DNA of 56,682 nt from positions 1 to 56,682 of the IMG/VR virus record IMGVR_UViG_3300032086_002223; one strand, 5' to 3'. This document shows, piece by piece, positions 1 through 56,682 of the stretch. The notes under the pieces are model-generated. The model did not search any database, had not been told where the DNA came from, and saw only the letters and a list, made by a program, of their open reading frames with translations. Origin of the DNA: a virus. Within the stretch, counting starts at the first letter, position 1. Every line of letters begins with the position of its first letter. The translations under genes and the position numbers were made by a program.

Positions 1-15
1 TTGATTTAATTGAAA

Positions 16-501
16 TTAATGTATAGTTTTTTTGGACAAATCTTCGACACCGAAATCATCGAACTCTTCATCCATTAAGTCATCGTATTCACCATTAGCT
101 TGCATCTCTTCTATGAGTGATGACATACGTTCTTGTAGACTTCCTCTGTCAATAGGTTCCTTATCGATGATAGGAATGGTTTCGGTCTCTACCCAATTAC
201 TCCATCTCACACATGCTTGGTCATACATAGGGATGTATTGTTTTGCAAGTGATACTGTTGCCATGATGGTGTCTTTTTCAATTGATACGACTGGTTCATC
301 AGTCATAGGGATATAAGGATAAAATTGACATACCGTGTGACCAGCTTGAAACTTTGAAGGTATTAAAGAACAATGCATCGGTAAGGTCACGTCTACACTG
401 TCTCCCCTATCTACGGTCATACCCACTATTTCTAACCCGTTCTTAAGTTTTACAACTTGATATCTCTCGGGTGTTTTGATTAGGTCTTTAGGTGTTGTCA
501 T
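16..501 (-). CDS. LSm-like hypothetical protein, 161 aa
   Basis: Residues about 15-90 look like a small beta-barrel of the LSm/Hfq type: an early strand with KLKNGLEIVG, then alternating hydrophobic strands. The last 40 residues are very acidic (EEFDDFG region) and probably disordered. Its start codon overlaps the uvsW stop (TAATG at 501), so it is translationally coupled to uvsW and probably expressed with the recombination genes. An RNA-binding role is an inference from the fold-like pattern only; no catalytic motif is visible. No own promoter is seen. Confidence is good that it is a gene and low for function. Confidence 0.75.
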   Translation of the reverse strand: MTTPKDLIKTPERYQVVKLKNGLEIVGMTVDRGDSVDVTLPMHCSLIPSKFQAGHTVCQFYPYIPMTDEPVVSIEKDTIMATVSLAKQYIPMYDQACVRWSNWVETETIPIIDKEPIDRGSLQERMSSLIEEMQANGEYDDLMDEEFDDFGVEDLSKKTIH

Positions 502-1898
502 TATTTTAGATTTATTGTATGCATGTTGTATACAAATTTCTCCTCGTTATAGATATTTATTCTTTCTTTTAAGTGATTGAGAGTATAATTCTCACATTGT
601 AAGTCATCTGCAATATCAAAGAGTTTCAAGTTTTTCTTATCATCTGATACTCTCAGACCACGTCCTATGGATTGTAAATTTCTAATTCTAGATTTGGTAG
701 GACTTGCAAATACAATATTATTTATCTTTTTAATATTGACCCCTGTAGAGAAAACACCATAAGATGCAAGTATAACACTGTCATTACTCTTCTCTACTTT
801 CTCTCTAACTAGTTCACGGTCTAGTGCATCTGTACCACCATAAACATAGTGTAAGTTCTTCACTCGTTTCTCTAACATAGGAAATAAAACTTGTCCGTGT
901 TTTTCTACATACTGAAATAACACTAGTGTGTTCCCCTTTAAACTGAACACTAGATTACATAAGAACTCATTTCTCTTCTTACTAGAAACAATGTAATCCA
1001 TTTCGTCTTGATACTTCATCTTCTTTTGTTTTGGATGTTTTAGTATCAGACAATCTATCTCTAGATTTGCAACGGTACCTTTCTGCATTAGTTCTTCGGT
1101 ACTGATAACCTTCTTAGCTTCACCGAACAACCCTTCTAGTTGTAACTTGTGAACCTCTGAACCATCAAGTGTACCTGTAGTCCCGAACCTGTACCTTACG
1201 TTTTTCATCTTCTCAAGGATACCCTTCAGAACATTTGCTTTAAACAAGTGAGCTTCATCACCAAACACTACATCAAATGTATTGTAATATTCTTTTGGTA
1301 ATCTACTCAATGACTGCCATGTAGTAATGGTTACATTCGATTCAAAAACATCTTGTCCACTATAGACCTTACAGATTTTTTCTTTGAATCCATAGTCTGC
1401 AAAATCTTTAGTCATCTGTTCTACTAGAGATGTTGTTGGTACTATGATTAGTGTTTTCTTTTGATACCATCTATGTAAGAGATAGATGATGAATGACTTA
1501 CCACTTGCAGTTGGAGATACAAGTAGTTTACGTTCTGAATTTATACAGTCTAGAACAGAATCGAATTGATAATCACGAGGATTAAAAGGAAGGTTAAGAG
1601 AACTGATGTGTTTATCAAGAACCTCCTTTGTCGTCTCCTCAGACTTTCGAATATCAGTTTTATAAGCATATCCTCTTTCCTCACAGAATAGTTCTAAGTA
1701 TTTATGAAGTCCTAGATAGAGTTTACCTGTCTTAATTGAAAATAAGTATACCTTCCCATCCCACCATTTATTTTTATATGAGGGCATGAACTTTGCATTG
1801 GGAACACTAAATGAAAAGAATTGATGTAGTTCTTTTGCAATGTGTGGTTCGCAAGAGACTTGGAGATATACTTCGTCTAGTTTTGCTGATATAACCAT
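501..1898 (-). CDS. uvsW: UvsW-type superfamily 2 DNA helicase
   Basis: ATP-dependent helicase/translocase that in T4 unwinds branched DNA and R-loops and helps shift replication from origin- to recombination-dependent mode. An N-terminal UvsW-type domain (1-105) precedes a RecA-like pair. Visible motifs: Walker A SPTASGKS at 128-135, DEAH at 214-217, motif III GTTGT near 239-243, and motif VI QSIGRGLR at 409-416. The length of 465 aa is close to the T4 protein. It follows the oxygenase gene by 3 nt and sits in one unit with uvsY, as expected for recombination functions. All key helicase residues are present. Confidence 0.95.
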   Translation of the reverse strand: MVISAKLDEVYLQVSCEPHIAKELHQFFSFSVPNAKFMPSYKNKWWDGKVYLFSIKTGKLYLGLHKYLELFCEERGYAYKTDIRKSEETTKEVLDKHISSLNLPFNPRDYQFDSVLDCINSERKLLVSPTASGKSFIIYLLHRWYQKKTLIIVPTTSLVEQMTKDFADYGFKEKICKVYSGQDVFESNVTITTWQSLSRLPKEYYNTFDVVFGDEAHLFKANVLKGILEKMKNVRYRFGTTGTLDGSEVHKLQLEGLFGEAKKVISTEELMQKGTVANLEIDCLILKHPKQKKMKYQDEMDYIVSSKKRNEFLCNLVFSLKGNTLVLFQYVEKHGQVLFPMLEKRVKNLHYVYGGTDALDRELVREKVEKSNDSVILASYGVFSTGVNIKKINNIVFASPTKSRIRNLQSIGRGLRVSDDKKNLKLFDIADDLQCENYTLNHLKERINIYNEEKFVYNMHTINLK

Positions 1899-1901
1899 GA
1901 A

Positions 1902-2576
1902 TTACACATATGGTTGACCACATGCCCACCCTACTAAAGACTTTCTTGTCCCCATGGTTACTGGTGTTACTTGATGATAAACGAATGACGGGAATACAAT
2001 CATAGTTCCAATTGCTTTTGCACTGAAGGGTGCAGAACATACCATCTTATGTACGTCAACTACCTTTTCTTTTGTTAACTGATTAAATTCATTTACAGGT
2101 TCCAACCATTGAAAATGACCACCGTTATACTCATCGGGGTCTGATAGTTGTATAGTGATAGAGAGTTTTCTTATAGTACCATCTTTGTTTTTAACACCAC
2201 CATGGTCTGTATGCCATGTATAGAATCCTGGCTTATGTCTGTCTGCAGTGTATTGTGTGTATTGATAGTTTTCGAAATAGTCTATACTGACATTCCAATC
2301 TGCATTTTGATTTGCAATCTGTAACCCATTAATAATTTTATCATTAATGTCTTTTGGTATAAAGTTATCTCTTTCAAACCATTTAACTTGTGATACTCTT
2401 AAATCTTCATTAAGACCATGACTATCTTCCACTTCCATTGGTGCATCGGGGTCATCCATATTACCACCAGTTCTTCCTTCATCCCATGGAATAACTTCTG
2501 CAGCTTTATGTATTCTTGCAACCTCATCGGGTGTCAAGTATTCATTTAAGATAATACAATTGTTTTCTAAAATCAT
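1902..2576 (-). CDS. 2OG-Fe(II) oxygenase, prolyl 4-hydroxylase-like
   Basis: Fe(II)/2-oxoglutarate dioxygenase with the double-stranded beta-helix motifs of the prolyl-hydroxylase/PKHD class. Counting from the Met at 2576, the iron ligands are H122 and D124 (WHTDHG) and H201 (VYHQV), and R211 (GTRKSL) would bind 2-oxoglutarate. The reading frame opens further to an ATG at 2603, but 2576 is preferred because it forms the TAATG overlap with the uvsY stop, a junction used repeatedly in this window. That gives 224 aa. It lies between uvsY and uvsW. The substrate is unknown: candidates are virion proteins, host proteins or DNA. Confidence 0.88.
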   Translation of the reverse strand: MILENNCIILNEYLTPDEVARIHKAAEVIPWDEGRTGGNMDDPDAPMEVEDSHGLNEDLRVSQVKWFERDNFIPKDINDKIINGLQIANQNADWNVSIDYFENYQYTQYTADRHKPGFYTWHTDHGGVKNKDGTIRKLSITIQLSDPDEYNGGHFQWLEPVNEFNQLTKEKVVDVHKMVCSAPFSAKAIGTMIVFPSFVYHQVTPVTMGTRKSLVGWACGQPYV

Positions 2577-3019
2577 TATTGTCCTGCCATAAATTTTCTC
2601 CAATCAATCGTGTTCTTGATTGTTTGGTGTCTCCAAGTTATGTTTTCCATACACTTCTGTAAGAACTGTATACAGACATTTAGATATTCAATCTTACCAT
2701 TTAAGTTTTGAATATCGTCATCTGCATTGAAGTAGTAGTTGTAATCTGACTTCATTACTTTAAGACCATCGAATGGGTCATCTTCCCATCCTAACTTGTT
2801 AATTTCTTCTTGTGAAAGTTTACCACTATACCATAACCATTTTAGTTTGGTAATCTTGGATAATTCTAATTGAAGTTTTTTGAGTGTAACTAATTTGTCT
2901 GATAGAAGACTTGAGTATTTTGCATGGAGTTTGGGAACTTCAAGAGATGATTTATCTAATTCGATGTCATCAATTTGAGTATCTTTACTCCATTCTTCTT
3001 TTAGTTGTTCTAAATTCAT
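2576..3019 (-). CDS. uvsY: UvsY-like recombination mediator
   Basis: 147-residue helical protein with the UvsY pattern: a lysine-rich N-terminal half with KLKWLWYSGKL, then a long helix ending WRHQTIKNTIDWRKFMAG. In T4, UvsY loads the UvsX recombinase onto gp32-coated single-stranded DNA. The length is close to T4 UvsY (137 aa). A textbook sigma70-type promoter ends 6 nt before the ATG and there is no Shine-Dalgarno sequence. Downstream it is coupled to the oxygenase and uvsW, giving a small recombination operon. Identification rests on sequence pattern and context. Confidence 0.88.
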   Translation of the reverse strand: MNLEQLKEEWSKDTQIDDIELDKSSLEVPKLHAKYSSLLSDKLVTLKKLQLELSKITKLKWLWYSGKLSQEEINKLGWEDDPFDGLKVMKSDYNYYFNADDDIQNLNGKIEYLNVCIQFLQKCMENITWRHQTIKNTIDWRKFMAGQ

Positions 3020-3025
3020 AATATA

Positions 3026-3054
3026 ATTATACCTTAAAAGGTGTGTTTTGTAAA
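3026..3054 (-). promoter_or_regulatory. Sigma70-type promoter for the uvsY operon
   Basis: On the minus strand, TTTACA (3049-3054) and TATAAT (3026-3031) are separated by exactly 17 nt. The -10 box ends 6 nt before the uvsY ATG at 3019, so the start site should fall on or next to the start codon. This is host-like and suits early or middle expression of uvsY, in contrast to the late boxes upstream of virion genes. Confidence 0.8.
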
Positions 3055-3059
3055 GGTAT

Positions 3060-3587
3060 TTAGGACTTTGTTTCTATAGTATATCTACCTATCCTAAAGG
3101 TTACATCACATATTACAGCTTCACCATCTGCACCCGATTGAAATTCTACACCACTTAGAGATGTGGGAAATATGTCATGAAATCTGATAAACTTATTTGC
3201 GATATTCTTGTTTGTATTTACAACTAGTGTTGCATCTGATATTTCAGATAAGAAGTCGTTTGAAGTGTAACGATTTAGTTTATCAGTTTCTGCTGATTTA
3301 GCAGGGTCATAATTTGCTGGGTCTAGTGGGACGATTGATGTCATCCAATTGTACATCTCAGTAAAGTTAGCCATATCCTCATCAACTAAAAACTGAACTT
3401 GAAGTGTTTCAAATTCTAGTTTATCGCCAGGAAAAAAAGCATCCAAACCTACACCAGCTGCCTGTATTGTTTCAGTGAATGACAAGCCAGGTAATTGTAC
3501 AGTCCTACAGAAGTATTCCACGTTTGGAATTCTGTCGATTAGAAATCGAAAGTTATTTCGATTAAGAACTGATGTGTTTATTGTCAT
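3060..3587 (-). CDS. Tail-tube-like virion protein (gp19-family paralog)
   Basis: 175 aa. The beginning (residues 10-35: NFRFLIDRIP, then FCRTVQLPGLSF) and the end (strand-rich DVTFRIGRYTIE) follow the tail-tube layout seen in the gp19 gene at 9645-10142, where the equivalent positions read RFKVFLPR and FLCKAAQIPA. It is therefore a second member of the tube fold in the same phage. T4 uses related folds for tube-initiator proteins gp48/gp54, so a baseplate-proximal tube or tube-terminator role is possible; this is inference. Its start overlaps the end of the 78-residue gene upstream by 26 nt, so both come from one message. Confidence 0.72.
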   Translation of the reverse strand: MTINTSVLNRNNFRFLIDRIPNVEYFCRTVQLPGLSFTETIQAAGVGLDAFFPGDKLEFETLQVQFLVDEDMANFTEMYNWMTSIVPLDPANYDPAKSAETDKLNRYTSNDFLSEISDATLVVNTNKNIANKFIRFHDIFPTSLSGVEFQSGADGEAVICDVTFRIGRYTIETKS

Positions 3588-3798
3588 CTAATTTAATTAC
3601 CCTATTGTTTTTTACAGTGTCATGGTAGTCGTTGTCTCTGTATGTACGGTCTACTATGGACTCACACAAATACCCGTCTTGGACATAAAGTGTTTTCATC
3701 TGTCTAGATAGAACGTCTTTAGTTTCTACACCATTAGGGAATGCATATCTTTCGAATGGCCCCTCACTAATAGTTACTTGTTTTTCGTATTTGTCCAT
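3562..3798 (-). CDS. Hypothetical protein, 78 aa
   Basis: Small polar protein with no recognisable domain; residues 1-40 alternate charged and aromatic positions (ISEGPFERYAFPNGVE). It overlaps the tail-tube-like gene by 26 nt. A late-type box CATAAATA lies exactly 5 nt before the ATG with no Shine-Dalgarno, so it heads a late transcript that includes the tube-like gene. A virion or assembly role is likely from the late promoter, but nothing in the sequence specifies it. Confidence 0.75.
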   Translation of the reverse strand: MDKYEKQVTISEGPFERYAFPNGVETKDVLSRQMKTLYVQDGYLCESIVDRTYRDNDYHDTVKNNRVIKLDDNKHISS

Positions 3799-3803
3799 AG
3801 TAG

Positions 3804-3811
3804 TATTTATG
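3804..3811 (-). promoter_or_regulatory. Late-type promoter box, 5 nt before ATG
   Basis: CATAAATA on the minus strand, followed by CTACT and the ATG at 3798. T4 late promoters carry TATAAATA at about -13 to -6, which would put +1 on the A of the start codon. Confidence 0.65.
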
Positions 3812-4030
3812 TTATTTCTCAGTCACAAATTCATTCAGTTGTCTTGCAACTCTAATAACCTCTTCACCAGTGATTTCTCTTAGTGGTAAAGGTTTCTTAT
3901 CATTTGGGAATGAATCGTTGTGTGCATAGATAGCGTCAACTTCCCTCTGATAATTAGAGGTCAAAAGACCTTCTGCTTGTGATAATAAGTCGGCTCTGAT
4001 TTCGAACCCTGATTTTCCTGAATTACTCAT
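3812..4030 (-). CDS. Conserved small hypothetical protein, 72 aa
   Basis: 72-residue mixed-charge, mostly helical protein beginning MSNSGKSGFEIRADLL, of a type I recall as common next to gp23 in marine T4-like phages. A strong AGGAG Shine-Dalgarno lies 6 nt before the ATG. The gene stands alone between the structured GC-rich leader (4057-4157) and the late box at 3804. No motif suggests a function. Confidence 0.8.
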   Translation of the reverse strand: MSNSGKSGFEIRADLLSQAEGLLTSNYQREVDAIYAHNDSFPNDKKPLPLREITGEEVIRVARQLNEFVTEK

Positions 4031-4056
4031 TTTTTCTCCTGTGTGTGTATGTGTAA

Positions 4057-4157
4057 TAAGACCCCCCGAAGGGGGTCACCTTTGACAGTGCCATGTATAC
4101 CTGACCTGCCTCGCCATCGAATCACATTCGTCTCCTAGAGATATATCTTCAATGACT
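4057..4157 (-). ncRNA. GC-rich structured leader or small RNA candidate
   Basis: About 100 nt between the gp23 terminator and the 72-residue gene that are far richer in G and C than the surrounding DNA. On the minus strand there are several potential stems: CGAAT/ATTCG with a 3-nt loop, GGTCA/TGACC enclosing about 23 nt, and a perfect GACCCCC-TTCG-GGGGGTC hairpin at 4060-4077. An ACTAAATA box at 4163-4170 would start a transcript near 4157. No tRNA fold or riboswitch class is recognised. Two tiny reading frames exist: 13 codons, and a GTG-started 32 codons ending in an ATGA overlap with the next gene. They look less convincing than the secondary structure. Confidence 0.4.
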
Positions 4158-4162
4158 ACTTA

Positions 4163-4170
4163 TATTTAGT
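4163..4170 (-). promoter_or_regulatory. Weak late-type box after gp23
   Basis: ACTAAATA on the minus strand, immediately downstream of the gp23 terminator. Its core matches the TAAATA of the other late boxes but the first two bases differ. It would drive the structured leader and the 72-residue gene as a unit separate from gp23. Confidence 0.4.
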
Positions 4171-4172
4171 GC

Positions 4173-4201
4173 AAAAAAAAGGACTCCGAAGAGTCCTTTT
4201 T
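4173..4201 (-). terminator. Rho-independent terminator after gp23
   Basis: On the minus strand AAAAAGGACTC, a TTCG loop, GAGTCC, then eight T. The stem is perfect, and the site lies 19 nt after the major capsid stop codon, as expected for the most abundant late message. Confidence 0.93.
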
Positions 4202-4219
4202 AAAAGTTAAAACTTTTAA

Positions 4220-5530
4220 TTATAGAATATTGCTTACAGCCATTTTTCTATAGTAGAAGTTAGAACCATTTGATGCAAGTCCACTTGCTGGTGCATTACC
4301 AACGAATGGGTTTGAAATCATTCCATATCTAGTTTTGAAACCGATTTTTGGTTGGAATGTGTTCTCACCAACTGCACGTACCATTTGCAATGGAACGTAT
4401 GGGCAATAGAACATACCTGCGTCGTATGGGTTTGAACCTCTGTAACCAACTGTTAGGTAGTTAACAGATGCATAAGGGTCAATATAGACCTTTACTCTTC
4501 CGTTAAGAACACCAGCAAATGTATTACCTGTGTCGTCTACGTTTAAGTTAGTTGCTAAAGCTGGTGCATAATCTAATACTCCTGCCATTGAAAGAGCAGA
4601 TGCTACGTCTGAAGAACATAGGATAAAGTTACCTTTACCTCTTCTTGATTCTTTAGCTATACTGTTTGATTCTCTTTCGATTTGGAATAATAGACCTTTG
4701 AACTTCTCAACTGACCATCTACCGTTAGCATCAACGTCTAGGTTGAATGTGCCGGGTGATGCAGTGTCTGCTGCTCCAGTTTTTGCTTGAAGGTTAACAC
4801 TTCTTACAACTTCTCTATTTATTTCTGCTAAAATTTCTGATGAAAGAATGTTAGCAAGTTCTGACTCAGCGTCAAGACCATGAATTGCTTTAAGGTCTTG
4901 TGCTAATTCTAATGTGTATTCAGCTTTAAGTGCTCTTGACTTAGCAGTTACAGTTGCTTTCTCAATTGTGAAAGACATTTCTGCAAAACTATTATTTGAT
5001 GCGTCACCCAATGCTTCAGCAGTTGCTGTAGACATACCTGAACCAGTTGTTGATTCGTATGATGGTGATGATGTATCAAATGGGTCACCGATAGCTGCTT
5101 GCTGTGCGCCTGCTGCTGTCGATTGTGCTGCACTTGAATATGATGAAACGGGTTCGTTGATTCCTAATGCTTCTGATTTACCCTCTCTACCCGCTGACGG
5201 ATAGTCGTTATATCTTGCTTTCATAGCGAAGATAAGACCTGTAGGGCCAGTCATTGGTTGAACACCGCAAATGTCGTAAGCTACGAGATTTGGCATTGCT
5301 CTTCTAACCAATGAAATAAGGATTGGTTCCCAGTTGCTAATTGCACTTGAACCAGTTGCATTCAATGGAGCTGCTTCCGATAGGGTTGCTCTATCTTCGT
5401 TTAATGCATTCTCTTGGTTCTCCAAGATAACAGCTGTGACTGCTCTCTTGTAGTTGTCCTCGATTTTTGGTAAATCGGAATGCTCTAAGATAGGTTCCCA
5501 TTTCTTTTGTAAATCTTCTGATAAGAACAT
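4220..5530 (-). CDS. gp23: Major capsid protein gp23
   Basis: 436 aa, shorter than T4 gp23 (521) and typical of marine T4-like phages. The N-terminus (MFLSEDLQKKWEPILEH) and the block around residues 60-100 (NWEPILISLVRRAMPNLVAYDICGVQPM, read in parts) are the signature of the HK97-fold gp23. A likely gp21 cleavage site of the L-x-E/A type is LSE-AA, after Glu52, which would remove an N-terminal scaffold-binding delta peptide. A strong GGAG Shine-Dalgarno precedes the ATG and a strong terminator follows. It follows gp22 by 17 nt, as in T4. Confidence 0.98.
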   Translation of the reverse strand: MFLSEDLQKKWEPILEHSDLPKIEDNYKRAVTAVILENQENALNEDRATLSEAAPLNATGSSAISNWEPILISLVRRAMPNLVAYDICGVQPMTGPTGLIFAMKARYNDYPSAGREGKSEALGINEPVSSYSSAAQSTAAGAQQAAIGDPFDTSSPSYESTTGSGMSTATAEALGDASNNSFAEMSFTIEKATVTAKSRALKAEYTLELAQDLKAIHGLDAESELANILSSEILAEINREVVRSVNLQAKTGAADTASPGTFNLDVDANGRWSVEKFKGLLFQIERESNSIAKESRRGKGNFILCSSDVASALSMAGVLDYAPALATNLNVDDTGNTFAGVLNGRVKVYIDPYASVNYLTVGYRGSNPYDAGMFYCPYVPLQMVRAVGENTFQPKIGFKTRYGMISNPFVGNAPASGLASNGSNFYYRKMAVSNIL

Positions 5531-5547
5531 TTTTTTTCTCCTTGAAA

Positions 5548-6924
5548 TTAACCTAGTGGTTTTAGTTTACTTAATGCGCTAGCATACCTAGACATGGATG
5601 GGTCAAGTACTGGTTCTGAAGATTCCTCTTCAAGAGTACCAATCCCTTCTATTTCTAGGGTTTCTTCTGAAATACTTTCTTTTTCAGATGCTGGGAAGTA
5701 TGCTTCTTTGAGTTCGTTAACTTTATCACTAAAGTCTTCGATATCTTTGAAGTCTACTCCTTCACATAATGAAGAAAGTTTTTCTGATTGTGAATCAGAT
5801 AGACTATCACTAGCTTCTCTGATTACGTTTGCTCGTTTTAATGAATCCATCTCTTCAGTCATTTCCATATTCTTGGAAACTTCTGCATCGAGTTTTAGTT
5901 CCATGTCATCGAGTTTGTTTGCAAGTTCGTCAATAACGTTGTACTTATCTTCAGGTACGTCAACATAATGTTCAGTGAACAATGTTTTCAGACCGTCTAT
6001 AAAGTTCTCAGTCATTTCAGACCTTAAACCACGTTCAATTGCAAGTTCGTTTTCTTTTGCCCACTCTTCAGCGACATATGAAAGGTACTTATCAACTGCT
6101 TCTGTCAAATCAGATTTGACGGAATCAACTGTGGTTTTCAACTCGTTCTCGTATTGAGATTTGAGTTGTTCATTGATTTCTGCTGCTTTTGAATTAATTG
6201 CAGCTTTGAAAATTGTTTTAGCTTTTTCTGTATTCTCTTCAGAAAGGTCAAGTGATTCAGATATTGCAGCTAAGTCTTCGTCAACTTCGATGTCAACAAG
6301 AGATGATTCAACTTCGACTTCTTCTTTCTTAGTTGACTCTTTTTTGTTTTCATCTTCGTCTTCGTCTTCTTCCTCTTCTTCGTGTGAATCTTCAACGAAT
6401 AGAGTATTGAATGACTCTTCTACATCGTCTTCGTCTTTCTTCTTCATCATTTCAACGAATGCTCTAGCAATTTCTGCTTTAGTAGAATCTTCAGATATTT
6501 CAACTTCTTCTTCCATATCTTTAGATGACTTCATATACATTGCCATGAGTTTTTCTTTGTCCATGTCTTTCATTGCTGAAACCATAGACTTAATCATTTC
6601 CATTTTTGAAGGTTTTGACTCTTCAGAATCTTCTTCTTCTTTTACTTTCTTTAAGTTTGGTTGTTTTTCGGCAGGTGCTTCACCTTTTTGTTGTGGGTCT
6701 CCTGAGATTTCCTTTGACCCAGCTTCTGCACCTTTAACGGATTTAACAGCTTTGTCAACAGGATTTTCTTCAGGCTTCACAATTTCGCCCTTACCTGAAC
6801 CAATTTCAGCAGCGTCTGATGAACCTTGTTTGACAGGTTTTGCATCACCCTTCTCGGCTTTCGCCACAGGTGCAGAACTGTCTTTTTTCATCTCTTCTGC
6901 TATCATTTTTTCTAAGTTAGACAT
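5548..6924 (-). CDS. gp22: Prohead core scaffold protein gp22
   Basis: 458 aa, much longer than T4 gp22 (269 aa) and extremely rich in Glu, Asp, Lys and Ser, with a run of acidic residues near 175-195. Predicted to be almost all helix and coiled coil, as expected for the internal core around which gp23 assembles. Scattered L-x-E sequences are potential gp21 cleavage sites, so it should be digested to peptides on maturation. Position between the gp21 protease and gp23 is diagnostic. A TATAAATA late box and a GGAG Shine-Dalgarno lie upstream. Confidence 0.92.
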   Translation of the reverse strand: MSNLEKMIAEEMKKDSSAPVAKAEKGDAKPVKQGSSDAAEIGSGKGEIVKPEENPVDKAVKSVKGAEAGSKEISGDPQQKGEAPAEKQPNLKKVKEEEDSEESKPSKMEMIKSMVSAMKDMDKEKLMAMYMKSSKDMEEEVEISEDSTKAEIARAFVEMMKKKDEDDVEESFNTLFVEDSHEEEEEDEDEDENKKESTKKEEVEVESSLVDIEVDEDLAAISESLDLSEENTEKAKTIFKAAINSKAAEINEQLKSQYENELKTTVDSVKSDLTEAVDKYLSYVAEEWAKENELAIERGLRSEMTENFIDGLKTLFTEHYVDVPEDKYNVIDELANKLDDMELKLDAEVSKNMEMTEEMDSLKRANVIREASDSLSDSQSEKLSSLCEGVDFKDIEDFSDKVNELKEAYFPASEKESISEETLEIEGIGTLEEESSEPVLDPSMSRYASALSKLKPLG

Positions 6925-6953
6925 AATTTCTCCTGTTATGGTCTGTTTAGTTG

Positions 6954-6961
6954 TATTTATA
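6954..6961 (-). promoter_or_regulatory. Late promoter for gp22-gp23
   Basis: Perfect TATAAATA on the minus strand, 29 nt before the gp22 ATG and 3 nt inside the gp21-gp22 gap. It leaves a leader of about 24 nt carrying a GGAG ribosome site, and would give extra transcription of scaffold and capsid genes, as in T4. Confidence 0.8.
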
Positions 6962-6963
6962 TC

Positions 6964-7611
6964 TTATAAACTTTCAACAAACTTTTTCCATAAATTTAAC
7001 TTTGTTTCCTCTAATTTATTCAGTTTGGCAGATAAAAGTTGGTCTCTCATCTTCTCTGCTTCCACTGCTTTTAGTACACCGTTTTCGAAAATCCATTCAA
7101 CACCTTCCATGATTCCTTCGACAAATGCCTCGGGAGCGGATGGGTCGGCAACAATATCTCCTGCCGTTGCTAATTGAAAATCATCTTTAACGTATTGAGC
7201 TCCATTCCTTTGTTCTAGTGAACCTAGACCTCTAGATGAAACACCAAGTTTCGCACCGTCATCAATGAGGTTTCTGACGATTTGACCGTTTGGTGTAGAT
7301 AAAACTTTTGCACGTCCTACGTAATTGTTACCATCTTCTTCCAATGATTGAATTAAGTGGGACACCTTGTCCAAATTGATTGTTGGGCCATCGGGATGAC
7401 CTAACTCTCCGAATGCACGTGATTTCTGTACGAACTCTCTATTGTAACGTGCTACTTCTTCTTGTATTATTTTTTTGGGATATACTCTCCCATTTCTGTT
7501 CTTTATCTCTGATTGAATAAAAATCCCTTCAATGAAGTAATCTTTACTCCCATCTTCTTTCGATTCAGTGATAGGTGTAATTATATCGTTAAACTCTGAA
7601 ATTAATTTCAT
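6964..7611 (-). CDS. gp21: Prohead maturation protease gp21
   Basis: 215-residue serine protease of the herpesvirus-assemblin-like family (S78/U9 type). The expected catalytic residues are visible: His72 in GELGHPDG and Ser125 or Ser126 in LGVSSRGLG. It cleaves gp22, gp23 and other core proteins after L-x-E in the prohead. T4 gp21 is also about 212 aa. Its start overlaps the end of the 98-residue gene by 23 nt. Confidence 0.95.
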   Translation of the reverse strand: MKLISEFNDIITPITESKEDGSKDYFIEGIFIQSEIKNRNGRVYPKKIIQEEVARYNREFVQKSRAFGELGHPDGPTINLDKVSHLIQSLEEDGNNYVGRAKVLSTPNGQIVRNLIDDGAKLGVSSRGLGSLEQRNGAQYVKDDFQLATAGDIVADPSAPEAFVEGIMEGVEWIFENGVLKAVEAEKMRDQLLSAKLNKLEETKLNLWKKFVESL

Positions 7612-7885
7612 TGAAAATCTCCTCTATTTCTACTCCCTCAAAGTTCATTTGTTTGAACAGTTTAGACATATCTTTTACTGACTTCTCTGCTTCCTTCATG
7701 TTCCTATAAGGGCCTGTTTCGTTATCGTTGATGTATGCATATACTTCACGACCTTTTTGTGAGTAAGTGACATCATAGTTTTTACCACCTACTCTCATTC
7801 TCTCAACTTTAATTTCTGAGTGTCCAGTAGGCAACTTCATTTTTGCCTCATGTAAATCTCTAGTTAATTGAGAAAATGTTTTCAT
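7589..7885 (-). CDS. Small prohead-core candidate, 98 aa (gp68 position)
   Basis: 98 aa, basic and mixed alpha/beta: residues 20-60 contain short strands (KNYDVTYSQKGREVYAYIND) and the rest is helical. No sequence family is recognised with certainty. T4 places genes 67 and 68 between 20 and 21, and this is the second of two small genes in that slot, so a core or protease-regulating role is inferred from position. It overlaps gp21 by 23 nt and touches the upstream 59-residue gene by one base. Confidence 0.7.
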   Translation of the reverse strand: MKTFSQLTRDLHEAKMKLPTGHSEIKVERMRVGGKNYDVTYSQKGREVYAYINDNETGPYRNMKEAEKSVKDMSKLFKQMNFEGVEIEEIFNEINFRV

Positions 7886-8064
7886 TATTCTTCTTTTTCC
7901 AGTGGAGTTTCTTCTACCTCTGATGCATTCATCCAGTCCATAGACTGTTCAACTCTCTTCATGTCAACTACTTCTGCAGCTTTCTGATTGAGTGTTTGCA
8001 TGATTTGGTCTTTTGCATCATTTAATTCACCACGTTCAATACTATTTACAATTTCTTTACTCAT
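7885..8064 (-). CDS. Small acidic prohead-core candidate, 59 aa (gp67 position)
   Basis: A complete 60-codon frame from ATG at 8062-8064 to TAA at 7885-7887, filling exactly the gap between gp20 and the 98-residue gene. It shares one base with each neighbour (TAATG at both ends). The protein starts MSKEIVNSIERGELNDA and ends in an acidic tail. It is helical and Glu/Asp/Lys-rich like T4 gp67, the small internal core protein encoded in the same slot (80 aa). The tight double coupling and position make it a real gene; the gp67 assignment is positional. Confidence 0.72.
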   Translation of the reverse strand: MSKEIVNSIERGELNDAKDQIMQTLNQKAAEVVDMKRVEQSMDWMNASEVEETPLEKEE

Positions 8065-9587
8065 TAAAACTCCTCGTCATCTCCATAGAGACCTTCTTCT
8101 TTTTCTTTTTTAATCTGTATGTCCATCTTTTCGACATCATCTTCAGATTGCATAAGAATGTTTTTTCTTACATATTCGATTGAGAAATACTTACCTACGT
8201 ATTCTGATACGTTTGACATTGTATCCATTCTCTCTCTCATGATTTCTGCATCCTTCAACTCTGTAAAGTGATTGTCTGATGCAAAATCATACTTAATAAA
8301 ATCTGCAAAACCGTCAAACTCTTCGGGTTTTACAACGTTCTTGAGTATTAACTGAGTTCTTAAGATATCAGTAAACACTCTTGAAAACTTCATTTGAAGT
8401 CTGTTGGTGAACTTATTAAATTTAAGTTCATCCCTATTAATCTCTGATGCTCTTCCTAAAGAGAATCCAGCATCGGATTCTAATCTAGAGATAGGTACAC
8501 TTAAAGACTTGTATAACTTCTTCTTGAAGTATTCGACATCTTCAATCTCTGACAGATTTTGTCCGCCAGGCAGAGTTGTTATCTCTGTACCTCTACCACC
8601 TTCTCTACGTGGTAACCAGTAATCTTCCATCATCGACATATGTTTTCTGTCGTCTTTGATTTCCCCTGTAGCTGCATTATAAACAAGTTTATTTCTATAC
8701 TTGTTCATCACATCTGCAAGGTACTGTTCTGCCTTTGCTTTTGGAAGGTTACCTACATCAATGTAATAAATTCTTCTCTCAGGAGCTCTTGTGATTCTGT
8801 ATATAACAAGTGCATCCTCCATCATTGATAACTGATTTGCAGTCTTCAATGCCTTATGAAGATATCCTATTACTACATTCTTACTATAGTCTAATAGTCC
8901 CGATGTTGTATATGTTACAGCTTCGGGTGCAATCCTCATAGTTGTACCATCACTGGTACCTGTCTTGTTGAATCCTTTATCGTTGAACATAAAGAACTCT
9001 TCAACTTTCTTAATCTTTTCTATCTTGGTAGTTGCGTCTTTTTCTTTTTCAACGTTTCTGACTTTCTTAATCTTGAGAGGGTCAATGTTTCTCAAGTCCA
9101 CAATACCTTTCTTTACATTTTTTTTGTCCACGACTTTATGGAAGTAAATCCTTCCATCAACGTACCATTTTCTGAATAATTCATGAGAGTTCTGAGGGAA
9201 CTTCATTAGGTGGAGAAGATAATCAAACTCTTCTTGAATCTTTGACTTTATGTTTGCAGTCAACTTTACTCTACTCAAGTCGAGAGATACTATATTATCC
9301 TTGACATCAGAAGTGATACACTCGTTGACAATGTCTTCAATAGCAGAGTCACATTCGGGTATCAATGATATTTCACGATACCTTCTAATGAGTTCAACCT
9401 CATTTTTGATACCACCTTCCATGTCAACATATGCACCATAAGCTGCACCTGAGACATACCCTGCTTGTTGTTGAATAACGGGGGTTCCGTCATCCTCAAC
9501 TGGTGGTACGAATGAAGGGGCCGAGACTTTCTCTTTCCCTTGTTGTGTTTCTGTTTTACGAGTTATCTCGAATCCAAATAGTTCCAT
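8064..9587 (-). CDS. gp20: Portal vertex protein gp20
   Basis: 507 aa, near T4 gp20 (524). Forms the dodecameric ring at the unique vertex through which DNA enters and to which the neck attaches. Characteristic blocks include a YREISLIPECDSAIEDIVNE-type helix near 70-90, the YYIDVGNLPKAKAEQYL stretch near 275-290 and the PRREGGRGTEITTLPGGQNL region near 325-345. A TATAAATA box lies only 9 nt before the ATG with no Shine-Dalgarno between them. It heads a message continuing into the two small core genes and gp21. Confidence 0.97.
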   Translation of the reverse strand: MELFGFEITRKTETQQGKEKVSAPSFVPPVEDDGTPVIQQQAGYVSGAAYGAYVDMEGGIKNEVELIRRYREISLIPECDSAIEDIVNECITSDVKDNIVSLDLSRVKLTANIKSKIQEEFDYLLHLMKFPQNSHELFRKWYVDGRIYFHKVVDKKNVKKGIVDLRNIDPLKIKKVRNVEKEKDATTKIEKIKKVEEFFMFNDKGFNKTGTSDGTTMRIAPEAVTYTTSGLLDYSKNVVIGYLHKALKTANQLSMMEDALVIYRITRAPERRIYYIDVGNLPKAKAEQYLADVMNKYRNKLVYNAATGEIKDDRKHMSMMEDYWLPRREGGRGTEITTLPGGQNLSEIEDVEYFKKKLYKSLSVPISRLESDAGFSLGRASEINRDELKFNKFTNRLQMKFSRVFTDILRTQLILKNVVKPEEFDGFADFIKYDFASDNHFTELKDAEIMRERMDTMSNVSEYVGKYFSIEYVRKNILMQSEDDVEKMDIQIKKEKEEGLYGDDEEF

Positions 9588-9596
9588 AATATATGT

Positions 9597-9604
9597 ATTT
9601 ATAC
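9597..9604 (-). promoter_or_regulatory. Late promoter for gp20, near-leaderless
   Basis: Perfect TATAAATA on the minus strand, 9 nt before the gp20 ATG. With T4-like spacing the transcript would have a leader of about 4 nt, too short for a Shine-Dalgarno site. Confidence 0.72.
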
Positions 9605-9644
9605 TCCCCTAAACATGTGTCTAGGAGAGTATAATCCTTCTAAT

Positions 9645-10142
9645 TTAAACGACTCTCTGCCAGTGTGAATATGAGAATGTGACATCAAATGTCTCCAACT
9701 GGTCGGTTGTATCGTAATCTAATGCGATTTCACCAATATTGTTAGGGAACATGTTGAAGAACTCATATCTTGCCAACACAGTATCGTCTTTGTTTAATTG
9801 TTCAACGAAAGCCCTATCCAATAGATAGTCTAGTGATGTTAAACCTTCTCCTGAATCTAGTTCTTGGATATCTCTCTGCCATGCTTCAAGAGCTGTTCTT
9901 GCAGAGAATTCTACATCATTGATGATTGAAACAGTCCAATCTTCAAATGTTCTATCACCTGCGATTTTAAGTTTTGAACCTCGAAAGTTCACTTCAAATG
10001 CTGGGATAGTTGATGCTGGAATCTGAGCTGCCTTACAAAGGAACTCAATCTTTCCACCTGACCTAGGTAGGAAAACCTTAAATCTATTTGCTCTTGGGCC
10101 TCCACCGAGTAATTGTGCTTTAAAACTGTCTATACTTGCCAT
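9645..10142 (-). CDS. gp19: Tail tube protein gp19
   Basis: 165 aa, matching T4 gp19 (163). Shared signatures are FLCKAAQIPAS near 34-44, GDRTFEDWTVSIINDVEF near 60-80 and a C-terminal TFDVTFSYSHWQ. Hexamers stack to form the inner tube of the tail. A short Shine-Dalgarno (AAGGAG) precedes the ATG. It follows the sheath gene by 10 nt, the T4 order 18-19-20. Confidence 0.97.
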   Translation of the reverse strand: MASIDSFKAQLLGGGPRANRFKVFLPRSGGKIEFLCKAAQIPASTIPAFEVNFRGSKLKIAGDRTFEDWTVSIINDVEFSARTALEAWQRDIQELDSGEGLTSLDYLLDRAFVEQLNKDDTVLARYEFFNMFPNNIGEIALDYDTTDQLETFDVTFSYSHWQRVV

Positions 10143-10152
10143 TGTTTACTCC

Positions 10153-12153
10153 TTAGATTGCACCATAAAGTTCTTCAAACTCAACACCAGTCCTTGCGGC
10201 AACGAAGTTAAGTGTGATGAAATTAATAGATTTAGCTGGTTTAATGAAGATAGATGCGACAAATTCATTTCTATCTATCACCGAATCAGTATTGTTTGAC
10301 TCATCACATACTACTGAGAAGTCGTAAATACCTTTTCTATTTTTAACATCTCTCAAGAAAGGTTCAATTGCACTTCTAAATTGTGCTCTTGTGAATCCGT
10401 CATTGAATTCAAAGAGTCTTCCTTTAGCTGCTGCTGAAATTGCTTTCTCTAAGACGATGAATAGTCTTCTTACGTTAATTCTATCGAATGCTGATGGTTG
10501 TGTAAGTCCTGTTTTATCTCCAAACAACACAGTTCCTTGGCCAGGGAATGTTACCACTGGGTTAACTCTTGCTCTATACAAGTCATCTCTTGATGCCTTC
10601 TTAGGATTAAATGCAAGTTTAGTTACTCCAAGATATTGTCCTCTGTTGAAACCTGCTGGTGAGAACCATGGGTCATTCAATAAGTCTGACCTTGCCATAA
10701 TTCCACCTGTGTGTCCGTTAGCAGGAACATAAACGTATCTATCATTATACTTATCATAGACATATAACCAACCTGAGTCAAAGACACAGAATGAAGAACT
10801 TGATGCAGTATTAACGTCCGCTAGTACGTTTGACAATTGGGTCGCTTCTGATGAAACGTTAACAACTGATGCTCTTCTTGGTGATGCTAATAATAAACAA
10901 TCTTTACGTTTTTCACATACCAGTATACCCTGATTTACGATTGTTGTCCAATCTGCAAGGGTATCTTGTTCTACTCCACTTCCGTTATCAGTTCTTGTGG
11001 AACCTACGATAAGGAATGAAATGTTTGATGTTTCTCCATCTTCGAAATGGTCTTGCCATGCACCATACTTTTGTCCTGCTGTAGGAATTCTTCCATCAGA
11101 ACCACCACTTAATGATGTTTTCTGAGGTAAGTCGGGTGTTAGGTTTAACGAACCTAGTGATGAAGATGTGTATAGTGTACTACTACTTGCCAAAATTGCT
11201 GCCAAGTGTGAAGTAACATATACCCATTCTGATTCTCTTTCTATTACATCTCTGTAAAAGTTTGAATCTCCGTTTAAATTTTTTGCGTCTGAAGCTAGAG
11301 AGACAAAACCGTAACTCTCAAGAACTGTATTCTTTGTTCCTGAAATGCTTCCGTCTTCGTCCACTACCACTATATGGATTTCATCATTAGATGAACCATT
11401 AGCTTCTGCTAGTGCAGATGTGCTAGGTGCTTTTTCAAAGTATGATTGCCATTCCCACTTACGAGTAATACTTACTGCAGAACTGGTTCCATCAACTGCA
11501 GATGTTAAACCTGTTCCAGCTGGTTGATTCAGTGCCTCAATTGTTAAAGAAGTAGCTGCTACTGCAGTTACTTTATACTCTTGAGAGTGGTTTGCAAATA
11601 CTACAACGTCACCTACTACAAATAGAGATGATGCTGTTGCGACACCAGTAATAGAAGTTGCGTTAAGAGCGTTAGATGCAGTTGTACTACCTGCTGAAGC
11701 TTCTTGCCATGCATTTGAAGATGCACAAACATGAACACTTACTGAGTTACCCAAGGCACCTGCGTATTTAGCAGTGTATGCCCCAACACTTCCTGAATTA
11801 CTTAAACCTCTGTAAGATTCAATATATTCAGCACTGTTCTTAATTATTTGAGAAGCAGTACCTGAAGCGTTTGCGTTTGCAAGGTTAGTTGAGTTAACTC
11901 TAACTACTCTTAAAGATGAACCATATCTTAGGAAACCCTCTGCAGTAAAGAAATCTTCTGCACCAGCATTTGTGTTAGCTGGTGAATGAAAATACTCTAC
12001 TAATTCCTGTTGTCCTGATACAGTTACAACTTCGTTAACTGGGCCCCATGAAAAAGTTCCAGCAAATGCACCACTTGTCCCTGCGACAGCAGGCACTACA
12101 TTTGTAAGGTCAACTTCTTTAACCTGTACGCCTGGTGATACTTGAAATGCCAT
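10153..12153 (-). CDS. gp18: Contractile tail sheath protein gp18
   Basis: 666 aa, essentially the T4 length (659). N-terminus MAFQVSPGVQVKEVDLTNVVP and the conserved C-terminal domain (NDGFTRAQFRSAIEPFL, then IKPAKSINFITLNFVA) are typical of phage sheath proteins. The middle is a Ser/Ala/Thr-rich, beta-rich surface insertion with little conservation. A strong GGAG Shine-Dalgarno and an upstream TATAAATA box indicate high late expression. Confidence 0.97.
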   Translation of the reverse strand: MAFQVSPGVQVKEVDLTNVVPAVAGTSGAFAGTFSWGPVNEVVTVSGQQELVEYFHSPANTNAGAEDFFTAEGFLRYGSSLRVVRVNSTNLANANASGTASQIIKNSAEYIESYRGLSNSGSVGAYTAKYAGALGNSVSVHVCASSNAWQEASAGSTTASNALNATSITGVATASSLFVVGDVVVFANHSQEYKVTAVAATSLTIEALNQPAGTGLTSAVDGTSSAVSITRKWEWQSYFEKAPSTSALAEANGSSNDEIHIVVVDEDGSISGTKNTVLESYGFVSLASDAKNLNGDSNFYRDVIERESEWVYVTSHLAAILASSSTLYTSSSLGSLNLTPDLPQKTSLSGGSDGRIPTAGQKYGAWQDHFEDGETSNISFLIVGSTRTDNGSGVEQDTLADWTTIVNQGILVCEKRKDCLLLASPRRASVVNVSSEATQLSNVLADVNTASSSSFCVFDSGWLYVYDKYNDRYVYVPANGHTGGIMARSDLLNDPWFSPAGFNRGQYLGVTKLAFNPKKASRDDLYRARVNPVVTFPGQGTVLFGDKTGLTQPSAFDRINVRRLFIVLEKAISAAAKGRLFEFNDGFTRAQFRSAIEPFLRDVKNRKGIYDFSVVCDESNNTDSVIDRNEFVASIFIKPAKSINFITLNFVAARTGVEFEELYGAI

Positions 12154-12193
12154 ATTTTTCTCCTTTTTGCGACCTTAGTCAATTCTTTAATTG

Positions 12194-12201
12194 TATTTAT
12201 A
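12194..12201 (-). promoter_or_regulatory. Late promoter for gp18-gp19
   Basis: TATAAATA on the minus strand in the gap between the gp17 stop and gp18 start, 40 nt before the gp18 ATG. The predicted leader of about 35 nt holds the GGAG ribosome site. Confidence 0.78.
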
Positions 12202-12212
12202 TTTTTTCAAAC

Positions 12213-13802
12213 TTAGTCGTTGTCTTGTAAAAACCATCGGTCTCCACTCGTATCTACAAACGAGTGAGAGTCCTCATTTTGTTGACCAAAAACTCCTACT
12301 GGTAGGACATCATCATATATCTCTTGTTGTTGTCCTGAGTATAATAAGTCTTTGACCTTATTGTTTGTGAGATGTTCAAAGTATTCTGTTGTTAGAAACC
12401 AACTAAACACCACACAATTCATTACCAAGTCATCATGATAACCCCTATCTGCTTCAAAGGACATCCCTTTATTCACATAGGTTAAGAGTTCTTTAATCAA
12501 CTCTCTATCACAAATTTTCAATTTATTTTCTTCTAATACCTCTTTTAATGTAGAGGTTCCTATTCTTTTAATCTTTCGGGTCATTGTTACCCCGATGTCT
12601 TCTAGTCTTAAGCCACCCTGTACAAATACATTATCATATTCTAAATCGTAATGCATTTGTTGTGCAACTACAGACCCTTCTGCATTATTTTCTATAATCA
12701 CTAGTGCAGTGTTGTATTGTGTACAATACTTTGCAATTACATCGGGATACAGTAATGGAGATATCATATTGTCTCTATACACTGCTACCTGTTCAAAAGG
12801 TTCTGTGGATACATCAAAAATTGTAAAGGTTGAATAGTCAAAACCTCTACCTTTCGATACGTCTACAGTACATATATAGTGATGTTTCTCTTTTGGTTTT
12901 TTATATACACTAAACCCTTCCTTGTGCCATATCGGATTTGATGCACGAAATCCTAATAGTGTATCAGATGCAATAAGTGTATTACCTGTTCCTAAGAAAC
13001 TATTACCATACTCTTGTTGGAACTGTAACTCAGAAGTGTTTGCAATAGTTTGTTTCTTCCATTCTTCATCACGGCCAGGCACGTCAAACCAGTTAATAAG
13101 AAATGATTTGTATTCTGAATCACCTACAGTTGCACTTTCATATATTTTATGAAACATATTACCTACACCGTTTGCAGTAGAAGTAATAATTACCTTTGAA
13201 TCTTTACCTGAGGTAACCACAGGATATGTTGCAGTATAAAACTCTTCTGCATTTTCAACGAATGCAAACTCATCAAGATACAACATATTAATCGAAAGTC
13301 CACGAATTGAAGATGATGATGTTGCAGCTGCAACCAATTTACTATCATTACCAAATTCTATATTACCTTTGTTTAGAATCTTCACCCCTGGCTGTAAAAA
13401 GAAAGGAACGGATTCTAACATAGTGGTTATCCTTGCAACCATCTCTCTTGCAATTGCACCTTTGTTTGCAAGAACAGCTACCGTAACTTCGGGTGTAAAC
13501 AATAGATACCACAGTAGATATGCACAAGATGTAATGGACTTACCACTCTGTCTCGATGCAAGTACTATACTGAATCTGTTGTTGTCATAATGTTTAATTA
13601 AATCTTCTTGATATCCACGCAACTCAAAAGGAACCATACCCTCATCGAGTGATATGATTTGAGTGTATGATTCAATAAAATAACAAGGGTCTTGTTGACA
13701 CTTTAAATATTCATCAAGTTCTTCTTTGGTATACCCAGTCTCAACGTTTGCACGTTTGATTTGAGTGTTACCTAGATAACCTTCATTTTTAGGATTTACC
13801 AT
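12213..13802 (-). CDS. gp17: Terminase large subunit gp17
   Basis: 529 aa; DNA-packaging motor with an N-terminal ATPase and C-terminal nuclease. Visible motifs: Walker A SRQSGKS at 83-89, Walker B MLYLDE at 173-178 with the catalytic Glu, and coupling motif ITSTA at 206-210. The RuvC/RNase H-like nuclease acids are Asp314 (CTVDVSKGRG), Glu371 (VIIENNAEG) and Asp457/458 (GYHDDL). T4 gp17 is 610 aa; the shortening is at the termini. The ATG overlaps the gp16 end by 14 nt. No intron or frameshift is seen. Confidence 0.98.
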   Translation of the reverse strand: MVNPKNEGYLGNTQIKRANVETGYTKEELDEYLKCQQDPCYFIESYTQIISLDEGMVPFELRGYQEDLIKHYDNNRFSIVLASRQSGKSITSCAYLLWYLLFTPEVTVAVLANKGAIAREMVARITTMLESVPFFLQPGVKILNKGNIEFGNDSKLVAAATSSSSIRGLSINMLYLDEFAFVENAEEFYTATYPVVTSGKDSKVIITSTANGVGNMFHKIYESATVGDSEYKSFLINWFDVPGRDEEWKKQTIANTSELQFQQEYGNSFLGTGNTLIASDTLLGFRASNPIWHKEGFSVYKKPKEKHHYICTVDVSKGRGFDYSTFTIFDVSTEPFEQVAVYRDNMISPLLYPDVIAKYCTQYNTALVIIENNAEGSVVAQQMHYDLEYDNVFVQGGLRLEDIGVTMTRKIKRIGTSTLKEVLEENKLKICDRELIKELLTYVNKGMSFEADRGYHDDLVMNCVVFSWFLTTEYFEHLTNNKVKDLLYSGQQQEIYDDVLPVGVFGQQNEDSHSFVDTSGDRWFLQDND

Positions 13803-14205
13803 GCTTGTTTTTCTTCAAATATTTTTGTAAGTCTGATGTTGACCCAACGTACAAATGATTATGTATGTCACCCTCTTTTGGTGTTTCTTCTTTCTTTATG
13901 TTTTTCATTTTGACCTGAAGGTCTAAAAGTTTTTCTGCAATCTCTGAGGTGGTCTTAAGTATCTGACCTGCCACTTCATATGCACGAGGGTTTTCCATTT
14001 CTTTAGATAGCTCTAGGATACCGTCTAAGGCATCCTGACCACGTTCTACTAAGTCGTATAGGTTTTCCCTTGCGTATCGGTAATCGGTCTCTAGAGACTC
14101 TCTAGAGAGGTCTGTACGGACTTTAGGAACTTTCTTCAAGTCCTTTTTCATGTCCGTGTTAATATCTAATACTTGGTTTAATTTATCGTCAACATTGTCT
14201 GTCAT
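13789..14205 (-). CDS. gp16: Terminase small subunit gp16
   Basis: 138 aa, shorter than T4 gp16 (164). The core (residues 30-105) is two long helices with YARENLYDLVERGQDAL and AGQILKTTSEIAEKLLDLQ, the coiled-coil oligomerisation region of gp16. The C-terminal tail is basic. It recognises phage DNA ends and stimulates the gp17 ATPase. Overlap with gp17 and position after gp15 confirm the call. Confidence 0.93.
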   Translation of the reverse strand: MTDNVDDKLNQVLDINTDMKKDLKKVPKVRTDLSRESLETDYRYARENLYDLVERGQDALDGILELSKEMENPRAYEVAGQILKTTSEIAEKLLDLQVKMKNIKKEETPKEGDIHNHLYVGSTSDLQKYLKKNKHGKS

Positions 14206-14214
14206 AATTTTTCA

Positions 14215-15240
14215 CTAGTCTGTGGAACTTCCATCATAACCCTCATCAAAGAATGATACATCCTCTGATATTACATAACTATCTTCTGCAGATGCACTTC
14301 CTGTGAAGTATACTTTCTGACCTTGTCTAAGTGTTACATTACTAGACACAACAACTGATAGTCTATCACTTGCAATTGAAGATACTGTTGGGTCGGGATT
14401 TGTGGTCGAACCTTCCATGGTATCATTTACAGATACATTACTATCTATTGCAGTTGAGAAAGTTACGGTAGTGTTATTAGACACTGCACTTGCAACTTTT
14501 CCCTCAAATGCTGGTTCGTAAAACTTTACATCCTTCACGATACCTGAGGTAGATAATTCTGATGATGTAAATCCATGTCTTCCATCATTAATAAAAGTCT
14601 TTTCTCTAACCTTCGTAATAACCTTACCTGTGTATACTGGGCCAAAGAAATAAGTTTTCATTGTAAATTCAAGAGTAAAGTTAATTACCCTCTTGTCTTC
14701 AAACGACCCTTCAAATTGGTCGTCCATATTTACACCTGTTAAAATGATTGGTACGTCTCTTACTTCTGACATGTCATCAATCATTTTCATTGCAACCGTA
14801 TATTCGGGTTGGAAATACGGTAATATTTGTTCTACTATCTGTAAACCATCTGTCATGTTCTTTGCATAGATGGATAGTGTAAAGTTTATATCATAAGGTG
14901 TGGGTTGATATTGAAACTTTCTACTGACATTATCTGTCTCCATTGTAGTTTTAGTAGAACGTATAAGTTTGTTTTGCTGTCTGTTTTGGTCATATGTAAA
15001 CCCACTGATTTCAAATCCCATTCTTGGAAGTGATATTGCACTTCTCAAGTTGTCATTCAAATCGGGTTCTTCTTTTAATCTCTGTAAGAACTTTTGTCTT
15101 TGACCATACGATAAGGGAACTTTAATACTATTCACAACTGTTCCATCTGATTTTTTCTGTTTAACTGTGATGTTATTAAACATAGTACCAAATACAGATA
15201 CTGAACGTCTTATTGTTTCATTGTAAAAATATGTAAACAT
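14215..15240 (-). CDS. gp15: Tail sheath stabiliser and completion protein gp15
   Basis: 341 aa (T4 gp15 is 272). N-terminus MFTYFYNETIRRSVSVFGTMF closely follows the T4 start, and the core domain (to about 225) contains the PTPYDINFTLSIYAKNM and FTMKTYFFGPV blocks. Residues about 235-341 are an extra Ser/Thr-rich beta extension that T4 lacks. It forms the ring capping the tail tube and sheath so that the tail can join the head. Confidence 0.93.
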   Translation of the reverse strand: MFTYFYNETIRRSVSVFGTMFNNITVKQKKSDGTVVNSIKVPLSYGQRQKFLQRLKEEPDLNDNLRSAISLPRMGFEISGFTYDQNRQQNKLIRSTKTTMETDNVSRKFQYQPTPYDINFTLSIYAKNMTDGLQIVEQILPYFQPEYTVAMKMIDDMSEVRDVPIILTGVNMDDQFEGSFEDKRVINFTLEFTMKTYFFGPVYTGKVITKVREKTFINDGRHGFTSSELSTSGIVKDVKFYEPAFEGKVASAVSNNTTVTFSTAIDSNVSVNDTMEGSTTNPDPTVSSIASDRLSVVVSSNVTLRQGQKVYFTGSASAEDSYVISEDVSFFDEGYDGSSTD

Positions 15241-15242
15241 GA

Positions 15243-16112
15243 TTAACTGTTGTTTCCTATCTCACCAAATGGGTTTGTTTCACTGAAGTCTATGTAGTTA
15301 TCAGCTGCATCTTCAAATTCTTTGTTTTGTGCATTCGGGTCATTTGGCATATCTAGTGCATCGGTTATTGTTGCAATCTGTCTAGTTGCACCTGATACTG
15401 CACCCACCAATCTATCACCCACTGCAAGTGGTGTACTGTTGTGTATGATTGTAAGTGTTCTATCAGACTGTTTATAGGTAGACACTTCACCCACTACACT
15501 ATCACCAATTTTAATGTCTTCGTTCTGTGTGTATGCACCCGAGTCTCCTGACCCAGCAGTCATAGTTGCACTTATAGTGTATGTTCTTTCTGCTTCAACC
15601 AAGTCTGCATTAGTACCAGTGTCGAAGTCTTCTCCTCTGTATTCAAACAATTCACATCTACACTTGAATACAAAGAGTTTACCGACTTGATAGAATGGGT
15701 CTTCATGTTCAACAAACTTAATCTCAAAAAGAGAACCACTGAGAGGGAAGTATATTACGTCACCTTCGTTTGGTCTGAATGATGAAGTTAGATTATTATC
15801 TAGAGATACAAATCTTTCCCACGTTCTGAGTGCAATAACAAAGGTAGCTTGGTCTCTTATCTCTACACCAAACTTAGAATATAAGTCTCCTTCTCCTTCA
15901 AACCCTTCTACATTTTCTAGATATGCTTCAATCTCATATGCATCTCCAAATTTTGATGCAACATCTTCTCCTAAAATGGTGTCTTCTTCTATTATCTCCC
16001 TAGGAAGATAGTAGACATTGTGTCCATACATTCTAAGTGACTCAACAACTAAGTCCTCATACAGGTGTTGTTCAGACGATACTGCATGATTGAAAAATAC
16101 ATTTGTTGGCAT
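15243..16112 (-). CDS. gp14: Neck protein gp14
   Basis: 289 aa (T4 gp14 is 256). The region VVESLRMYGHNVYYLPREII (read in parts, 21-40), the EGEGDLYSKFGVEI stretch near 75 and EGDVIYFPLSGSLFEIKFVE near 115-135 match T4 gp14. Residues about 180-255 are an inserted beta-rich domain of the kind common in marine relatives. It acts with gp13 to complete the head and attach the tail. Three nt separate it from gp15 and two from gp13. Confidence 0.94.
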   Translation of the reverse strand: MPTNVFFNHAVSSEQHLYEDLVVESLRMYGHNVYYLPREIIEEDTILGEDVASKFGDAYEIEAYLENVEGFEGEGDLYSKFGVEIRDQATFVIALRTWERFVSLDNNLTSSFRPNEGDVIYFPLSGSLFEIKFVEHEDPFYQVGKLFVFKCRCELFEYRGEDFDTGTNADLVEAERTYTISATMTAGSGDSGAYTQNEDIKIGDSVVGEVSTYKQSDRTLTIIHNSTPLAVGDRLVGAVSGATRQIATITDALDMPNDPNAQNKEFEDAADNYIDFSETNPFGEIGNNS

Positions 16113-16114
16113 AA

Positions 16115-16930
16115 TTAACCTATCATATCTATAGGAGGTAATTCATAATTCAGTCTTGACTCTTCTTCTAGTCTTCGAATCTCCTCCTGTGCTTGTGTCA
16201 TTATTTCATTTCCATTTAACTCAACTCCGCCAGGCAATTGCATCCCACCGAACTTGGAAAGGTTTGAACCCCATTGATACTTAACTAATGCAGTTGCATA
16301 TCTCTTTAACCACATGTCATTGTATATGTCTGTATAAGTTGTGGGGTCTAGTTTTCTAAAACACTCAATCAAGATATACTCACCAGCATTGATAGATTCT
16401 TTATCCATGTCTAGGTATAACCTGTTAGTAACCTGTTTATATCTTATAGGAACTTCACCCACTAACATGTGGTCTAACAGACTGATATGCTGTTGCACTT
16501 GTTCATAGTACAATATACTTGTAGATGTTAAATCCCAAAGGTCATTCAATCTTAATTGATATCTAACGTCAAACATATTCATATTATGTTTGTCATTGAA
16601 AGGAAATAATCGTACTACTGATAATACTGATTCGGGTAATACTATGTATGATTGTTCTTCTAAGAATGTTTGACTCTGATATGCATCATTAGAACTATTA
16701 ACACCAGTGTGTGTTTCGTTAGTCTTCATAGCGTCAATCTGACTTTGAGTCAATTGATGTTTTAGATATGTACGAATAGAACCATCGTAATGGTATTCGT
16801 TATAGTATTGTAAGGCTTCGTCTATTCTATCATCGACTTGGTCGTCATCCACATTGATTTCAATCACTGGAGCACCAAGACTTCTTAGAATGTATTCTTT
16901 AAATGATGCCTTTGAGTTTGGTATTGCCAT
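16115..16930 (-). CDS. gp13: Neck protein gp13
   Basis: 271 aa (T4 gp13 is 309). Helical N-terminal half with VIEINVDDDQVDDRIDEALQYYNEYHYDG (read in parts) and a YILIECFRKLDP block near 185, both gp13 hallmarks. Part of the head-completion ring contacting the portal. First gene of the neck-terminase run 13-14-15-16-17, with a TATAAATA box 33 nt upstream. Confidence 0.95.
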   Translation of the reverse strand: MAIPNSKASFKEYILRSLGAPVIEINVDDDQVDDRIDEALQYYNEYHYDGSIRTYLKHQLTQSQIDAMKTNETHTGVNSSNDAYQSQTFLEEQSYIVLPESVLSVVRLFPFNDKHNMNMFDVRYQLRLNDLWDLTSTSILYYEQVQQHISLLDHMLVGEVPIRYKQVTNRLYLDMDKESINAGEYILIECFRKLDPTTYTDIYNDMWLKRYATALVKYQWGSNLSKFGGMQLPGGVELNGNEIMTQAQEEIRRLEEESRLNYELPPIDMIG

Positions 16931-16963
16931 AGTACTGTTTCCATTTTTTTAAATGTTCAATAC

Positions 16964-16971
16964 TATTTATA
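16964..16971 (-). promoter_or_regulatory. Late promoter for gp13-gp17
   Basis: TATAAATA on the minus strand between the small membrane-protein gene and gp13, 33 nt before the gp13 ATG. It separates the essential neck block from the accessory cassette upstream. Confidence 0.78.
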
Positions 16972-16975
16972 ACAA

Positions 16976-17242
16976 TTATTCTTGGAAAAAAGTACGAGAT
17001 TGGAGTCTGTCGAGTTTTTCATCGATTCTTTCGATAGATATCATCAATCTATCCATAGCTTGTTGGAATTCATCCTTAGAAACGTATTCTTTTGCTATCT
17101 CTTCTCTTGTTTTGTTTAGTAGTATGTCGATTCTTTTCTGTTCATTTAAAGCACTACGCACAAAAAAACCCACTGGTAGTAAGACCAGTGTTAAAAAGAG
17201 GTTCCATATAAGATGGGGGTCGATGAATATTCCTTGTTCCAT
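16976..17242 (-). CDS. Small membrane protein with coiled coil, 88 aa
   Basis: Residues about 11-29 form one hydrophobic segment (LIWNLFLTLVLLPVGFFV) followed by a charged helix with heptad-like spacing (about 38-84). The layout is a membrane anchor with a cytoplasmic coiled coil, as in several small phage proteins including some holin-accessory or XhlA-like proteins. A lysis role is possible, but no lysin or spanin is visible nearby. A CCTAAATA late-type box lies exactly 5 nt before the ATG, so it can be transcribed late and without a leader. Confidence 0.75.
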   Translation of the reverse strand: MEQGIFIDPHLIWNLFLTLVLLPVGFFVRSALNEQKRIDILLNKTREEIAKEYVSKDEFQQAMDRLMISIERIDEKLDRLQSRTFFQE

Positions 17243-17247
17243 ACGAT

Positions 17248-17255
17248 TATTTAGG
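17248..17255 (-). promoter_or_regulatory. Late-type box, 5 nt before the membrane-protein ATG
   Basis: CCTAAATA on the minus strand followed by ATCGT and the ATG at 17242. The box overlaps the last codons of the upstream oxygenase gene. Same box-to-ATG spacing as at 3804, 32929 and 53037. Confidence 0.5.
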
Positions 17256-18003
17256 TAATCGTATCGTCCTCAAGGGGTTCCAATGGAGGCATATGACCAG
17301 TAATGTCTTGATAGTTTAGGGGATATCCATCTTGGTCTAAATCAAATACCCATGGATAATATCTATTGGTTAATGACTCACCAATCTTTATTTGATTATT
17401 CATTTGATAATTGATATTGAAAGATATACTGTATCTTTCTTTTTGTGTCATGTTGGGTTCTACCATGTGCATTAACCCACTAGGGAACAACATTAATTTA
17501 CCAGTAATGGGTTGTTTATGAGATGACATTTGTATCATAGGTGATGGTGGCATGTCGTGTACTACCTTTTCGTCTGTGTCTATGAAATCAATATCTCCCT
17601 CGTCTCCATCTGCATGAATATAGAATACACCACTATACCAACAACCATTATGTAAGTGAGGTGAGTTCCAACACATATGTCCATTAATATTTGCCCAAGA
17701 GTTTCCAATCTGTACAGACACATCACCATTATTGAATCCATAAAAAGGTAAGACTTCATCATCAAACATACGTGTGATTCTGTTCATTAATTTTTGAAAT
17801 CTAGGATTTGATTCACATCCATCATTAGATTGCCATCCATTTCTATTAGATACCATTCTACCCTCATCCCTAGCTCTCATACCATCCATTTCATCTTTCA
17901 ATGATTGTAGGTATTCATATGATACACCCTGTCTCTCATGCAAGTTTTCATCTGTTAGTTGTCTATGAAAAACATAGTTTGGGAATAATAATTCTACTGC
18001 CAT
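17251..18003 (-). CDS. 2OG-Fe(II) oxygenase, TIGR02466-like
   Basis: 250-residue putative Fe(II)/2-oxoglutarate oxygenase. The iron-binding segment is SPHLHNGCWYSGVFYIHAD (H116 and H118 region) and the distal part is LFPSGLMHMVEP (H179), followed by ERYSISFN with R190 as the candidate 2-oxoglutarate ligand. This matches the TIGR02466 layout common in marine T4-like phages. The N-terminus names a conserved entry (LLFPNYVFHRQL). Substrate unknown. It follows the gene at 18007 by 3 nt in the accessory cassette. Confidence 0.85.
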   Translation of the reverse strand: MAVELLFPNYVFHRQLTDENLHERQGVSYEYLQSLKDEMDGMRARDEGRMVSNRNGWQSNDGCESNPRFQKLMNRITRMFDDEVLPFYGFNNGDVSVQIGNSWANINGHMCWNSPHLHNGCWYSGVFYIHADGDEGDIDFIDTDEKVVHDMPPSPMIQMSSHKQPITGKLMLFPSGLMHMVEPNMTQKERYSISFNINYQMNNQIKIGESLTNRYYPWVFDLDQDGYPLNYQDITGHMPPLEPLEDDTIT

Positions 18004-18006
18004 AAT

Positions 18007-18882
18007 CTAATCCTTAATTTTTTCTCGAAGAGGTTTCATCTTTAAAGTTTGTTTCACTATTTTCTCTTCTTCCTCTTCATTTATATTCAGTAACTGGAAT
18101 GGGTCGTGAAATTCTCTTTCAAAGAGGGGTGCCTTTGGAGTCCATGGTTTTTCTACTTCTCCACCACCCTTTTTAAATAGGGTTTCATTTCCTTCTTTTA
18201 CATATTTGTGATAGAGAAATGGATTGTGTTCTTTTTGATATTGTTCGGTTTTAATCAAATCGATAGATGCACTCCATGTCTCTCTTCTGTATGGAAGTAT
18301 ATGCACTATTGGTGTCCCAGCAGGAATGACAAACTCCTTTCTTGTCTTGGGATAGAGAATGACTAAACCGTTTAAATCTCCACCTGTATATTTATCAGTG
18401 TCCATTACACCTTGCCAAGCTTGAAAGAATCTATTTTGAAATAGAAATGGGTCTAGGTATAAACATGAATACCCTAATGGTGTTGTTATACTCCATGGAA
18501 TTCTAATTTTAACTGCATTATTATCTTTTAAATCTTCTTCGACATCTGCCTTTGCATATTCAAAGGTGGGGAATTGACTTCTAGGATGACCATCAGTTTC
18601 ATAATTAGGATTGTGGGGACACTTTGCAAATTGTCCTAACTCATATCTAGGTGAACCATCCAAACTATCTTTCGGATATTCTATTTTTATATCTTCAACA
18701 CATACAATGTAATAACCAGTACCCAACACGTCCATCATAGAAGGACACATCTTAATGTTATCTCTTCCGTCTTGCATAACCTTCATCTGTTTCCACCAGT
18801 TTGGGTGTATGTGTTTTGCAACTACGGGACGATATTCTTTAAATGCTTTTTCGTTGGTGGTATTAAATTCTATCGTTGGCAT
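18007..18882 (-). CDS. Probable DUF6065-like protein, 291 aa
   Basis: No membrane segment or signal. The N-terminal pattern AKHIHPNWWKQMK, followed by KMCPSMMDVLGTGYYI and later TPLGYSCLYLDPFLFQNRFF and PKTRKEFVIPAGTPIVHILPYRRE, resembles a family of unknown function (DUF6065) that I recall from cyanophages. The family call is tentative and the function unknown. The C-terminal 50 residues are Lys/Glu-rich. Its start lies within the end of the 229-residue oxygenase gene (20-nt overlap), and it sits between two oxygenases, suggesting a shared pathway. Confidence 0.72.
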   Translation of the reverse strand: MPTIEFNTTNEKAFKEYRPVVAKHIHPNWWKQMKVMQDGRDNIKMCPSMMDVLGTGYYIVCVEDIKIEYPKDSLDGSPRYELGQFAKCPHNPNYETDGHPRSQFPTFEYAKADVEEDLKDNNAVKIRIPWSITTPLGYSCLYLDPFLFQNRFFQAWQGVMDTDKYTGGDLNGLVILYPKTRKEFVIPAGTPIVHILPYRRETWSASIDLIKTEQYQKEHNPFLYHKYVKEGNETLFKKGGGEVEKPWTPKAPLFEREFHDPFQLLNINEEEEEKIVKQTLKMKPLREKIKD

Positions 18883-19552
18883 AATAATCTAGTTCATTCT
18901 CTAGTCTACATGCATCACCCCTTATAACTAAGGATTGTCTACATGCATATTCACATTTTTCATTTGGAGCATCTGCATTGTGTGGTATACTCCCATCAAA
19001 CATTAATAGTCTGTTTGGTTTATAATCTACTTGAGCAATTTGATGTTCTAAAAACTCTTCTTTAAAACCATCTATTTTTTTTGCTTCTTCGTTATAAAAT
19101 CTTAGTGGCCCACCCCAATCGTCTTCCCAGTATTCGGTGTTATACCATAAGAAAGATATATTAGTTTTATTATCGGGGGAACTATCTTCATGTATTGTTC
19201 CTTGAAGACCATAGGTCTGTCCATTCATACCTGCGTATTGAAAATTTTCCCACCTAAATCCAAATTCTGTTTGAAGTTTCCAATCTAGATATCTAATTAG
19301 ATAAGTATCTTGCATATGATAGGTGTGGTCTCTAATCTTTTTATCCTTACCCTCATAGAACGTTGCACCCCAAAATAGATGACGTATCTTACCATTTCTA
19401 TTTACTTGATTATTCTGAGCCCATATAGTTCTTGAGGTGAGTCTCCTCATATTATACATGATTTCATAGGTTGCCCAGTTATCTAAGACGTAAATTTTAT
19501 CTAAAGGAAAACTTTGTATCTTAAAGGGTTTATCGAGATATACAACTTCCAT
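18863..19552 (-). CDS. 2OG-Fe(II) oxygenase, 229 aa
   Basis: Third Fe(II)/2-oxoglutarate oxygenase in the window. Iron ligands are H121 and D123 in TIHEDSS and H191 in SIPHNADAP, with R205 in CRQSLVIRG for 2-oxoglutarate. Between them lies the conserved YWEDDWGGPLRFYN strand pair (141-154), typical of the prolyl-hydroxylase-like branch, where a Gly-Gly-x-Leu stretch precedes the distal His. Residues 35-60 (RRLTSRTIW) may belong to a substrate-specific N-terminal part. Member of the accessory cassette. Substrate unknown; carbohydrate or protein modification is plausible. Confidence 0.86.
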   Translation of the reverse strand: MEVVYLDKPFKIQSFPLDKIYVLDNWATYEIMYNMRRLTSRTIWAQNNQVNRNGKIRHLFWGATFYEGKDKKIRDHTYHMQDTYLIRYLDWKLQTEFGFRWENFQYAGMNGQTYGLQGTIHEDSSPDNKTNISFLWYNTEYWEDDWGGPLRFYNEEAKKIDGFKEEFLEHQIAQVDYKPNRLLMFDGSIPHNADAPNEKCEYACRQSLVIRGDACRLENELDYYANDRI

Positions 19553-19555
19553 ACA

Positions 19556-20122
19556 TTACTGCTGACCTTGAAATTGCTGTACTGGAGGTAATTGTAATAG
19601 GTCGTCACAATAATCATCAAAGTCTTTGAGTTGGTCTTCTCTAGTCCTAGTGATTGTACCTACCACTTGTTCTAAGACACTATACGAACTATCTGCAAAT
19701 TCTAATACTCTTCTTGCATCTGACCTGTAAGGATGGTTTGAATCTTCTCTACCGATGTATGTAGCTTCATAAAGATTTTCAATTCTCATCTCGATACATA
19801 GTTGATAGATGTTCTTTGCAACCACTTCATACAAATCATCGATGTATTGGTTGTTTAAATTTGTTCCATCGGGTGCTTCTGCATCATCAATAAACTTCTC
19901 GATATTATCTCTATCTGAGTCTGTTAATGGATGTTTTTCGGATGCATCCCAGTTGGTTGGATTTACTTCTAAGATTTTGAATTCTTCTTGGTCGTATACG
20001 AGTCCTTCGTATTCAAAACCTAATTCGGGTTTGTCTACATTTTGATAAACAATTCTTAACCCAGTTTCTTTGATAATAACTAACGTATTAGTTGCATCAT
20101 ATATTAAAGCTCTATTTGCCAT
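19556..20122 (-). CDS. Acidic hypothetical protein, 188 aa
   Basis: Acidic protein with a short beta-rich N-terminal part (residues 5-60: LIYDATNTLVIIKETGLRI) and a helical rest with a Gln/Pro tail. No family recognised. Small acidic proteins encoded just after fibre genes are often fibre-assembly chaperones, and this gene follows the repeat-protein and glycosyltransferase genes, so that role is possible but unproven. It overlaps the glycosyltransferase gene by 11 nt and is followed 3 nt later by an oxygenase gene. Confidence 0.72.
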   Translation of the reverse strand: MANRALIYDATNTLVIIKETGLRIVYQNVDKPELGFEYEGLVYDQEEFKILEVNPTNWDASEKHPLTDSDRDNIEKFIDDAEAPDGTNLNNQYIDDLYEVVAKNIYQLCIEMRIENLYEATYIGREDSNHPYRSDARRVLEFADSSYSVLEQVVGTITRTREDQLKDFDDYCDDLLQLPPVQQFQGQQ

Positions 20123-21566
20123 TTTCTTTCACCTTTTTGTTTTCAATCTCTAAGAGATTTTTATAATAATTATATCTACCAATTTGTTGAACACTATCAT
20201 TAAAGTTTTCAATCCATGGCCCACCGTTTGTGTAATGAATCATTCTATGTTTCTTTACATTGTATGGTTCTTCTGAATAACCTTCAGTCCAACAACAATC
20301 ATCTTGAAGTTTTACCACGTTATCTGTCCATTTAAATTGATGTAGATATTGACCCGATTCTGTGTTTACAACTTCGGGTGTTAGTTTTCTACAATCCTTA
20401 TGACCATTGTTAAATATCATAAGACTTGACCATAGTTTTTTAGGATACCATACATTCTTTTCACCACCTAATTTTTCTGTAATACCTTTATCAGAAAAAT
20501 CATGATGGAAACATGCAACGGAATCAGTATGTCCTAGTGAATAGAATAAGTGTAACATATCTTCTGTGAAGATAAAGTCATCATCCACAAACATACTGAC
20601 ACCTTGATATTTCTCTAAGTATGGTATTAAGAATCTACTGTAAGTAAACTCTGTTGATTGGTTTGCGTAATCTCTAGTATACTCGGGAATCTTAGAAACG
20701 TCAAGTTTTTTAATCTTAACAAATGCATTCCATGGTACACTAGACAAGTCTCCCATTTTGTTGTTGTATCTTTCGATAGAATGTTGTATACTTTTTATAC
20801 AAACATCTGAGACTTCACCGTGTCTACTATCGTATCCTACGTATATAGTTGGAGTCTCTCCATTAAATAATGTATAGTGTAAGTAGTCGTTTGCTTCGGT
20901 ATAGTCACCTCTCATATCTCTGTTTTGATGAGCTTCAATAATACCTTGATTCCAACAATAGGATACATGATTCATATCGGGATAGAGATTATTTTTAAAT
21001 GTGTGAACTATCCACTCAGAGAATGATAGAGGTTTATGGTCATAACATACATCATATGCATCCCATACTAAACATTCAGTTTCCCATCTTTGTAAATATT
21101 TGATTGCAGAATATCTTCCAGTGCCGGGGTGGACAAAGTATCTAATCTCATCTGCATCTGCAGTAGGAGGCCAATACAACACACCTTGTGGCCCGTATTC
21201 AATTCCTTTGTTTCTGATATCTTGAACTAAGAAGTGTAATTTAGTTGCATGGTAGAGACGAGAAGAGTTCTCATCACCATTTATTCTTTCAAAGTCTTCT
21301 GCATCTACAGCTGCATCACCAACTTGTAATGCACGAAAGAAATCTCTAATTTTATGAGAAGAATCTTCTTGATAACTGACACCATACTTCTTGTGTAAGT
21401 CACCCAATGATACTATTTTGGGTTTGTATATACGTGTGATTTCATCAAACTTTTCTTTGATTTTAATCATCACTTCTTTCTTAGGTTTTGTTTTATTCAA
21501 CCCACCAAGATGGTCGTTGAAAGAACTTTTCACACTCACTGGGTCGGGTAAATCAATGTACTTCAT
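20112..21566 (-). CDS. ParB-like / glycosyltransferase fusion, 484 aa
   Basis: Two parts. Residues about 100-165 contain HPGTGRYSAIKYL (146-158), the nucleotide-binding-like box of ParB/sulfiredoxin-type domains. Residues about 238-470 read as a GT-A glycosyltransferase: IYVGYDSRHGEVSDVCIKSI opens the Rossmann-like fold and SMFVDDDFIF (324-333) carries the DxD metal/sugar-nucleotide site. Conserved cysteines and tryptophans follow near 425-455. It could glycosylate a virion protein, lipid or DNA base; the ParB-like part may be a kinase- or nuclease-related accessory. First gene of the cassette, with its own sigma70-type promoter. Confidence 0.82.
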   Translation of the reverse strand: MKYIDLPDPVSVKSSFNDHLGGLNKTKPKKEVMIKIKEKFDEITRIYKPKIVSLGDLHKKYGVSYQEDSSHKIRDFFRALQVGDAAVDAEDFERINGDENSSRLYHATKLHFLVQDIRNKGIEYGPQGVLYWPPTADADEIRYFVHPGTGRYSAIKYLQRWETECLVWDAYDVCYDHKPLSFSEWIVHTFKNNLYPDMNHVSYCWNQGIIEAHQNRDMRGDYTEANDYLHYTLFNGETPTIYVGYDSRHGEVSDVCIKSIQHSIERYNNKMGDLSSVPWNAFVKIKKLDVSKIPEYTRDYANQSTEFTYSRFLIPYLEKYQGVSMFVDDDFIFTEDMLHLFYSLGHTDSVACFHHDFSDKGITEKLGGEKNVWYPKKLWSSLMIFNNGHKDCRKLTPEVVNTESGQYLHQFKWTDNVVKLQDDCCWTEGYSEEPYNVKKHRMIHYTNGGPWIENFNDSVQQIGRYNYYKNLLEIENKKVKENGK

Positions 21567-21574
21567 AATACTCC

Positions 21575-21603
21575 ATTATAACATCTACTCATGTTTTAGT
21601 CAA
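21575..21603 (-). promoter_or_regulatory. Sigma70-type promoter for the accessory cassette
   Basis: On the minus strand TTGACT (21598-21603) and TATAAT (21575-21580) with exactly 17 nt between. The -10 box ends 8 nt before the ATG at 21566, with GGAG inside that gap. An ACTAAATA late-type box (21607-21614) sits just upstream of the -35. The cassette could therefore be read early from a host-type promoter and again late. Confidence 0.75.
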
Positions 21604-21622
21604 TAATATTTAGTCCTTTTTT

Positions 21623-24600
21623 TTAAGACGATATTGGAGATGCAGGCCATGTAGTTGTTCCATCCCATTTCTGAACCGTATTTCTATACGGTTGCTGATA
21701 TGCATATGGTTGTATACCTACTGCAACTTTTTGACGTGTTGTCTGTGCTGGTCTCTGTCTTGAAACTCTCTGCAATACCTGTACTCTAGTTGGTCTCTGT
21801 CTTGAAACTCTTTGTAGTACCTGTGTTCTAGCAGGTCTCTGTCTAGTTACATTTTGAAGAACTTGTACTCTAGCAGGTCTTTGTCTAGTTTCAATGTTAT
21901 TGTACTGATACCCCTGTTGTACTGGTCTTCTTCTTGATTCAATGTTATTGTACTGATAACCTTGCTGTACAGGACGTTGTCTACTCTCAGTATTATTGTA
22001 CTGATAACCTTGTTGCACTGGTCTTTGTCTATTTACAATATTGTTATATTGATAACCTTGTTGCACTGGTCTTTGTCTTGTAACAACATTATTATATTGA
22101 TAAGTTTGCTGAGTAGGTCTTCTTCTTGTTTCTTGAATATTTACCTGTACTCTTGCTGGTCTCTGTCTTGAAACTCTTTGCAGTACCTGAACTCTAGCTG
22201 GTCTTCTTCTAGTTTCAACATTGTTGTATTGATAATTCTGTTGAACAGGTCTTTGTCTTGTATCAACATTATTATATTGGTAACCTTGTTGTACAGGTCT
22301 TTGTCTAGACTCAACGTTGTTATATTGATAACTTTGTTGTACAGGTCTTCTTCTAGGTGAAGGTTGGTTTACCTGAACCCTAGCTGGTCTTTGTCTAGAC
22401 TCAACGTTGTTATATTGATAACTTTGTTGTACAGGTCTTCTTCTAGATTCCTGATTGTTATATTGATAACTTTGTTGTACTGGTCTTCTTCTAGACTCTA
22501 CATTATTGTACTGATAAGACTGTTGTACTGGTCTTCTTCTTGTTTCTTGAATATTTACCTGTACTCTTGCTGGTCTTTGTCTAGACACACGTTGCAACTG
22601 TTGTACTCTTGTTGGTCTACGTCTTGATACACGTTGCAGAACTTGAGTTCTTGCTGGTCTCTGTCTTGACACCCTCTGTAATTGTTGTACTCTAACTGGT
22701 CTACGTCTTGGTACCTGATTATGATACTGGTATGCCTGTTGTACAGGTCTTCTTCTTGGTACCTGATTATGATACGTATAAGTTTGTTGAGTAGAAGTTT
22801 GTACCCTATTATGATAAGTGTATGCCTGTTGTACTGGTCTTCTTCTAGGTACCCTATTATGATACTGATACGATTGTTGTACTGGTCTTCTTCTAGGTAC
22901 CCTATTATGATACTGATACGATTGTTGTACAGGTCTACGTCTAGGTACTCTATTATGGTAGGTATAAGCTTGTTGTACAGGTCTTCTTCTTGGTACCCTA
23001 TTATGGTAGGTATAAGCTTGTTGTACAGGTCTACGTCTTGGTACCTGATTATGGTAGGTATAAGTTTGTTGTGAACTTACCTGTACCCTGTTGTGATACT
23101 GATACGATTGTTGTACTGGTCTTCTTCTAGGTTCCTGATTATTATACTGGTAACTTTGTTGTACTGGTCTACGTCTAGGTACCCTATTATGATAGGTGTA
23201 CGGTTGTTGTGTAGGTCTTCTTCTAGGAACTCTATTATGATAAGTGTAAGGTTGTGGTTGTTGAGCAGGTTGTTGCATCTCATTCATCTGACCTTGTGGC
23301 CAGCTGACACCAGCAGTTGCAGCGAATGTTACTTGGTGAACTATTGACCTATCTCTACTTCTTGTAAATACATCACCTTTGTCTCTGACAAATAGTGGGA
23401 ATCCACCACCACCACCACCGCCAGGTGATTGTGACTGCATCTGACCTTGATGCTTCCAAGCAAATGTTGCAGTTTGACCACTCATAATCTTTGCACCAAA
23501 CTGTGAATAATATGGTGCTTGTCCTGCAAAAGGTATTGAGCCTTGTCTTTGTGGGTTAGGAATGTTTTGAACACTTGTCTGTGCAGAGTTAAAATCTGCA
23601 CCAAATTCAAAGTTTACACCCTCAAATCTTAAGGAACCCTGCCACTGTCTCTGTCCAGCAAACGGACTTCTATAATGATAACTATTAACACTTGTTGTTT
23701 GGTTCTGTGGGCCATTACCTACGTAATATGGTGCTTGTGTTCCTGAGAACTGAGCCTGTGGCCCTCTAAACATCATGTTTCCTCTAAAGGAATCTCTTTC
23801 ATGACCTTTACCATCGGGTCTAGCTGGGAAACTGTACTGACTAGCAGTTGAAATACGAGAATCACTCATGGGGAAACCAAAAAACTCGAAAGAAGGTAAT
23901 AATACAGTCCTTTGTCCATAAGGTGTCTCAACCTTAATACCAGCCATGTCACCACCTCCACCGTAAATATTTGCATAGTGGATGTAAGCAGTGTGTGCGT
24001 TGTTTCTTACTGTTACCTGTCTTGTTCTAGTTGTAGGTTGGTTCAACTGATACGATTGTTGTACTGGTCTTCTTCTAGGTTCCTGATTGTTATACTGGTA
24101 AGACTGTTGGACTGGTCTACGTCTTGGTACCCTATTGTGATAGGTGTACGGTTGTTGGACTGGTCTTCTTCTTGGTACCCTCTGTAATTGTTGTACTCTA
24201 ACTGGTCTTCTTCTAGATTCCTGATTGTTATATTGATAACTTTGTTGTACAGGTCTTCTTCTAGGTTCCTGATTGTTATATTGATAACTTTGTTGTACAG
24301 GTCTTCTTCTAGGTTCCTGATTGTTATATTGATAACTTTGTTGTACAGGTCTTCTTCTAGGTTCAGTGTTATTATATTGATAACTTTGTTGTACTGGTCT
24401 TCTTCTAGGGCCAGTGTCATTATATTGATAACTTTGTTGTACTGGTCTTCTTCTAGGTGAAGGTTGGTTTACCTGAACTCTAGTTGGTCTTTGTCTAGAT
24501 TCAGTGTTATTATATTGATAACTTTGTTGTACTGGTCTTTGTCTAGATTCAGTGTTATTATATTGATAACTTTGTTGTGTACTTGCCTGTACCCTGTTGT

Positions 24601-25744
24601 GATACTGATAAGATTGTTGTACACTAGTTTGTACCCTGTTATGATACTGATAAGCTTGTTGAGTAGAAGCTTGAACTCTATTATGATATTGATAAGTCTG
24701 TTGAGTTGATGCTTGTCCTCTGTTATGATAAGTATATCCTTGTTGTACTGGTCTCTGTCTTGTTACCCTATTATGGTACTGATATGCCTGTTGTACTGGT
24801 CTACGTCTTGGTATCCTATGATGGTAGGTATAAGCTTGTTGTACAGGTCTACGTCTAGGTACTCTATTGTGGTACGTATATGTTTGTTGTGTACTTGTTT
24901 GTATCCTATTATGATAAGTGTATGCCTGTTGTACAGGTCTACGTCTTGGTACTCTATGGTGGTACGTATATGTTTGTTGTACTGGACGTTGTCTACCTAC
25001 CCTGTTATGGTACTGATACGATTGTTGTACAGGTCTACGTCTAGGTACTCTATTGTGATAAGTGTACGTTTGTTGAGTAGAAGTTTGTACCCTATTATGG
25101 TACTGATACGTTTGTTGTGTAGAAGCCTGACCCCTATTATGGTAAGTGTACCCCTGTTGTACTACACGTTGTCTATTAACCCTGTTATGATACTGGTATG
25201 ATTGTTGTACTGGTCTCTGTCTTGGTACCCTATTGTGATAGACATAAGTCTGTTGTACTGGTCTCTGTCTTGGTACCCTATTGTGATAGGTGTATCCTTG
25301 TTGTACTGGTCTCTGTCTTGTTACCCTATTATGGTAACTATAAGTTTGTTGGACTGGTCTACGTCTCTGTACCCTGTTATGGTACGTATAGTTTTGTTGA
25401 GTATTCTGTTGAACACGATTGTGATAAGTGTAATCTTGTTGAACACTCGTTTGAACACGATTGTGATACTGATACGTTTGTTGTGTAGATGCTTGTACTC
25501 TGTTATGATATTGATACGACTGTTGCACAGTGAATTGGTAAGGTTGTTGGAAGTTATAAGGTCTTGTTCCAACTGCTGGTCTAGTAGCAATTACTTGGGC
25601 TGGCATCTGTCCTGATGCCTTTATCCATCCAGTAGGTGTCTTTGTATAGACAGAATCAACTGCCGACCATTCTGTTGGGGATGTCTTTACCCAACTACCT
25701 GTTGTATTTACCCACCCCGTAGGGTTCTTAATTCGTTGTGCCAT
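21623..25744 (-). CDS. Giant Arg/Gln/Tyr repeat protein, 1373 aa
   Basis: Residues 1-65 are a non-repetitive head with repeated Trp/Thr motifs (TGWVNTTGSWVKTSPTEW), resembling short phage-tail attachment modules. Residues 66-571 are about 33 tandem units and 832-1337 about 34 more, each 14 or 16 residues, of forms such as PRRRPVQQSYQYHNRV, QTSTQQTYTYHNRV and SRQRPARVQVLQRV. Between them (585-831) is a non-repetitive domain with YGGGGD, PSFEFFGFPM, APYY, NPQRQG and a Gly7 run. The tail (1344-1373) is aromatic. There are almost no acidic residues in the arrays, so the protein is very basic. Location among fibre genes suggests a virion surface protein or adhesin; no family is recognised. Confidence 0.88.
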   Translation of the reverse strand: MAQRIKNPTGWVNTTGSWVKTSPTEWSAVDSVYTKTPTGWIKASGQMPAQVIATRPAVGTRPYNFQQPYQFTVQQSYQYHNRVQASTQQTYQYHNRVQTSVQQDYTYHNRVQQNTQQNYTYHNRVQRRRPVQQTYSYHNRVTRQRPVQQGYTYHNRVPRQRPVQQTYVYHNRVPRQRPVQQSYQYHNRVNRQRVVQQGYTYHNRGQASTQQTYQYHNRVQTSTQQTYTYHNRVPRRRPVQQSYQYHNRVGRQRPVQQTYTYHHRVPRRRPVQQAYTYHNRIQTSTQQTYTYHNRVPRRRPVQQAYTYHHRIPRRRPVQQAYQYHNRVTRQRPVQQGYTYHNRGQASTQQTYQYHNRVQASTQQAYQYHNRVQTSVQQSYQYHNRVQASTQQSYQYNNTESRQRPVQQSYQYNNTESRQRPTRVQVNQPSPRRRPVQQSYQYNDTGPRRRPVQQSYQYNNTEPRRRPVQQSYQYNNQEPRRRPVQQSYQYNNQEPRRRPVQQSYQYNNQESRRRPVRVQQLQRVPRRRPVQQPYTYHNRVPRRRPVQQSYQYNNQEPRRRPVQQSYQLNQPTTRTRQVTVRNNAHTAYIHYANIYGGGGDMAGIKVETPYGQRTVLLPSFEFFGFPMSDSRISTASQYSFPARPDGKGHERDSFRGNMMFRGPQAQFSGTQAPYYVGNGPQNQTTSVNSYHYRSPFAGQRQWQGSLRFEGVNFEFGADFNSAQTSVQNIPNPQRQGSIPFAGQAPYYSQFGAKIMSGQTATFAWKHQGQMQSQSPGGGGGGGFPLFVRDKGDVFTRSRDRSIVHQVTFAATAGVSWPQGQMNEMQQPAQQPQPYTYHNRVPRRRPTQQPYTYHNRVPRRRPVQQSYQYNNQEPRRRPVQQSYQYHNRVQVSSQQTYTYHNQVPRRRPVQQAYTYHNRVPRRRPVQQAYTYHNRVPRRRPVQQSYQYHNRVPRRRPVQQSYQYHNRVPRRRPVQQAYTYHNRVQTSTQQTYTYHNQVPRRRPVQQAYQYHNQVPRRRPVRVQQLQRVSRQRPARTQVLQRVSRRRPTRVQQLQRVSRQRPARVQVNIQETRRRPVQQSYQYNNVESRRRPVQQSYQYNNQESRRRPVQQSYQYNNVESRQRPARVQVNQPSPRRRPVQQSYQYNNVESRQRPVQQGYQYNNVDTRQRPVQQNYQYNNVETRRRPARVQVLQRVSRQRPARVQVNIQETRRRPTQQTYQYNNVVTRQRPVQQGYQYNNIVNRQRPVQQGYQYNNTESRQRPVQQGYQYNNIESRRRPVQQGYQYNNIETRQRPARVQVLQNVTRQRPARTQVLQRVSRQRPTRVQVLQRVSRQRPAQTTRQKVAVGIQPYAYQQPYRNTVQKWDGTTTWPASPISS
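21734..23251 (-). repeat. Coding tandem repeats, C-terminal array
   Basis: About 34 degenerate units of 42 or 48 bp encoding residues 832-1337 of the 1373-residue protein. The 5' half is mainly PRRRPVQQ-type units ending HNRV; the 3' half is richer in RVQVLQRV and YQYNNVE-type units, so unit types are regionally sorted. Confidence 0.93.
24032..25549 (-). repeat. Coding tandem repeats, N-terminal array
   Basis: About 33 degenerate 42- or 48-bp units encoding residues 66-571 of the 1373-residue protein. The first two thirds end in HNRV or HHR, the last third in NNTE or NNQE. Some neighbouring units are nearly identical (24240-24350 region), pointing to recent duplication. Confidence 0.93.
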
Positions 25745-25757
25745 ATTATATTAACTC

Positions 25758-28061
25758 TTAAGAGTAAGTTATCCATACATCTCCAACTTGCCCAGCACCT
25801 GATGTGGGGGCAGAAGAATGTATGAAAGTGTTTCGAAATGCTCCGTCTGAAGCACCAATGGTTGTAAAACCTGTAGTACCTTTACCAGTAACTGATAATG
25901 CATCCCCGATAGTTACATCATCGGGTAGACCTATTGTTACTGTTGCATTTTCACTACCTGAACCTGAGACTGTAATCTCATTTGCAGTTCCTGATATTCC
26001 TGATACGTAATTTCCTGTTGTGTCTGTTGCTAATGCAACTGAGTTTGCTTGTATAGTTGTGCTTATGGATATACCTGCTGAACCGTCAAAGTTTGCAGTA
26101 CCAACAACATCTCCTGAAAGTGCTATTGCTCTTGTCGTTGCTAATTTAGTAGCTGTAGATGCGTTACCTGTTACATCACCAGTGACATCACCATAAAGTC
26201 TTCCTGCTTGTATGTTTGCATTAGTGAGTGTTAATGCACCAGTAGATGCACCTGTTGCCGTTGTGGTTGCAAATCTAACTCTATCTGAACTTTCATCCCA
26301 ACCTACGAAAACATTATCACCAGTAGAACCTCTTTCAAGAATAAGACCTAAGTCATTAGAGTTTGCACCCGTGTTACCTGAACCAAGTTCAATCAATGCA
26401 TCTTCGATTGTTGTATTTGTTGCACTGTTTGTTACTGTAGAACCATTGACTGTTAGGTCACCAGTGACTACTACGTCACCACTTGCATTTACGTTTGCGA
26501 ATGTTACATTACTGTTTGTTGCAACTGCCTGACCGATACTAAATGCACCACCTGAATATGATACACCAGTTCCAGCACTTAGATGAGCTCTAACTTCTGA
26601 TGCACTTGGGCCTGTATATGTGATAACACCAGTAGATGAATTGTATGCAAGTGAACCATCTCCACCTGAATCTGTTACTGATATAGCTCCTCTTGCATCT
26701 GAATCTGCATACATTGTAGGTTCTGAGTATGAGATTACACCTGATGTTGAGTTATATGCTAAATCACCACTTACTGAAATTGAACTTCTTGCATTTGCAG
26801 TTGTGAATTTAGTTACACTAAATGCACCTGTTGATGAGTTATAAGATAGGTCACCAGCTGCAGATAATAAACCTCTTACTTCTGCGTCTGTTCTTTCTGT
26901 AAATGAGAATGCACCAGTTGAACTATTATATGATAAATCACCACTTGCAGATACTAATCCTCTGATACTTGCATCTGATAAACCAGCAAGTGTAAGTGTT
27001 CCAGCTGCATCGTCATATGTTGATGTGATGTTTGTTCCACCAATTATCAATCCATTTACGATGTCTTCTATTTCTTCTTCAGTTTTTCCTGAAGAGTTGA
27101 TTGTAAGTGTTCCGTTTGCATCGTCATATGATGTTGTTATGTTAGTACCAGCAGTGACTAATGCATTTACTCTGTCGTCTACTCTTTCGTTTGTGAAAAA
27201 TAGATTTCCATTTTCTGATAAATCACCTGTGTCTAAAGTAACTGAACCACCAAGGGATACGGTGTTTGAGTTAATTGATAATGAACTGTTAGAAAGTTTT
27301 CCGTTAACAATAGAACCTGCTAACATATCATTTGTGATACCACCAGCTTTTACTTGAACTGTATCTGATGCAAGTTCTAAAGAACTGTCATCTACTTGAA
27401 CTGCAAGTGTTACTGCACCTGAAGTTCCACCACCAGTCAAACCATCTCCTGCTGTTACAGCTGTGATGTCTGCAGAGTTTGTGTTTGCAACTGTAAGTGT
27501 ATTAGCTACATCATCATATGTTAATGATACACCAGTTCCTGCTGTAAGTAATCCATTTACTCTATCGTCTACTCTTTCGTTTGTAAAATAAAGGTTTGTT
27601 GACCCTTCTGTAATCTCGTCTGTATTATCTTTACCCGCTACTTGAGAATCTACATATGCTTTAATCGATTGTTGTGTTGCAGCGTGAGTTGCAGAGTTTG
27701 AAGCCATGTTGTCTTCATCTTTGAAATCGATTGCGATGTCGTCTGCATTTACAGTGATACCTGTACCAGCACCAACATTAAGTGTTGCATCACCTGAAGT
27801 TGCAGTACCTGTTAAACCAGCACCAGCGTTAACTCCAGTGATATCACCGACATTACCTGTAATTGTTAGTTGGTTAGCTGCATCATCATATGATAATGAG
27901 ATACCTGAACCTGCTTGTAAAAGACTTGCAACTCTATCGTCCACACTTTCATTAAGTGCAGTTGCAGAAATGGAACCTACATATGTTCCGTCTGATTGGA
28001 TGACCTCTGTTCCACTAACTGATAGTCCATTCTTGACATTAAAATTCTTTTCACCTGCCAT
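25758..28061 (-). CDS. Fibre-like beta-repeat protein, 767 aa
   Basis: Contains repeated segments of the form EGSTNLYFTNERVDDRV followed by AGTGVSLTYDDVANTLT (about residues 150-200, 285-330), then a series around 355-480 built on LSYNSSTGAFSF. Residues about 500-650 have a DVVVTGDLTVNGSTV-type beta-helix pattern. The end, SAPTSGAGQVGDVWITYS, is the sort of short C-terminal motif found on tail-fibre-like proteins. Probably a trimeric beta-rich tail or whisker fibre. It overlaps the 111-residue gene by one base (TAATG). Receptor unknown. Confidence 0.85.
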   Translation of the reverse strand: MAGEKNFNVKNGLSVSGTEVIQSDGTYVGSISATALNESVDDRVASLLQAGSGISLSYDDAANQLTITGNVGDITGVNAGAGLTGTATSGDATLNVGAGTGITVNADDIAIDFKDEDNMASNSATHAATQQSIKAYVDSQVAGKDNTDEITEGSTNLYFTNERVDDRVNGLLTAGTGVSLTYDDVANTLTVANTNSADITAVTAGDGLTGGGTSGAVTLAVQVDDSSLELASDTVQVKAGGITNDMLAGSIVNGKLSNSSLSINSNTVSLGGSVTLDTGDLSENGNLFFTNERVDDRVNALVTAGTNITTSYDDANGTLTINSSGKTEEEIEDIVNGLIIGGTNITSTYDDAAGTLTLAGLSDASIRGLVSASGDLSYNSSTGAFSFTERTDAEVRGLLSAAGDLSYNSSTGAFSVTKFTTANARSSISVSGDLAYNSTSGVISYSEPTMYADSDARGAISVTDSGGDGSLAYNSSTGVITYTGPSASEVRAHLSAGTGVSYSGGAFSIGQAVATNSNVTFANVNASGDVVVTGDLTVNGSTVTNSATNTTIEDALIELGSGNTGANSNDLGLILERGSTGDNVFVGWDESSDRVRFATTTATGASTGALTLTNANIQAGRLYGDVTGDVTGNASTATKLATTRAIALSGDVVGTANFDGSAGISISTTIQANSVALATDTTGNYVSGISGTANEITVSGSGSENATVTIGLPDDVTIGDALSVTGKGTTGFTTIGASDGAFRNTFIHSSAPTSGAGQVGDVWITYS

Positions 28062-28396
28062 TAGAATGTACCTCCATCAACTGTTGGTAATGATAGTTCA
28101 CCGTTTGAACTATTATAAGATAAGTTTGTTTCACCCGATGCTAAAGATATAGAACCTCTAGCTCTTGCGTCTGTGAAGTAAAGGTTTGATGACCCTTCTG
28201 ATAAATCGTCTGTGTCTTTAGATGCAAATGAAGTATTAAACTGTGACCCCGTAAAGTACAGGTTTGTTGACCCCTGTGCAAGATTATCGGTAGTCAAAGT
28301 TGACACTGCAGCTGCAACAACTTTACCACTAGAACTGATTACTTCAGAAGAACCAACGGTCAAACCATAATCGATTGTAAAGTTTGCTGTTGCCAT
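28061..28396 (-). CDS. Short fibre-module protein, 111 aa
   Basis: A miniature of the neighbouring fibre: MATANFTIDYGLTVGSSEV head, two EGSxNLYFT modules (about 41-50, 67-75), then LSYNSSNGELSLP and a terminal VDGGTF. The last five residues recur at the ends of two other proteins here (30576 and 32325 genes). Coupled to the 767-residue fibre by TAATG, so the two may form one structure; it could be a split-off N-terminal module. A switch-like pair of hairpins precedes it. Confidence 0.78.
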   Translation of the reverse strand: MATANFTIDYGLTVGSSEVISSSGKVVAAAVSTLTTDNLAQGSTNLYFTGSQFNTSFASKDTDDLSEGSSNLYFTDARARGSISLASGETNLSYNSSNGELSLPTVDGGTF

Positions 28397-28400
28397 TAAA

Positions 28401-28443
28401 AATCCCCTGTTTGTATGATGGTATTTAGGGGATTAACATCCCC
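28401..28443 (-). promoter_or_regulatory. Overlapping hairpins and weak late box before the 111-aa gene
   Basis: On the minus strand three segments GGGGAT (28438-28443), AATCCCC (28428-28434) and AGGGGATT (28401-28408) allow two exclusive stems: first with second (TGTTAA-type short loop) or second with third (18-nt loop). The third segment holds the only SD-like AGGGG before the ATG at 28396 and is followed by TTTTT. A CCTAAATA box (28422-28429) lies between. It may be an attenuator, a translational switch, or a promoter with incidental symmetry. Confidence 0.45.
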
Positions 28444-28451
28444 AAACTCAT

Positions 28452-29198
28452 CTACACTGTTAATAAATTTCTACTTATTTTAAATACTGTTGAACTCGAA
28501 GACGAAGGTGTGACTTTTAACCTGACATCACCTGAATTTGTATCTACTGATGTTGTAAATAACTCTCCATTTGTGTGTACACTTCCATACACTTCATGTG
28601 TTGCACTTGATGAATTATGTATTACCATAATTTCACATGCATGAAAATTTGTTCCTTGTGATGCCTGTACGTGATACTTTCCACTTCTATATGATAGTGA
28701 TGGGAAACTATCTAGTACTACCTCGTCTGTTGCAGTAGTAGTCAATGTATTGTTTGCATCCATCCTTAAGTTCTGTAAGTTTAGAGGCCCTACTGCAGTT
28801 AATGTACCTGTTGATTCTAAATCACCCACTTTTAGGTCTGCATATGACCATCCAGTTCCTTCGGTATTAACGGTTGTTGTCGGTTCTATTTCTAGACCAT
28901 CAAATAATTTCCATGTAGAATCTGTTGCATCTCTAAACAAACCTGAGAATTCACTTGCACCACCATCTGATAAACCGTCATTATAGTTACCATACATTCC
29001 AAAATCAATCAAATCGTCTACTGTATTTGCATTAGCAAGTTCAAACATAGATGTATCAACCGATTTAGTAACCGAATCTATGGTTGTTGTTGTTCCTAAT
29101 ACTGTCAAACCACCTGATATAGAAACATCTCCAGTAACTTCTAAGTCACCTATTATTTCTTCACCGTAGTCTGCTAAAAATTTCTTTTTTATACCCAT
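28452..29198 (-). CDS. Fibre-like structural protein, 248 aa
   Basis: N-terminal half has the GDLEVTGDVSISGGLTVLGTT beta-helix pattern of T4-like fibre proteins (15-40) and a middle with SEFSGLFRDATDSTWKLFDGL. Residues about 165-248 form a domain with HACEIMVIHNSSSATHEVYG and GDVRLKVTPSSSSSTVF that also ends the two upstream proteins (29299, 29724). Preceded by a CATAAATA box and a strong terminator, so it starts a new late unit. A virion surface role is inferred. Confidence 0.82.
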   Translation of the reverse strand: MGIKKKFLADYGEEIIGDLEVTGDVSISGGLTVLGTTTTIDSVTKSVDTSMFELANANTVDDLIDFGMYGNYNDGLSDGGASEFSGLFRDATDSTWKLFDGLEIEPTTTVNTEGTGWSYADLKVGDLESTGTLTAVGPLNLQNLRMDANNTLTTTATDEVVLDSFPSLSYRSGKYHVQASQGTNFHACEIMVIHNSSSATHEVYGSVHTNGELFTTSVDTNSGDVRLKVTPSSSSSTVFKISRNLLTV

Positions 29199-29229
29199 TT
29201 AATATAATCCATAATTTTGAATCTAATAC

Positions 29230-29237
29230 TATTTATG
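29230..29237 (-). promoter_or_regulatory. Late-type promoter for the 248-aa gene
   Basis: CATAAATA on the minus strand, just after the terminator at 29252-29281 and 31 nt before the ATG at 29198. Confidence 0.65.
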
Positions 29238-29251
29238 CATTTTGTAAGGGT

Positions 29252-29281
29252 AAAAAAAAGGGGAACCGAAGTTCCCCTTTT
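29252..29281 (-). terminator. Rho-independent terminator after the 136-aa gene
   Basis: Minus strand AAAAGGGGAAC, TTCG loop, GTTCCCC, then eight T. Perfect stem, 18 nt after the stop codon of the 29299 gene, closing the fibre-like unit read from about 32314. Confidence 0.93.
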
Positions 29282-29298
29282 CTCGTTCTATGAACTGT

Positions 29299-29709
29299 TT
29301 ACGCGTCTACTACTGTTCTGTCAAATTTAATCAATGTGCTAGCATTTGATGCTGGGGTTACACGTAATCTTACGTCACTCCCTGAAATATCTGCATCGAA
29401 TGTTGCCAAAGATGTTGACTTCAATGTACCGTACTGAGTTAAAGTAACTGTAGTACCATCATGTACTAACATAACTTCTGTAGAATGGTAATCCGTACCT
29501 TTAGACATTACTACAATATATCTTGCAGCCCTATATGTATTTTTAGCAAAGGTATCTAATGAGAATATATCTGTAGATGTTCTAGTAGATGTATTCCTCT
29601 TAGTATTTTTGGTTTCAACTGCTTTTGCTGTAACAATTTTATCATTGTCCACATCGAATTGAATCCCACGGATTAGTTCAGCTAGTTTAAATGCATTTGA
29701 TTTTGCCAT
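29299..29709 (-). CDS. Structural protein sharing C-terminal domain, 136 aa
   Basis: Short N-terminal part with AFKLAELIRGIQFDVDNDK, then almost entirely the shared domain: YRAARYIVVMSKGTDYHSTEVMLVHDGT (read in parts) and SGSDVRLRVTPASNASTLIKFDR. That domain is also found at the ends of the 274- and 248-residue proteins. Probably a small virion decoration or fibre-tip protein. It lies directly upstream of a strong terminator. No enzyme motif. Confidence 0.78.
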   Translation of the reverse strand: MAKSNAFKLAELIRGIQFDVDNDKIVTAKAVETKNTKRNTSTRTSTDIFSLDTFAKNTYRAARYIVVMSKGTDYHSTEVMLVHDGTTVTLTQYGTLKSTSLATFDADISGSDVRLRVTPASNASTLIKFDRTVVDA

Positions 29710-29723
29710 GTTCTAATCCTCCC

Positions 29724-30548
29724 TTATGAATGTCTAATTTGGAACGTGTCTATTGTGGTATTAGTGTTAGCAGGAGTTACGAGTAATCTCATATTTCCTG
29801 AACTAACATCTGCACTCAATGTAAACAAAGAGTTACCTGTATGGACATCACCAAACTGTGAATAATATGCGTTAGTACCATCATTTGCAATGATAACATC
29901 ACAAGAGTGTGTTCCTGCTGAAGCATGTTGTGCTGTCACAAAGAACCTTATACTCTTAATTGATGTTGCGACCTGTTGTAAAACTTGGTCGGCTGTCGTT
30001 GCAGAGAACGATGATTCCGTTCTGTTACCTTCAACTAAGTCACTGGTATTGGAGATATTATTAATTACTAATGTATCTCCATTTACTGCGTTTTCTGTTA
30101 AAGTGATAGTGGATGAGTTAGTAGTTGTATAGTCTGTACCACCCCCAATCAACTTAACACCGTTTAAGTATACGTTTTCACCACCTGATGTATATGATAA
30201 TGAATTACCATTGTCATCATTTCCAGTAAATACTGTTTGGTTTCCTGTTACACTATATGTGAACGTGGAATACACATTACCTGCGTTAGCAAATGATAGT
30301 GTTCCACTCCCATCGGTTTTAAGTACTTGGTTTGCCGAACCATCACTGGTTGGAAAAGAGTAAGCATCATTGATTGTCAAACTTGTTGGGTTTGAACCTA
30401 ATTCGACTACAGCTGCAGAACCGTCATTTTTCTCAGTGTAAAACCTACCGTGATAGGTATTTACTGCCAGTTCCCCTAGTGATAAATCACCAGTGCTAGG
30501 AACAGCATTCTGAGTAGATGAACGTTTAAACTGTATTACTGTTGCCAT
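29724..30548 (-). CDS. Fibre-like structural protein, 274 aa
   Basis: N-terminus MATVIQFKRSSTQNAVPSTG followed by LGELAVNTYHGRFYTEKNDG is a common phage fibre/whisker entry and is shared with the 533-residue protein just upstream. Residues 60-90 have GSANQVLKTDGSGTLSF. Residues about 95-175 (YSVTGNQTVFTGND... ending NGDTLVINNI) are a beta domain also seen in three other proteins. Residues about 195-274 are the HSCDVIIANDGTNAYY / MRLLVTPANTNTT domain. A mosaic of modules found elsewhere in the window. Confidence 0.8.
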   Translation of the reverse strand: MATVIQFKRSSTQNAVPSTGDLSLGELAVNTYHGRFYTEKNDGSAAVVELGSNPTSLTINDAYSFPTSDGSANQVLKTDGSGTLSFANAGNVYSTFTYSVTGNQTVFTGNDDNGNSLSYTSGGENVYLNGVKLIGGGTDYTTTNSSTITLTENAVNGDTLVINNISNTSDLVEGNRTESSFSATTADQVLQQVATSIKSIRFFVTAQHASAGTHSCDVIIANDGTNAYYSQFGDVHTGNSLFTLSADVSSGNMRLLVTPANTNTTIDTFQIRHS

Positions 30549-30575
30549 GCTTCCTCCAGTTGTTAACTACTACTA

Positions 30576-32177
30576 TTAAAATGTTCCACCGTCAATTGCA
30601 GTAACGGTTACGGCACCACTTGACACAGTGAAGTTAGCACTAGAGAAAGATGCAACACCCTTATTAGAGGAAGTAGCGTCTTCAACTGCTAGTGTAATTG
30701 CACCAGCACCATTAGTGATTGTCATTGCTTCACCAGCTGTCAATGTAGCTGCATCAAATACTCCACCTGAAGTGTCACCAATTAAGATTTGACCATCGGT
30801 TGGAGCTGAACCAGCATATGAATCGATTGAACCACTCAATGATAGAGCTGCACCTTCGACATTACCGAATGCAACGTTACCTAATGTACCTGAGAATACT
30901 GAACTTGTGTCTGTTGCGTCTGCAATAAACTTAAATTTAGCATCTGTATCGTCCATACCAAAGAAACCAACTTTAGCACCACTTGAGTTGTACTTAAATT
31001 TGATACCTCTGTCTAGGTTGTCGTCTGCAGAATCATCACCGATTTCAAATACTGGGTCGGCAACTGATACTGTTGATGAGTTTACAGTTGTTGTTGTACC
31101 ATTAACTGACAAGTTACCTGTTACTGTAAGGTTACCTGAAGTTGTTAATGTTGCAGTTGTGATGTCGTCTGAAATTAAGTTACCACCAACTGTTAAGTTG
31201 TTTCCGACAGTTACGTTATTAGGTAGACCAACTGTAATAGTTTGTCCACTTGCTGAAGTTTCAATTTCATTTGCAGTACCTTGTACTGTAAGTGATTGTG
31301 AATCTAAATCGACTGCACCTGTTCCACTGTCACCTGCTACGTCTAAGTCTTGTGCTGTTACGTTAGTATCAACATAATCTTTAACTGCTGCTGAAGTAGG
31401 AATAGTTGTGTCGTTGTCGTTTGAACCGATACCTTCTGATTCGATTACAACCGCTGCAGCTGCTAATTTACCAAATGTTATTTGTCCATTTGCAATGTGA
31501 GCTGTGTCGATTGAACCATCTACTAGATGTTCTGAATCAATAGAATCGTCTGCGATTTTAGCACCGTTAACTGCGTCTGCAGCTATCATGCCATTTTCAA
31601 CTACACCTGAACCGATTGTCATTGCACCATTAGATGCAAGTGTTACGTCACCTGAAACTGCTACGTTATCAAATGAGTCTGAACCGTCATGGACAAGAAT
31701 GTGTCCTGATGCTGGTGCTGAAATATCTGTATCAGATGCACCTGCGATTGATGAAGTTGTTGATACGAAAGACAATGCTCCTGAACCATCGGTTCCAAGT
31801 ACTTGTCCGTTTGAACCATCTGAAGATGGTAATGTTAATGTAAGGTTTGAAGCTACTGAATCGGGTGCTTTCAATGCAACGAAATTTGTTCCGTTGTCTG
31901 AATCTTCTCTCAACTTGATAGATGCACCTGCTGTTGCACCGTTACCAACTATGAAGTCTGAAGGTGTTGGGGTTGAACCCACCAACATATCCGTGTAGTA
32001 CTTACCACCAATTTCGTGGACGACTGCTTGGGTACCATCATGTGACTCAATGAAGAGAGTAGCATTTGCACCAGACCCTGCTCTATCCTGAACGTAGGCT
32101 AATTCACTTTCTGCTAAATCAGAAATTGCGGGATTAGCACTTCCAGTAGACCTTTTAATCTGAATTACTGTTGCCAT
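30576..32177 (-). CDS. Fibre-like structural protein, 533 aa
   Basis: Starts MATVIQIKRSTGSANPAISD with ESELAYVQD, paralogous to the 274-residue protein start. The middle (115-290) has GSNGQVLGTDGSGALSF and repeated DSEHLVDGSIDTAHIANGQI segments typical of phage tail-fibre repeats, and 325-370 has the NLTVTGNLSVNGTTTTV beta-helix pattern. It ends AIDGGTF. A very strong Shine-Dalgarno (AGGAGAAAAAA) precedes the ATG, so abundant expression is expected. Likely a virion fibre or surface protein. Confidence 0.85.
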   Translation of the reverse strand: MATVIQIKRSTGSANPAISDLAESELAYVQDRAGSGANATLFIESHDGTQAVVHEIGGKYYTDMLVGSTPTPSDFIVGNGATAGASIKLREDSDNGTNFVALKAPDSVASNLTLTLPSSDGSNGQVLGTDGSGALSFVSTTSSIAGASDTDISAPASGHILVHDGSDSFDNVAVSGDVTLASNGAMTIGSGVVENGMIAADAVNGAKIADDSIDSEHLVDGSIDTAHIANGQITFGKLAAAAVVIESEGIGSNDNDTTIPTSAAVKDYVDTNVTAQDLDVAGDSGTGAVDLDSQSLTVQGTANEIETSASGQTITVGLPNNVTVGNNLTVGGNLISDDITTATLTTSGNLTVTGNLSVNGTTTTVNSSTVSVADPVFEIGDDSADDNLDRGIKFKYNSSGAKVGFFGMDDTDAKFKFIADATDTSSVFSGTLGNVAFGNVEGAALSLSGSIDSYAGSAPTDGQILIGDTSGGVFDAATLTAGEAMTITNGAGAITLAVEDATSSNKGVASFSSANFTVSSGAVTVTAIDGGTF

Positions 32178-32210
32178 TTTTTTCTCCTGAAAAAATTATT
32201 ATAGTTTTAA

Positions 32211-32239
32211 AATTTACGTAAATTCTAGTTAACTAGAAT
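32211..32239. repeat. Two overlapping perfect palindromes
   Basis: AATTTACGTAAATT (32211-32224) and ATTCTAGTTAACTAGAAT (32222-32239) are both perfect inverted repeats and share three bases. They lie between the late box at 32314 and the 533-residue gene, in its predicted leader. They could be a protein-binding site or form hairpins. No poly-T tract follows, so they are not a standard terminator. Confidence 0.6.
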
Positions 32240-32313
32240 ATGATTATCATTATATTGCAGTCCACTCACTATGTGGGTCGTGTCTCACTGTCTGACACCT
32301 TGATTTGTGTTAG

Positions 32314-32321
32314 TATTTATA
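32314..32321 (-). promoter_or_regulatory. Late promoter upstream of the 533-aa gene
   Basis: Perfect TATAAATA on the minus strand, 3 nt past the stop of the 83-residue gene. It is 136 nt from the next ATG, giving the longest leader in the window and one that includes the two palindromes at 32211-32239. Confidence 0.72.
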
Positions 32322-32324
32322 ATA

Positions 32325-32576
32325 CTAGAATGTTCCACCATCAATAATTGTGGTAGTTTCCCATTTGTCTGTTGAGGCATTATATGAAAGTATACCTTGG
32401 TCTACTTCAGTTGCACTTACATCTGCAATATCACTAATTGAATTGATGTTACCTGTTCCTCCAGTCGTGGAGTCTCCGATTGCAACTTGTTTTGCCTTAA
32501 TGCCTGTTGATTGTAGTAGTCTTGATTTTAATGTCACGTTACTTGCGTTCCCTGATATCTTTGCTTTTATAGCCAT
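32325..32576 (-). CDS. Small structural protein, 83 aa
   Basis: Basic N-terminal 30 residues (MAIKAKISGNASNVTLKSRLL) followed by a short beta-module, ILSYNASTDKWETTTII, and the terminal DGGTF seen in two other proteins. The NASTDKWE part resembles the NSSTGAFS modules of the 767-residue fibre. A single-module head protein for a fibre is a reasonable guess. It starts 14 nt after the 110-residue gene. Confidence 0.72.
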   Translation of the reverse strand: MAIKAKISGNASNVTLKSRLLQSTGIKAKQVAIGDSTTGGTGNINSISDIADVSATEVDQGILSYNASTDKWETTTIIDGGTF

Positions 32577-32590
32577 TTAATGAACCCTTC

Positions 32591-32923
32591 CTATCTTGTT
32601 ACGCCGGGTGTTATTATTGCTTGTCCCTCGATAACTCGGGTCTTTACACCTGAACTATCTGTTATTATTAAATCATATACATACCTACCAGCTTTTAGAC
32701 CTGTGGTTTGTGTATCTGTTAAAGTAAGTGTTACCTTACCAGTTGATGGAGTTATAGATGTACTAAACGTTTCTGCAATGGTTGTGGAACCATATGTTTT
32801 TCTTATTTGTGCAGCTGCAGAATATCCATTCAAGTCTATGATATTATCACTAGTATCAGTGACATCGATAGTAACTTCGTAATCGGTGCCTTGGTCTATA
32901 AATATGTTTGCTATGATTGCCAT
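32591..32923 (-). CDS. Ig-like beta-sandwich protein, 110 aa
   Basis: Alternating hydrophobic strands throughout, with DYEVTIDVTDTSDNIIDLNGYSAAAQIR near 14-40 and GRYVYDLIITDSSGVKTRVIEG near 80-100. The layout is like the Ig-fold N-terminal modules of phage baseplate or receptor-binding proteins. A TATAAATA box ends 5 nt before the ATG and there is no Shine-Dalgarno, so the message should be leaderless. It begins the fibre-like unit that runs to the terminator at 29252. Confidence 0.75.
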   Translation of the reverse strand: MAIIANIFIDQGTDYEVTIDVTDTSDNIIDLNGYSAAAQIRKTYGSTTIAETFSTSITPSTGKVTLTLTDTQTTGLKAGRYVYDLIITDSSGVKTRVIEGQAIITPGVTR

Positions 32924-32928
32924 ATAAC

Positions 32929-32936
32929 TATTTATA
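32929..32936 (-). promoter_or_regulatory. Late promoter, 5 nt before the 110-aa gene
   Basis: Perfect TATAAATA on the minus strand followed by GTTAT and the ATG at 32923. Confidence 0.75.
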
Positions 32937-32941
32937 CAACT

Positions 32942-35179
32942 TTAAGTGTTCGGGTCTGTCAATTGTGAAGTTGGTACACTTTGGTGAGTCTTTTTCAATG
33001 TACCACTGTCATTTATATAGACTTCATCCATTTTTCTTAATGTACCAGCATCGTTAATCCATATCTGTTTGATTTTTGCAAGAGGCCCGATTGTTCTTGT
33101 TGATGGGAACGGTTGTCGTACTGGTCTACGTCTTGGTATCTGATTATGATAGTTATAAGTCTGTTGCACAGGTCTACGTCTAGGTACCCTATTGTGATAC
33201 GAATAAGTTTGTTGTAAATTTTTCTGTCTTGATACTCTATTGTGATATGTGTAATCTTGTTGCACACTTCTTTGTCTATCTACTCTATTGTGGTATTGAT
33301 ACGACTGTTGCACACTACGTTGTCTTGATGACCTTTGTAATACCTGAACCCTAGCTGGTTTTTGTCTAGTTTCTTGTGCATTTATTGGTACTCTAACAGG
33401 TCTTCTCTTTGACTCACTATTGTTATACTGGTATGTTTGTTGTACTGGTCTTTGTTTAGTTATAACCTGATTCACCTGAACTCTTGTTGGTCTTTGTCTT
33501 GTTACGGCTTCATTTACTTGAACTCTAGCAGGTCTTTGTCTTGACACACGTTGTAATACCTGAACCCTAGCTGGTTTTTGTCTTGATACTACTTCATTAA
33601 CCTGTACTCTTACTGGTCTTCTTCTATCTTCATCTACGTTTCTCTGAGTTCTTACAGGTCTACGTCTTGGTACCTGATTATGATACGAATAAGTTTGTTG
33701 AGTAGTCACCTGTTTTTCATTTAGAGTTCCACTTGGGAATGCCGGTGTTGGTGTTGATGATGCAGCCAAAGTAACACCTGAGACAAATGTCTCTTGTCTT
33801 GCATATCCTCTAGGTCTTATCCTTACAAAATAACCATCATTATCTCTCAATCGAAGAGGCACCTGGCCACCTGGCGTTGGTGCCGCTTGAACCTGTGATG
33901 TAAAGTCTCCTACATTTTCCCATGCAAGTTTAATTTGTTGACCACTATTAAGTTTAATAGCATACTGAGAAGCATTTGGATGTTGTGAAAGAAACTCAAC
34001 TCCCTGAGTACCTTGTCCTTGAGGGTGTCCTTGTCTTTGTGGATTAGGTACACTTTGGTTTTGAGGTGCTGGTGAAGCTGGACTAAAGTCAGCTGCAAAG
34101 ATTGTATTTTCTCCAACATACCTTAATCTAGAATTCCATTGTCTTTGTACTTGACCGCTGGGGAATTGAACACCTGAGTAATTCCAAGTATTAGCAACAG
34201 CAGGTGCTACAGTATTTTGCATCCCAGTTCCAGTATAGTAAGGAGCTGCTGTTTGTGTGAATGAAGCAGTTGGCCCCCTGAAGAACATTGCACCCCTGAA
34301 CGAATCACCTTCATGAAAATTTCCTGACCTTGTACCTGTTGGTGTAGGAAAAGGATATTGTTGAGGTATACCATTTATTTGTTGTTGCATTGGAAAACCC
34401 ATAAACTCGAAAGAAGGTATGGTGCCTGTTACTTGACCATATGGTGTCTCCATCTTAATAGCCGCAGCATCACCCCCACCACCATATACACGCATATAAT
34501 GAATGTAATTTGAGTGTGCTTGTGACTGAACGGGTCTCTGTCTATTCTCAGTATTGTTATACTGGTACGACTGTTGAGTATTCTCTTGTGTTCTATTATG
34601 ATACACATACACCTGTTGAGTATTCTGTTGAACACGATTGTGATAAGTGTAATCTTGTTGAGTAGATGTCTGTACTCTGTTATGATACTGGTATGTTTGT
34701 TGAGTATTCTGTTGAACACGATTATGATAAGTGTAATCTTGTTGAACACTCGTTGGAACACGATTGTGATACTGATAATCTTGTTGTACAGGTCTCTGTC
34801 TAGCTACTCTATTATGATAAGTGTATGTTTGTTGAGTATTTTGTTGTACTCTATTATGGTAAGTATATGGTTGTTGAGTATTTTGTTGTACCCTGTTATG
34901 ATACTGATATGATTGTCTAGCAGGTCTCTGTCTTGTTACAACATTATTGTACTGATAGGTTTGTCTAGTAGGTCTCTGTCTTGTTACAGCATTATTGTAC
35001 TGATAGGTTTGTCTAGTAGGTCTCTGTCTAGATTCTACGTTGTTATACTGATAACTTTGTTGAACAGGTCTTTGTTTGTTTTCTTGATTGTTGTACTGAT
35101 ATGACTGTTGAACAGGTCTTCTATCATTGAAGGGTTGTTGAAAACTAGTCCCTGTATTGATATATGTTTCATTTGACAT
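32942..35179 (-). CDS. Arg/Gln/Tyr repeat protein, 745 aa
   Basis: Smaller paralog of the 1373-residue repeat protein. Head 1-18, then about 13 units (19-218), a central domain (about 224-490), about 14 more units (491-691) and a tail with WINDAGTLRKMDEVYINDSGTLKK, a motif style found at ends of phage tail proteins. The central domain shares YGGGGD, PSFEFMGFPM, DSFRG, FFRGP, APYYTG, RQWNSRL, NPQRQG and SGQ blocks in the same order with the larger protein. Units are again 14 or 16 residues. The arrays are basic, though with a few more acidic positions. A Shine-Dalgarno (GAGGTG) precedes the ATG. Role inferred as virion surface. Confidence 0.87.
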   Translation of the reverse strand: MSNETYINTGTSFQQPFNDRRPVQQSYQYNNQENKQRPVQQSYQYNNVESRQRPTRQTYQYNNAVTRQRPTRQTYQYNNVVTRQRPARQSYQYHNRVQQNTQQPYTYHNRVQQNTQQTYTYHNRVARQRPVQQDYQYHNRVPTSVQQDYTYHNRVQQNTQQTYQYHNRVQTSTQQDYTYHNRVQQNTQQVYVYHNRTQENTQQSYQYNNTENRQRPVQSQAHSNYIHYMRVYGGGGDAAAIKMETPYGQVTGTIPSFEFMGFPMQQQINGIPQQYPFPTPTGTRSGNFHEGDSFRGAMFFRGPTASFTQTAAPYYTGTGMQNTVAPAVANTWNYSGVQFPSGQVQRQWNSRLRYVGENTIFAADFSPASPAPQNQSVPNPQRQGHPQGQGTQGVEFLSQHPNASQYAIKLNSGQQIKLAWENVGDFTSQVQAAPTPGGQVPLRLRDNDGYFVRIRPRGYARQETFVSGVTLAASSTPTPAFPSGTLNEKQVTTQQTYSYHNQVPRRRPVRTQRNVDEDRRRPVRVQVNEVVSRQKPARVQVLQRVSRQRPARVQVNEAVTRQRPTRVQVNQVITKQRPVQQTYQYNNSESKRRPVRVPINAQETRQKPARVQVLQRSSRQRSVQQSYQYHNRVDRQRSVQQDYTYHNRVSRQKNLQQTYSYHNRVPRRRPVQQTYNYHNQIPRRRPVRQPFPSTRTIGPLAKIKQIWINDAGTLRKMDEVYINDSGTLKKTHQSVPTSQLTDPNT
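33107..33709 (-). repeat. Coding tandem repeats, C-terminal array of the 745-aa protein
   Basis: About 14 units of 42 or 48 bp (residues 491-691). RVQVLQRV-type units cluster in the first half and YHNRV-type in the second. Confidence 0.9.
34526..35125 (-). repeat. Coding tandem repeats, N-terminal array of the 745-aa protein
   Basis: About 13 units of 42 or 48 bp (residues 19-218), mainly QQNTQQxYxYHNRV and RQRPxxQxYQYNN forms. Confidence 0.9.
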
Positions 35180-35202
35180 TTAATTTTCACCTCTTAGTCC
35201 CA

Positions 35203-37929
35203 TTATACCACATACCACAAATGTCCATTGTTTGTACCTGAAACACTTGAGGGAGCTGTTGAAACTACTTCATAATCTGATTCGACAAAGTCTGAATCTA
35301 TCTTAACACCTTTCCTTGTATTTATAGAGAGAACACCACTACTATGTGTAAGACCATTACCTGCTACTGAAGACTTAAGTCTTATCTCACCACCATCACC
35401 AGCTGCATGGAACTCTAATCCACCACTTACATTTAAGTCTGCAGAAATTTTACCTGTTGATGAATTGTAGTCAATACCTGGCCCACCTGACAAAGCTCCT
35501 CTTGCATTTGTATCACTATATTGTGCAGCTGCAGAGAAAGAAAGTGTATTTGCAGTATCATCGTAAGTTACAGTGATATTACTGTGAGTTCCACTAGTAA
35601 TCATTCCAGCTGCAGCGTCTTGAGCTCTTTCAGTTGTAAAGTACTGTGTACCACTTGTACCAGTTGCAGAGGGGTCTTCTGTCAAGTTACTTGTATTAGC
35701 TGCTGCTATTCTAGCATCTGCTCTTGCATTTGTAAAGTAAAGGTTTGTCCCTTCTGATAAATTTGTTGTTGAGAAACCACTCAATGATACAGATGCATTT
35801 AACTTATCATTATCATCATCGTGAGTAAATGAGATACCACTATGTGTCCCACCAGTAATTAGTGTTGCAGTCGTATCTCTAATATATTCGGGGTCGACTG
35901 CAAATTCTAATGTACCTTCATTGTTGTTATCATCATTATATGTTGTAGATATACCTGTATGTGAACCATTTGAATTTACTATTAAATTTGCAACAGCATC
36001 TCTTGCTCTTTCAGGAGTGAAGTATAAGTTTGTTGAACCTTCTGCAAAACTGTCGGTGTTTTCTCCAAGCGTATGAGGTGCAAAACGATTATTAACCCCA
36101 TCCCATGTGAGTGCTTGTCCAGCTGCAATACCTGAGATAGTTACATCTGACAAATCACCAATACTTGCAGCTCCTATTCTTGCATCAGCTCTTGCATTTG
36201 TAAAATATAAGTTAGACCCCTCAGTAATATCACCTGAGTCTCCACTCATCTCACTGAGTTCGTCTTGTAAATCTAATTGTCCATCAACATATGTTTTGAC
36301 TGCTAACTGTGAAGGAATTAAAGTGTCTGATGCACTTGCAAAAGTATTGTCTGTATCAATAGCTGCTTGTACTCTTGCATCTGCTCTTGCATTTGTATAA
36401 TATAAGTTTGCAGGGTTTTCATCGATGTGAGAAGTATTTAATTCTATGTTTGCACTTCCATCAAAAGATACACCTGATATATTTCTTGCAGTTTCTAATA
36501 CTGTTGCACTTGCAGCGTTACCACTTGTGTCTTGATTACCTGTTTGGTTAACGCCAGGCAAATTGATATTTGCACTTCCGTTGAAGGATACACCACCTAT
36601 TGTTCTTGCAGTCTCTAAAGTTGTTGCTGTACTTGCATTACCAACTAGATTACCTGTTGTAGTATCAATATATGCGTTTGCAAATCTAACACCATTTGAA
36701 CCTAAGTCTCTTGCACTATCTCCATCGGGAATAATATCACTATCAAGGACACCAGTAAATGTAACTGTGTCTGCACTTGTATTACCTAAGTTTACGTTAC
36801 CATCAAGATTGGTTTGTCCATCTACTGTTAGAGTTGAATTAAAATCTACGTTTCCATGTACTTCTAGTGTAGTTGAAATGTCAACACTTCCATCTTGGTT
36901 CAACGTACCTACGTTGTGTATACCATCGGTTGTTGTAGAACCATCAACATCTAGATTACCCTTAATGTAAGTGTTACCTGTTGCAGATGCAACTGTAAAC
37001 TTATCAGTATTGACATCAAAGTCACCACCAATGTGTCCTGTTCCTGATGCATCTAAATTACCGTTTAGGTCTAGATTACCATCTATTGTTGTTCCGTCTA
37101 ATGTAGTTGCACCATCTACGTTTAGGGTTCCATCGATGTCTGCATTACCGTTTGCATTGATGTTACCAGCAGATGTAATAGATACACCTGTTGAACCGAA
37201 TCCACCACCGACATCTAGATTACCTACGTTGAAATCACCACTGAAGTCTCCTGTGACACCCCCTGTGATGTTTCCTGAACTAATTGATAGTGTGTTGTCT
37301 GTAAGTGTAGGTGCAGATAGTGTATGACCTGTATCGAGGTCTACATCACCATTGATGAATGTTTTACCTTCTATCTGAACTACGTAACCTGATTGTAATG
37401 TTGTGACAATTGAAGCAATGTCACCGTTAATAATAACACCACTATCGTTGTTATTATAAATTGTGTTCTCTAGTGTTTCAGTCCAAAATGTTTGTACTGC
37501 AGTTTGTCCTGCTACATCAAGGAATGAACCTGTAAATGCAACCACTCTGATAACATCACCAGCTGTTGCACCTGATGTAAGTGTAACCCTAGTGTGATTA
37601 CCGTTTGCATTTACATTTGATATTGTGAAATCTGTTGAGAGTTGTTGTAAGTCACCGTTTTTAAATACGAGGAATCTGTGGTCTCTAAACTCTAATATGT
37701 TTTGGTCGGGTGAACTGTCTGCACCATCGAATACTGTTTGACCACTAGTTGCAGTATAAATGAATCCTTGAAAAAAGAATTCTCTATCTCTCAAATCATT
37801 TACTGCATCAACAAGAGTAGTTTTATCCTGAGTACGTAAGCCACCAATATCCCCAACATCTGATGCTAGTTCGTTATATGACTGTCTCCACTCTTCTAGT
37901 GTAGTATGTTGACTAACTGTTTTGGCCAT
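35203..37929 (-). CDS. Tail-fibre-like protein, 908 aa
   Basis: N-terminal EEWRQSYNELASDVGDIGGL (11-30) is the entry module of many marine T4-like fibre proteins. Residues about 52-135 hold the FIYTATSGQTVFDGAD...GDVIRVVAF beta domain shared with three other proteins here. Residues 220-400 are a long run of short NVDGATTLDGTTIDGNLDL-type beta-helix repeats. Residues 520-880 have NLYFTNARADARI modules separated by variable loops. It ends with APSSVSGTNNGHLWYVV, like the 767-residue fibre. Probably the main long fibre or a whisker-like fibre. Confidence 0.87.
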   Translation of the reverse strand: MAKTVSQHTTLEEWRQSYNELASDVGDIGGLRTQDKTTLVDAVNDLRDREFFFQGFIYTATSGQTVFDGADSSPDQNILEFRDHRFLVFKNGDLQQLSTDFTISNVNANGNHTRVTLTSGATAGDVIRVVAFTGSFLDVAGQTAVQTFWTETLENTIYNNNDSGVIINGDIASIVTTLQSGYVVQIEGKTFINGDVDLDTGHTLSAPTLTDNTLSISSGNITGGVTGDFSGDFNVGNLDVGGGFGSTGVSITSAGNINANGNADIDGTLNVDGATTLDGTTIDGNLDLNGNLDASGTGHIGGDFDVNTDKFTVASATGNTYIKGNLDVDGSTTTDGIHNVGTLNQDGSVDISTTLEVHGNVDFNSTLTVDGQTNLDGNVNLGNTSADTVTFTGVLDSDIIPDGDSARDLGSNGVRFANAYIDTTTGNLVGNASTATTLETARTIGGVSFNGSANINLPGVNQTGNQDTSGNAASATVLETARNISGVSFDGSANIELNTSHIDENPANLYYTNARADARVQAAIDTDNTFASASDTLIPSQLAVKTYVDGQLDLQDELSEMSGDSGDITEGSNLYFTNARADARIGAASIGDLSDVTISGIAAGQALTWDGVNNRFAPHTLGENTDSFAEGSTNLYFTPERARDAVANLIVNSNGSHTGISTTYNDDNNNEGTLEFAVDPEYIRDTTATLITGGTHSGISFTHDDDNDKLNASVSLSGFSTTNLSEGTNLYFTNARADARIAAANTSNLTEDPSATGTSGTQYFTTERAQDAAAGMITSGTHSNITVTYDDTANTLSFSAAAQYSDTNARGALSGGPGIDYNSSTGKISADLNVSGGLEFHAAGDGGEIRLKSSVAGNGLTHSSGVLSINTRKGVKIDSDFVESDYEVVSTAPSSVSGTNNGHLWYVV

Positions 37930-38125
37930 TTGTTAAATTCCTCAGAATATTCTTTATTTCTTTCATCTCTTCTCTTAGAGTATTTATTTCATTTATTTGT
38001 TTTTGAAACACTGTTTTTCTCTTCTTATAGATTGCAAGTGTCTCACTATCATTGTTGATGATAGCACCTGATTCCTCATCTCTATAGAGATGTTGTTCTC
38101 CTTGTACTCTTGCCAATTCTTTCAT
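37913..38125 (-). CDS. Small coiled-coil protein, 70 aa
   Basis: Residues 32-64 (KKRKTVFQKQINEINTLREEM and following) show heptad spacing and are probably one coiled coil; the first 30 residues are polar. It overlaps the 2210-residue gene by TAATG at 38125 and the 908-residue fibre by 17 nt, so it is expressed between a baseplate protein and a fibre. It could be a connector or an assembly chaperone. No motif decides this. Confidence 0.72.
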   Translation of the reverse strand: MKELARVQGEQHLYRDEESGAIINNDSETLAIYKKRKTVFQKQINEINTLREEMKEIKNILRNLTNGQNS

Positions 38126-41100
38126 TATGTTGCTAACGCTATTGCTCTAAGGTTAGATACTAATGGAACTACAGAAGTATTATGTGATTGTCCTACAATC
38201 TTAATTGCAAAAGAAGAAAACTCGGGTAAGTCTTCTACACTATATTCATATTCTTTAAAGTTCTTACCGTCTTTTTCTACAGTTGTATTTGGTGAACCAT
38301 TAGTGTTAAAGAAGTTATAACCTACATCATCAAAAGGTGTAGATTCATCATTCAATAGAATCTTGTACATAACTTTTATGTCTGTACTTAATGGACTAAA
38401 TCCATCTAAGATAACCCTAATAGAAGATGCTGGTTGTTTCAAGTTAACTCTCTTAGTTACATATGTCATTGCATTCAATTCACCCTCTGCATTTTGCGTT
38501 GGGATGATTGTTTGTGCATTAAGTGAATCCAAACCATTAATTCTGTTTGCATTACAAATAACACCCATTGAAGATATATCAACTACTGGTGATACGTTTT
38601 CATTCAAAGTAATAAATGATATTTGTGTTTTAAATGACCTTGCACCTGACAATGATGCCTGACTTGTTTCATTTATTCTTGATGCAACAATACTTGGTGC
38701 GTCTAAGAATACATTATCATTCAATGTAACATACTGAGAAGAATTTCTCATTGTGTAAGGTGTTCCCTTCACAAAACCTTCGGGTGATTTCATTGAACAC
38801 AATTGTAAGTTACAAGTTAATCTTGTATCTCTCAATGTTAATGATGGAATCATTGTATGAATTGAATCAAAGTAATAGTTTCTTGTAGCTACAACTGCTG
38901 TTCCACCACCGATAGATGACTCTACAGTTGCTGTTGCTGTGTCAAAATCAGTTGTAGTCCAATCGATTGGAAGTTCATAACTATCAAGTTTTGGACTTGC
39001 AATTGCACTATGTGTTTTGTTTAATAATGATACAGGTACACCACCAAGTGTATCATCAACTGCATCAATATTAACTTGAATACTGTTAGTTGAACTACCT
39101 AAGTTTGTAATTGTTAATGTATCTGAAATAGAATAATTACTACCACAGTTCTGTATCTTAATATCTGATATTGCACCACTAGATACTGTGACAAAAAGTG
39201 TTACACCTGTACCACTTCCACTCGATGTAGTTTGAACGTCTTGATATGCACCATCTGCTGGTAGTGAACCTGATAATAGTGTTGCACTTCCTTCCCCGAT
39301 GTTTGTTACACCGTTTTCTCTATCACCCTGTATACCTGAAATGGTTACATTTGATGATACATCATACATTCCGTGTGTATAATGATACACTTTTACAGTA
39401 CTTTGACCTTGTGTTGTTTGAATCGGATTAACTTGTAATGTATCTGTTGCTAAATCACCGTTCTCAAATATAATGTTTGAAGTTTTTGATGTATCAAACT
39501 TTGCAGTTTTCATATGGAACTTAAGGTCTTGTGTTTGTTCTGCAGTCCATGTTGATGCATTTTGTGATTTAAACAATGAACCTGCGTACGGTTGTCCTGA
39601 TATCAATTGACCAGTTTTAATGTCTGCTTCACCCATTGTTGAAATGAATGTTTCATATTTGTTAGAGTTTGATAATACTACAAAACAGTATTCCTGTCCT
39701 TCTTCAACATACACTGGTGAGTTGAATGTAAATGTTGTTGCAGTTGAACCATCCTCAGAAATGTTTATCTCTGAAGGATTCTTAGTTACTTCTGAATATG
39801 GAAGAACTATCTGGCCAGGGTAACCATTTACCATGTTTCTAATTTCAACTGTTACAGGTAAACTTTCATCTTTAGTATTGAAGAATAAATCGATTGATGT
39901 TATAAACATACCACCACGACTCTCTACTAAGAAAGATTCTGCTAATGGGTCTTGCCATCCTCTAAACTCCCACACATCGGGTATCGCTCTTATTTCATTT
40001 GGAATGATTGGTTCATTTGGGTCAGGCGTCACTATAGGTGGTGGTGGAGGTAATGGGTCTGTATTGTCGGGTGGTAGTGGTGGGTCTACTGGTGGTACCA
40101 CTGGTGGTTCTGGCAATGGAGGTGCTGTCAAATCGACTGCAGTTCTGTTAAAGAACTCACCTGACCTTTCAATACTTCTACCTGATGTTAGATTTTCTCT
40201 AATAACTCTACCGTTCTTTGTAGATATAATTTCTGTTTGTGATGATTGCAATAATCCCTGTGCCTGATATACATTACTTGCATATGAAGGTGGGTTAGAA
40301 AGATTACTTTCACTTGCAGTTATCTTAACTTCTCTTTGTCCTGTTGGGAATCTTTGTGCATCGTTGTTTGGTATATCGAAATATGCACGAAGTCTTCCGT
40401 TTCTGTTTGATTTAACTGTGGTTCCTTTTGCAGTTGCACCACCGTCTCCGAATGCTGAACTGAAAGGTGTAATGTGTGCATTGACATTAATACCATCAAA
40501 GAACACATAGTGTTTTCTATTTGGTTGTAAGTTTTGTGCATCAAGTTCTATTCTTCTAGAACGGATGAAAGGAACAATACTTATACTTACAATTCTGTCT
40601 CTTCTGTCTTCTACGAAATCTTCAACTACTGTAGTCTTAACACCATTTCTAGTTTGTGTCTCGGGTGTTTCTGTAATAACTCTTGTAACCTCTTCGCCAG
40701 GCACCCATTCACCACCTTGTGCTGGGTCTCCTGACCATGCACCTGGCCTTGATGAAACAACTTCTTCATTAACTGCATTAGGTTCACCTACCCAAGTTGT
40801 TTGCCATGCATTCCATACAGTTCCTAGAGAGTTTGCATTCTCAGCTAATACTGCATCAAAGTTACCTTCTCTATTGATTCTAACTTCGGGTAATCTTTCA
40901 GAGTCATTCCATACATCTGAATTTGGTGATAGTGTAAGATTACCAATGAATGCAAAAACGTTGTATGGGTTAACATTAATTGTTCTAGATGCTTTGTCTT
41001 GGTTTACATATGTCTTTTCAGTAAATGGTAATGTAAGTAAGTTACCAGTCTTTGCATAACTTGAACTACTGTTGGTATTTAAAGCTAAATCAAAGAATGA

Positions 41101-44100
41101 AGTGTAAACCTGAGGTCTTAGTGTACCCAGTTTAGTATCAACTGCAACACCATAATCGGGATGTGAAACATCACCGATACCATGACCTTTAAATGAATCA
41201 ACAACAAATCCTGATTTATATCTATCGAATCCATCTGCATCTTGGATTTGCATATTCTGTGTATCTCTTTCTAATAGAGATAGTGTTGTAAGTCTTTCTA
41301 AGTTTGCAACTCTATTTTGTATCCTACCGATATCCTTCATGGTATATCGTCTATGGTCGATACTCTTAATTTTTATTTTCTTTACATTTGCAGTGAAAGG
41401 TGGAATAAACAATTCAAACATTTCGATTGCATCGTCCATTACCTTTGGTTTAGTTGGTGATAAAGCTGGTACTCCACTGTTTACTTGGAAGTTACCTGCT
41501 TTGTGTAAGAATACTTTATCAATTCTAGGTACATAGAAAGTAATGTCACCTTGAATTGAACTATTTGTTACTGGTACATCTAATGCAGATGCAGTAAACT
41601 CTGTACTCTCATATTTAAATGGAGCTGCAGTAATACCTGTACTATTATTACTGATATCTACAAGACTTGCACTTGTTGGGTCGATGTCTTGTGTTGAGAA
41701 ACTTGATAGACCGATTAACTGGTCTGCAACTGGTCTAAAATCAACTGCATCCGATAATTCAAATTGTCCATCGGGTTCTAATCCACCCAAGTCTACTTTG
41801 TTTGGTACGTACTTTGGAATGTCTTGATATGAAATTTGGTTATCATAAGATGATACATCAAAGAAGTTACCAGCACTATGTGTAAAGTAATCAAACACAA
41901 TTAGTATTGCATTGTTTGGTGCTGGTTCACCTGGCTTTAACTGTATTTTTGCATAGTCATAGAAACCATCTCTCTGACCATCGTCAAAGAAGTATCTGTT
42001 CTTAATGTCTTTACTACCTGCTGATACATTTGATAATGTTCCTGTTGCAGTAGATGTTTCTCCTACTACAGATTCTGATGCACTGAATCTTTTACTTGAC
42101 AAGTAATAGAAGTATGATGTATTATCATCACCTGCGTAGTTAATGATTTTTGCTCTTGCACCTGATGTCTGTCCTTTAATGACTTCTTTATCTACAAAAG
42201 GTATTCCAGCATTTAATTGGTCGATAGTTGCACTAGGTGGTAAAGGATTACTTCCTGCCTCTGCCTCATATATTCCTCTGATTTTAAATACGTCTGCAAG
42301 ACCTAATGATATTTCTTTGTCATCGTATCCAGTTCCATAAAAACCATTATTTGAAGATTTGGTACCGACTTTTAACATCTTACCTTCTCTTAGTGTTTTA
42401 TTTCTTTGTACTGGAGAACCGATGTTTACTGTATATGATATCTTTATAATTGCACCATTGTTTGCAGTGTTGAGATTACCAAATGATAATGTGGTACTAT
42501 CTCCTGACAAACTGGTGAAGAAATCTCTTGGGTCTAATACGTCACCGTTTAGAAGTGTAGGTGAACCTGATGCCTGTTCAATAACTGCCATCTCAACAAA
42601 TGAGTTTACATTCGATGCAGTGATAGCTGGGAATGTATTTCCTGAACCTGACGATATAGTGAATGCTTGACTAGCTACCTCTACTGTTGTCTGTCTTCTT
42701 ACCTGACAACTATCGGGTGTAAATGATTTTACAAAATCTCTACTGAATGCAAAGATATTTGCAGTTTGGTTTTGGTCGTATAGTTTAACTCTTCTTCTTG
42801 ATACATTACCCTGATAACTATCACCAGCACCTATATTACTTGTAAGTGTTAATGATGTTGCAGTTCCAACTGCTGATACAGTGTATTCGTCACCATCAAT
42901 TGGGTTGACAATGATGTCTCCCTCTTTAAGTTCTTCTTGGAATCTTGTTCCAAAACCTACTACTGATGCACTACCAGCTGTAAGTGATACTGTTCCTGAT
43001 AAAACTTTTTCTGCATCAACTATTACATCACCAGTAAACTTTTCTCTACTTGCATTACTAGGTGTTTGTGATACACCTCTTATTCTATCAATGTTGTAAT
43101 TTCTAACAGATGAAATACCATTGGTGTATGTTGTTGAAGTAGTACCTGTACTCTTAATACTGTTACCTACTACGAATGAACCCTGAACATCGTGAACCAA
43201 AATAAAGTCATTTGTATAGTCAACATCTGCAACAATACCGTGAGCTCCTGTTACTTGGTCATCTACTCTATCACCTACATTAATTGGAGTTACGTTTTGT
43301 AAATTAGTGATTCCAATTTTGGTAAACATCTTAATGTCGAACAAATATAATGCATGTCTAGATAATGGGTCTAGTACACCATCAGAGTTTGTATCAACAC
43401 TTTCTAATTCATCAAAGTTTCTTACTCTTGCAAAACCGATTTGACCACTTGATGGTTCAGTGCCTGGCGTAGCAATAGTACTATCATATAATTTGATTAA
43501 CTGGTTTGGTTTTAATGTGTCTTCTCCACCCTCATTACCAAACTCGGGTACTGAGTGAACACTTCCTAATTTAATATAATTACCAAGTCTTGCAGAAGTC
43601 GATGTTCCTGACAATGATGCAACGGTTCTTGCTTTAGGTATTGATATAGGTGTTGTACCTATCTTATCAATTTCATGTCCTCTGACATATGCCTTGCCTG
43701 GCGAAACTTGTAATACGAACTTACCAATATCTCCACCCTGTGAAGTAGTGTAGTATCCTTGATTATCGTTTTGTTGTAAGTGTTCTCTAACAGCTGGTAT
43801 AAACTGTCTAACAGTAAAGTCACCTGATTGGTCGTATGTTCTTCTTGCAAGTGCATTTTCAAAATTACTGTAGTTTGCAGAAGATACTTTTAGTTCTGTT
43901 GTACCATTTACCACTCTGTACAATTCAATGAAGTTAGTGTCATCGGTTGCAGTAACTAACTTTTTGACGAATGTTGTTTGGATTTTAAATCTATCTGCGC
44001 CAGGTGCGTTTTCGTTTGTTGTTCCCTGTGCATTGTCTAATAGTGAACTGTCATCTGCAGAAGATATCAATTGTTCTGAGATATCTAAACCAATTCTATA

Positions 44101-44757
44101 TGATGGTTGTCCTGAATACTTTTCTAAAATTAATTGTGCAGCGTCAACCTTTACAAAGAAACCTCTTAGGTATACTACACCTTCTGTGATACTTGCAATA
44201 GATGAACGACCAACTGGAAGTTTATCAGTTGTCTGAACTTTAAATTGATTGTTATTACTTGCAGAAGTTGGGTTACCATTTTCATCGATACTTACTTCTT
44301 CTAGTTCTTCATCTGCATCAAAGTAAAATGAGTTAGATGAATCTGTTCCACCTGCTAAATATTTTACAATAAGAGTTGTTGGGTCATCAGATGTTTCTGC
44401 AGCTGTTAGATATACTCTTGCAACTGCACCTGAAGTTTTACCCTGAATGTATTTGTCTTTAAATGATGCTAGATATGTGGAAACTGAACTGTCCCCACTA
44501 CTATTTGGATTGACATTATTAACCTTTACATAACCGTAATCATATACTACGTCTGTTTGAGCTCCATCTACAAGAGACCCTTCCTCAAACACATGTCCAG
44601 CAAATCTTTCGACTTGATTCTGTAATATGGATTGAGACTGAGTTAATTCTCTTGCTTGTAATGGTCTCCCAGCACGAAATAGTACTTTATGAAACTTCTT
44701 GTCTTCAGAAAAATCATCGTGATACGGGGTTACATTAAGGTCTGTCTTTTCTGTCAT
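38125..44757 (-). CDS. Giant baseplate/fibre protein with DUF4815-type N-terminus, 2210 aa
   Basis: Residues 1-80 (DLNVTPYHDDFSEDKKFHKVLFR, GRPLQARELTQSQSILQNQVERF, both read in parts) are the DUF4815 signature of marine T4-like phages. The next 1100 residues are beta-rich. Around 1540-1590 is a proline/aspartate-rich hinge (PPVDPPLPPDNTDPLPPPPP), followed by a WEFRGWQDPLAESFLVE jelly-roll-like domain to about 1730. The C-terminal 350 residues contain further beta modules. T4 has gp10 at the equivalent place after gp8, but length and domains differ. A large receptor-facing baseplate component is likely. Confidence 0.9.
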   Translation of the reverse strand: MTEKTDLNVTPYHDDFSEDKKFHKVLFRAGRPLQARELTQSQSILQNQVERFAGHVFEEGSLVDGAQTDVVYDYGYVKVNNVNPNSSGDSSVSTYLASFKDKYIQGKTSGAVARVYLTAAETSDDPTTLIVKYLAGGTDSSNSFYFDADEELEEVSIDENGNPTSASNNNQFKVQTTDKLPVGRSSIASITEGVVYLRGFFVKVDAAQLILEKYSGQPSYRIGLDISEQLISSADDSSLLDNAQGTTNENAPGADRFKIQTTFVKKLVTATDDTNFIELYRVVNGTTELKVSSANYSNFENALARRTYDQSGDFTVRQFIPAVREHLQQNDNQGYYTTSQGGDIGKFVLQVSPGKAYVRGHEIDKIGTTPISIPKARTVASLSGTSTSARLGNYIKLGSVHSVPEFGNEGGEDTLKPNQLIKLYDSTIATPGTEPSSGQIGFARVRNFDELESVDTNSDGVLDPLSRHALYLFDIKMFTKIGITNLQNVTPINVGDRVDDQVTGAHGIVADVDYTNDFILVHDVQGSFVVGNSIKSTGTTSTTYTNGISSVRNYNIDRIRGVSQTPSNASREKFTGDVIVDAEKVLSGTVSLTAGSASVVGFGTRFQEELKEGDIIVNPIDGDEYTVSAVGTATSLTLTSNIGAGDSYQGNVSRRRVKLYDQNQTANIFAFSRDFVKSFTPDSCQVRRQTTVEVASQAFTISSGSGNTFPAITASNVNSFVEMAVIEQASGSPTLLNGDVLDPRDFFTSLSGDSTTLSFGNLNTANNGAIIKISYTVNIGSPVQRNKTLREGKMLKVGTKSSNNGFYGTGYDDKEISLGLADVFKIRGIYEAEAGSNPLPPSATIDQLNAGIPFVDKEVIKGQTSGARAKIINYAGDDNTSYFYYLSSKRFSASESVVGETSTATGTLSNVSAGSKDIKNRYFFDDGQRDGFYDYAKIQLKPGEPAPNNAILIVFDYFTHSAGNFFDVSSYDNQISYQDIPKYVPNKVDLGGLEPDGQFELSDAVDFRPVADQLIGLSSFSTQDIDPTSASLVDISNNSTGITAAPFKYESTEFTASALDVPVTNSSIQGDITFYVPRIDKVFLHKAGNFQVNSGVPALSPTKPKVMDDAIEMFELFIPPFTANVKKIKIKSIDHRRYTMKDIGRIQNRVANLERLTTLSLLERDTQNMQIQDADGFDRYKSGFVVDSFKGHGIGDVSHPDYGVAVDTKLGTLRPQVYTSFFDLALNTNSSSSYAKTGNLLTLPFTEKTYVNQDKASRTINVNPYNVFAFIGNLTLSPNSDVWNDSERLPEVRINREGNFDAVLAENANSLGTVWNAWQTTWVGEPNAVNEEVVSSRPGAWSGDPAQGGEWVPGEEVTRVITETPETQTRNGVKTTVVEDFVEDRRDRIVSISIVPFIRSRRIELDAQNLQPNRKHYVFFDGINVNAHITPFSSAFGDGGATAKGTTVKSNRNGRLRAYFDIPNNDAQRFPTGQREVKITASESNLSNPPSYASNVYQAQGLLQSSQTEIISTKNGRVIRENLTSGRSIERSGEFFNRTAVDLTAPPLPEPPVVPPVDPPLPPDNTDPLPPPPPIVTPDPNEPIIPNEIRAIPDVWEFRGWQDPLAESFLVESRGGMFITSIDLFFNTKDESLPVTVEIRNMVNGYPGQIVLPYSEVTKNPSEINISEDGSTATTFTFNSPVYVEEGQEYCFVVLSNSNKYETFISTMGEADIKTGQLISGQPYAGSLFKSQNASTWTAEQTQDLKFHMKTAKFDTSKTSNIIFENGDLATDTLQVNPIQTTQGQSTVKVYHYTHGMYDVSSNVTISGIQGDRENGVTNIGEGSATLLSGSLPADGAYQDVQTTSSGSGTGVTLFVTVSSGAISDIKIQNCGSNYSISDTLTITNLGSSTNSIQVNIDAVDDTLGGVPVSLLNKTHSAIASPKLDSYELPIDWTTTDFDTATATVESSIGGGTAVVATRNYYFDSIHTMIPSLTLRDTRLTCNLQLCSMKSPEGFVKGTPYTMRNSSQYVTLNDNVFLDAPSIVASRINETSQASLSGARSFKTQISFITLNENVSPVVDISSMGVICNANRINGLDSLNAQTIIPTQNAEGELNAMTYVTKRVNLKQPASSIRVILDGFSPLSTDIKVMYKILLNDESTPFDDVGYNFFNTNGSPNTTVEKDGKNFKEYEYSVEDLPEFSSFAIKIVGQSHNTSVVPLVSNLRAIALAT

Positions 44758-44798
44758 AAATTTTTACCAATATTTTAGTTTAAGTTCTAAGAACTTGA

Positions 44799-46253
44799 TT
44801 ACATCTCAATAATGAGTTTAATATCTTCTATTTGGTCTGCCGCTCTTGAAACTGCACCCCTGTTTTCGATGTATGTAATATTTCCTGAATGTCTTTCAAC
44901 TTCGGGGAAGTTACTATCAACTGCACTTACTGTACCAATTGTACTTGCACCAACAAACACTGTATTAGAACTTGTGAATGCATGATATGTGTTATCACTA
45001 TTTGCAACCTTAAGATAAGATACAATTTTATTTGTAGTGTCGATTGATACTACTCTTCCGTTTGCAACACCAACACCATCTGATGATGCATTTCTAATGA
45101 TGTCATCAATTGCAAGACCTGATACACTTGATAGTGTCATCTTATCATATGCAGCTAGTGTCGCTGCAGATGCAACTGTTGTTGTTCCATCTTCGAATGG
45201 GTCTTTAACTAATCCGATTCTTCTGAAATCGTTATCGGTTGGGAAGTCACCTGAACCTTCTGCAAACTCTAATCTTGAGTTTACAATCACATAGTTACCA
45301 CCTAGTTCTGATACTGGGTCTGCACCATGACCATAAATTGGAGATATGATTGGTGTTAATGAACCACTTGTACCTGAACCGATACCTGAGATATCACTGA
45401 TATTAATTGATGCTCTTCTGTAACCACTTCCTTCGTTTGTTACTGTGACGTATGTGATTGCATTTGAAGCTACAACAACTGTACATGTACCACTTGTTCC
45501 ATCACCTTTGATAGGAACATTTGTGTAAGTACCGTTAGTGTAACCTGAACCACCGTTAGTGACTCTAACGTGTAGAACTTCACCATCGTCTGCATTGTTC
45601 TCAACATCCCATTGAGCAGAACCATCGTCACTGGCAGCGGAACCGAGTCCTGTCTCTCCGTTTACTTCTGTTTGAGCTCCCAATGTTTTCACTGGGATAA
45701 AATCGTTTGTTACAAATTTGATAACGTCTGATGCACTAATAGTGTACATGTATTTCCAAAGGTATCCTCTACCTGAACCAGCACCAGTATCTGATGTTGC
45801 CACTAGGTTATCGGGGTCAACACCTGTTGGTTTTACAGTTGATGCAACTGCAACACCTGAAGTGTTTCTTCCAGTTCTGATACACTTATACACGTTGTAT
45901 TCATCTGTGATAACATAGAATTTTGAATCATACAAACCTGTTGCACCTGAAGGAGCTGTGTTTGTTGATGAGTAATCGTGTGCATATTCGTCATAGATTG
46001 TTCCTGATGTCCAATCTCTTCTTGCAAGACCGTGTGATACGTCTGCAGTATTCACTTTCTTAAGTGAAACCATATCTTCATAAGCTTCAATCTCATCTCC
46101 AATCGCATTGATTGGGGTTTCTACAGTATCATCTGTTCCCCAAAGATAAGGTCGTCCTATAAAGAGGTATGTCGAGGAATTTGCTTCCCCAAAATCTTCT
46201 TTAAATTGTTTAGCATTATTAATCCTAAACTTTTCTGTAATTATAGCTGCCAT
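44799..46253 (-). CDS. gp8: Baseplate wedge protein gp8
   Basis: 484 aa (T4 gp8 is 334). Blocks matching T4 gp8 in order: early TSTYLFIGRPYLWGTDD-like segment (26-42), RRDWTSGTIYDEYAHDY (79-95), a YNVYKCIRTG strand, GRGYLWKYMYTISASDVI (about 165-182), a FRRIGLVKDPFEDG strand, and a C-terminal ERHSGNITYIENRGAVSRA with QIEDIKLIIEM. Residues about 205-300 are an inserted Gly/Ser/Thr-rich beta domain. The dimer is part of the baseplate wedge. A TATAAATA box and GGAG site precede it. Confidence 0.88.
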   Translation of the reverse strand: MAAIITEKFRINNAKQFKEDFGEANSSTYLFIGRPYLWGTDDTVETPINAIGDEIEAYEDMVSLKKVNTADVSHGLARRDWTSGTIYDEYAHDYSSTNTAPSGATGLYDSKFYVITDEYNVYKCIRTGRNTSGVAVASTVKPTGVDPDNLVATSDTGAGSGRGYLWKYMYTISASDVIKFVTNDFIPVKTLGAQTEVNGETGLGSAASDDGSAQWDVENNADDGEVLHVRVTNGGSGYTNGTYTNVPIKGDGTSGTCTVVVASNAITYVTVTNEGSGYRRASINISDISGIGSGTSGSLTPIISPIYGHGADPVSELGGNYVIVNSRLEFAEGSGDFPTDNDFRRIGLVKDPFEDGTTTVASAATLAAYDKMTLSSVSGLAIDDIIRNASSDGVGVANGRVVSIDTTNKIVSYLKVANSDNTYHAFTSSNTVFVGASTIGTVSAVDSNFPEVERHSGNITYIENRGAVSRAADQIEDIKLIIEM

Positions 46254-46280
46254 TTTTTATAATCTCCAATTAATATAAAC

Positions 46281-46288
46281 TATTTATA
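46281..46288 (-). promoter_or_regulatory. Late promoter for gp8 and downstream genes
   Basis: Perfect TATAAATA on the minus strand, 27 nt before the gp8 ATG and 4 nt after the stop codon of the 1289-residue gene. The leader holds a GGAG site. Confidence 0.77.
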
Positions 46289-46291
46289 CAA

Positions 46292-49200
46292 TCAACCCGA
46301 GCTAACATAGGAAGAAAGTGTAATATTTGATTTTCTGTTTGCTTTTTCTTCAAAATCGGGTACTAAGTAGGAAGAATAGTAACTATTTAAGTCTTGAATT
46401 CTCAATCCTTCGAGTTTACTTCTTTCATCCATCAATTTTCCACCCTCATTTTCTAATAATATTGCGTCATCATCACCGTGATGATGGATATAATATGCAA
46501 TGTCAAATGCTCTTTGATTTGATATTATATTTATACTTCGTAAAGTAGGCCCTAATCTTGCACTTGAAACTGTAGATGCAACACCCAAACTTCTTTCTGA
46601 CACAAAATATTCATCTCTAATTGTTATGGTTGCATCTTCTAATACCCATTTCTCATTACCGATGTTAACCCCATTAGTATTGGTTGTTGCAGTTTCAAAC
46701 AACAATGCATCTCCAGTATCTTGGTCATGTGATTGATTAGGATATGCCTGTTCATCATCTACATGGTCTTGTTGTGTTTCATTTGATGGTGGTTCTTGTA
46801 CCAAGAAGTTATCCACAGGTTCTTGAATCACTCTAGAACCATCTTCAAATATTAAGAACTCTTCTGCATATGAATCAAACTGAAGGACTTTACCTTTATC
46901 TGCTGGTCTAAAACTACCACCTGTTACTAGGTCTTCTCTTCTTTGATATTCGTTATTGTTAAAGTCTAGTGACAATGATGTTTTTGCAAGATTACCTGAT
47001 ACACCACCTTCTTGTCTCAATCCTACCTGTGAAACTGATGTTGCAAACGAATTGATAACAAATAAATTTAAGTGTCTTGCTCTGTGTGAACTATCACCTA
47101 TCTCTGTGAATGCACCTGATTTTGCACCTGCTGGATTTGATACACTAACAATGTCATACGTTGTTGGTTTAATTGCACCATTTGTTCTTGGGTCTGTTGT
47201 TGCAGTCGGTATACCTGCTTCATTTAATACTACTAATGCATCATTGAGTTCATCTTCTCTTGTCTCCATGATGACAAACACTTTATGTGTTGAGTTAATC
47301 TTAGCTTCTACTTCTAATACTCTAGAAACAAAACTGTCATCACTCTCAAGAATTTCTGTTCCAATAACATAACCCTGTCCAGTGACTTGGTCAATGATAC
47401 CTGTTACGTTTATATCGTTTCCACTATCATAAACAATACCGTTGATGTATCTTTCTGCTTTTAGTTTACCGTCTAATGTGTCTTCTAGTTCAATAGGATA
47501 ATAATTATTGACTGCATTATCATCTGATGTATTCCATGTCTCATCTTCCCATACTATGTCTACTGAATCTACTTTTGAACCAATGATGAGTGTAGGTATG
47601 AATGCTCTTGTTGTTTCAGTACTATCAAATGTTCTGTTATATACATCTGCAGTTGCATTAACGTTTGTTCTAATTGCAACCTCACCAAAGAATATGTGTC
47701 CAGCAGGGTGAATGAGGTTCTTAACAATAGACCTCCACTTGTTGATAGATTCACCTACTTTGATTACATATGAATGTGTTTGATAATACTTACTATCAAA
47801 GATGTTCATTGCAGATGCATCTAAGTAACCATAGTCGTTTGCAAAGTTTCCATCTTCTATTGCCTCACCAACAAAGTTACCCATTGCTCTAATAGGATTG
47901 AACTTTGCAACCTTAGAAGTTCCACCAGTAAATGTTAACCGTTCTCCTTCCTTAAAATAACCTGTGAGGTCTTTAAATTTTAATACACTAGTTGTTGTAT
48001 TGTAATCGATAACAGTACCTGTTGCACCTGAGGTACTACCTGTAATTGTTACTCCACGTGCAAGAACACTTGTTGGTGTAGTGACCAACATTGGGAAAGT
48101 ACTACTTGACTTTATCTTACCATGTGTGTTATACTTATTACCCACCTCTGTCATTCTTAGTGAACCAACTCCACCAATAGTTGTTGAGTATGCAAGAACT
48201 TTTGCGTTCGTTCCTGATGGTACGTTGTGTTGTTTTATTGTTCCAGTTGCAGAGGATTGTGAACCCGTAATGGTTTCATTAGTATTAAATGAACCTGAAT
48301 CATCGGGTCTTCTTTGTACTTCTAATCTGTTACTATCTGTATCGATATAGACAATCTTACCAGTTCCACCACCAGCACCAGTTATGGTTTCACCTACTTG
48401 GAATCCTGATAGGTGTGTTGCAGACATATAAATGTATCCGCCAGGTGCAGCTGTTGGTAATGAGTTGTATCCAGCACCTTTATTGAGTATAGTTACTTTT
48501 CTAATTCCTGTGGGTGCAGTTAGACCATCAACACTATCGTATGTTAGAGGTGTTCCGTCTTCTGCAAGAATACTATTAAACTGACCAAATATTTCTACAA
48601 AATCTCCACCGTTTAATGGAGTGGTAAATGTTATTGTATCGAGATTGTCATTTATAGTAAACCCATCTGTTTTGGTTACACCGTTTAAATCAACCCTTAC
48701 AGTGTTTTCATCAAATGCCATGACAAGATTATTATCATCTAATCCTGAGAATACTGATTGTCCACTTGTTGCAGTATACTCGAAGTGTCCGAAGTGTACA
48801 CCTGATTCAGATAACATGATGTCACCTACAGCTTCGATTCTACCTAATGCACCTGAACCACCAGTTCCTGCGTTATCAAATATAATCAAATCACCGTCTG
48901 CAAATCCACTACCTTGTTCGGATATGTAAACCTCTGTGACTGACCCTGATGTTAACCCATCAACCTGACCTGTTGCATCAGTGGCGTCATCCCCTTTTCC
49001 TGATTCAAAAACTATATTATCAGTTAAGGTGTACAGTGAACCAAGTGTTGCAGTGTCATCTTCGTTAATGAATCCTGTTCCATCCTCTAATAACAAATCA
49101 CCTGAGTTATCTTCTAAATTAAATGCGTTAGAATAACCTACACTTGTTGTTGCACCTGATATTACACCTCTAAGTATACCTGTTTGTATTTCTTTGGTTT

Positions 49201-50161
49201 GTCTGTTTTCAACTTCTATCGAACCATCTACTGTAAACTCACCGAAGTGAAAATCTGATATTTGTACTTTGTAGTTAATCTCAGAGTTGGGGTCAAAGAA
49301 TACACCTTCGATTACAGCTTCTGCAACCTTATTACCTAGTGAATCTTTTTGTACAATCCTACCATTTGATGGTGGTTGAAATCTAGGTTCATCCATACGA
49401 ACTTGTACAAAGTTCTTTTGTTTCCAACCTGAATCTGATACATGAAGTGTGTTATCAATAGGATACACAACTTCTGCATTTTCTTTGTAAAGGATTCTAA
49501 ACAAGAACTCTAGGGATTGTTTTGTACCCTTAGTCTTGTATAAATCCTTAATGTGTTTTATAATAAGTTTCTTATCTGCTTCAATCAAGAAATCAATTGA
49601 TGGCATGAAGTCCTTTTGGAAATATGCAAGAAACTCTTCTGTTGTTCTGTCGATATCAGAATAATCTAATAACTTGTTATTTGCAAGTATAGAATTCTGT
49701 CTATGTGTTTTTACTTTACCAGTTTGATTACTGGTTCTACCGAGGACTTGTTCACCCTCTTTGAAATTGTAATCAGTAATCATGTCTAGATACATGACTT
49801 TATCGTTGATTACTTTTATCTTTGCTAATGCACCTGATGTCTTACCAAAAATATACTCACCAACTTGAAAAGGTTGAGTAGAAGATAAGTCGAGATTAGC
49901 ACCGTCCCATATAGTGAACTTATTGTTCACCATAGGGGTTGGTTTAGCAGTTTCAGTTTCTTGAACGATACTTCCACTACCATCTTCTAACCCTAAGGTT
50001 TGAAGTTCACCTTGAGAATCTAGAGTCAGAATGTCCGACTCTAGAAAGTCAAAGTATGCATCTAAGAAGGCAACAAATTCGGGGGATTCCTCCCTTAGGT
50101 AATCGGGTAAAAGATTTACTAATCTATCCGATAAATTGTGTACCGTCTTATATGTTTTCAT
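46292..50161 (-). CDS. Large baseplate protein in gp7 position, 1289 aa
   Basis: N-terminus (residues 8-40) LSDRLVNLLPDYLREESPEFVAFLDAYFDFLE (read in parts) is typical of a virion protein conserved in marine T4-like phages. Residues 80-190 include YIFGKTSGALAKIKV repeats. The central part has beta modules with SGDLLLEDGTGFINEDD and, near 455-525, a YTATSGQSVFSGLDD domain shared with other proteins. It lies between gp6 and gp8, where T4 encodes gp7 (1032 aa), so it is probably the wedge scaffold gp7 equivalent. Direct sequence similarity to gp7 is not obvious to me. Confidence 0.82.
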   Translation of the reverse strand: MKTYKTVHNLSDRLVNLLPDYLREESPEFVAFLDAYFDFLESDILTLDSQGELQTLGLEDGSGSIVQETETAKPTPMVNNKFTIWDGANLDLSSTQPFQVGEYIFGKTSGALAKIKVINDKVMYLDMITDYNFKEGEQVLGRTSNQTGKVKTHRQNSILANNKLLDYSDIDRTTEEFLAYFQKDFMPSIDFLIEADKKLIIKHIKDLYKTKGTKQSLEFLFRILYKENAEVVYPIDNTLHVSDSGWKQKNFVQVRMDEPRFQPPSNGRIVQKDSLGNKVAEAVIEGVFFDPNSEINYKVQISDFHFGEFTVDGSIEVENRQTKEIQTGILRGVISGATTSVGYSNAFNLEDNSGDLLLEDGTGFINEDDTATLGSLYTLTDNIVFESGKGDDATDATGQVDGLTSGSVTEVYISEQGSGFADGDLIIFDNAGTGGSGALGRIEAVGDIMLSESGVHFGHFEYTATSGQSVFSGLDDNNLVMAFDENTVRVDLNGVTKTDGFTINDNLDTITFTTPLNGGDFVEIFGQFNSILAEDGTPLTYDSVDGLTAPTGIRKVTILNKGAGYNSLPTAAPGGYIYMSATHLSGFQVGETITGAGGGTGKIVYIDTDSNRLEVQRRPDDSGSFNTNETITGSQSSATGTIKQHNVPSGTNAKVLAYSTTIGGVGSLRMTEVGNKYNTHGKIKSSSTFPMLVTTPTSVLARGVTITGSTSGATGTVIDYNTTTSVLKFKDLTGYFKEGERLTFTGGTSKVAKFNPIRAMGNFVGEAIEDGNFANDYGYLDASAMNIFDSKYYQTHSYVIKVGESINKWRSIVKNLIHPAGHIFFGEVAIRTNVNATADVYNRTFDSTETTRAFIPTLIIGSKVDSVDIVWEDETWNTSDDNAVNNYYPIELEDTLDGKLKAERYINGIVYDSGNDINVTGIIDQVTGQGYVIGTEILESDDSFVSRVLEVEAKINSTHKVFVIMETREDELNDALVVLNEAGIPTATTDPRTNGAIKPTTYDIVSVSNPAGAKSGAFTEIGDSSHRARHLNLFVINSFATSVSQVGLRQEGGVSGNLAKTSLSLDFNNNEYQRREDLVTGGSFRPADKGKVLQFDSYAEEFLIFEDGSRVIQEPVDNFLVQEPPSNETQQDHVDDEQAYPNQSHDQDTGDALLFETATTNTNGVNIGNEKWVLEDATITIRDEYFVSERSLGVASTVSSARLGPTLRSINIISNQRAFDIAYYIHHHGDDDAILLENEGGKLMDERSKLEGLRIQDLNSYYSSYLVPDFEEKANRKSNITLSSYVSSG

Positions 50162-50177
50162 TAATAGTTACCTATTA

Positions 50178-50663
50178 TTATACTACTGTTGCACCGTTTG
50201 ATTCAGCAATTGAATACCATGCAGAACCGTCCCAAAAACAAATAACTGCTTCACCCTTACTGTCTAAGACAATTTGGTTTGAAGATGCTGAGGATGAACC
50301 CCAACTTGTTACTGTGATGTTTGCGTCTGCAGCTGCATCGCCTGGGTCTGTTGTCATGATAATAATTTTTAACTGACCGACATGGTTACCATTATCCAAT
50401 GTGTATGCAATGTCACTGTTAGAACCTGAGATATCAATCTTAGTTACTAGTGTGTCATTACTACCCAAATTAGTTTGTGCAGTTGTTTCTGTTTCAATAG
50501 AATCACAAGCTAAAGTACTTGGGATGTTTTGGAACAAAGTTGCCAGTGACATTTTTTTGTTTACTGGTGTACCGCCGGGGTTATCTACAATGTGCAATAA
50601 GTCATCCGTACCAACTTCTGTTGATGCTATGGATGACAATGCTGTTATCTTTTTATCTGCCAT
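50178..50663 (-). CDS. Small virion protein, 161 aa
   Basis: Begins MADKKITALSSIASTEVGTDDLLHIVDNPGGTPVNKKM, read in parts. This N-terminal module is common in phage tail/fibre proteins. Residues 70-150 are a beta domain ending ICFWDGSAWYSIAES. A strong AGGAGAAAAAAA ribosome site suggests high abundance. It lies between gp6 and the gp7-like gene. Role inferred as a tail or baseplate decoration; no enzyme motif. Confidence 0.78.
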   Translation of the reverse strand: MADKKITALSSIASTEVGTDDLLHIVDNPGGTPVNKKMSLATLFQNIPSTLACDSIETETTAQTNLGSNDTLVTKIDISGSNSDIAYTLDNGNHVGQLKIIIMTTDPGDAAADANITVTSWGSSSASSNQIVLDSKGEAVICFWDGSAWYSIAESNGATVV

Positions 50664-50734
50664 TTTTTTCTCCTAAAAATATAATCCGAGTTAACGGGAA
50701 ACTACTCGCGGGACTCGCGTCACGTTTTTCATCA

Positions 50735-52606
50735 TTATGAGTATGTTGGGGTTGAGTTAAATCCAACTCCAGCACTCGATTCACCACTTGCGATGGTGTC
50801 TGCCTCACCTTTAACCGTTACGTTACTCAACTTGATGTCAATTAATTGACCTCTAGAAGAGACGATGTCATTACTGACTGGTGTCACGGTGAAAGCTATG
50901 GTAGAATCAGCATTACTTGTATCAGTAATATTAATTCCATCAATCTTTATTTCTCCAGTACCATAGTTTACAGTTCCTGCTTCTGAGTCTACATAAACTC
51001 TGTTTGCACCTGACTGATAGTAACGTCTTATTTTACCTAAACCGTCATCATCAAAGAACTGTGTATTTACACTATCTCCTGAAACTTTAAAACCTGTTGA
51101 TTGTAATATACCACCACCTGATGCATTGTGTCCATCATGTGGGTGATATAGTCCATTACCAAAAGTTATAGTATAACCTAATGATTTATTTTTGGTAATA
51201 ATTTGTTCGTATTTTAATTTGACTCTTGATATACTTGAGAGTATAGAAGAGTTTGCATTATCTATTGCACTAGAAAACTTAGAATATCTAAAGATAGAAT
51301 CAAATCCATTTAGGAAATTACTATCATAATTATCGATTGCAGTTTCTACTGCACTTTCTAGTTCACCTAAACTAACTGTTGCTTCTCTTGGATTGTATTT
51401 GAAAACAACATTAAGTATAATGTCAATTACTTTTGCATCTACTATGACTGGTCTTACAGTTAATATGTTAAGGTCTCTTAATTTTGCAACCACGTCTGCC
51501 TTCTCAGCTGTTGAAAGGTAATTACTGTTAACTGGTTTTAATGATAAGAATATCTTACCATACTCGGGTGGATTGTTATCTTCCCCACCCCATATTGCAA
51601 TTGCATCTGCATTCGGATAGAACTCTGACACTTTAGATTTGTAGTCATCAAGTGTTACCAGTCTGTTCTGTGATGCATAAGATTTAGATGCTTTGAATTT
51701 TATTGATTCAATAGATTCTTTTTCTGCACCACCATAAGCAGGTGTAACATTTTGTATTGATGCATCTGAGAAACCATTGATGTTATCTACTAGTGCAAAG
51801 TTCAAAGCACCATTTGCATGTACCACATCTGTTACAAGATATGTGACCTGAATGATATCACCATCAAAAGGTTTTGCACCTAGTGTATCATCTCCGAAAT
51901 AAAATTCTGTGTATCCATCTTCATTTTCTTGAGTGAAGTAAACCTTTGCAGTTGTTGTAATTGATGATACGTTTTCTGCTTTAGTGTAAGATGATGTCTT
52001 ACCATCACTAATCAATTTTACACCTAAGGTCGTAACATCACTTCTTAAATTTGATAATACAAACTTAGGATTTTTTTCTGTGGAGTCGTATACAAATGTA
52101 TCGGTTACATAGACACCTTGTTTTACATTAACACTTGGATAAACAAAAGTGGTACCATTCTGAGTAGGAGTTACAGATGCTGTTGCAACAAACTCATAGG
52201 TTGTTCCGTTATAAACAGTAGAGAATCTTTGTCCTCTAGGTAATGTCATAACTGCAGATGATGGAATAGTTCCATCTGCATTCCTGACTCCTACCAAATT
52301 AATATCAAAAACTGATGTTGCACTTGATACACTTGAAGGTGTAAATCCTAAATCTTTTGCACGTGATACTACGTTCTTTCTGATTTGTGCAGAATCTAAA
52401 AACATCTCACTAGCTGCAAGGTTAGTATTGAATGCAGAGATGTGAGATGAATATGCAAGAAGGTCAATTAGTGTTGCAAGGTTAGAACCTTCGAAGTTAT
52501 AATCCTTGAATGCATCTTGTCCTTTTAGGAAGTTTTTGAGGTTACTCGATATATCATCGAATCCTATGTCTGTAACGTTGAGTGTTGAACTTTTTACTTT
52601 TGCCAT
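50735..52606 (-). CDS. gp6: Baseplate wedge protein gp6
   Basis: 623 aa, close to T4 gp6 (660). The N-terminal SSNLKNFLKGQDAFKDYNFEG (read in parts) and AYSSHISAFNTNLAASEMFLDSA blocks (about 50-75) and a LVTLDDYKSKVSEFYPNADAI region near 315-335 are characteristic. gp6 dimers link wedges into the baseplate ring; the protein belongs to the Mu gp47/P2 J-like family. It shares the TAATG junction with gp25. Confidence 0.95.
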   Translation of the reverse strand: MAKVKSSTLNVTDIGFDDISSNLKNFLKGQDAFKDYNFEGSNLATLIDLLAYSSHISAFNTNLAASEMFLDSAQIRKNVVSRAKDLGFTPSSVSSATSVFDINLVGVRNADGTIPSSAVMTLPRGQRFSTVYNGTTYEFVATASVTPTQNGTTFVYPSVNVKQGVYVTDTFVYDSTEKNPKFVLSNLRSDVTTLGVKLISDGKTSSYTKAENVSSITTTAKVYFTQENEDGYTEFYFGDDTLGAKPFDGDIIQVTYLVTDVVHANGALNFALVDNINGFSDASIQNVTPAYGGAEKESIESIKFKASKSYASQNRLVTLDDYKSKVSEFYPNADAIAIWGGEDNNPPEYGKIFLSLKPVNSNYLSTAEKADVVAKLRDLNILTVRPVIVDAKVIDIILNVVFKYNPREATVSLGELESAVETAIDNYDSNFLNGFDSIFRYSKFSSAIDNANSSILSSISRVKLKYEQIITKNKSLGYTITFGNGLYHPHDGHNASGGGILQSTGFKVSGDSVNTQFFDDDGLGKIRRYYQSGANRVYVDSEAGTVNYGTGEIKIDGINITDTSNADSTIAFTVTPVSNDIVSSRGQLIDIKLSNVTVKGEADTIASGESSAGVGFNSTPTYS

Positions 52607-53031
52607 TATCTTACCCTACTTAAAGTAACTGTTAATTGTTGTTTATCTAAATTAGTCTGTCTAATTCTGTACGATATCTTTACGTCTACTTCTCCTCTAC
52701 CAGTTACTTCTCCGAACTTAACTTCTACTCCTGTAACTCTTGGTTCAAAATCTAAAATAGTTTTTTTAATATCTTCTGCATACTTGTAATGATATCTAGG
52801 GTTATCTAATTCAAATAACATCTCCCTAATATTACTACCAAATCCTGGCTTGAATGGTCTCTCATAATAGTTAGTCATCATGATATTACGTACAGCTCTC
52901 TTGACTGCATCGGTATCATACTTTAATGATATGTCACCAGTAACTGGATGTGGTCTGAAAAATAAATCTAAGTCTGCGTAGACTTTTTCTGATACTGTTT
53001 TCCCACTTGAGTTGATTTCTTTGTATGCCAT
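52606..53031 (-). CDS. gp25: Baseplate wedge protein gp25
   Basis: 141 aa (T4 gp25 is 132), the small lysozyme-like-fold subunit of the wedge that initiates sheath assembly. Key block: NIMMTNYYERPFKPGFGSNIRE (read in parts, about 49-70) then LFELDNP, and a C-terminal ISYRIRQTNLDKQQLTVTLSRVR-type strand pair. A TATAAATA box lies exactly 5 nt before the ATG with no Shine-Dalgarno. One-base TAATG overlap with gp6, as expected for a wedge operon. Confidence 0.95.
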   Translation of the reverse strand: MAYKEINSSGKTVSEKVYADLDLFFRPHPVTGDISLKYDTDAVKRAVRNIMMTNYYERPFKPGFGSNIREMLFELDNPRYHYKYAEDIKKTILDFEPRVTGVEVKFGEVTGRGEVDVKISYRIRQTNLDKQQLTVTLSRVR

Positions 53032-53036
53032 CTAAC

Positions 53037-53044
53037 TATTTATA
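53037..53044 (-). promoter_or_regulatory. Late promoter, 5 nt before gp25
   Basis: Perfect TATAAATA on the minus strand followed by GTTAG and the ATG at 53031; +1 is predicted at the start codon. It overlaps the gap after the 497-residue gene (stop at 53047). Confidence 0.77.
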
Positions 53045-53046
53045 CA

Positions 53047-54540
53047 CTAAACTTTGATTATTGAAATACTACTTCCTAAAACAGGGGCAGTATTGAAAAT
53101 AACATTACTTGAACTGATAGTATATGAACCTGTAAGAGGAAGAACACTCTGTTCTTCTCCATCAACAAAGACCTTTACTGTACCAACACCACTTGGTATT
53201 GAGAATATAGTAGTATTTCCGTCTGCAGTAAAACTTGAAACACCCTCATTACTTCCAGCATCATTGAAACTTATGAATCTTTGTATTAGTTTTCCATCTA
53301 CAACTGTATCTTGATTTTGTTTCTTAGTCTCTGAATCAATCTGTTGTACTCTTTGTGAATTATCATTATTAGGTGTAACTTGTTGTACACTCATTACACC
53401 TTTAATACCAACGATGGTCGGAATTGCAGGTGGGAATCCTATTAGTTTTAGAAAATCACAAAATGTAAGTGTTAGTATTTCAAATATTTTTCCTAGACCA
53501 ATTGCACTGAAAAACTTCTTAACAATCTTAACCCAATCAAACAACAACTTCTTCTGCCAGTTTTGACAAAAGTCTTGGAATGCAATTTTGATTTCCATAA
53601 TCTTTTGTTCTAATGATTCTACAGTTGTTTTAATCTTACCACCGATGATGGATAGTATATTAAACCCAAACACCGATAGTTTGTTCAATGCTTCATCTAT
53701 CTTCTCACCAATCTCTCTTAGTTCTTTCATGATAGCTTCTTTTGCAAGTGCAGTAAGATTACCCAAACTTAATTTCTCCAGTAATTCCTTTCGTTTCTTC
53801 ATAAACTTTTCAATAGCTAAATCTACTAATGCACCGATGTCGGGTATGGTGAATAGTTTTATAAGAGACGGTAGACCTAATGCATCCCATATCTCTTCAA
53901 ACTTATCAATCAACTTTCCAAAAACTTTAAACAGTGCATTGTTTAGAAAACCCTGTATCTCTGTTTTGATATACTGCCAAGTCATCTTTGCTTTCCACTC
54001 ATCACAAAGAACACCGAACTCTGCTTTCCATGCTCTTAACTTTTCGGGTATTAGGTTATAGAAGAAATCAATCTTTGCAAGTATCTTAGCTCTAATCTCT
54101 GACTGATATGTGGGGTCAAAGATTCTAACAATGTCAATTGCAAGTCCACCAAATTTGAAAATCAAATCTATTGGTATCAACTTCATTATAATTTCTGCAA
54201 CCTTTCTAGGTATGTAAATGTGAAACTCTTGAATCAATTCAGTGATTGCATCGTTAATCTCTTTCTGCCATTCACGTATCTTACCTTTAAAATCCCAATA
54301 AGGACTCAACAAGTTTTGTAACTTCTTAATAAAGTCTTCTATAGTCTTTATAAGTTCCCGTATCTCTTTACGTAAGTCTTCTGTAAGTTCATCTGCCATA
54401 GTAACAAGTGCAACTCTAAGTTGACTTGGTATTTGTGCAAGTTGATTAAGTGCATTGACTAAGTCTTCCTTAGTTGGTAAGGAAAATATCGTGTCGGGTG
54501 AACATCCAAAAGATGTTGGAACTTGTACTGTGAATGCCAT
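53047..54540 (-). CDS. Helical virion-associated protein with C-terminal beta module, 497 aa
   Basis: Residues 25-400 are almost all amphipathic helix with many Lys/Glu and hydrophobic repeats (for example KEIRELIKTIEDFIKKLQNLL), several long enough to touch or span membrane (LIPIDLIFKFGGLAIDIV near 125-142; FGFNILSIIGG near 295). Residues about 425-497 form a beta module, TADGNTTIFSIPSGVGTVKVF...GSSISIIKV, related to modules in fibre proteins here. Position between gp5 and gp25 suggests a baseplate hub component, possibly an ejected protein. Family not recognised. Confidence 0.78.
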   Translation of the reverse strand: MAFTVQVPTSFGCSPDTIFSLPTKEDLVNALNQLAQIPSQLRVALVTMADELTEDLRKEIRELIKTIEDFIKKLQNLLSPYWDFKGKIREWQKEINDAITELIQEFHIYIPRKVAEIIMKLIPIDLIFKFGGLAIDIVRIFDPTYQSEIRAKILAKIDFFYNLIPEKLRAWKAEFGVLCDEWKAKMTWQYIKTEIQGFLNNALFKVFGKLIDKFEEIWDALGLPSLIKLFTIPDIGALVDLAIEKFMKKRKELLEKLSLGNLTALAKEAIMKELREIGEKIDEALNKLSVFGFNILSIIGGKIKTTVESLEQKIMEIKIAFQDFCQNWQKKLLFDWVKIVKKFFSAIGLGKIFEILTLTFCDFLKLIGFPPAIPTIVGIKGVMSVQQVTPNNDNSQRVQQIDSETKKQNQDTVVDGKLIQRFISFNDAGSNEGVSSFTADGNTTIFSIPSGVGTVKVFVDGEEQSVLPLTGSYTISSSNVIFNTAPVLGSSISIIKV

Positions 54541-55559
54541 TATGAATTAAGTTTAAGTATGTTTCCGTAAAGACTGATAGTAGGTGCAGTGACTGACAAG
54601 TCTTTGATTGATGTAATATCAGTTTTACCTGTTACATCAATTTGTGCATCACCACCAACGTCTAATTTTGCATCACCTAAAATCTTGACATTTACTTTAC
54701 CACCGATGTACACTTCGTCATCTTTACAGACAACTGTGTATCTATCGTTTACAATTCTAGTTACCTCAGACCCATCATGATGAATCTCATGGAATGTTCC
54801 TGACCTGTGTTGAACTGCAATTCTTTCGTGGTTAAGTGTATCATCTACTTCTAGTAAATGACCTGATTCTGTGAATGTTGTTTTATTGTATGGATACTTA
54901 GGTTCTCTTTTTACACCTATATCTGTGTCTTTGAAATTGTCTAGAGATATTTCTCTATCTTTATAGTTTGGTTTTTCACCTGTATGGTATTTACCTAAAT
55001 CACTCTCACCTCTCTCTAGTGGATAATATGGTAAATCGGATTTAGTTACTTTGTCATTGGTAATCTTACTACCTTTACCTTTGTAATCTATTTCGATTTT
55101 GGATGGTAACTTAGGTGACTCTTCGATTGATACGTCTAGTCCAAATCCTCTTTGTGATGCATGTTTAGGATTCTCTCCATCGGGTGTATTTTTATAATCT
55201 GATTTAGATAACAATCTAGGGTCATTAAACCCGTCTGTTGTTTTAGGTCTATATTTTTGTTTGTCATCTTCTCTAGAATATTGTGATGAGATACCAGCAA
55301 CAACACCTGTGATGACTGGGTCTTGCATAGCTTTGTCTCTGAAGAACCCCACTACATTTGTACCCTCAGTCAAACCGTGTTGTGTACCAAAACCTGAATG
55401 ACCTGTAGATGTAGTTGGAAGGATAACCTGACACCATGGTAAGTCGGGTGTTGATATCATTTGTTTATCATGAGTGTGATACCCATGAATACGAACACGA
55501 ACCCTTCCTATCTTTAGAGGGTCATGTCTGTCTTCAACTACTCCGTAAAAATTTATCAT
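54540..55559 (-). CDS. gp5: Baseplate hub/spike protein gp5 without lysozyme domain
   Basis: 339 aa against 575 in T4. The N-terminal OB-fold (residues 1-110) starts INFYGVVEDRHDPLKIGRVRVRIHG and includes FGTQHGLTEGTNVVGFFRDK. Then a linker and, from about 230, the VgrG/spike-type part ending in short beta-helix repeats (VNVKILGDAKLDVGGDAQIDV, read in parts). The lysozyme insertion of T4 gp5 is absent, as in many marine relatives. The gene overlaps gp27 by ATGA and the 497-residue gene by TAATG. Confidence 0.92.
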   Translation of the reverse strand: MINFYGVVEDRHDPLKIGRVRVRIHGYHTHDKQMISTPDLPWCQVILPTTSTGHSGFGTQHGLTEGTNVVGFFRDKAMQDPVITGVVAGISSQYSREDDKQKYRPKTTDGFNDPRLLSKSDYKNTPDGENPKHASQRGFGLDVSIEESPKLPSKIEIDYKGKGSKITNDKVTKSDLPYYPLERGESDLGKYHTGEKPNYKDREISLDNFKDTDIGVKREPKYPYNKTTFTESGHLLEVDDTLNHERIAVQHRSGTFHEIHHDGSEVTRIVNDRYTVVCKDDEVYIGGKVNVKILGDAKLDVGGDAQIDVTGKTDITSIKDLSVTAPTISLYGNILKLNS

Positions 55560-56682
55560 GTTCTTTCACCTTTTTGTGGTGTATCATCAACTCTAACTCT
55601 TTCAATTGGTTTTGCAAATGATTCTTTTACACACTCTAGTATTAACTTAGCAGAATCTTTATTACCTATCTCTAGTGTCATGTCTGTAATCAGATACCTA
55701 TCATCTGTCTTCTCATCTTTTGGCATCATACCATCATCGTGAGGAACCTCTGCAGCTGGAATATCTAATTCTACAACTGTACCCACTGATACGTCTGACC
55801 TTGCAGACACCTCAACCACAACAATATTCTGTTGTAACTGTTCTAACATTGCTTGTCTCTGTAAACAACTGTTTTCATTGTTGTCTGAATTATATGAGAC
55901 AAAGACTTCCTTATCGTCTATTTTTTTTCTATTATCATATGCATGAGGCATTACATAATCATATTTTACTACTGAATTATATGATTCATTTAAACCATCC
56001 TCTTCTCCAAGTGTAACAACTTCGGGTGATACATCTTGGTCTTGTATCATTTTTCCTCTTAATAGTTTCTCAGGCCCTGATTTAATCATAGGGTATCCTG
56101 ATAAATGGTCTTTCATTGTTTCATTGAAGTGTTTACTTAAATCAAAGACACTACTCTTTACTGTTTTGTTTACTGGATTGAATGTTTTTAAAGTAGATGC
56201 AAAACCACCATTTTGTAAACCTCTTAGAGTATTAAAATGTGAAGGTCTATGATACCTAAGTATTTGAGTATTCAAACCGACTTGTTGGTCTTCTCTAGAT
56301 AACTCTCTATTGTCAACTGAAGACCTATCTCTATATGTAAATTTTACAGGTGCATTTAACTTTATCATTTCATGTAAAGGCATAAATCTCATTCCACCTG
56401 TGAGTGTAGAAAATAAAAAGAATGAGTTTTTATATGCAATTTTTCTATCTGATGTGTCTGCATTATCTTTACAAAACTCTAGTACACTATTAACATTCCA
56501 ATTGGGACTAATGAACTGAACATTCTTTGGTTCTGAATCAACAAACAAATCTAGGTCGTCTCTTTTTGCACCCAACTCATCAATCAAAACATTTGCAAGT
56601 ACACTGGTCATTGACCCCCTATACACTTTAGAAACTCTTTTCTTTAAACCAGTCATCAACATAGGGTCACATATATGTAATG
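55556..56682 (-). CDS. gp27: Baseplate hub protein gp27, 5' end outside window
   Basis: The frame is open to the window edge with no stop upstream of the ATG at 56662, so that Met is probably internal. About 375 codons are visible; T4 gp27 is 391 aa, so roughly the first 100 residues may be missing. The segment SVYRGSMTSVLANVLIDELGAK-like start, NWNVNSVLEFCKDNAD (about 54-69 from 56662), and C-terminal DRYLITDMTLEIGNKDSAKLIL fit the gp27 tube-like hub domains that carry gp5. Overlap with gp5 (ATGA at 55556-55559) supports the call. The name is moderately confident. Confidence 0.75.
   Translation of the reverse strand, partial: LHICDPMLMTGLKKRVSKVYRGSMTSVLANVLIDELGAKRDDLDLFVDSEPKNVQFISPNWNVNSVLEFCKDNADTSDRKIAYKNSFFLFSTLTGGMRFMPLHEMIKLNAPVKFTYRDRSSVDNRELSREDQQVGLNTQILRYHRPSHFNTLRGLQNGGFASTLKTFNPVNKTVKSSVFDLSKHFNETMKDHLSGYPMIKSGPEKLLRGKMIQDQDVSPEVVTLGEEDGLNESYNSVVKYDYVMPHAYDNRKKIDDKEVFVSYNSDNNENSCLQRQAMLEQLQQNIVVVEVSARSDVSVGTVVELDIPAAEVPHDDGMMPKDEKTDDRYLITDMTLEIGNKDSAKLILECVKESFAKPIERVRVDDTPQKGERT

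Follow-up and report, generated by a model that had tools for sequence, protein, structure and literature searches.

In the crystal structure of T4 gp37, the chains run out and return, giving antiparallel strands, while the repeats of the adenovirus and gp5/gp12 shafts form turns and hydrophobic cores along one chain direction. In the parts of PMC7029224 cited here, the region from VrlC to the neck genes of pelagimyophages is the host recognition cluster, and the domains named for fibre candidates are YHYH, concanavalin A, collagen repeats, and YadA. Here, we analyze a T4-like marine myovirus, represented by a 56,682-base virus record (the window, meaning this whole stretch of DNA), and focus on two of its proteins, SHORT and LONG, which are probably paralogous fibre proteins of one new type, antiparallel and with coded pairing.

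Genomic setting and parts of SHORT and LONG

The portal protein of the window is 57% identical to its counterpart in Methylophilales phage Melnitz and 53-55% identical to those of pelagiphage Mosig and cyanophages. The gene order is as in T4: the baseplate genes come first (gp5-, gp6-, and gp8-like genes plus a wedge protein), followed by a 2210-aa protein, a 908-aa fibre, and SHORT; these are followed by a 110-aa fibre-assembly-like protein, mostly acidic fibres, LONG, and a glycosyltransferase-like gene, and finally by two 2OG-Fe(II) oxygenases with two further genes, ahead of the neck genes. By position and size only, the 2210-aa protein may be the VrlC counterpart (compare P-HM1). Both array genes lie between the VrlC/baseplate region and the neck genes, where the host recognition cluster is found. 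The genes of this row are as follows:

17251..18003, minus strand: 2OG-Fe(II) oxygenase (PF13759 / TIGR02466), in the gene row of LONG and the glycosyltransferase
18863..19552, minus strand: 2OG-Fe(II) oxygenase (PF13640), in the same gene row
20112..21566, minus strand: glycosyltransferase-like protein, 484 aa; C-terminal half resembles phage glycosyltransferases
21623-25744, minus strand: LONG, 1373 aa
25758..32177, minus strand: mostly acidic fibre-like genes (533, 274, 136, 248, 111, and 767 aa), between SHORT and LONG
32591..32923, minus strand: 110-aa protein after SHORT; PHROG 3304 ("L-shaped tail fiber protein assembly"); same place in related loci
32942-35179, minus strand: SHORT, 745 aa

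The order of the fibre-like genes at 25758..32177 is conserved in relatives, and in 35 of the 37 informative loci, some of which are overlapping views of one contig, the glycosyltransferase comes after the LONG site. The N-terminal half of the glycosyltransferase-like protein is unmatched. The oxygenases (17251-19552) and the glycosyltransferase (20112-21566) are conserved after the LONG site together with the arrays and are possible modifiers of the Pro/Tyr/Asn repeats. Most fibre genes at 25758-37929 of the window encode very acidic proteins, with a pI of about 4.1 and charges down to -77, in contrast to the very basic array proteins, which have a net charge of about +58 (SHORT, pI 10.6) and +182 (LONG, pI 11.5).

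An earlier sequence-only reading had recognized 32942-35179 as a 745-residue open reading frame with a plan of head, repeat array, core, repeat array, and tail, and had noted that SHORT and LONG bracket the fibre-like genes at 25758-32923. These descriptions were right, with the frame on the minus strand. The reading had also counted about 27 units in SHORT; parsing gives 26 full units, with 13 paired ones to either side of the core and repeat periods of 16 and 14 residues. LONG has 32 paired units per side and one unpaired unit adjoining its core, and the paired arrays span about 195 residues in SHORT and about 490-540 in LONG. The parts are:

35111..35179, minus strand: SHORT head, residues 1-23, MSNETYINTGTSFQQPF; common to the A genes of relatives (MSDEIYVNIGTSFQQPYQ)
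34529..35110, minus strand: SHORT N-array, residues 24-217; 13 units of 14/16 aa; putative outgoing strand
33707..34516, minus strand: SHORT core, residues 222-491; paralogue of the LONG core; putative tip domain
33119..33700, minus strand: SHORT C-array, residues 494-687; 13 units, mirror of the N-array (i + j = 711); putative returning strand
32945..33118, minus strand: SHORT tail module, residues 688-745, IGPLAKIKQIWINDAGTLRKMDEVYINDSGTLKKTHQSVP; putative virion anchor
25526..25744, minus strand: LONG head, residues 1-73, NPTGWVNTTGSWVKTSPTEWSAVDSVYTKTPTGW; putative virion anchor
24062..25525, minus strand: LONG N-array, paired part, residues 74-561; 32 units
23270..23995, minus strand: LONG core, residues 584-825; paralogue of the SHORT core
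21746..23209, minus strand: LONG C-array, residues 846-1333; 32 units, mirror of the N-array (i + j = 1407)
21626..21745, minus strand: LONG C-terminus, residues 1334-1373; ends KWDGTTTWPASPISS and matches the end of B genes in relatives (RWDG..QWPA..IS)

The proposed paralogy of the cores was confirmed, with 47% identity in a search within the window (172.9 bits, E=2.2e-52) and 48% in a global alignment. Both cores contain the nine blocks listed in the sequence-only reading, YGGGGD, PSFEF, DSFRG, FRGP, APYY, RQW, ADF, NPQRQG, and SGQ, in one order. At the base of LONG, the N-terminus (first ~33 residues) overhangs the C-terminus, and at the base of SHORT, the C-terminus (about 35 residues) overhangs the N-terminus; since these two overhangs have similar short motifs in common, a single base anchor per fibre is plausible. 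Both proteins would sit on the virion, LONG held by its head and SHORT by its tail module. The SHORT tail module has a dN/dS of 0.08 and weakly matches PHROG 13729 (unknown function). The dN/dS of the arrays is 0.06-0.16 in LONG and 0.08-0.27 in SHORT, compared to 0.19-0.27 for the cores, and in most comparisons (dS 0.7-1.5) the arrays are more strongly constrained. Repeat peptides of identical sequence mostly have different coding DNA, which together with the purifying selection argues that the arrays are neither chance nor relaxed slippage.

Searches of Pfam, PHROGs, and NCBIfam gave nothing useful for SHORT and LONG, and neither has a fibre match in Pfam or PHROGs. Fibrinogen-binding protein (PF08017) was rejected as a candidate at 18.2 bits against the Pfam cut-off of 50, a likeness of composition only. 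By tblastn, no core, array, or end module was found in cultured phages, although arrays could be masked in this search by the filter for low complexity. Scanning the ORFs in parts of Melnitz, Mosig, P-HM1, and two single-cell viruses likewise yielded no such arrays, a genome contig scan yielded no relative, and a PDB sequence search found no relative of SHORT or LONG. In the phage literature, we found no account of such arrays or of complementary repeat fibres, and to our knowledge, no protein fibre is built by a pairing code so readable.

Mirrored arrays and complementary units

In both proteins, the C-array is an exact mirror of the N-array in unit order. The SHORT unit lengths read 16,16,16,16,14,14,16,14,14,14,14,14,16 on both sides, and in mirror order the unit lengths match in 13/13 pairs of SHORT and 32/32 pairs of LONG, compared to only 7/13 and 20/32 in same-direction order. 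At equal composition, mirror order would arise by chance once in 1,716 (SHORT) and once in 225,792,840 (LONG). The facing units also differ in kind. The 16-residue HN units (QQxYxYHNxVxRxRPV) face 16-residue NN units (QQxYQYNNxExRxRPV), and 14-residue R units (RVQVLQRVSRQRPA) lie opposite the 14-residue Y units (QQxYxYHNRVQxST), which brings Tyr-rich halves face to face with Arg-rich halves. Across five proteins, facing units are complementary in 122 of 122 pairs (77 H16:N16 and 45 Y14:R14), where the 16-mer typing classes were defined after inspection of the data, one atypical pair (unit 27 in relatives) was typed by a lenient rule, and the independent events are fewer than the counts because all five proteins belong to the window clade, as orthologues or paralogues. 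Comparison of orthologues revealed eight unit positions that changed type, all of them on both sides and none on one side only (one in SHORT and seven in LONG, the latter lying in one block and perhaps reflecting few events).

The residues themselves are consistent with paired strands. Proline spacing is even in 90% of cases, compared to 47% in shuffles; over a range of at least 30 residues, the distances at which aromatic residues recur are almost all even as well. This two-residue periodicity with few breaks suggests extended beta strands, possibly within a multi-chain shaft. With full extension and 0.33 nm per residue, shaft lengths would come to ~65 nm (SHORT) and 160-180 nm (LONG). In a register one residue off exact unit alignment, 142 of 679 facing positions place Arg/Lys against an aromatic residue or His, and only nine in the window proteins place Arg/Lys against Arg/Lys; this charge-aromatic facing is suggestive of pairing rather than proof of it. 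AlphaFold monomer models were unusable, with pLDDT of 31.6 for the core (5 sequences) and 26.8 for the whole of SHORT (2 sequences).

Split genes and variable cores in relatives

Direct searches found few close relatives in IMG/VR. With the neighbouring 110-aa gene and the glycosyltransferase as baits for the wider family, we recovered about 30 uncultured marine T4-like contigs in which both sites carry the same end modules and other repeats, built of units of 6 and 8 residues (for example, RQPFTY, RNPFTY, and RVPYIANA). As in the window, the SHORT site precedes the 110-aa gene and the LONG site precedes the glycosyltransferase. The end modules shared across the family are an MSxExYIN head and a KVKxVxVNxSGT tail at the SHORT site, and a KTPTGW head and a WDGxxxWP end at the LONG site. 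Outside the window clade, every LONG site with both ends recovered consists of two adjacent genes, as do most SHORT sites: gene A encodes head, array, and core, while gene B encodes array and end module. In the window clade, A and B are fused at both sites, which produces the array-core-array plan. The array of one relative (L038:7955-9634) matches PHROG 4041 and 33328, both of unknown function, a hint of similar repeats in reference phages that the filtered tblastn missed.

The mirror of N-array and C-array is found again between A and B, more weakly at the SHORT site of several relatives. At the split LONG site of 13 lineage representatives, 83-96% of the prolines of A coincide with those of the mirrored B, shifted by a constant 35-36 residues relative to the start of A. 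Each LONG A ranks its own B first (13/13 lineages), with an average of 0.90 for its own partner and 0.51 for foreign ones, compared to 0.34-0.65 in cross-site and 0.39-0.62 in self-mirror controls. The types of paired units share 0.69 bits of mutual information, compared to 0.07 +- 0.015 in within-locus shuffles; whenever a B unit has Glu before Pro (37 units), the A unit opposite carries Arg at -2, compared to 38% in the remaining pairs, and no Glu lies opposite another Glu. Length changes are paired as well. Between loci L038 and L040, A and B each differ by a 16-aa indel that falls where the partner position predicts; L066 and L068 differ by an 18-aa indel in both genes, ~20 residues off the expected place, a displacement that is tolerable because gap placement in repeats is ambiguous to that extent. 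The one clear exception is a 20-aa insertion near residue 470 of the L044 LONG A (relative to L040), for which B has no counterpart. Among ten lineages of relatives compared at the SHORT site, about six give a clear signal without gaps, and with gaps the own partner ranks first in 7/10; single-gene SHORT proteins of relatives failed the mirror test without gaps and showed a modest preference for the own partner in the gapped test.

Profile comparison detected mostly no homology between cores across lineages, so the core appears to be a variable slot. Within each of L066, L067, and L068, the SHORT and LONG cores are 87-92% identical, compared to about 47% between the L066 and L068 genomes. This suggests that the two sites can be replaced or converted together, as if the cores had been copied between sites in concerted evolution. 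In the window clade, identity is 44-47% between sites and 60-83% between orthologues, which points to an older split of SHORT and LONG. Because the putative tips are variable and exchangeable, host recognition would fit the cores, and we infer that the core binds the host surface.

Several A proteins of relatives end in Hint (intein-like) domains (L070:16464-17768; L072:993-2753 and 10516-12123; L081:9440-11263; and others in L052, L053, L062, L073, L074, and L079). These mostly follow a glycine run (GGGGC...HN) and in most cases have a non-nucleophile after HN; each is predicted to be a self-processing domain at the putative fibre tip. The shared YGGGG junction prompted us to consider the window core as a diverged Hint domain; this was ruled out by profile comparison, in which the window core does not align with the Hint domains of relatives.

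Proposed architecture, alternatives, and known systems

Antiparallel pairing is well supported from sequence alone, through mirror order, complementary unit types, compensatory changes, A/B matching, and even spacing, and the proteins are probably a family of mirror-coded antiparallel fibre proteins. In the proposed architecture, the N-array would run outward from the base to a core at the far end, and the C-array would run back beside it, antiparallel and in fixed register, so that each protein would be a zipper-like hairpin. In most relatives, the outgoing strand would be gene A and the returning strand gene B, which in the window are fused. Array length would set fibre length, so that the host-recognition gene cluster would encode two fibres of different length, both with antiparallel extended strands and a core at the tip. 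The sequence-only reading had proposed two lengths of one type of structure, which gains support from the homologous cores, the shared plan, and the different paired array lengths; its suggestion of concentric parts finds none. It had also taken the core as the functional domain and the arrays as its arms; the arrays read better as matched strands of one antiparallel shaft that would end in the core. The mirror between arrays and the two-gene split in relatives are beyond what that reading could see. Altogether, it is likely that these proteins constitute a new fibrous class made of two strands of 200-550 residues, from one chain or two genes, which recognise each other by a discrete, complementary unit alphabet in mirror order from which partner, register, and length can be read, and with tip cores that are swappable cassettes, in some lineages Hint domains that might process strand ends at the tip.

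Other explanations need to be weighed against coded pairing. The low-complexity Q/R/Y/P/N composition, and charges of +58 and +182 beside acidic fibres, would suit disordered, sticky, basic linkers of the mussel-foot or extensin type that tether the cores or coat the acidic fibres, with the mirror otherwise caused. The repeats of such linkers could be modified by the neighbouring enzymes, given the position of the glycosyltransferase after LONG in nearly all informative loci and of the oxygenases in the same row. We regard this joint reading as unlikely: disorder predicts neither mirrored order, complementary types, paired indels, nor strongly even spacing, and the oxygenase cluster is also present in phage Mosig, where the scanned stretches yielded no arrays. 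It is very improbable that the mirror records DNA history, by inverted duplication or recombination between arrays, instead of physical pairing. Repeat arrays do recombine easily, but neither gene contains inverted DNA repeats of 20 bases or more, which rules out a DNA palindrome as the cause of the mirror; moreover, peptides of one kind in reversed order are not what an inverted duplication would leave behind, the facing units are different peptides (14y and 14r), and the rule holds between two separate genes.

The strands could also pair antiparallel in something other than a virion fibre, such as a secreted or intracellular scaffold or a nucleic acid-binding protein that acts during packaging. 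The strongly basic character of the proteins would agree with this, and we found no virion proteomics for these uncultured phages; however, the genes lie among fibre genes, between baseplate wedge and neck and beside a fibre-assembly-like protein, and the cores vary between lineages like host-recognition domains, which makes a role of this kind improbable.

If SHORT and LONG are indeed fibres with coded pairing, they would use a natural protein pairing code nearly as legible as base pairing, in which strand partners, register, and length are predictable from sequence, and fibre design could draw on them as naturally occurring, programmable antiparallel strands. Uncultured ocean phages would have a host-recognition device with swappable tips, and low-complexity proteins that look structureless would become testable structures. 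The mirror test could be applied to other "disordered" repeat proteins in search of hidden partners.

Among known systems, the host recognition cluster of pelagimyophages and cyanomyophages occupies the same place in T4-like genomes and, in the parts of PMC7029224 cited here, also combines fibres with glycosyltransferases; those parts describe no mirror and no such arrays. The glycine-rich adhesins of the S16 gp38 type (PMC6851490) likely share the task of host adhesion and have a comparable genome position, but their polyglycine sandwich is absent from the window proteins, whose cores contain only short G4-G7 runs. Phage Mosig encodes, in a comparable place (L008:4681-6231), a glycine-rich fibre-like protein annotated as hypothetical that resembles polyglycine adhesins. 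The adenovirus triple beta-spiral and the gp5/gp12 beta-helix also set short repeats in a long shaft, from which SHORT and LONG differ by strongly even spacing, Q/R/Y/P composition, and two mirrored strands. The distal needle of T4 gp37 (PMC6957217, PMC3004832) is likewise a thin fibre end with the receptor-binding part at its tip. The PDB search detected no gp37-type sequence similarity in SHORT or LONG, and the family differs from gp37 in its hundreds of residues of complementary-unit repeats, often encoded by two genes.

Follow-up and report, generated by a model that had tools for sequence, protein, structure and literature searches.

Results and Discussion

A group of marine viruses related to phage T4, including phages known to kill SAR11 bacteria, appears to start many of its mRNAs exactly on the first base of the gene with no ribosome-binding leader, which would represent a second way of initiating translation within one virus. 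This conclusion was drawn from sequence alone and has not yet been shown in cells, as no RNA 5' end mapped in these phages was found. The window analyzed in this study is a 56,682-nucleotide virus record (IMGVR_UViG_3300032086_002223) carrying T4-like structural genes, nearly all on the - strand, including gp23-, gp20-, gp18-, gp19- and gp25-like genes. Four genes of the window have a T4-type late promoter box (TAAATA) exactly 5 nt before the ATG, and the pattern is modest in the window alone but overwhelming when relatives are considered. The original prediction, which proposed leaderless late mRNAs from these four boxes and named a distance peak at 5 nt in related genomes as a test, is therefore supported, although it placed the gp20 box 9 nt from the ATG (the distance is 8 nt) and did not recognize that sigma-70 promoters of the same phages behave similarly at 6 nt.

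Late promoter boxes in the window

All four boxes lie on the - strand. The gp25 box (TATAAATA; 53037-53044, with TAAATA at 53037-53042) is followed by the spacer GTTAG (53032-53036) and the ATG (53029-53031) of gp25 (52606-53031), a baseplate wedge gene (phrog_261, 6e-35; PF04965, 3.6e-14). The second box (TATAAATA; 32929-32936, with TAAATA at 32929-32934) is followed by GTTAT and the ATG of a 110-aa tail-fibre-assembly-like protein (32591-32923; phrog_1084, 1.5e-28; phrog_3304, 3e-22). The third (CCTAAATA; TAAATA at 17248-17253) is followed by ATCGT and the ATG of an 88-aa lipoprotein/membrane-like gene (16976-17242; phrog_462, 3e-8), to which a 101-aa ORF at 16953-17258 (+) is fully antisense and probably spurious. 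The fourth (CATAAATA; TAAATA at 3804-3809) is followed by CTACT and the ATG of a 78-aa protein of unknown family (3562-3798) just before the tail tube gene, for which no PHROG and no Pfam family above the cut-off were identified. All four genes are predicted to be leaderless. The gp20 portal protein gene (8064-9587 (-); phrog_213, 5e-207) has a TATAAATA box at 9596-9603 (-), with TAAATA at 9596-9601, and is predicted to be near-leaderless, with a leader of 3 nt (5'-AUU-AUG). It belongs to a small 8-nt class, also seen in HTVC008M and Mosig (gp25 of Mosig), which would give 3-nt leaders reading 5'-RUU-AUG.

Other late genes in the window display a contrasting, leadered mode, as originally predicted. 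The late boxes of gp8 (46281-46288 (-)), gp18 (12194-12201 (-)), the gp22-like scaffold gene (6954-6961 (-)) and the gp13-like neck gene (16964-16971 (-)) are located 27, 40, 29 and 33 nt from their respective ATGs, with SD-like 4-mers (GGAG for gp8) found for gp8, gp18 and gp22 but none for gp13. Of the 45 listed starts in the window, 13 have a TAAATA within 40 nt and four of these lie at exactly 5 nt (nominal binomial P = 2.1e-4 for that distance, 0.009 after allowing for 41 distances). In addition, a perfect, terminator-like hairpin (GACCCCC-TTCG-GGGGGTC followed by TTATT) was observed at 4060-4077 (-), between the gp23-like gene and a 72-aa gene, and a 2OG-Fe(II) oxygenase-like gene (phrog_81) and a gene matching a PHROG named methylamine utilization (phrog_471) were found among the structural genes, at 17251-18003 (-) and 16-501 (-).

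Distribution of box-to-start distances in related phages

In 87 IMG/VR loci around gp25 (1.02 Mb), which were chosen by likeness to the window's gp25, 202 distinct box-to-first-ATG distances of 0-40 nt were identified, of which 72 are exactly 5 nt, with 2 at 4 nt and 9 at 6 nt. Of the 14 other arrangements of AAAATT, only the two that overlap the same TATAAATA octamer (ATAAAT at 6 nt and TATAAA at 7 nt) show a peak. Of 55 distinct contexts for gp25 itself, 52 are at 5 nt, one is at 4 nt and two could not be evaluated, and the distance is kept over gp25 identities down to about 35-40%. There are 28 different spacers among all 5-nt starts.

The same pattern was observed in whole records processed alike, where the number of boxes at 5 nt over all boxes within 40 nt of a start was 3/12 in the window, 8/34 in G001, 7/21 in G002, 10/29 in G005, 4/14 in G006, 9/26 in G007, 8/20 in G008, 7/31 in G009 and 5/15 in G011 (all G numbers denote related genomes or contigs), 11/36 in HTVC008M, 6/38 in Mosig, 3/34 in Melnitz (P 0.05), 4/66 in P-SSM2 (P 0.08), 1/44 in T4, 1/33 in Ochrobactrum phage OC, 0/26 in Syn9, 0/32 in Syn1 and 0/35 in KVP40. 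Excluding G001, a near copy of the window, the nine focal records together have 64 of 204 boxes at exactly 5 nt (nominal P 2e-51, assuming independence and even spread). Genes were called by a greedy ORF choice rather than by Prodigal, and the caller loses the 88-aa gene of the window, such that three rather than four 5-nt starts are counted there; G003, G004, G010, S-PM2, phiM12, Cr30, C48C1 and Variovorax were not retrieved whole and were dropped. T4, KVP40 and the Synechococcus phages lack the peak, which is weak in Mosig and weaker in Melnitz. Since choosing the candidate ATG nearest a box could favor short distances, the analysis was repeated with first-ATG-only starts (the 87 loci above), with raw triplets without ORFs (see below) and with GenBank starts, and the peak remained in each case. 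Using GenBank starts in stretches of about 40 kb, 7 of 15 boxed starts lie at 5 nt in HTVC008M (45 CDSs), compared to 1 of 12 in Melnitz (62 CDSs) and 0 of 6 in Syn1 (59 CDSs).

Orthologous genes mostly jump between distances of 4-8 nt and 14 nt or more. The gp25 distance is 5 nt in ten of ten focal records including G001, but 8 nt in Mosig, 16 in Melnitz, 10 in P-SSM2 and 23 in KVP40. The gp20 distance is 8, 8, 5, 5, 5, 6 and 6 nt in the window, G001, G002, G005, G008, G009 and G011, and 25-37 nt in Mosig, Melnitz, Syn1, P-SSM2, Ochrobactrum phage OC and T4, while Syn9 has 2 nt and HTVC008M and KVP40 have none. The 110-aa gene is at 5 nt in the window, G001, G002, G005, G007 and G008, and the 88-aa gene is at 5 nt in the window, G001, G002, G005 and G008 but at 30 and 40 nt in G009 and G011. 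In G008, G009, G011, HTVC008M and Mosig, the 5-nt box is found at gp19, the gene next to the 78-aa gene, instead. In contrast, gp8 is at 15-40 nt in all twelve focal, Mosig and Melnitz records.

Evidence for leaderless mRNAs

Three independent signs place the first base of the predicted transcript on the A of the ATG. First, the T4 late box is published at -13 to -6 (PMC1524935), about one helical turn upstream of the start (PMC2988020), and five spacer bases would then put +1 on the A. Second, in 91 leadered late boxes of the focal set, where no ATG interferes, a pyrimidine-purine step with the purine at the sixth base after TAAATA was found in 55%, compared to 12-33% at the other 13 positions; the corresponding values were 46% of 24 in T4, 52% of 31 in KVP40, 37% of 94 in cyanophages and 35% of 48 in Mosig plus Melnitz, where the third base is as high. 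As bacterial transcription starts are likely to favor such a step, the probable start base is the same where no ATG is present, although this support is indirect. Third, the sigma-70 -10 box (TATAAT) peaks at 6 nt from the ATG (20 of 114, P 6e-12), which is the geometry of sigma-70 itself, and 21 of 26 boxes at 6-7 nt have a TTGACA match of at least 4 of 6 at 16-18 nt, compared to 227 of 1144 for all TATAAT. This peak is uneven, with G009 (9) and G005 (5) contributing 14 of 20 and HTVC008M having only 1 of 19. In the window, it is represented by a UvsY-like recombination mediator (2576-3019 (-); phrog_231, 2.7e-38; PF11056, 2e-24), predicted to be leaderless from its sigma-70 promoter, with TATAAT at 3026-3031 (-), 6 nt before the ATG, and a -35 element TTTACA at 3049-3054 (17-nt spacing); a late box lies at 3057-3062.

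The 5-nt peak is specific to ATG. Among raw triplets following 992 boxes, ATG occurred 79 times at 5 nt compared to 22.1 expected, while GTG (16) and TTG (18) were both within the range seen at other distances. Likewise, TAAATA-N5-ATG occurred 104 times compared to 14 backward controls in 12 records, whereas TAAATA-N5-GTG occurred 20 times compared to 27 in 13 records. SD-like 4-mers at -17 to -4 were identified in 5 of 64 five-nt genes (background 9%), 64 of 94 leadered genes and 335 of 723 unboxed genes, although the contrast is partly forced, since a box at -11 to -6 leaves little room for an SD site. The first 45 nt of the mRNA were slightly less structured in 5-nt genes (mean -3.1 compared to -3.5 and -3.9 kcal/mol), a difference too small to use.

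The boxes resemble the TATAAATA octamer (A at 0.77 before TAAATA in the logo of the 64 five-nt boxes) and lie before late structural genes. Homologues of the late sigma factor gp55 were identified by tblastn with T4 gp55 in all focal records over 85 kb (G001, G002, G005, G008, G009 and HTVC008M) and in Mosig, Melnitz and the cyanophages; there was no hit in the window, G006, G007 and G011, which are fragments, nor in Ochrobactrum phage OC.

Taken together, the explanation considered highly likely is that this group of marine T4-like phages (relatives of the window and HTVC008M, more weakly Mosig) makes a good share of its late mRNAs leaderless. The gp55-type sigma factor would recognize TATAAATA and RNA polymerase would start on the sixth base after it, such that the mRNA begins 5'-AUG and is presumably started by 70S ribosomes without Shine-Dalgarno pairing; both the start base and 70S initiation are inferred. 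Other late genes (gp8, gp18, gp22) keep a 15-45-nt leader, most with an SD site, and host-type sigma-70 promoters in some of the same phages would likewise give leaderless mRNAs at their own spacing of 6 nt.

Alternative explanations

There are several potential alternative explanations for the observed spacing, each of which is considered unlikely. The one that survives best is that the boxes are promoters but that the genes are mainly translated from longer upstream mRNAs, by coupling or from a long-spaced SD, with the short distance merely saving space. Many boxes lie close to the upstream stop (39 of 61 within 20 nt, median 7 nt), and GGAG/AGGA-type 4-mers sit directly upstream of the box, about 13 or more nt from the ATG, in 22 of 70 five-nt starts of the 87 loci (10 of 64 in whole records) compared to 6 of 94 leadered boxes (Fisher 4e-5, inflated by kinship); therefore, read-through mRNAs may also be translated from a long-spaced SD. 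However, saving space does not predict a spike at exactly 5 nt (62 at 5 nt compared to 2, 5, 3 and 4 at 4, 6, 7 and 8 nt) that is kept among divergent gp25 genes, and leadered boxes lie as close to upstream stops (median 9 nt).

Still less likely, the AT-rich TAAATA could be a translation element, for example for ribosomal protein S1, rather than a promoter. SD-poor, AT-rich upstream signals are described for some bacteria (PMC3160421), and the SAR11 genome sampled has few SD-like sites (10% of 393 genes, 4% background, compared to 59% of leadered late genes of the focal phages by the same strict motif). However, arrangements of AAAATT that do not overlap the octamer show no peak, the motif is the one found 15-45 nt before SD-led late genes, TATAAT peaks one base further off with a -35 element that a translation element would not need, and leadered boxes show an initiator step at the same base. 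Chance or shared descent of a few sites, although compatible with the modest P value of the window alone and the kinship of many gp25 loci, is refuted by the occurrence of the peak at unrelated genes on both strands, the 28 different spacers of fixed length, and its absence from Syn9, Syn1, KVP40 and T4 processed identically.

Alphaproteobacterial hosts are not supported as a general cause, since Ochrobactrum phage OC has only 1 of 33 boxes at 5 nt and no exact TAAATA-N5-ATG was found in Sinorhizobium phiM12 and Caulobacter Cr30, which were not retrieved whole. In 12 SAR11 genomes, TATAAT-N6-ATG was little above the backward control, and 148 operon-head genes of one genome gave no clear peak, results that are inconclusive.

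Comparison with known systems

T4 late promoters share the TATAAATA box, the lack of need for a -35 element, gp55 and the initiator step 6 bases after the box, but T4 boxes lie mostly 12-30 nt before the ATG, most leadered ones with an SD site, and only 1 of 44 boxed starts is at 5 nt. Leaderless mRNAs are known to be common in some alphaproteobacteria, such as Caulobacter (375, 9.6% of CDSs; PMC4117421), where transcripts begin at the A of the AUG without an SD; those use host sigma factors, while the box observed here is mostly that of a phage late sigma factor. The inference of leaderlessness from a -10 signal near -12 of the start has been applied to bacteria (PMC3160421), and phage transcripts have been remarked to be often leaderless (PMC5312081). 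Lambda is a named leaderless case (PMC3160421; cI in PMC9031893), but cI is a single repressor message, compared to many structural genes in a group of lytic-type phages here. HTVC008M and Mosig are recorded on SAR11 strain HTCC1062 (Ca. P. ubique), and HTVC008M has the 5-nt mode at gp25, gp2-, gp4- and tape-measure-like genes. In a gp20 tree, the clade of the window, whose own host is unknown, and the HTVC008M-Mosig-Melnitz branch are separate branches beside the cyanophages, in an order that is only weakly supported. A survey of pelagimyophages reported that late-promoter prediction was unsuccessful in them (PMC7029224), and 15 late promoters have been predicted in Melnitz (PMC9004378). No report of leaderless late mRNAs in T4-like or SAR11 phages was found in the openly licensed literature searched, although prior mention elsewhere cannot be excluded.

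It is possible, though doubtful on present evidence, that the two modes are a regulatory device, in which infection shifts the host's ribosomes or initiation factors so that leaderless and SD-led late mRNAs are translated at different times or ratios. This would explain why gp25 is predicted to be leaderless in all ten focal records while gp8 is leadered in all of them, and why sigma-70 and gp55 promoters both converge on the A of the AUG.

T4-like phages are the textbook case of late promoters followed by SD-led genes, whereas this marine group, including isolates that kill SAR11, seems to have fused promoter and start codon at many late genes and at some sigma-70-driven ones. This may help explain why late promoters were not found in pelagimyophages by the usual search (PMC7029224), gives a simple rule for annotating starts and operons in very abundant ocean viruses, and makes translation initiation in SAR11 directly testable through its phages.
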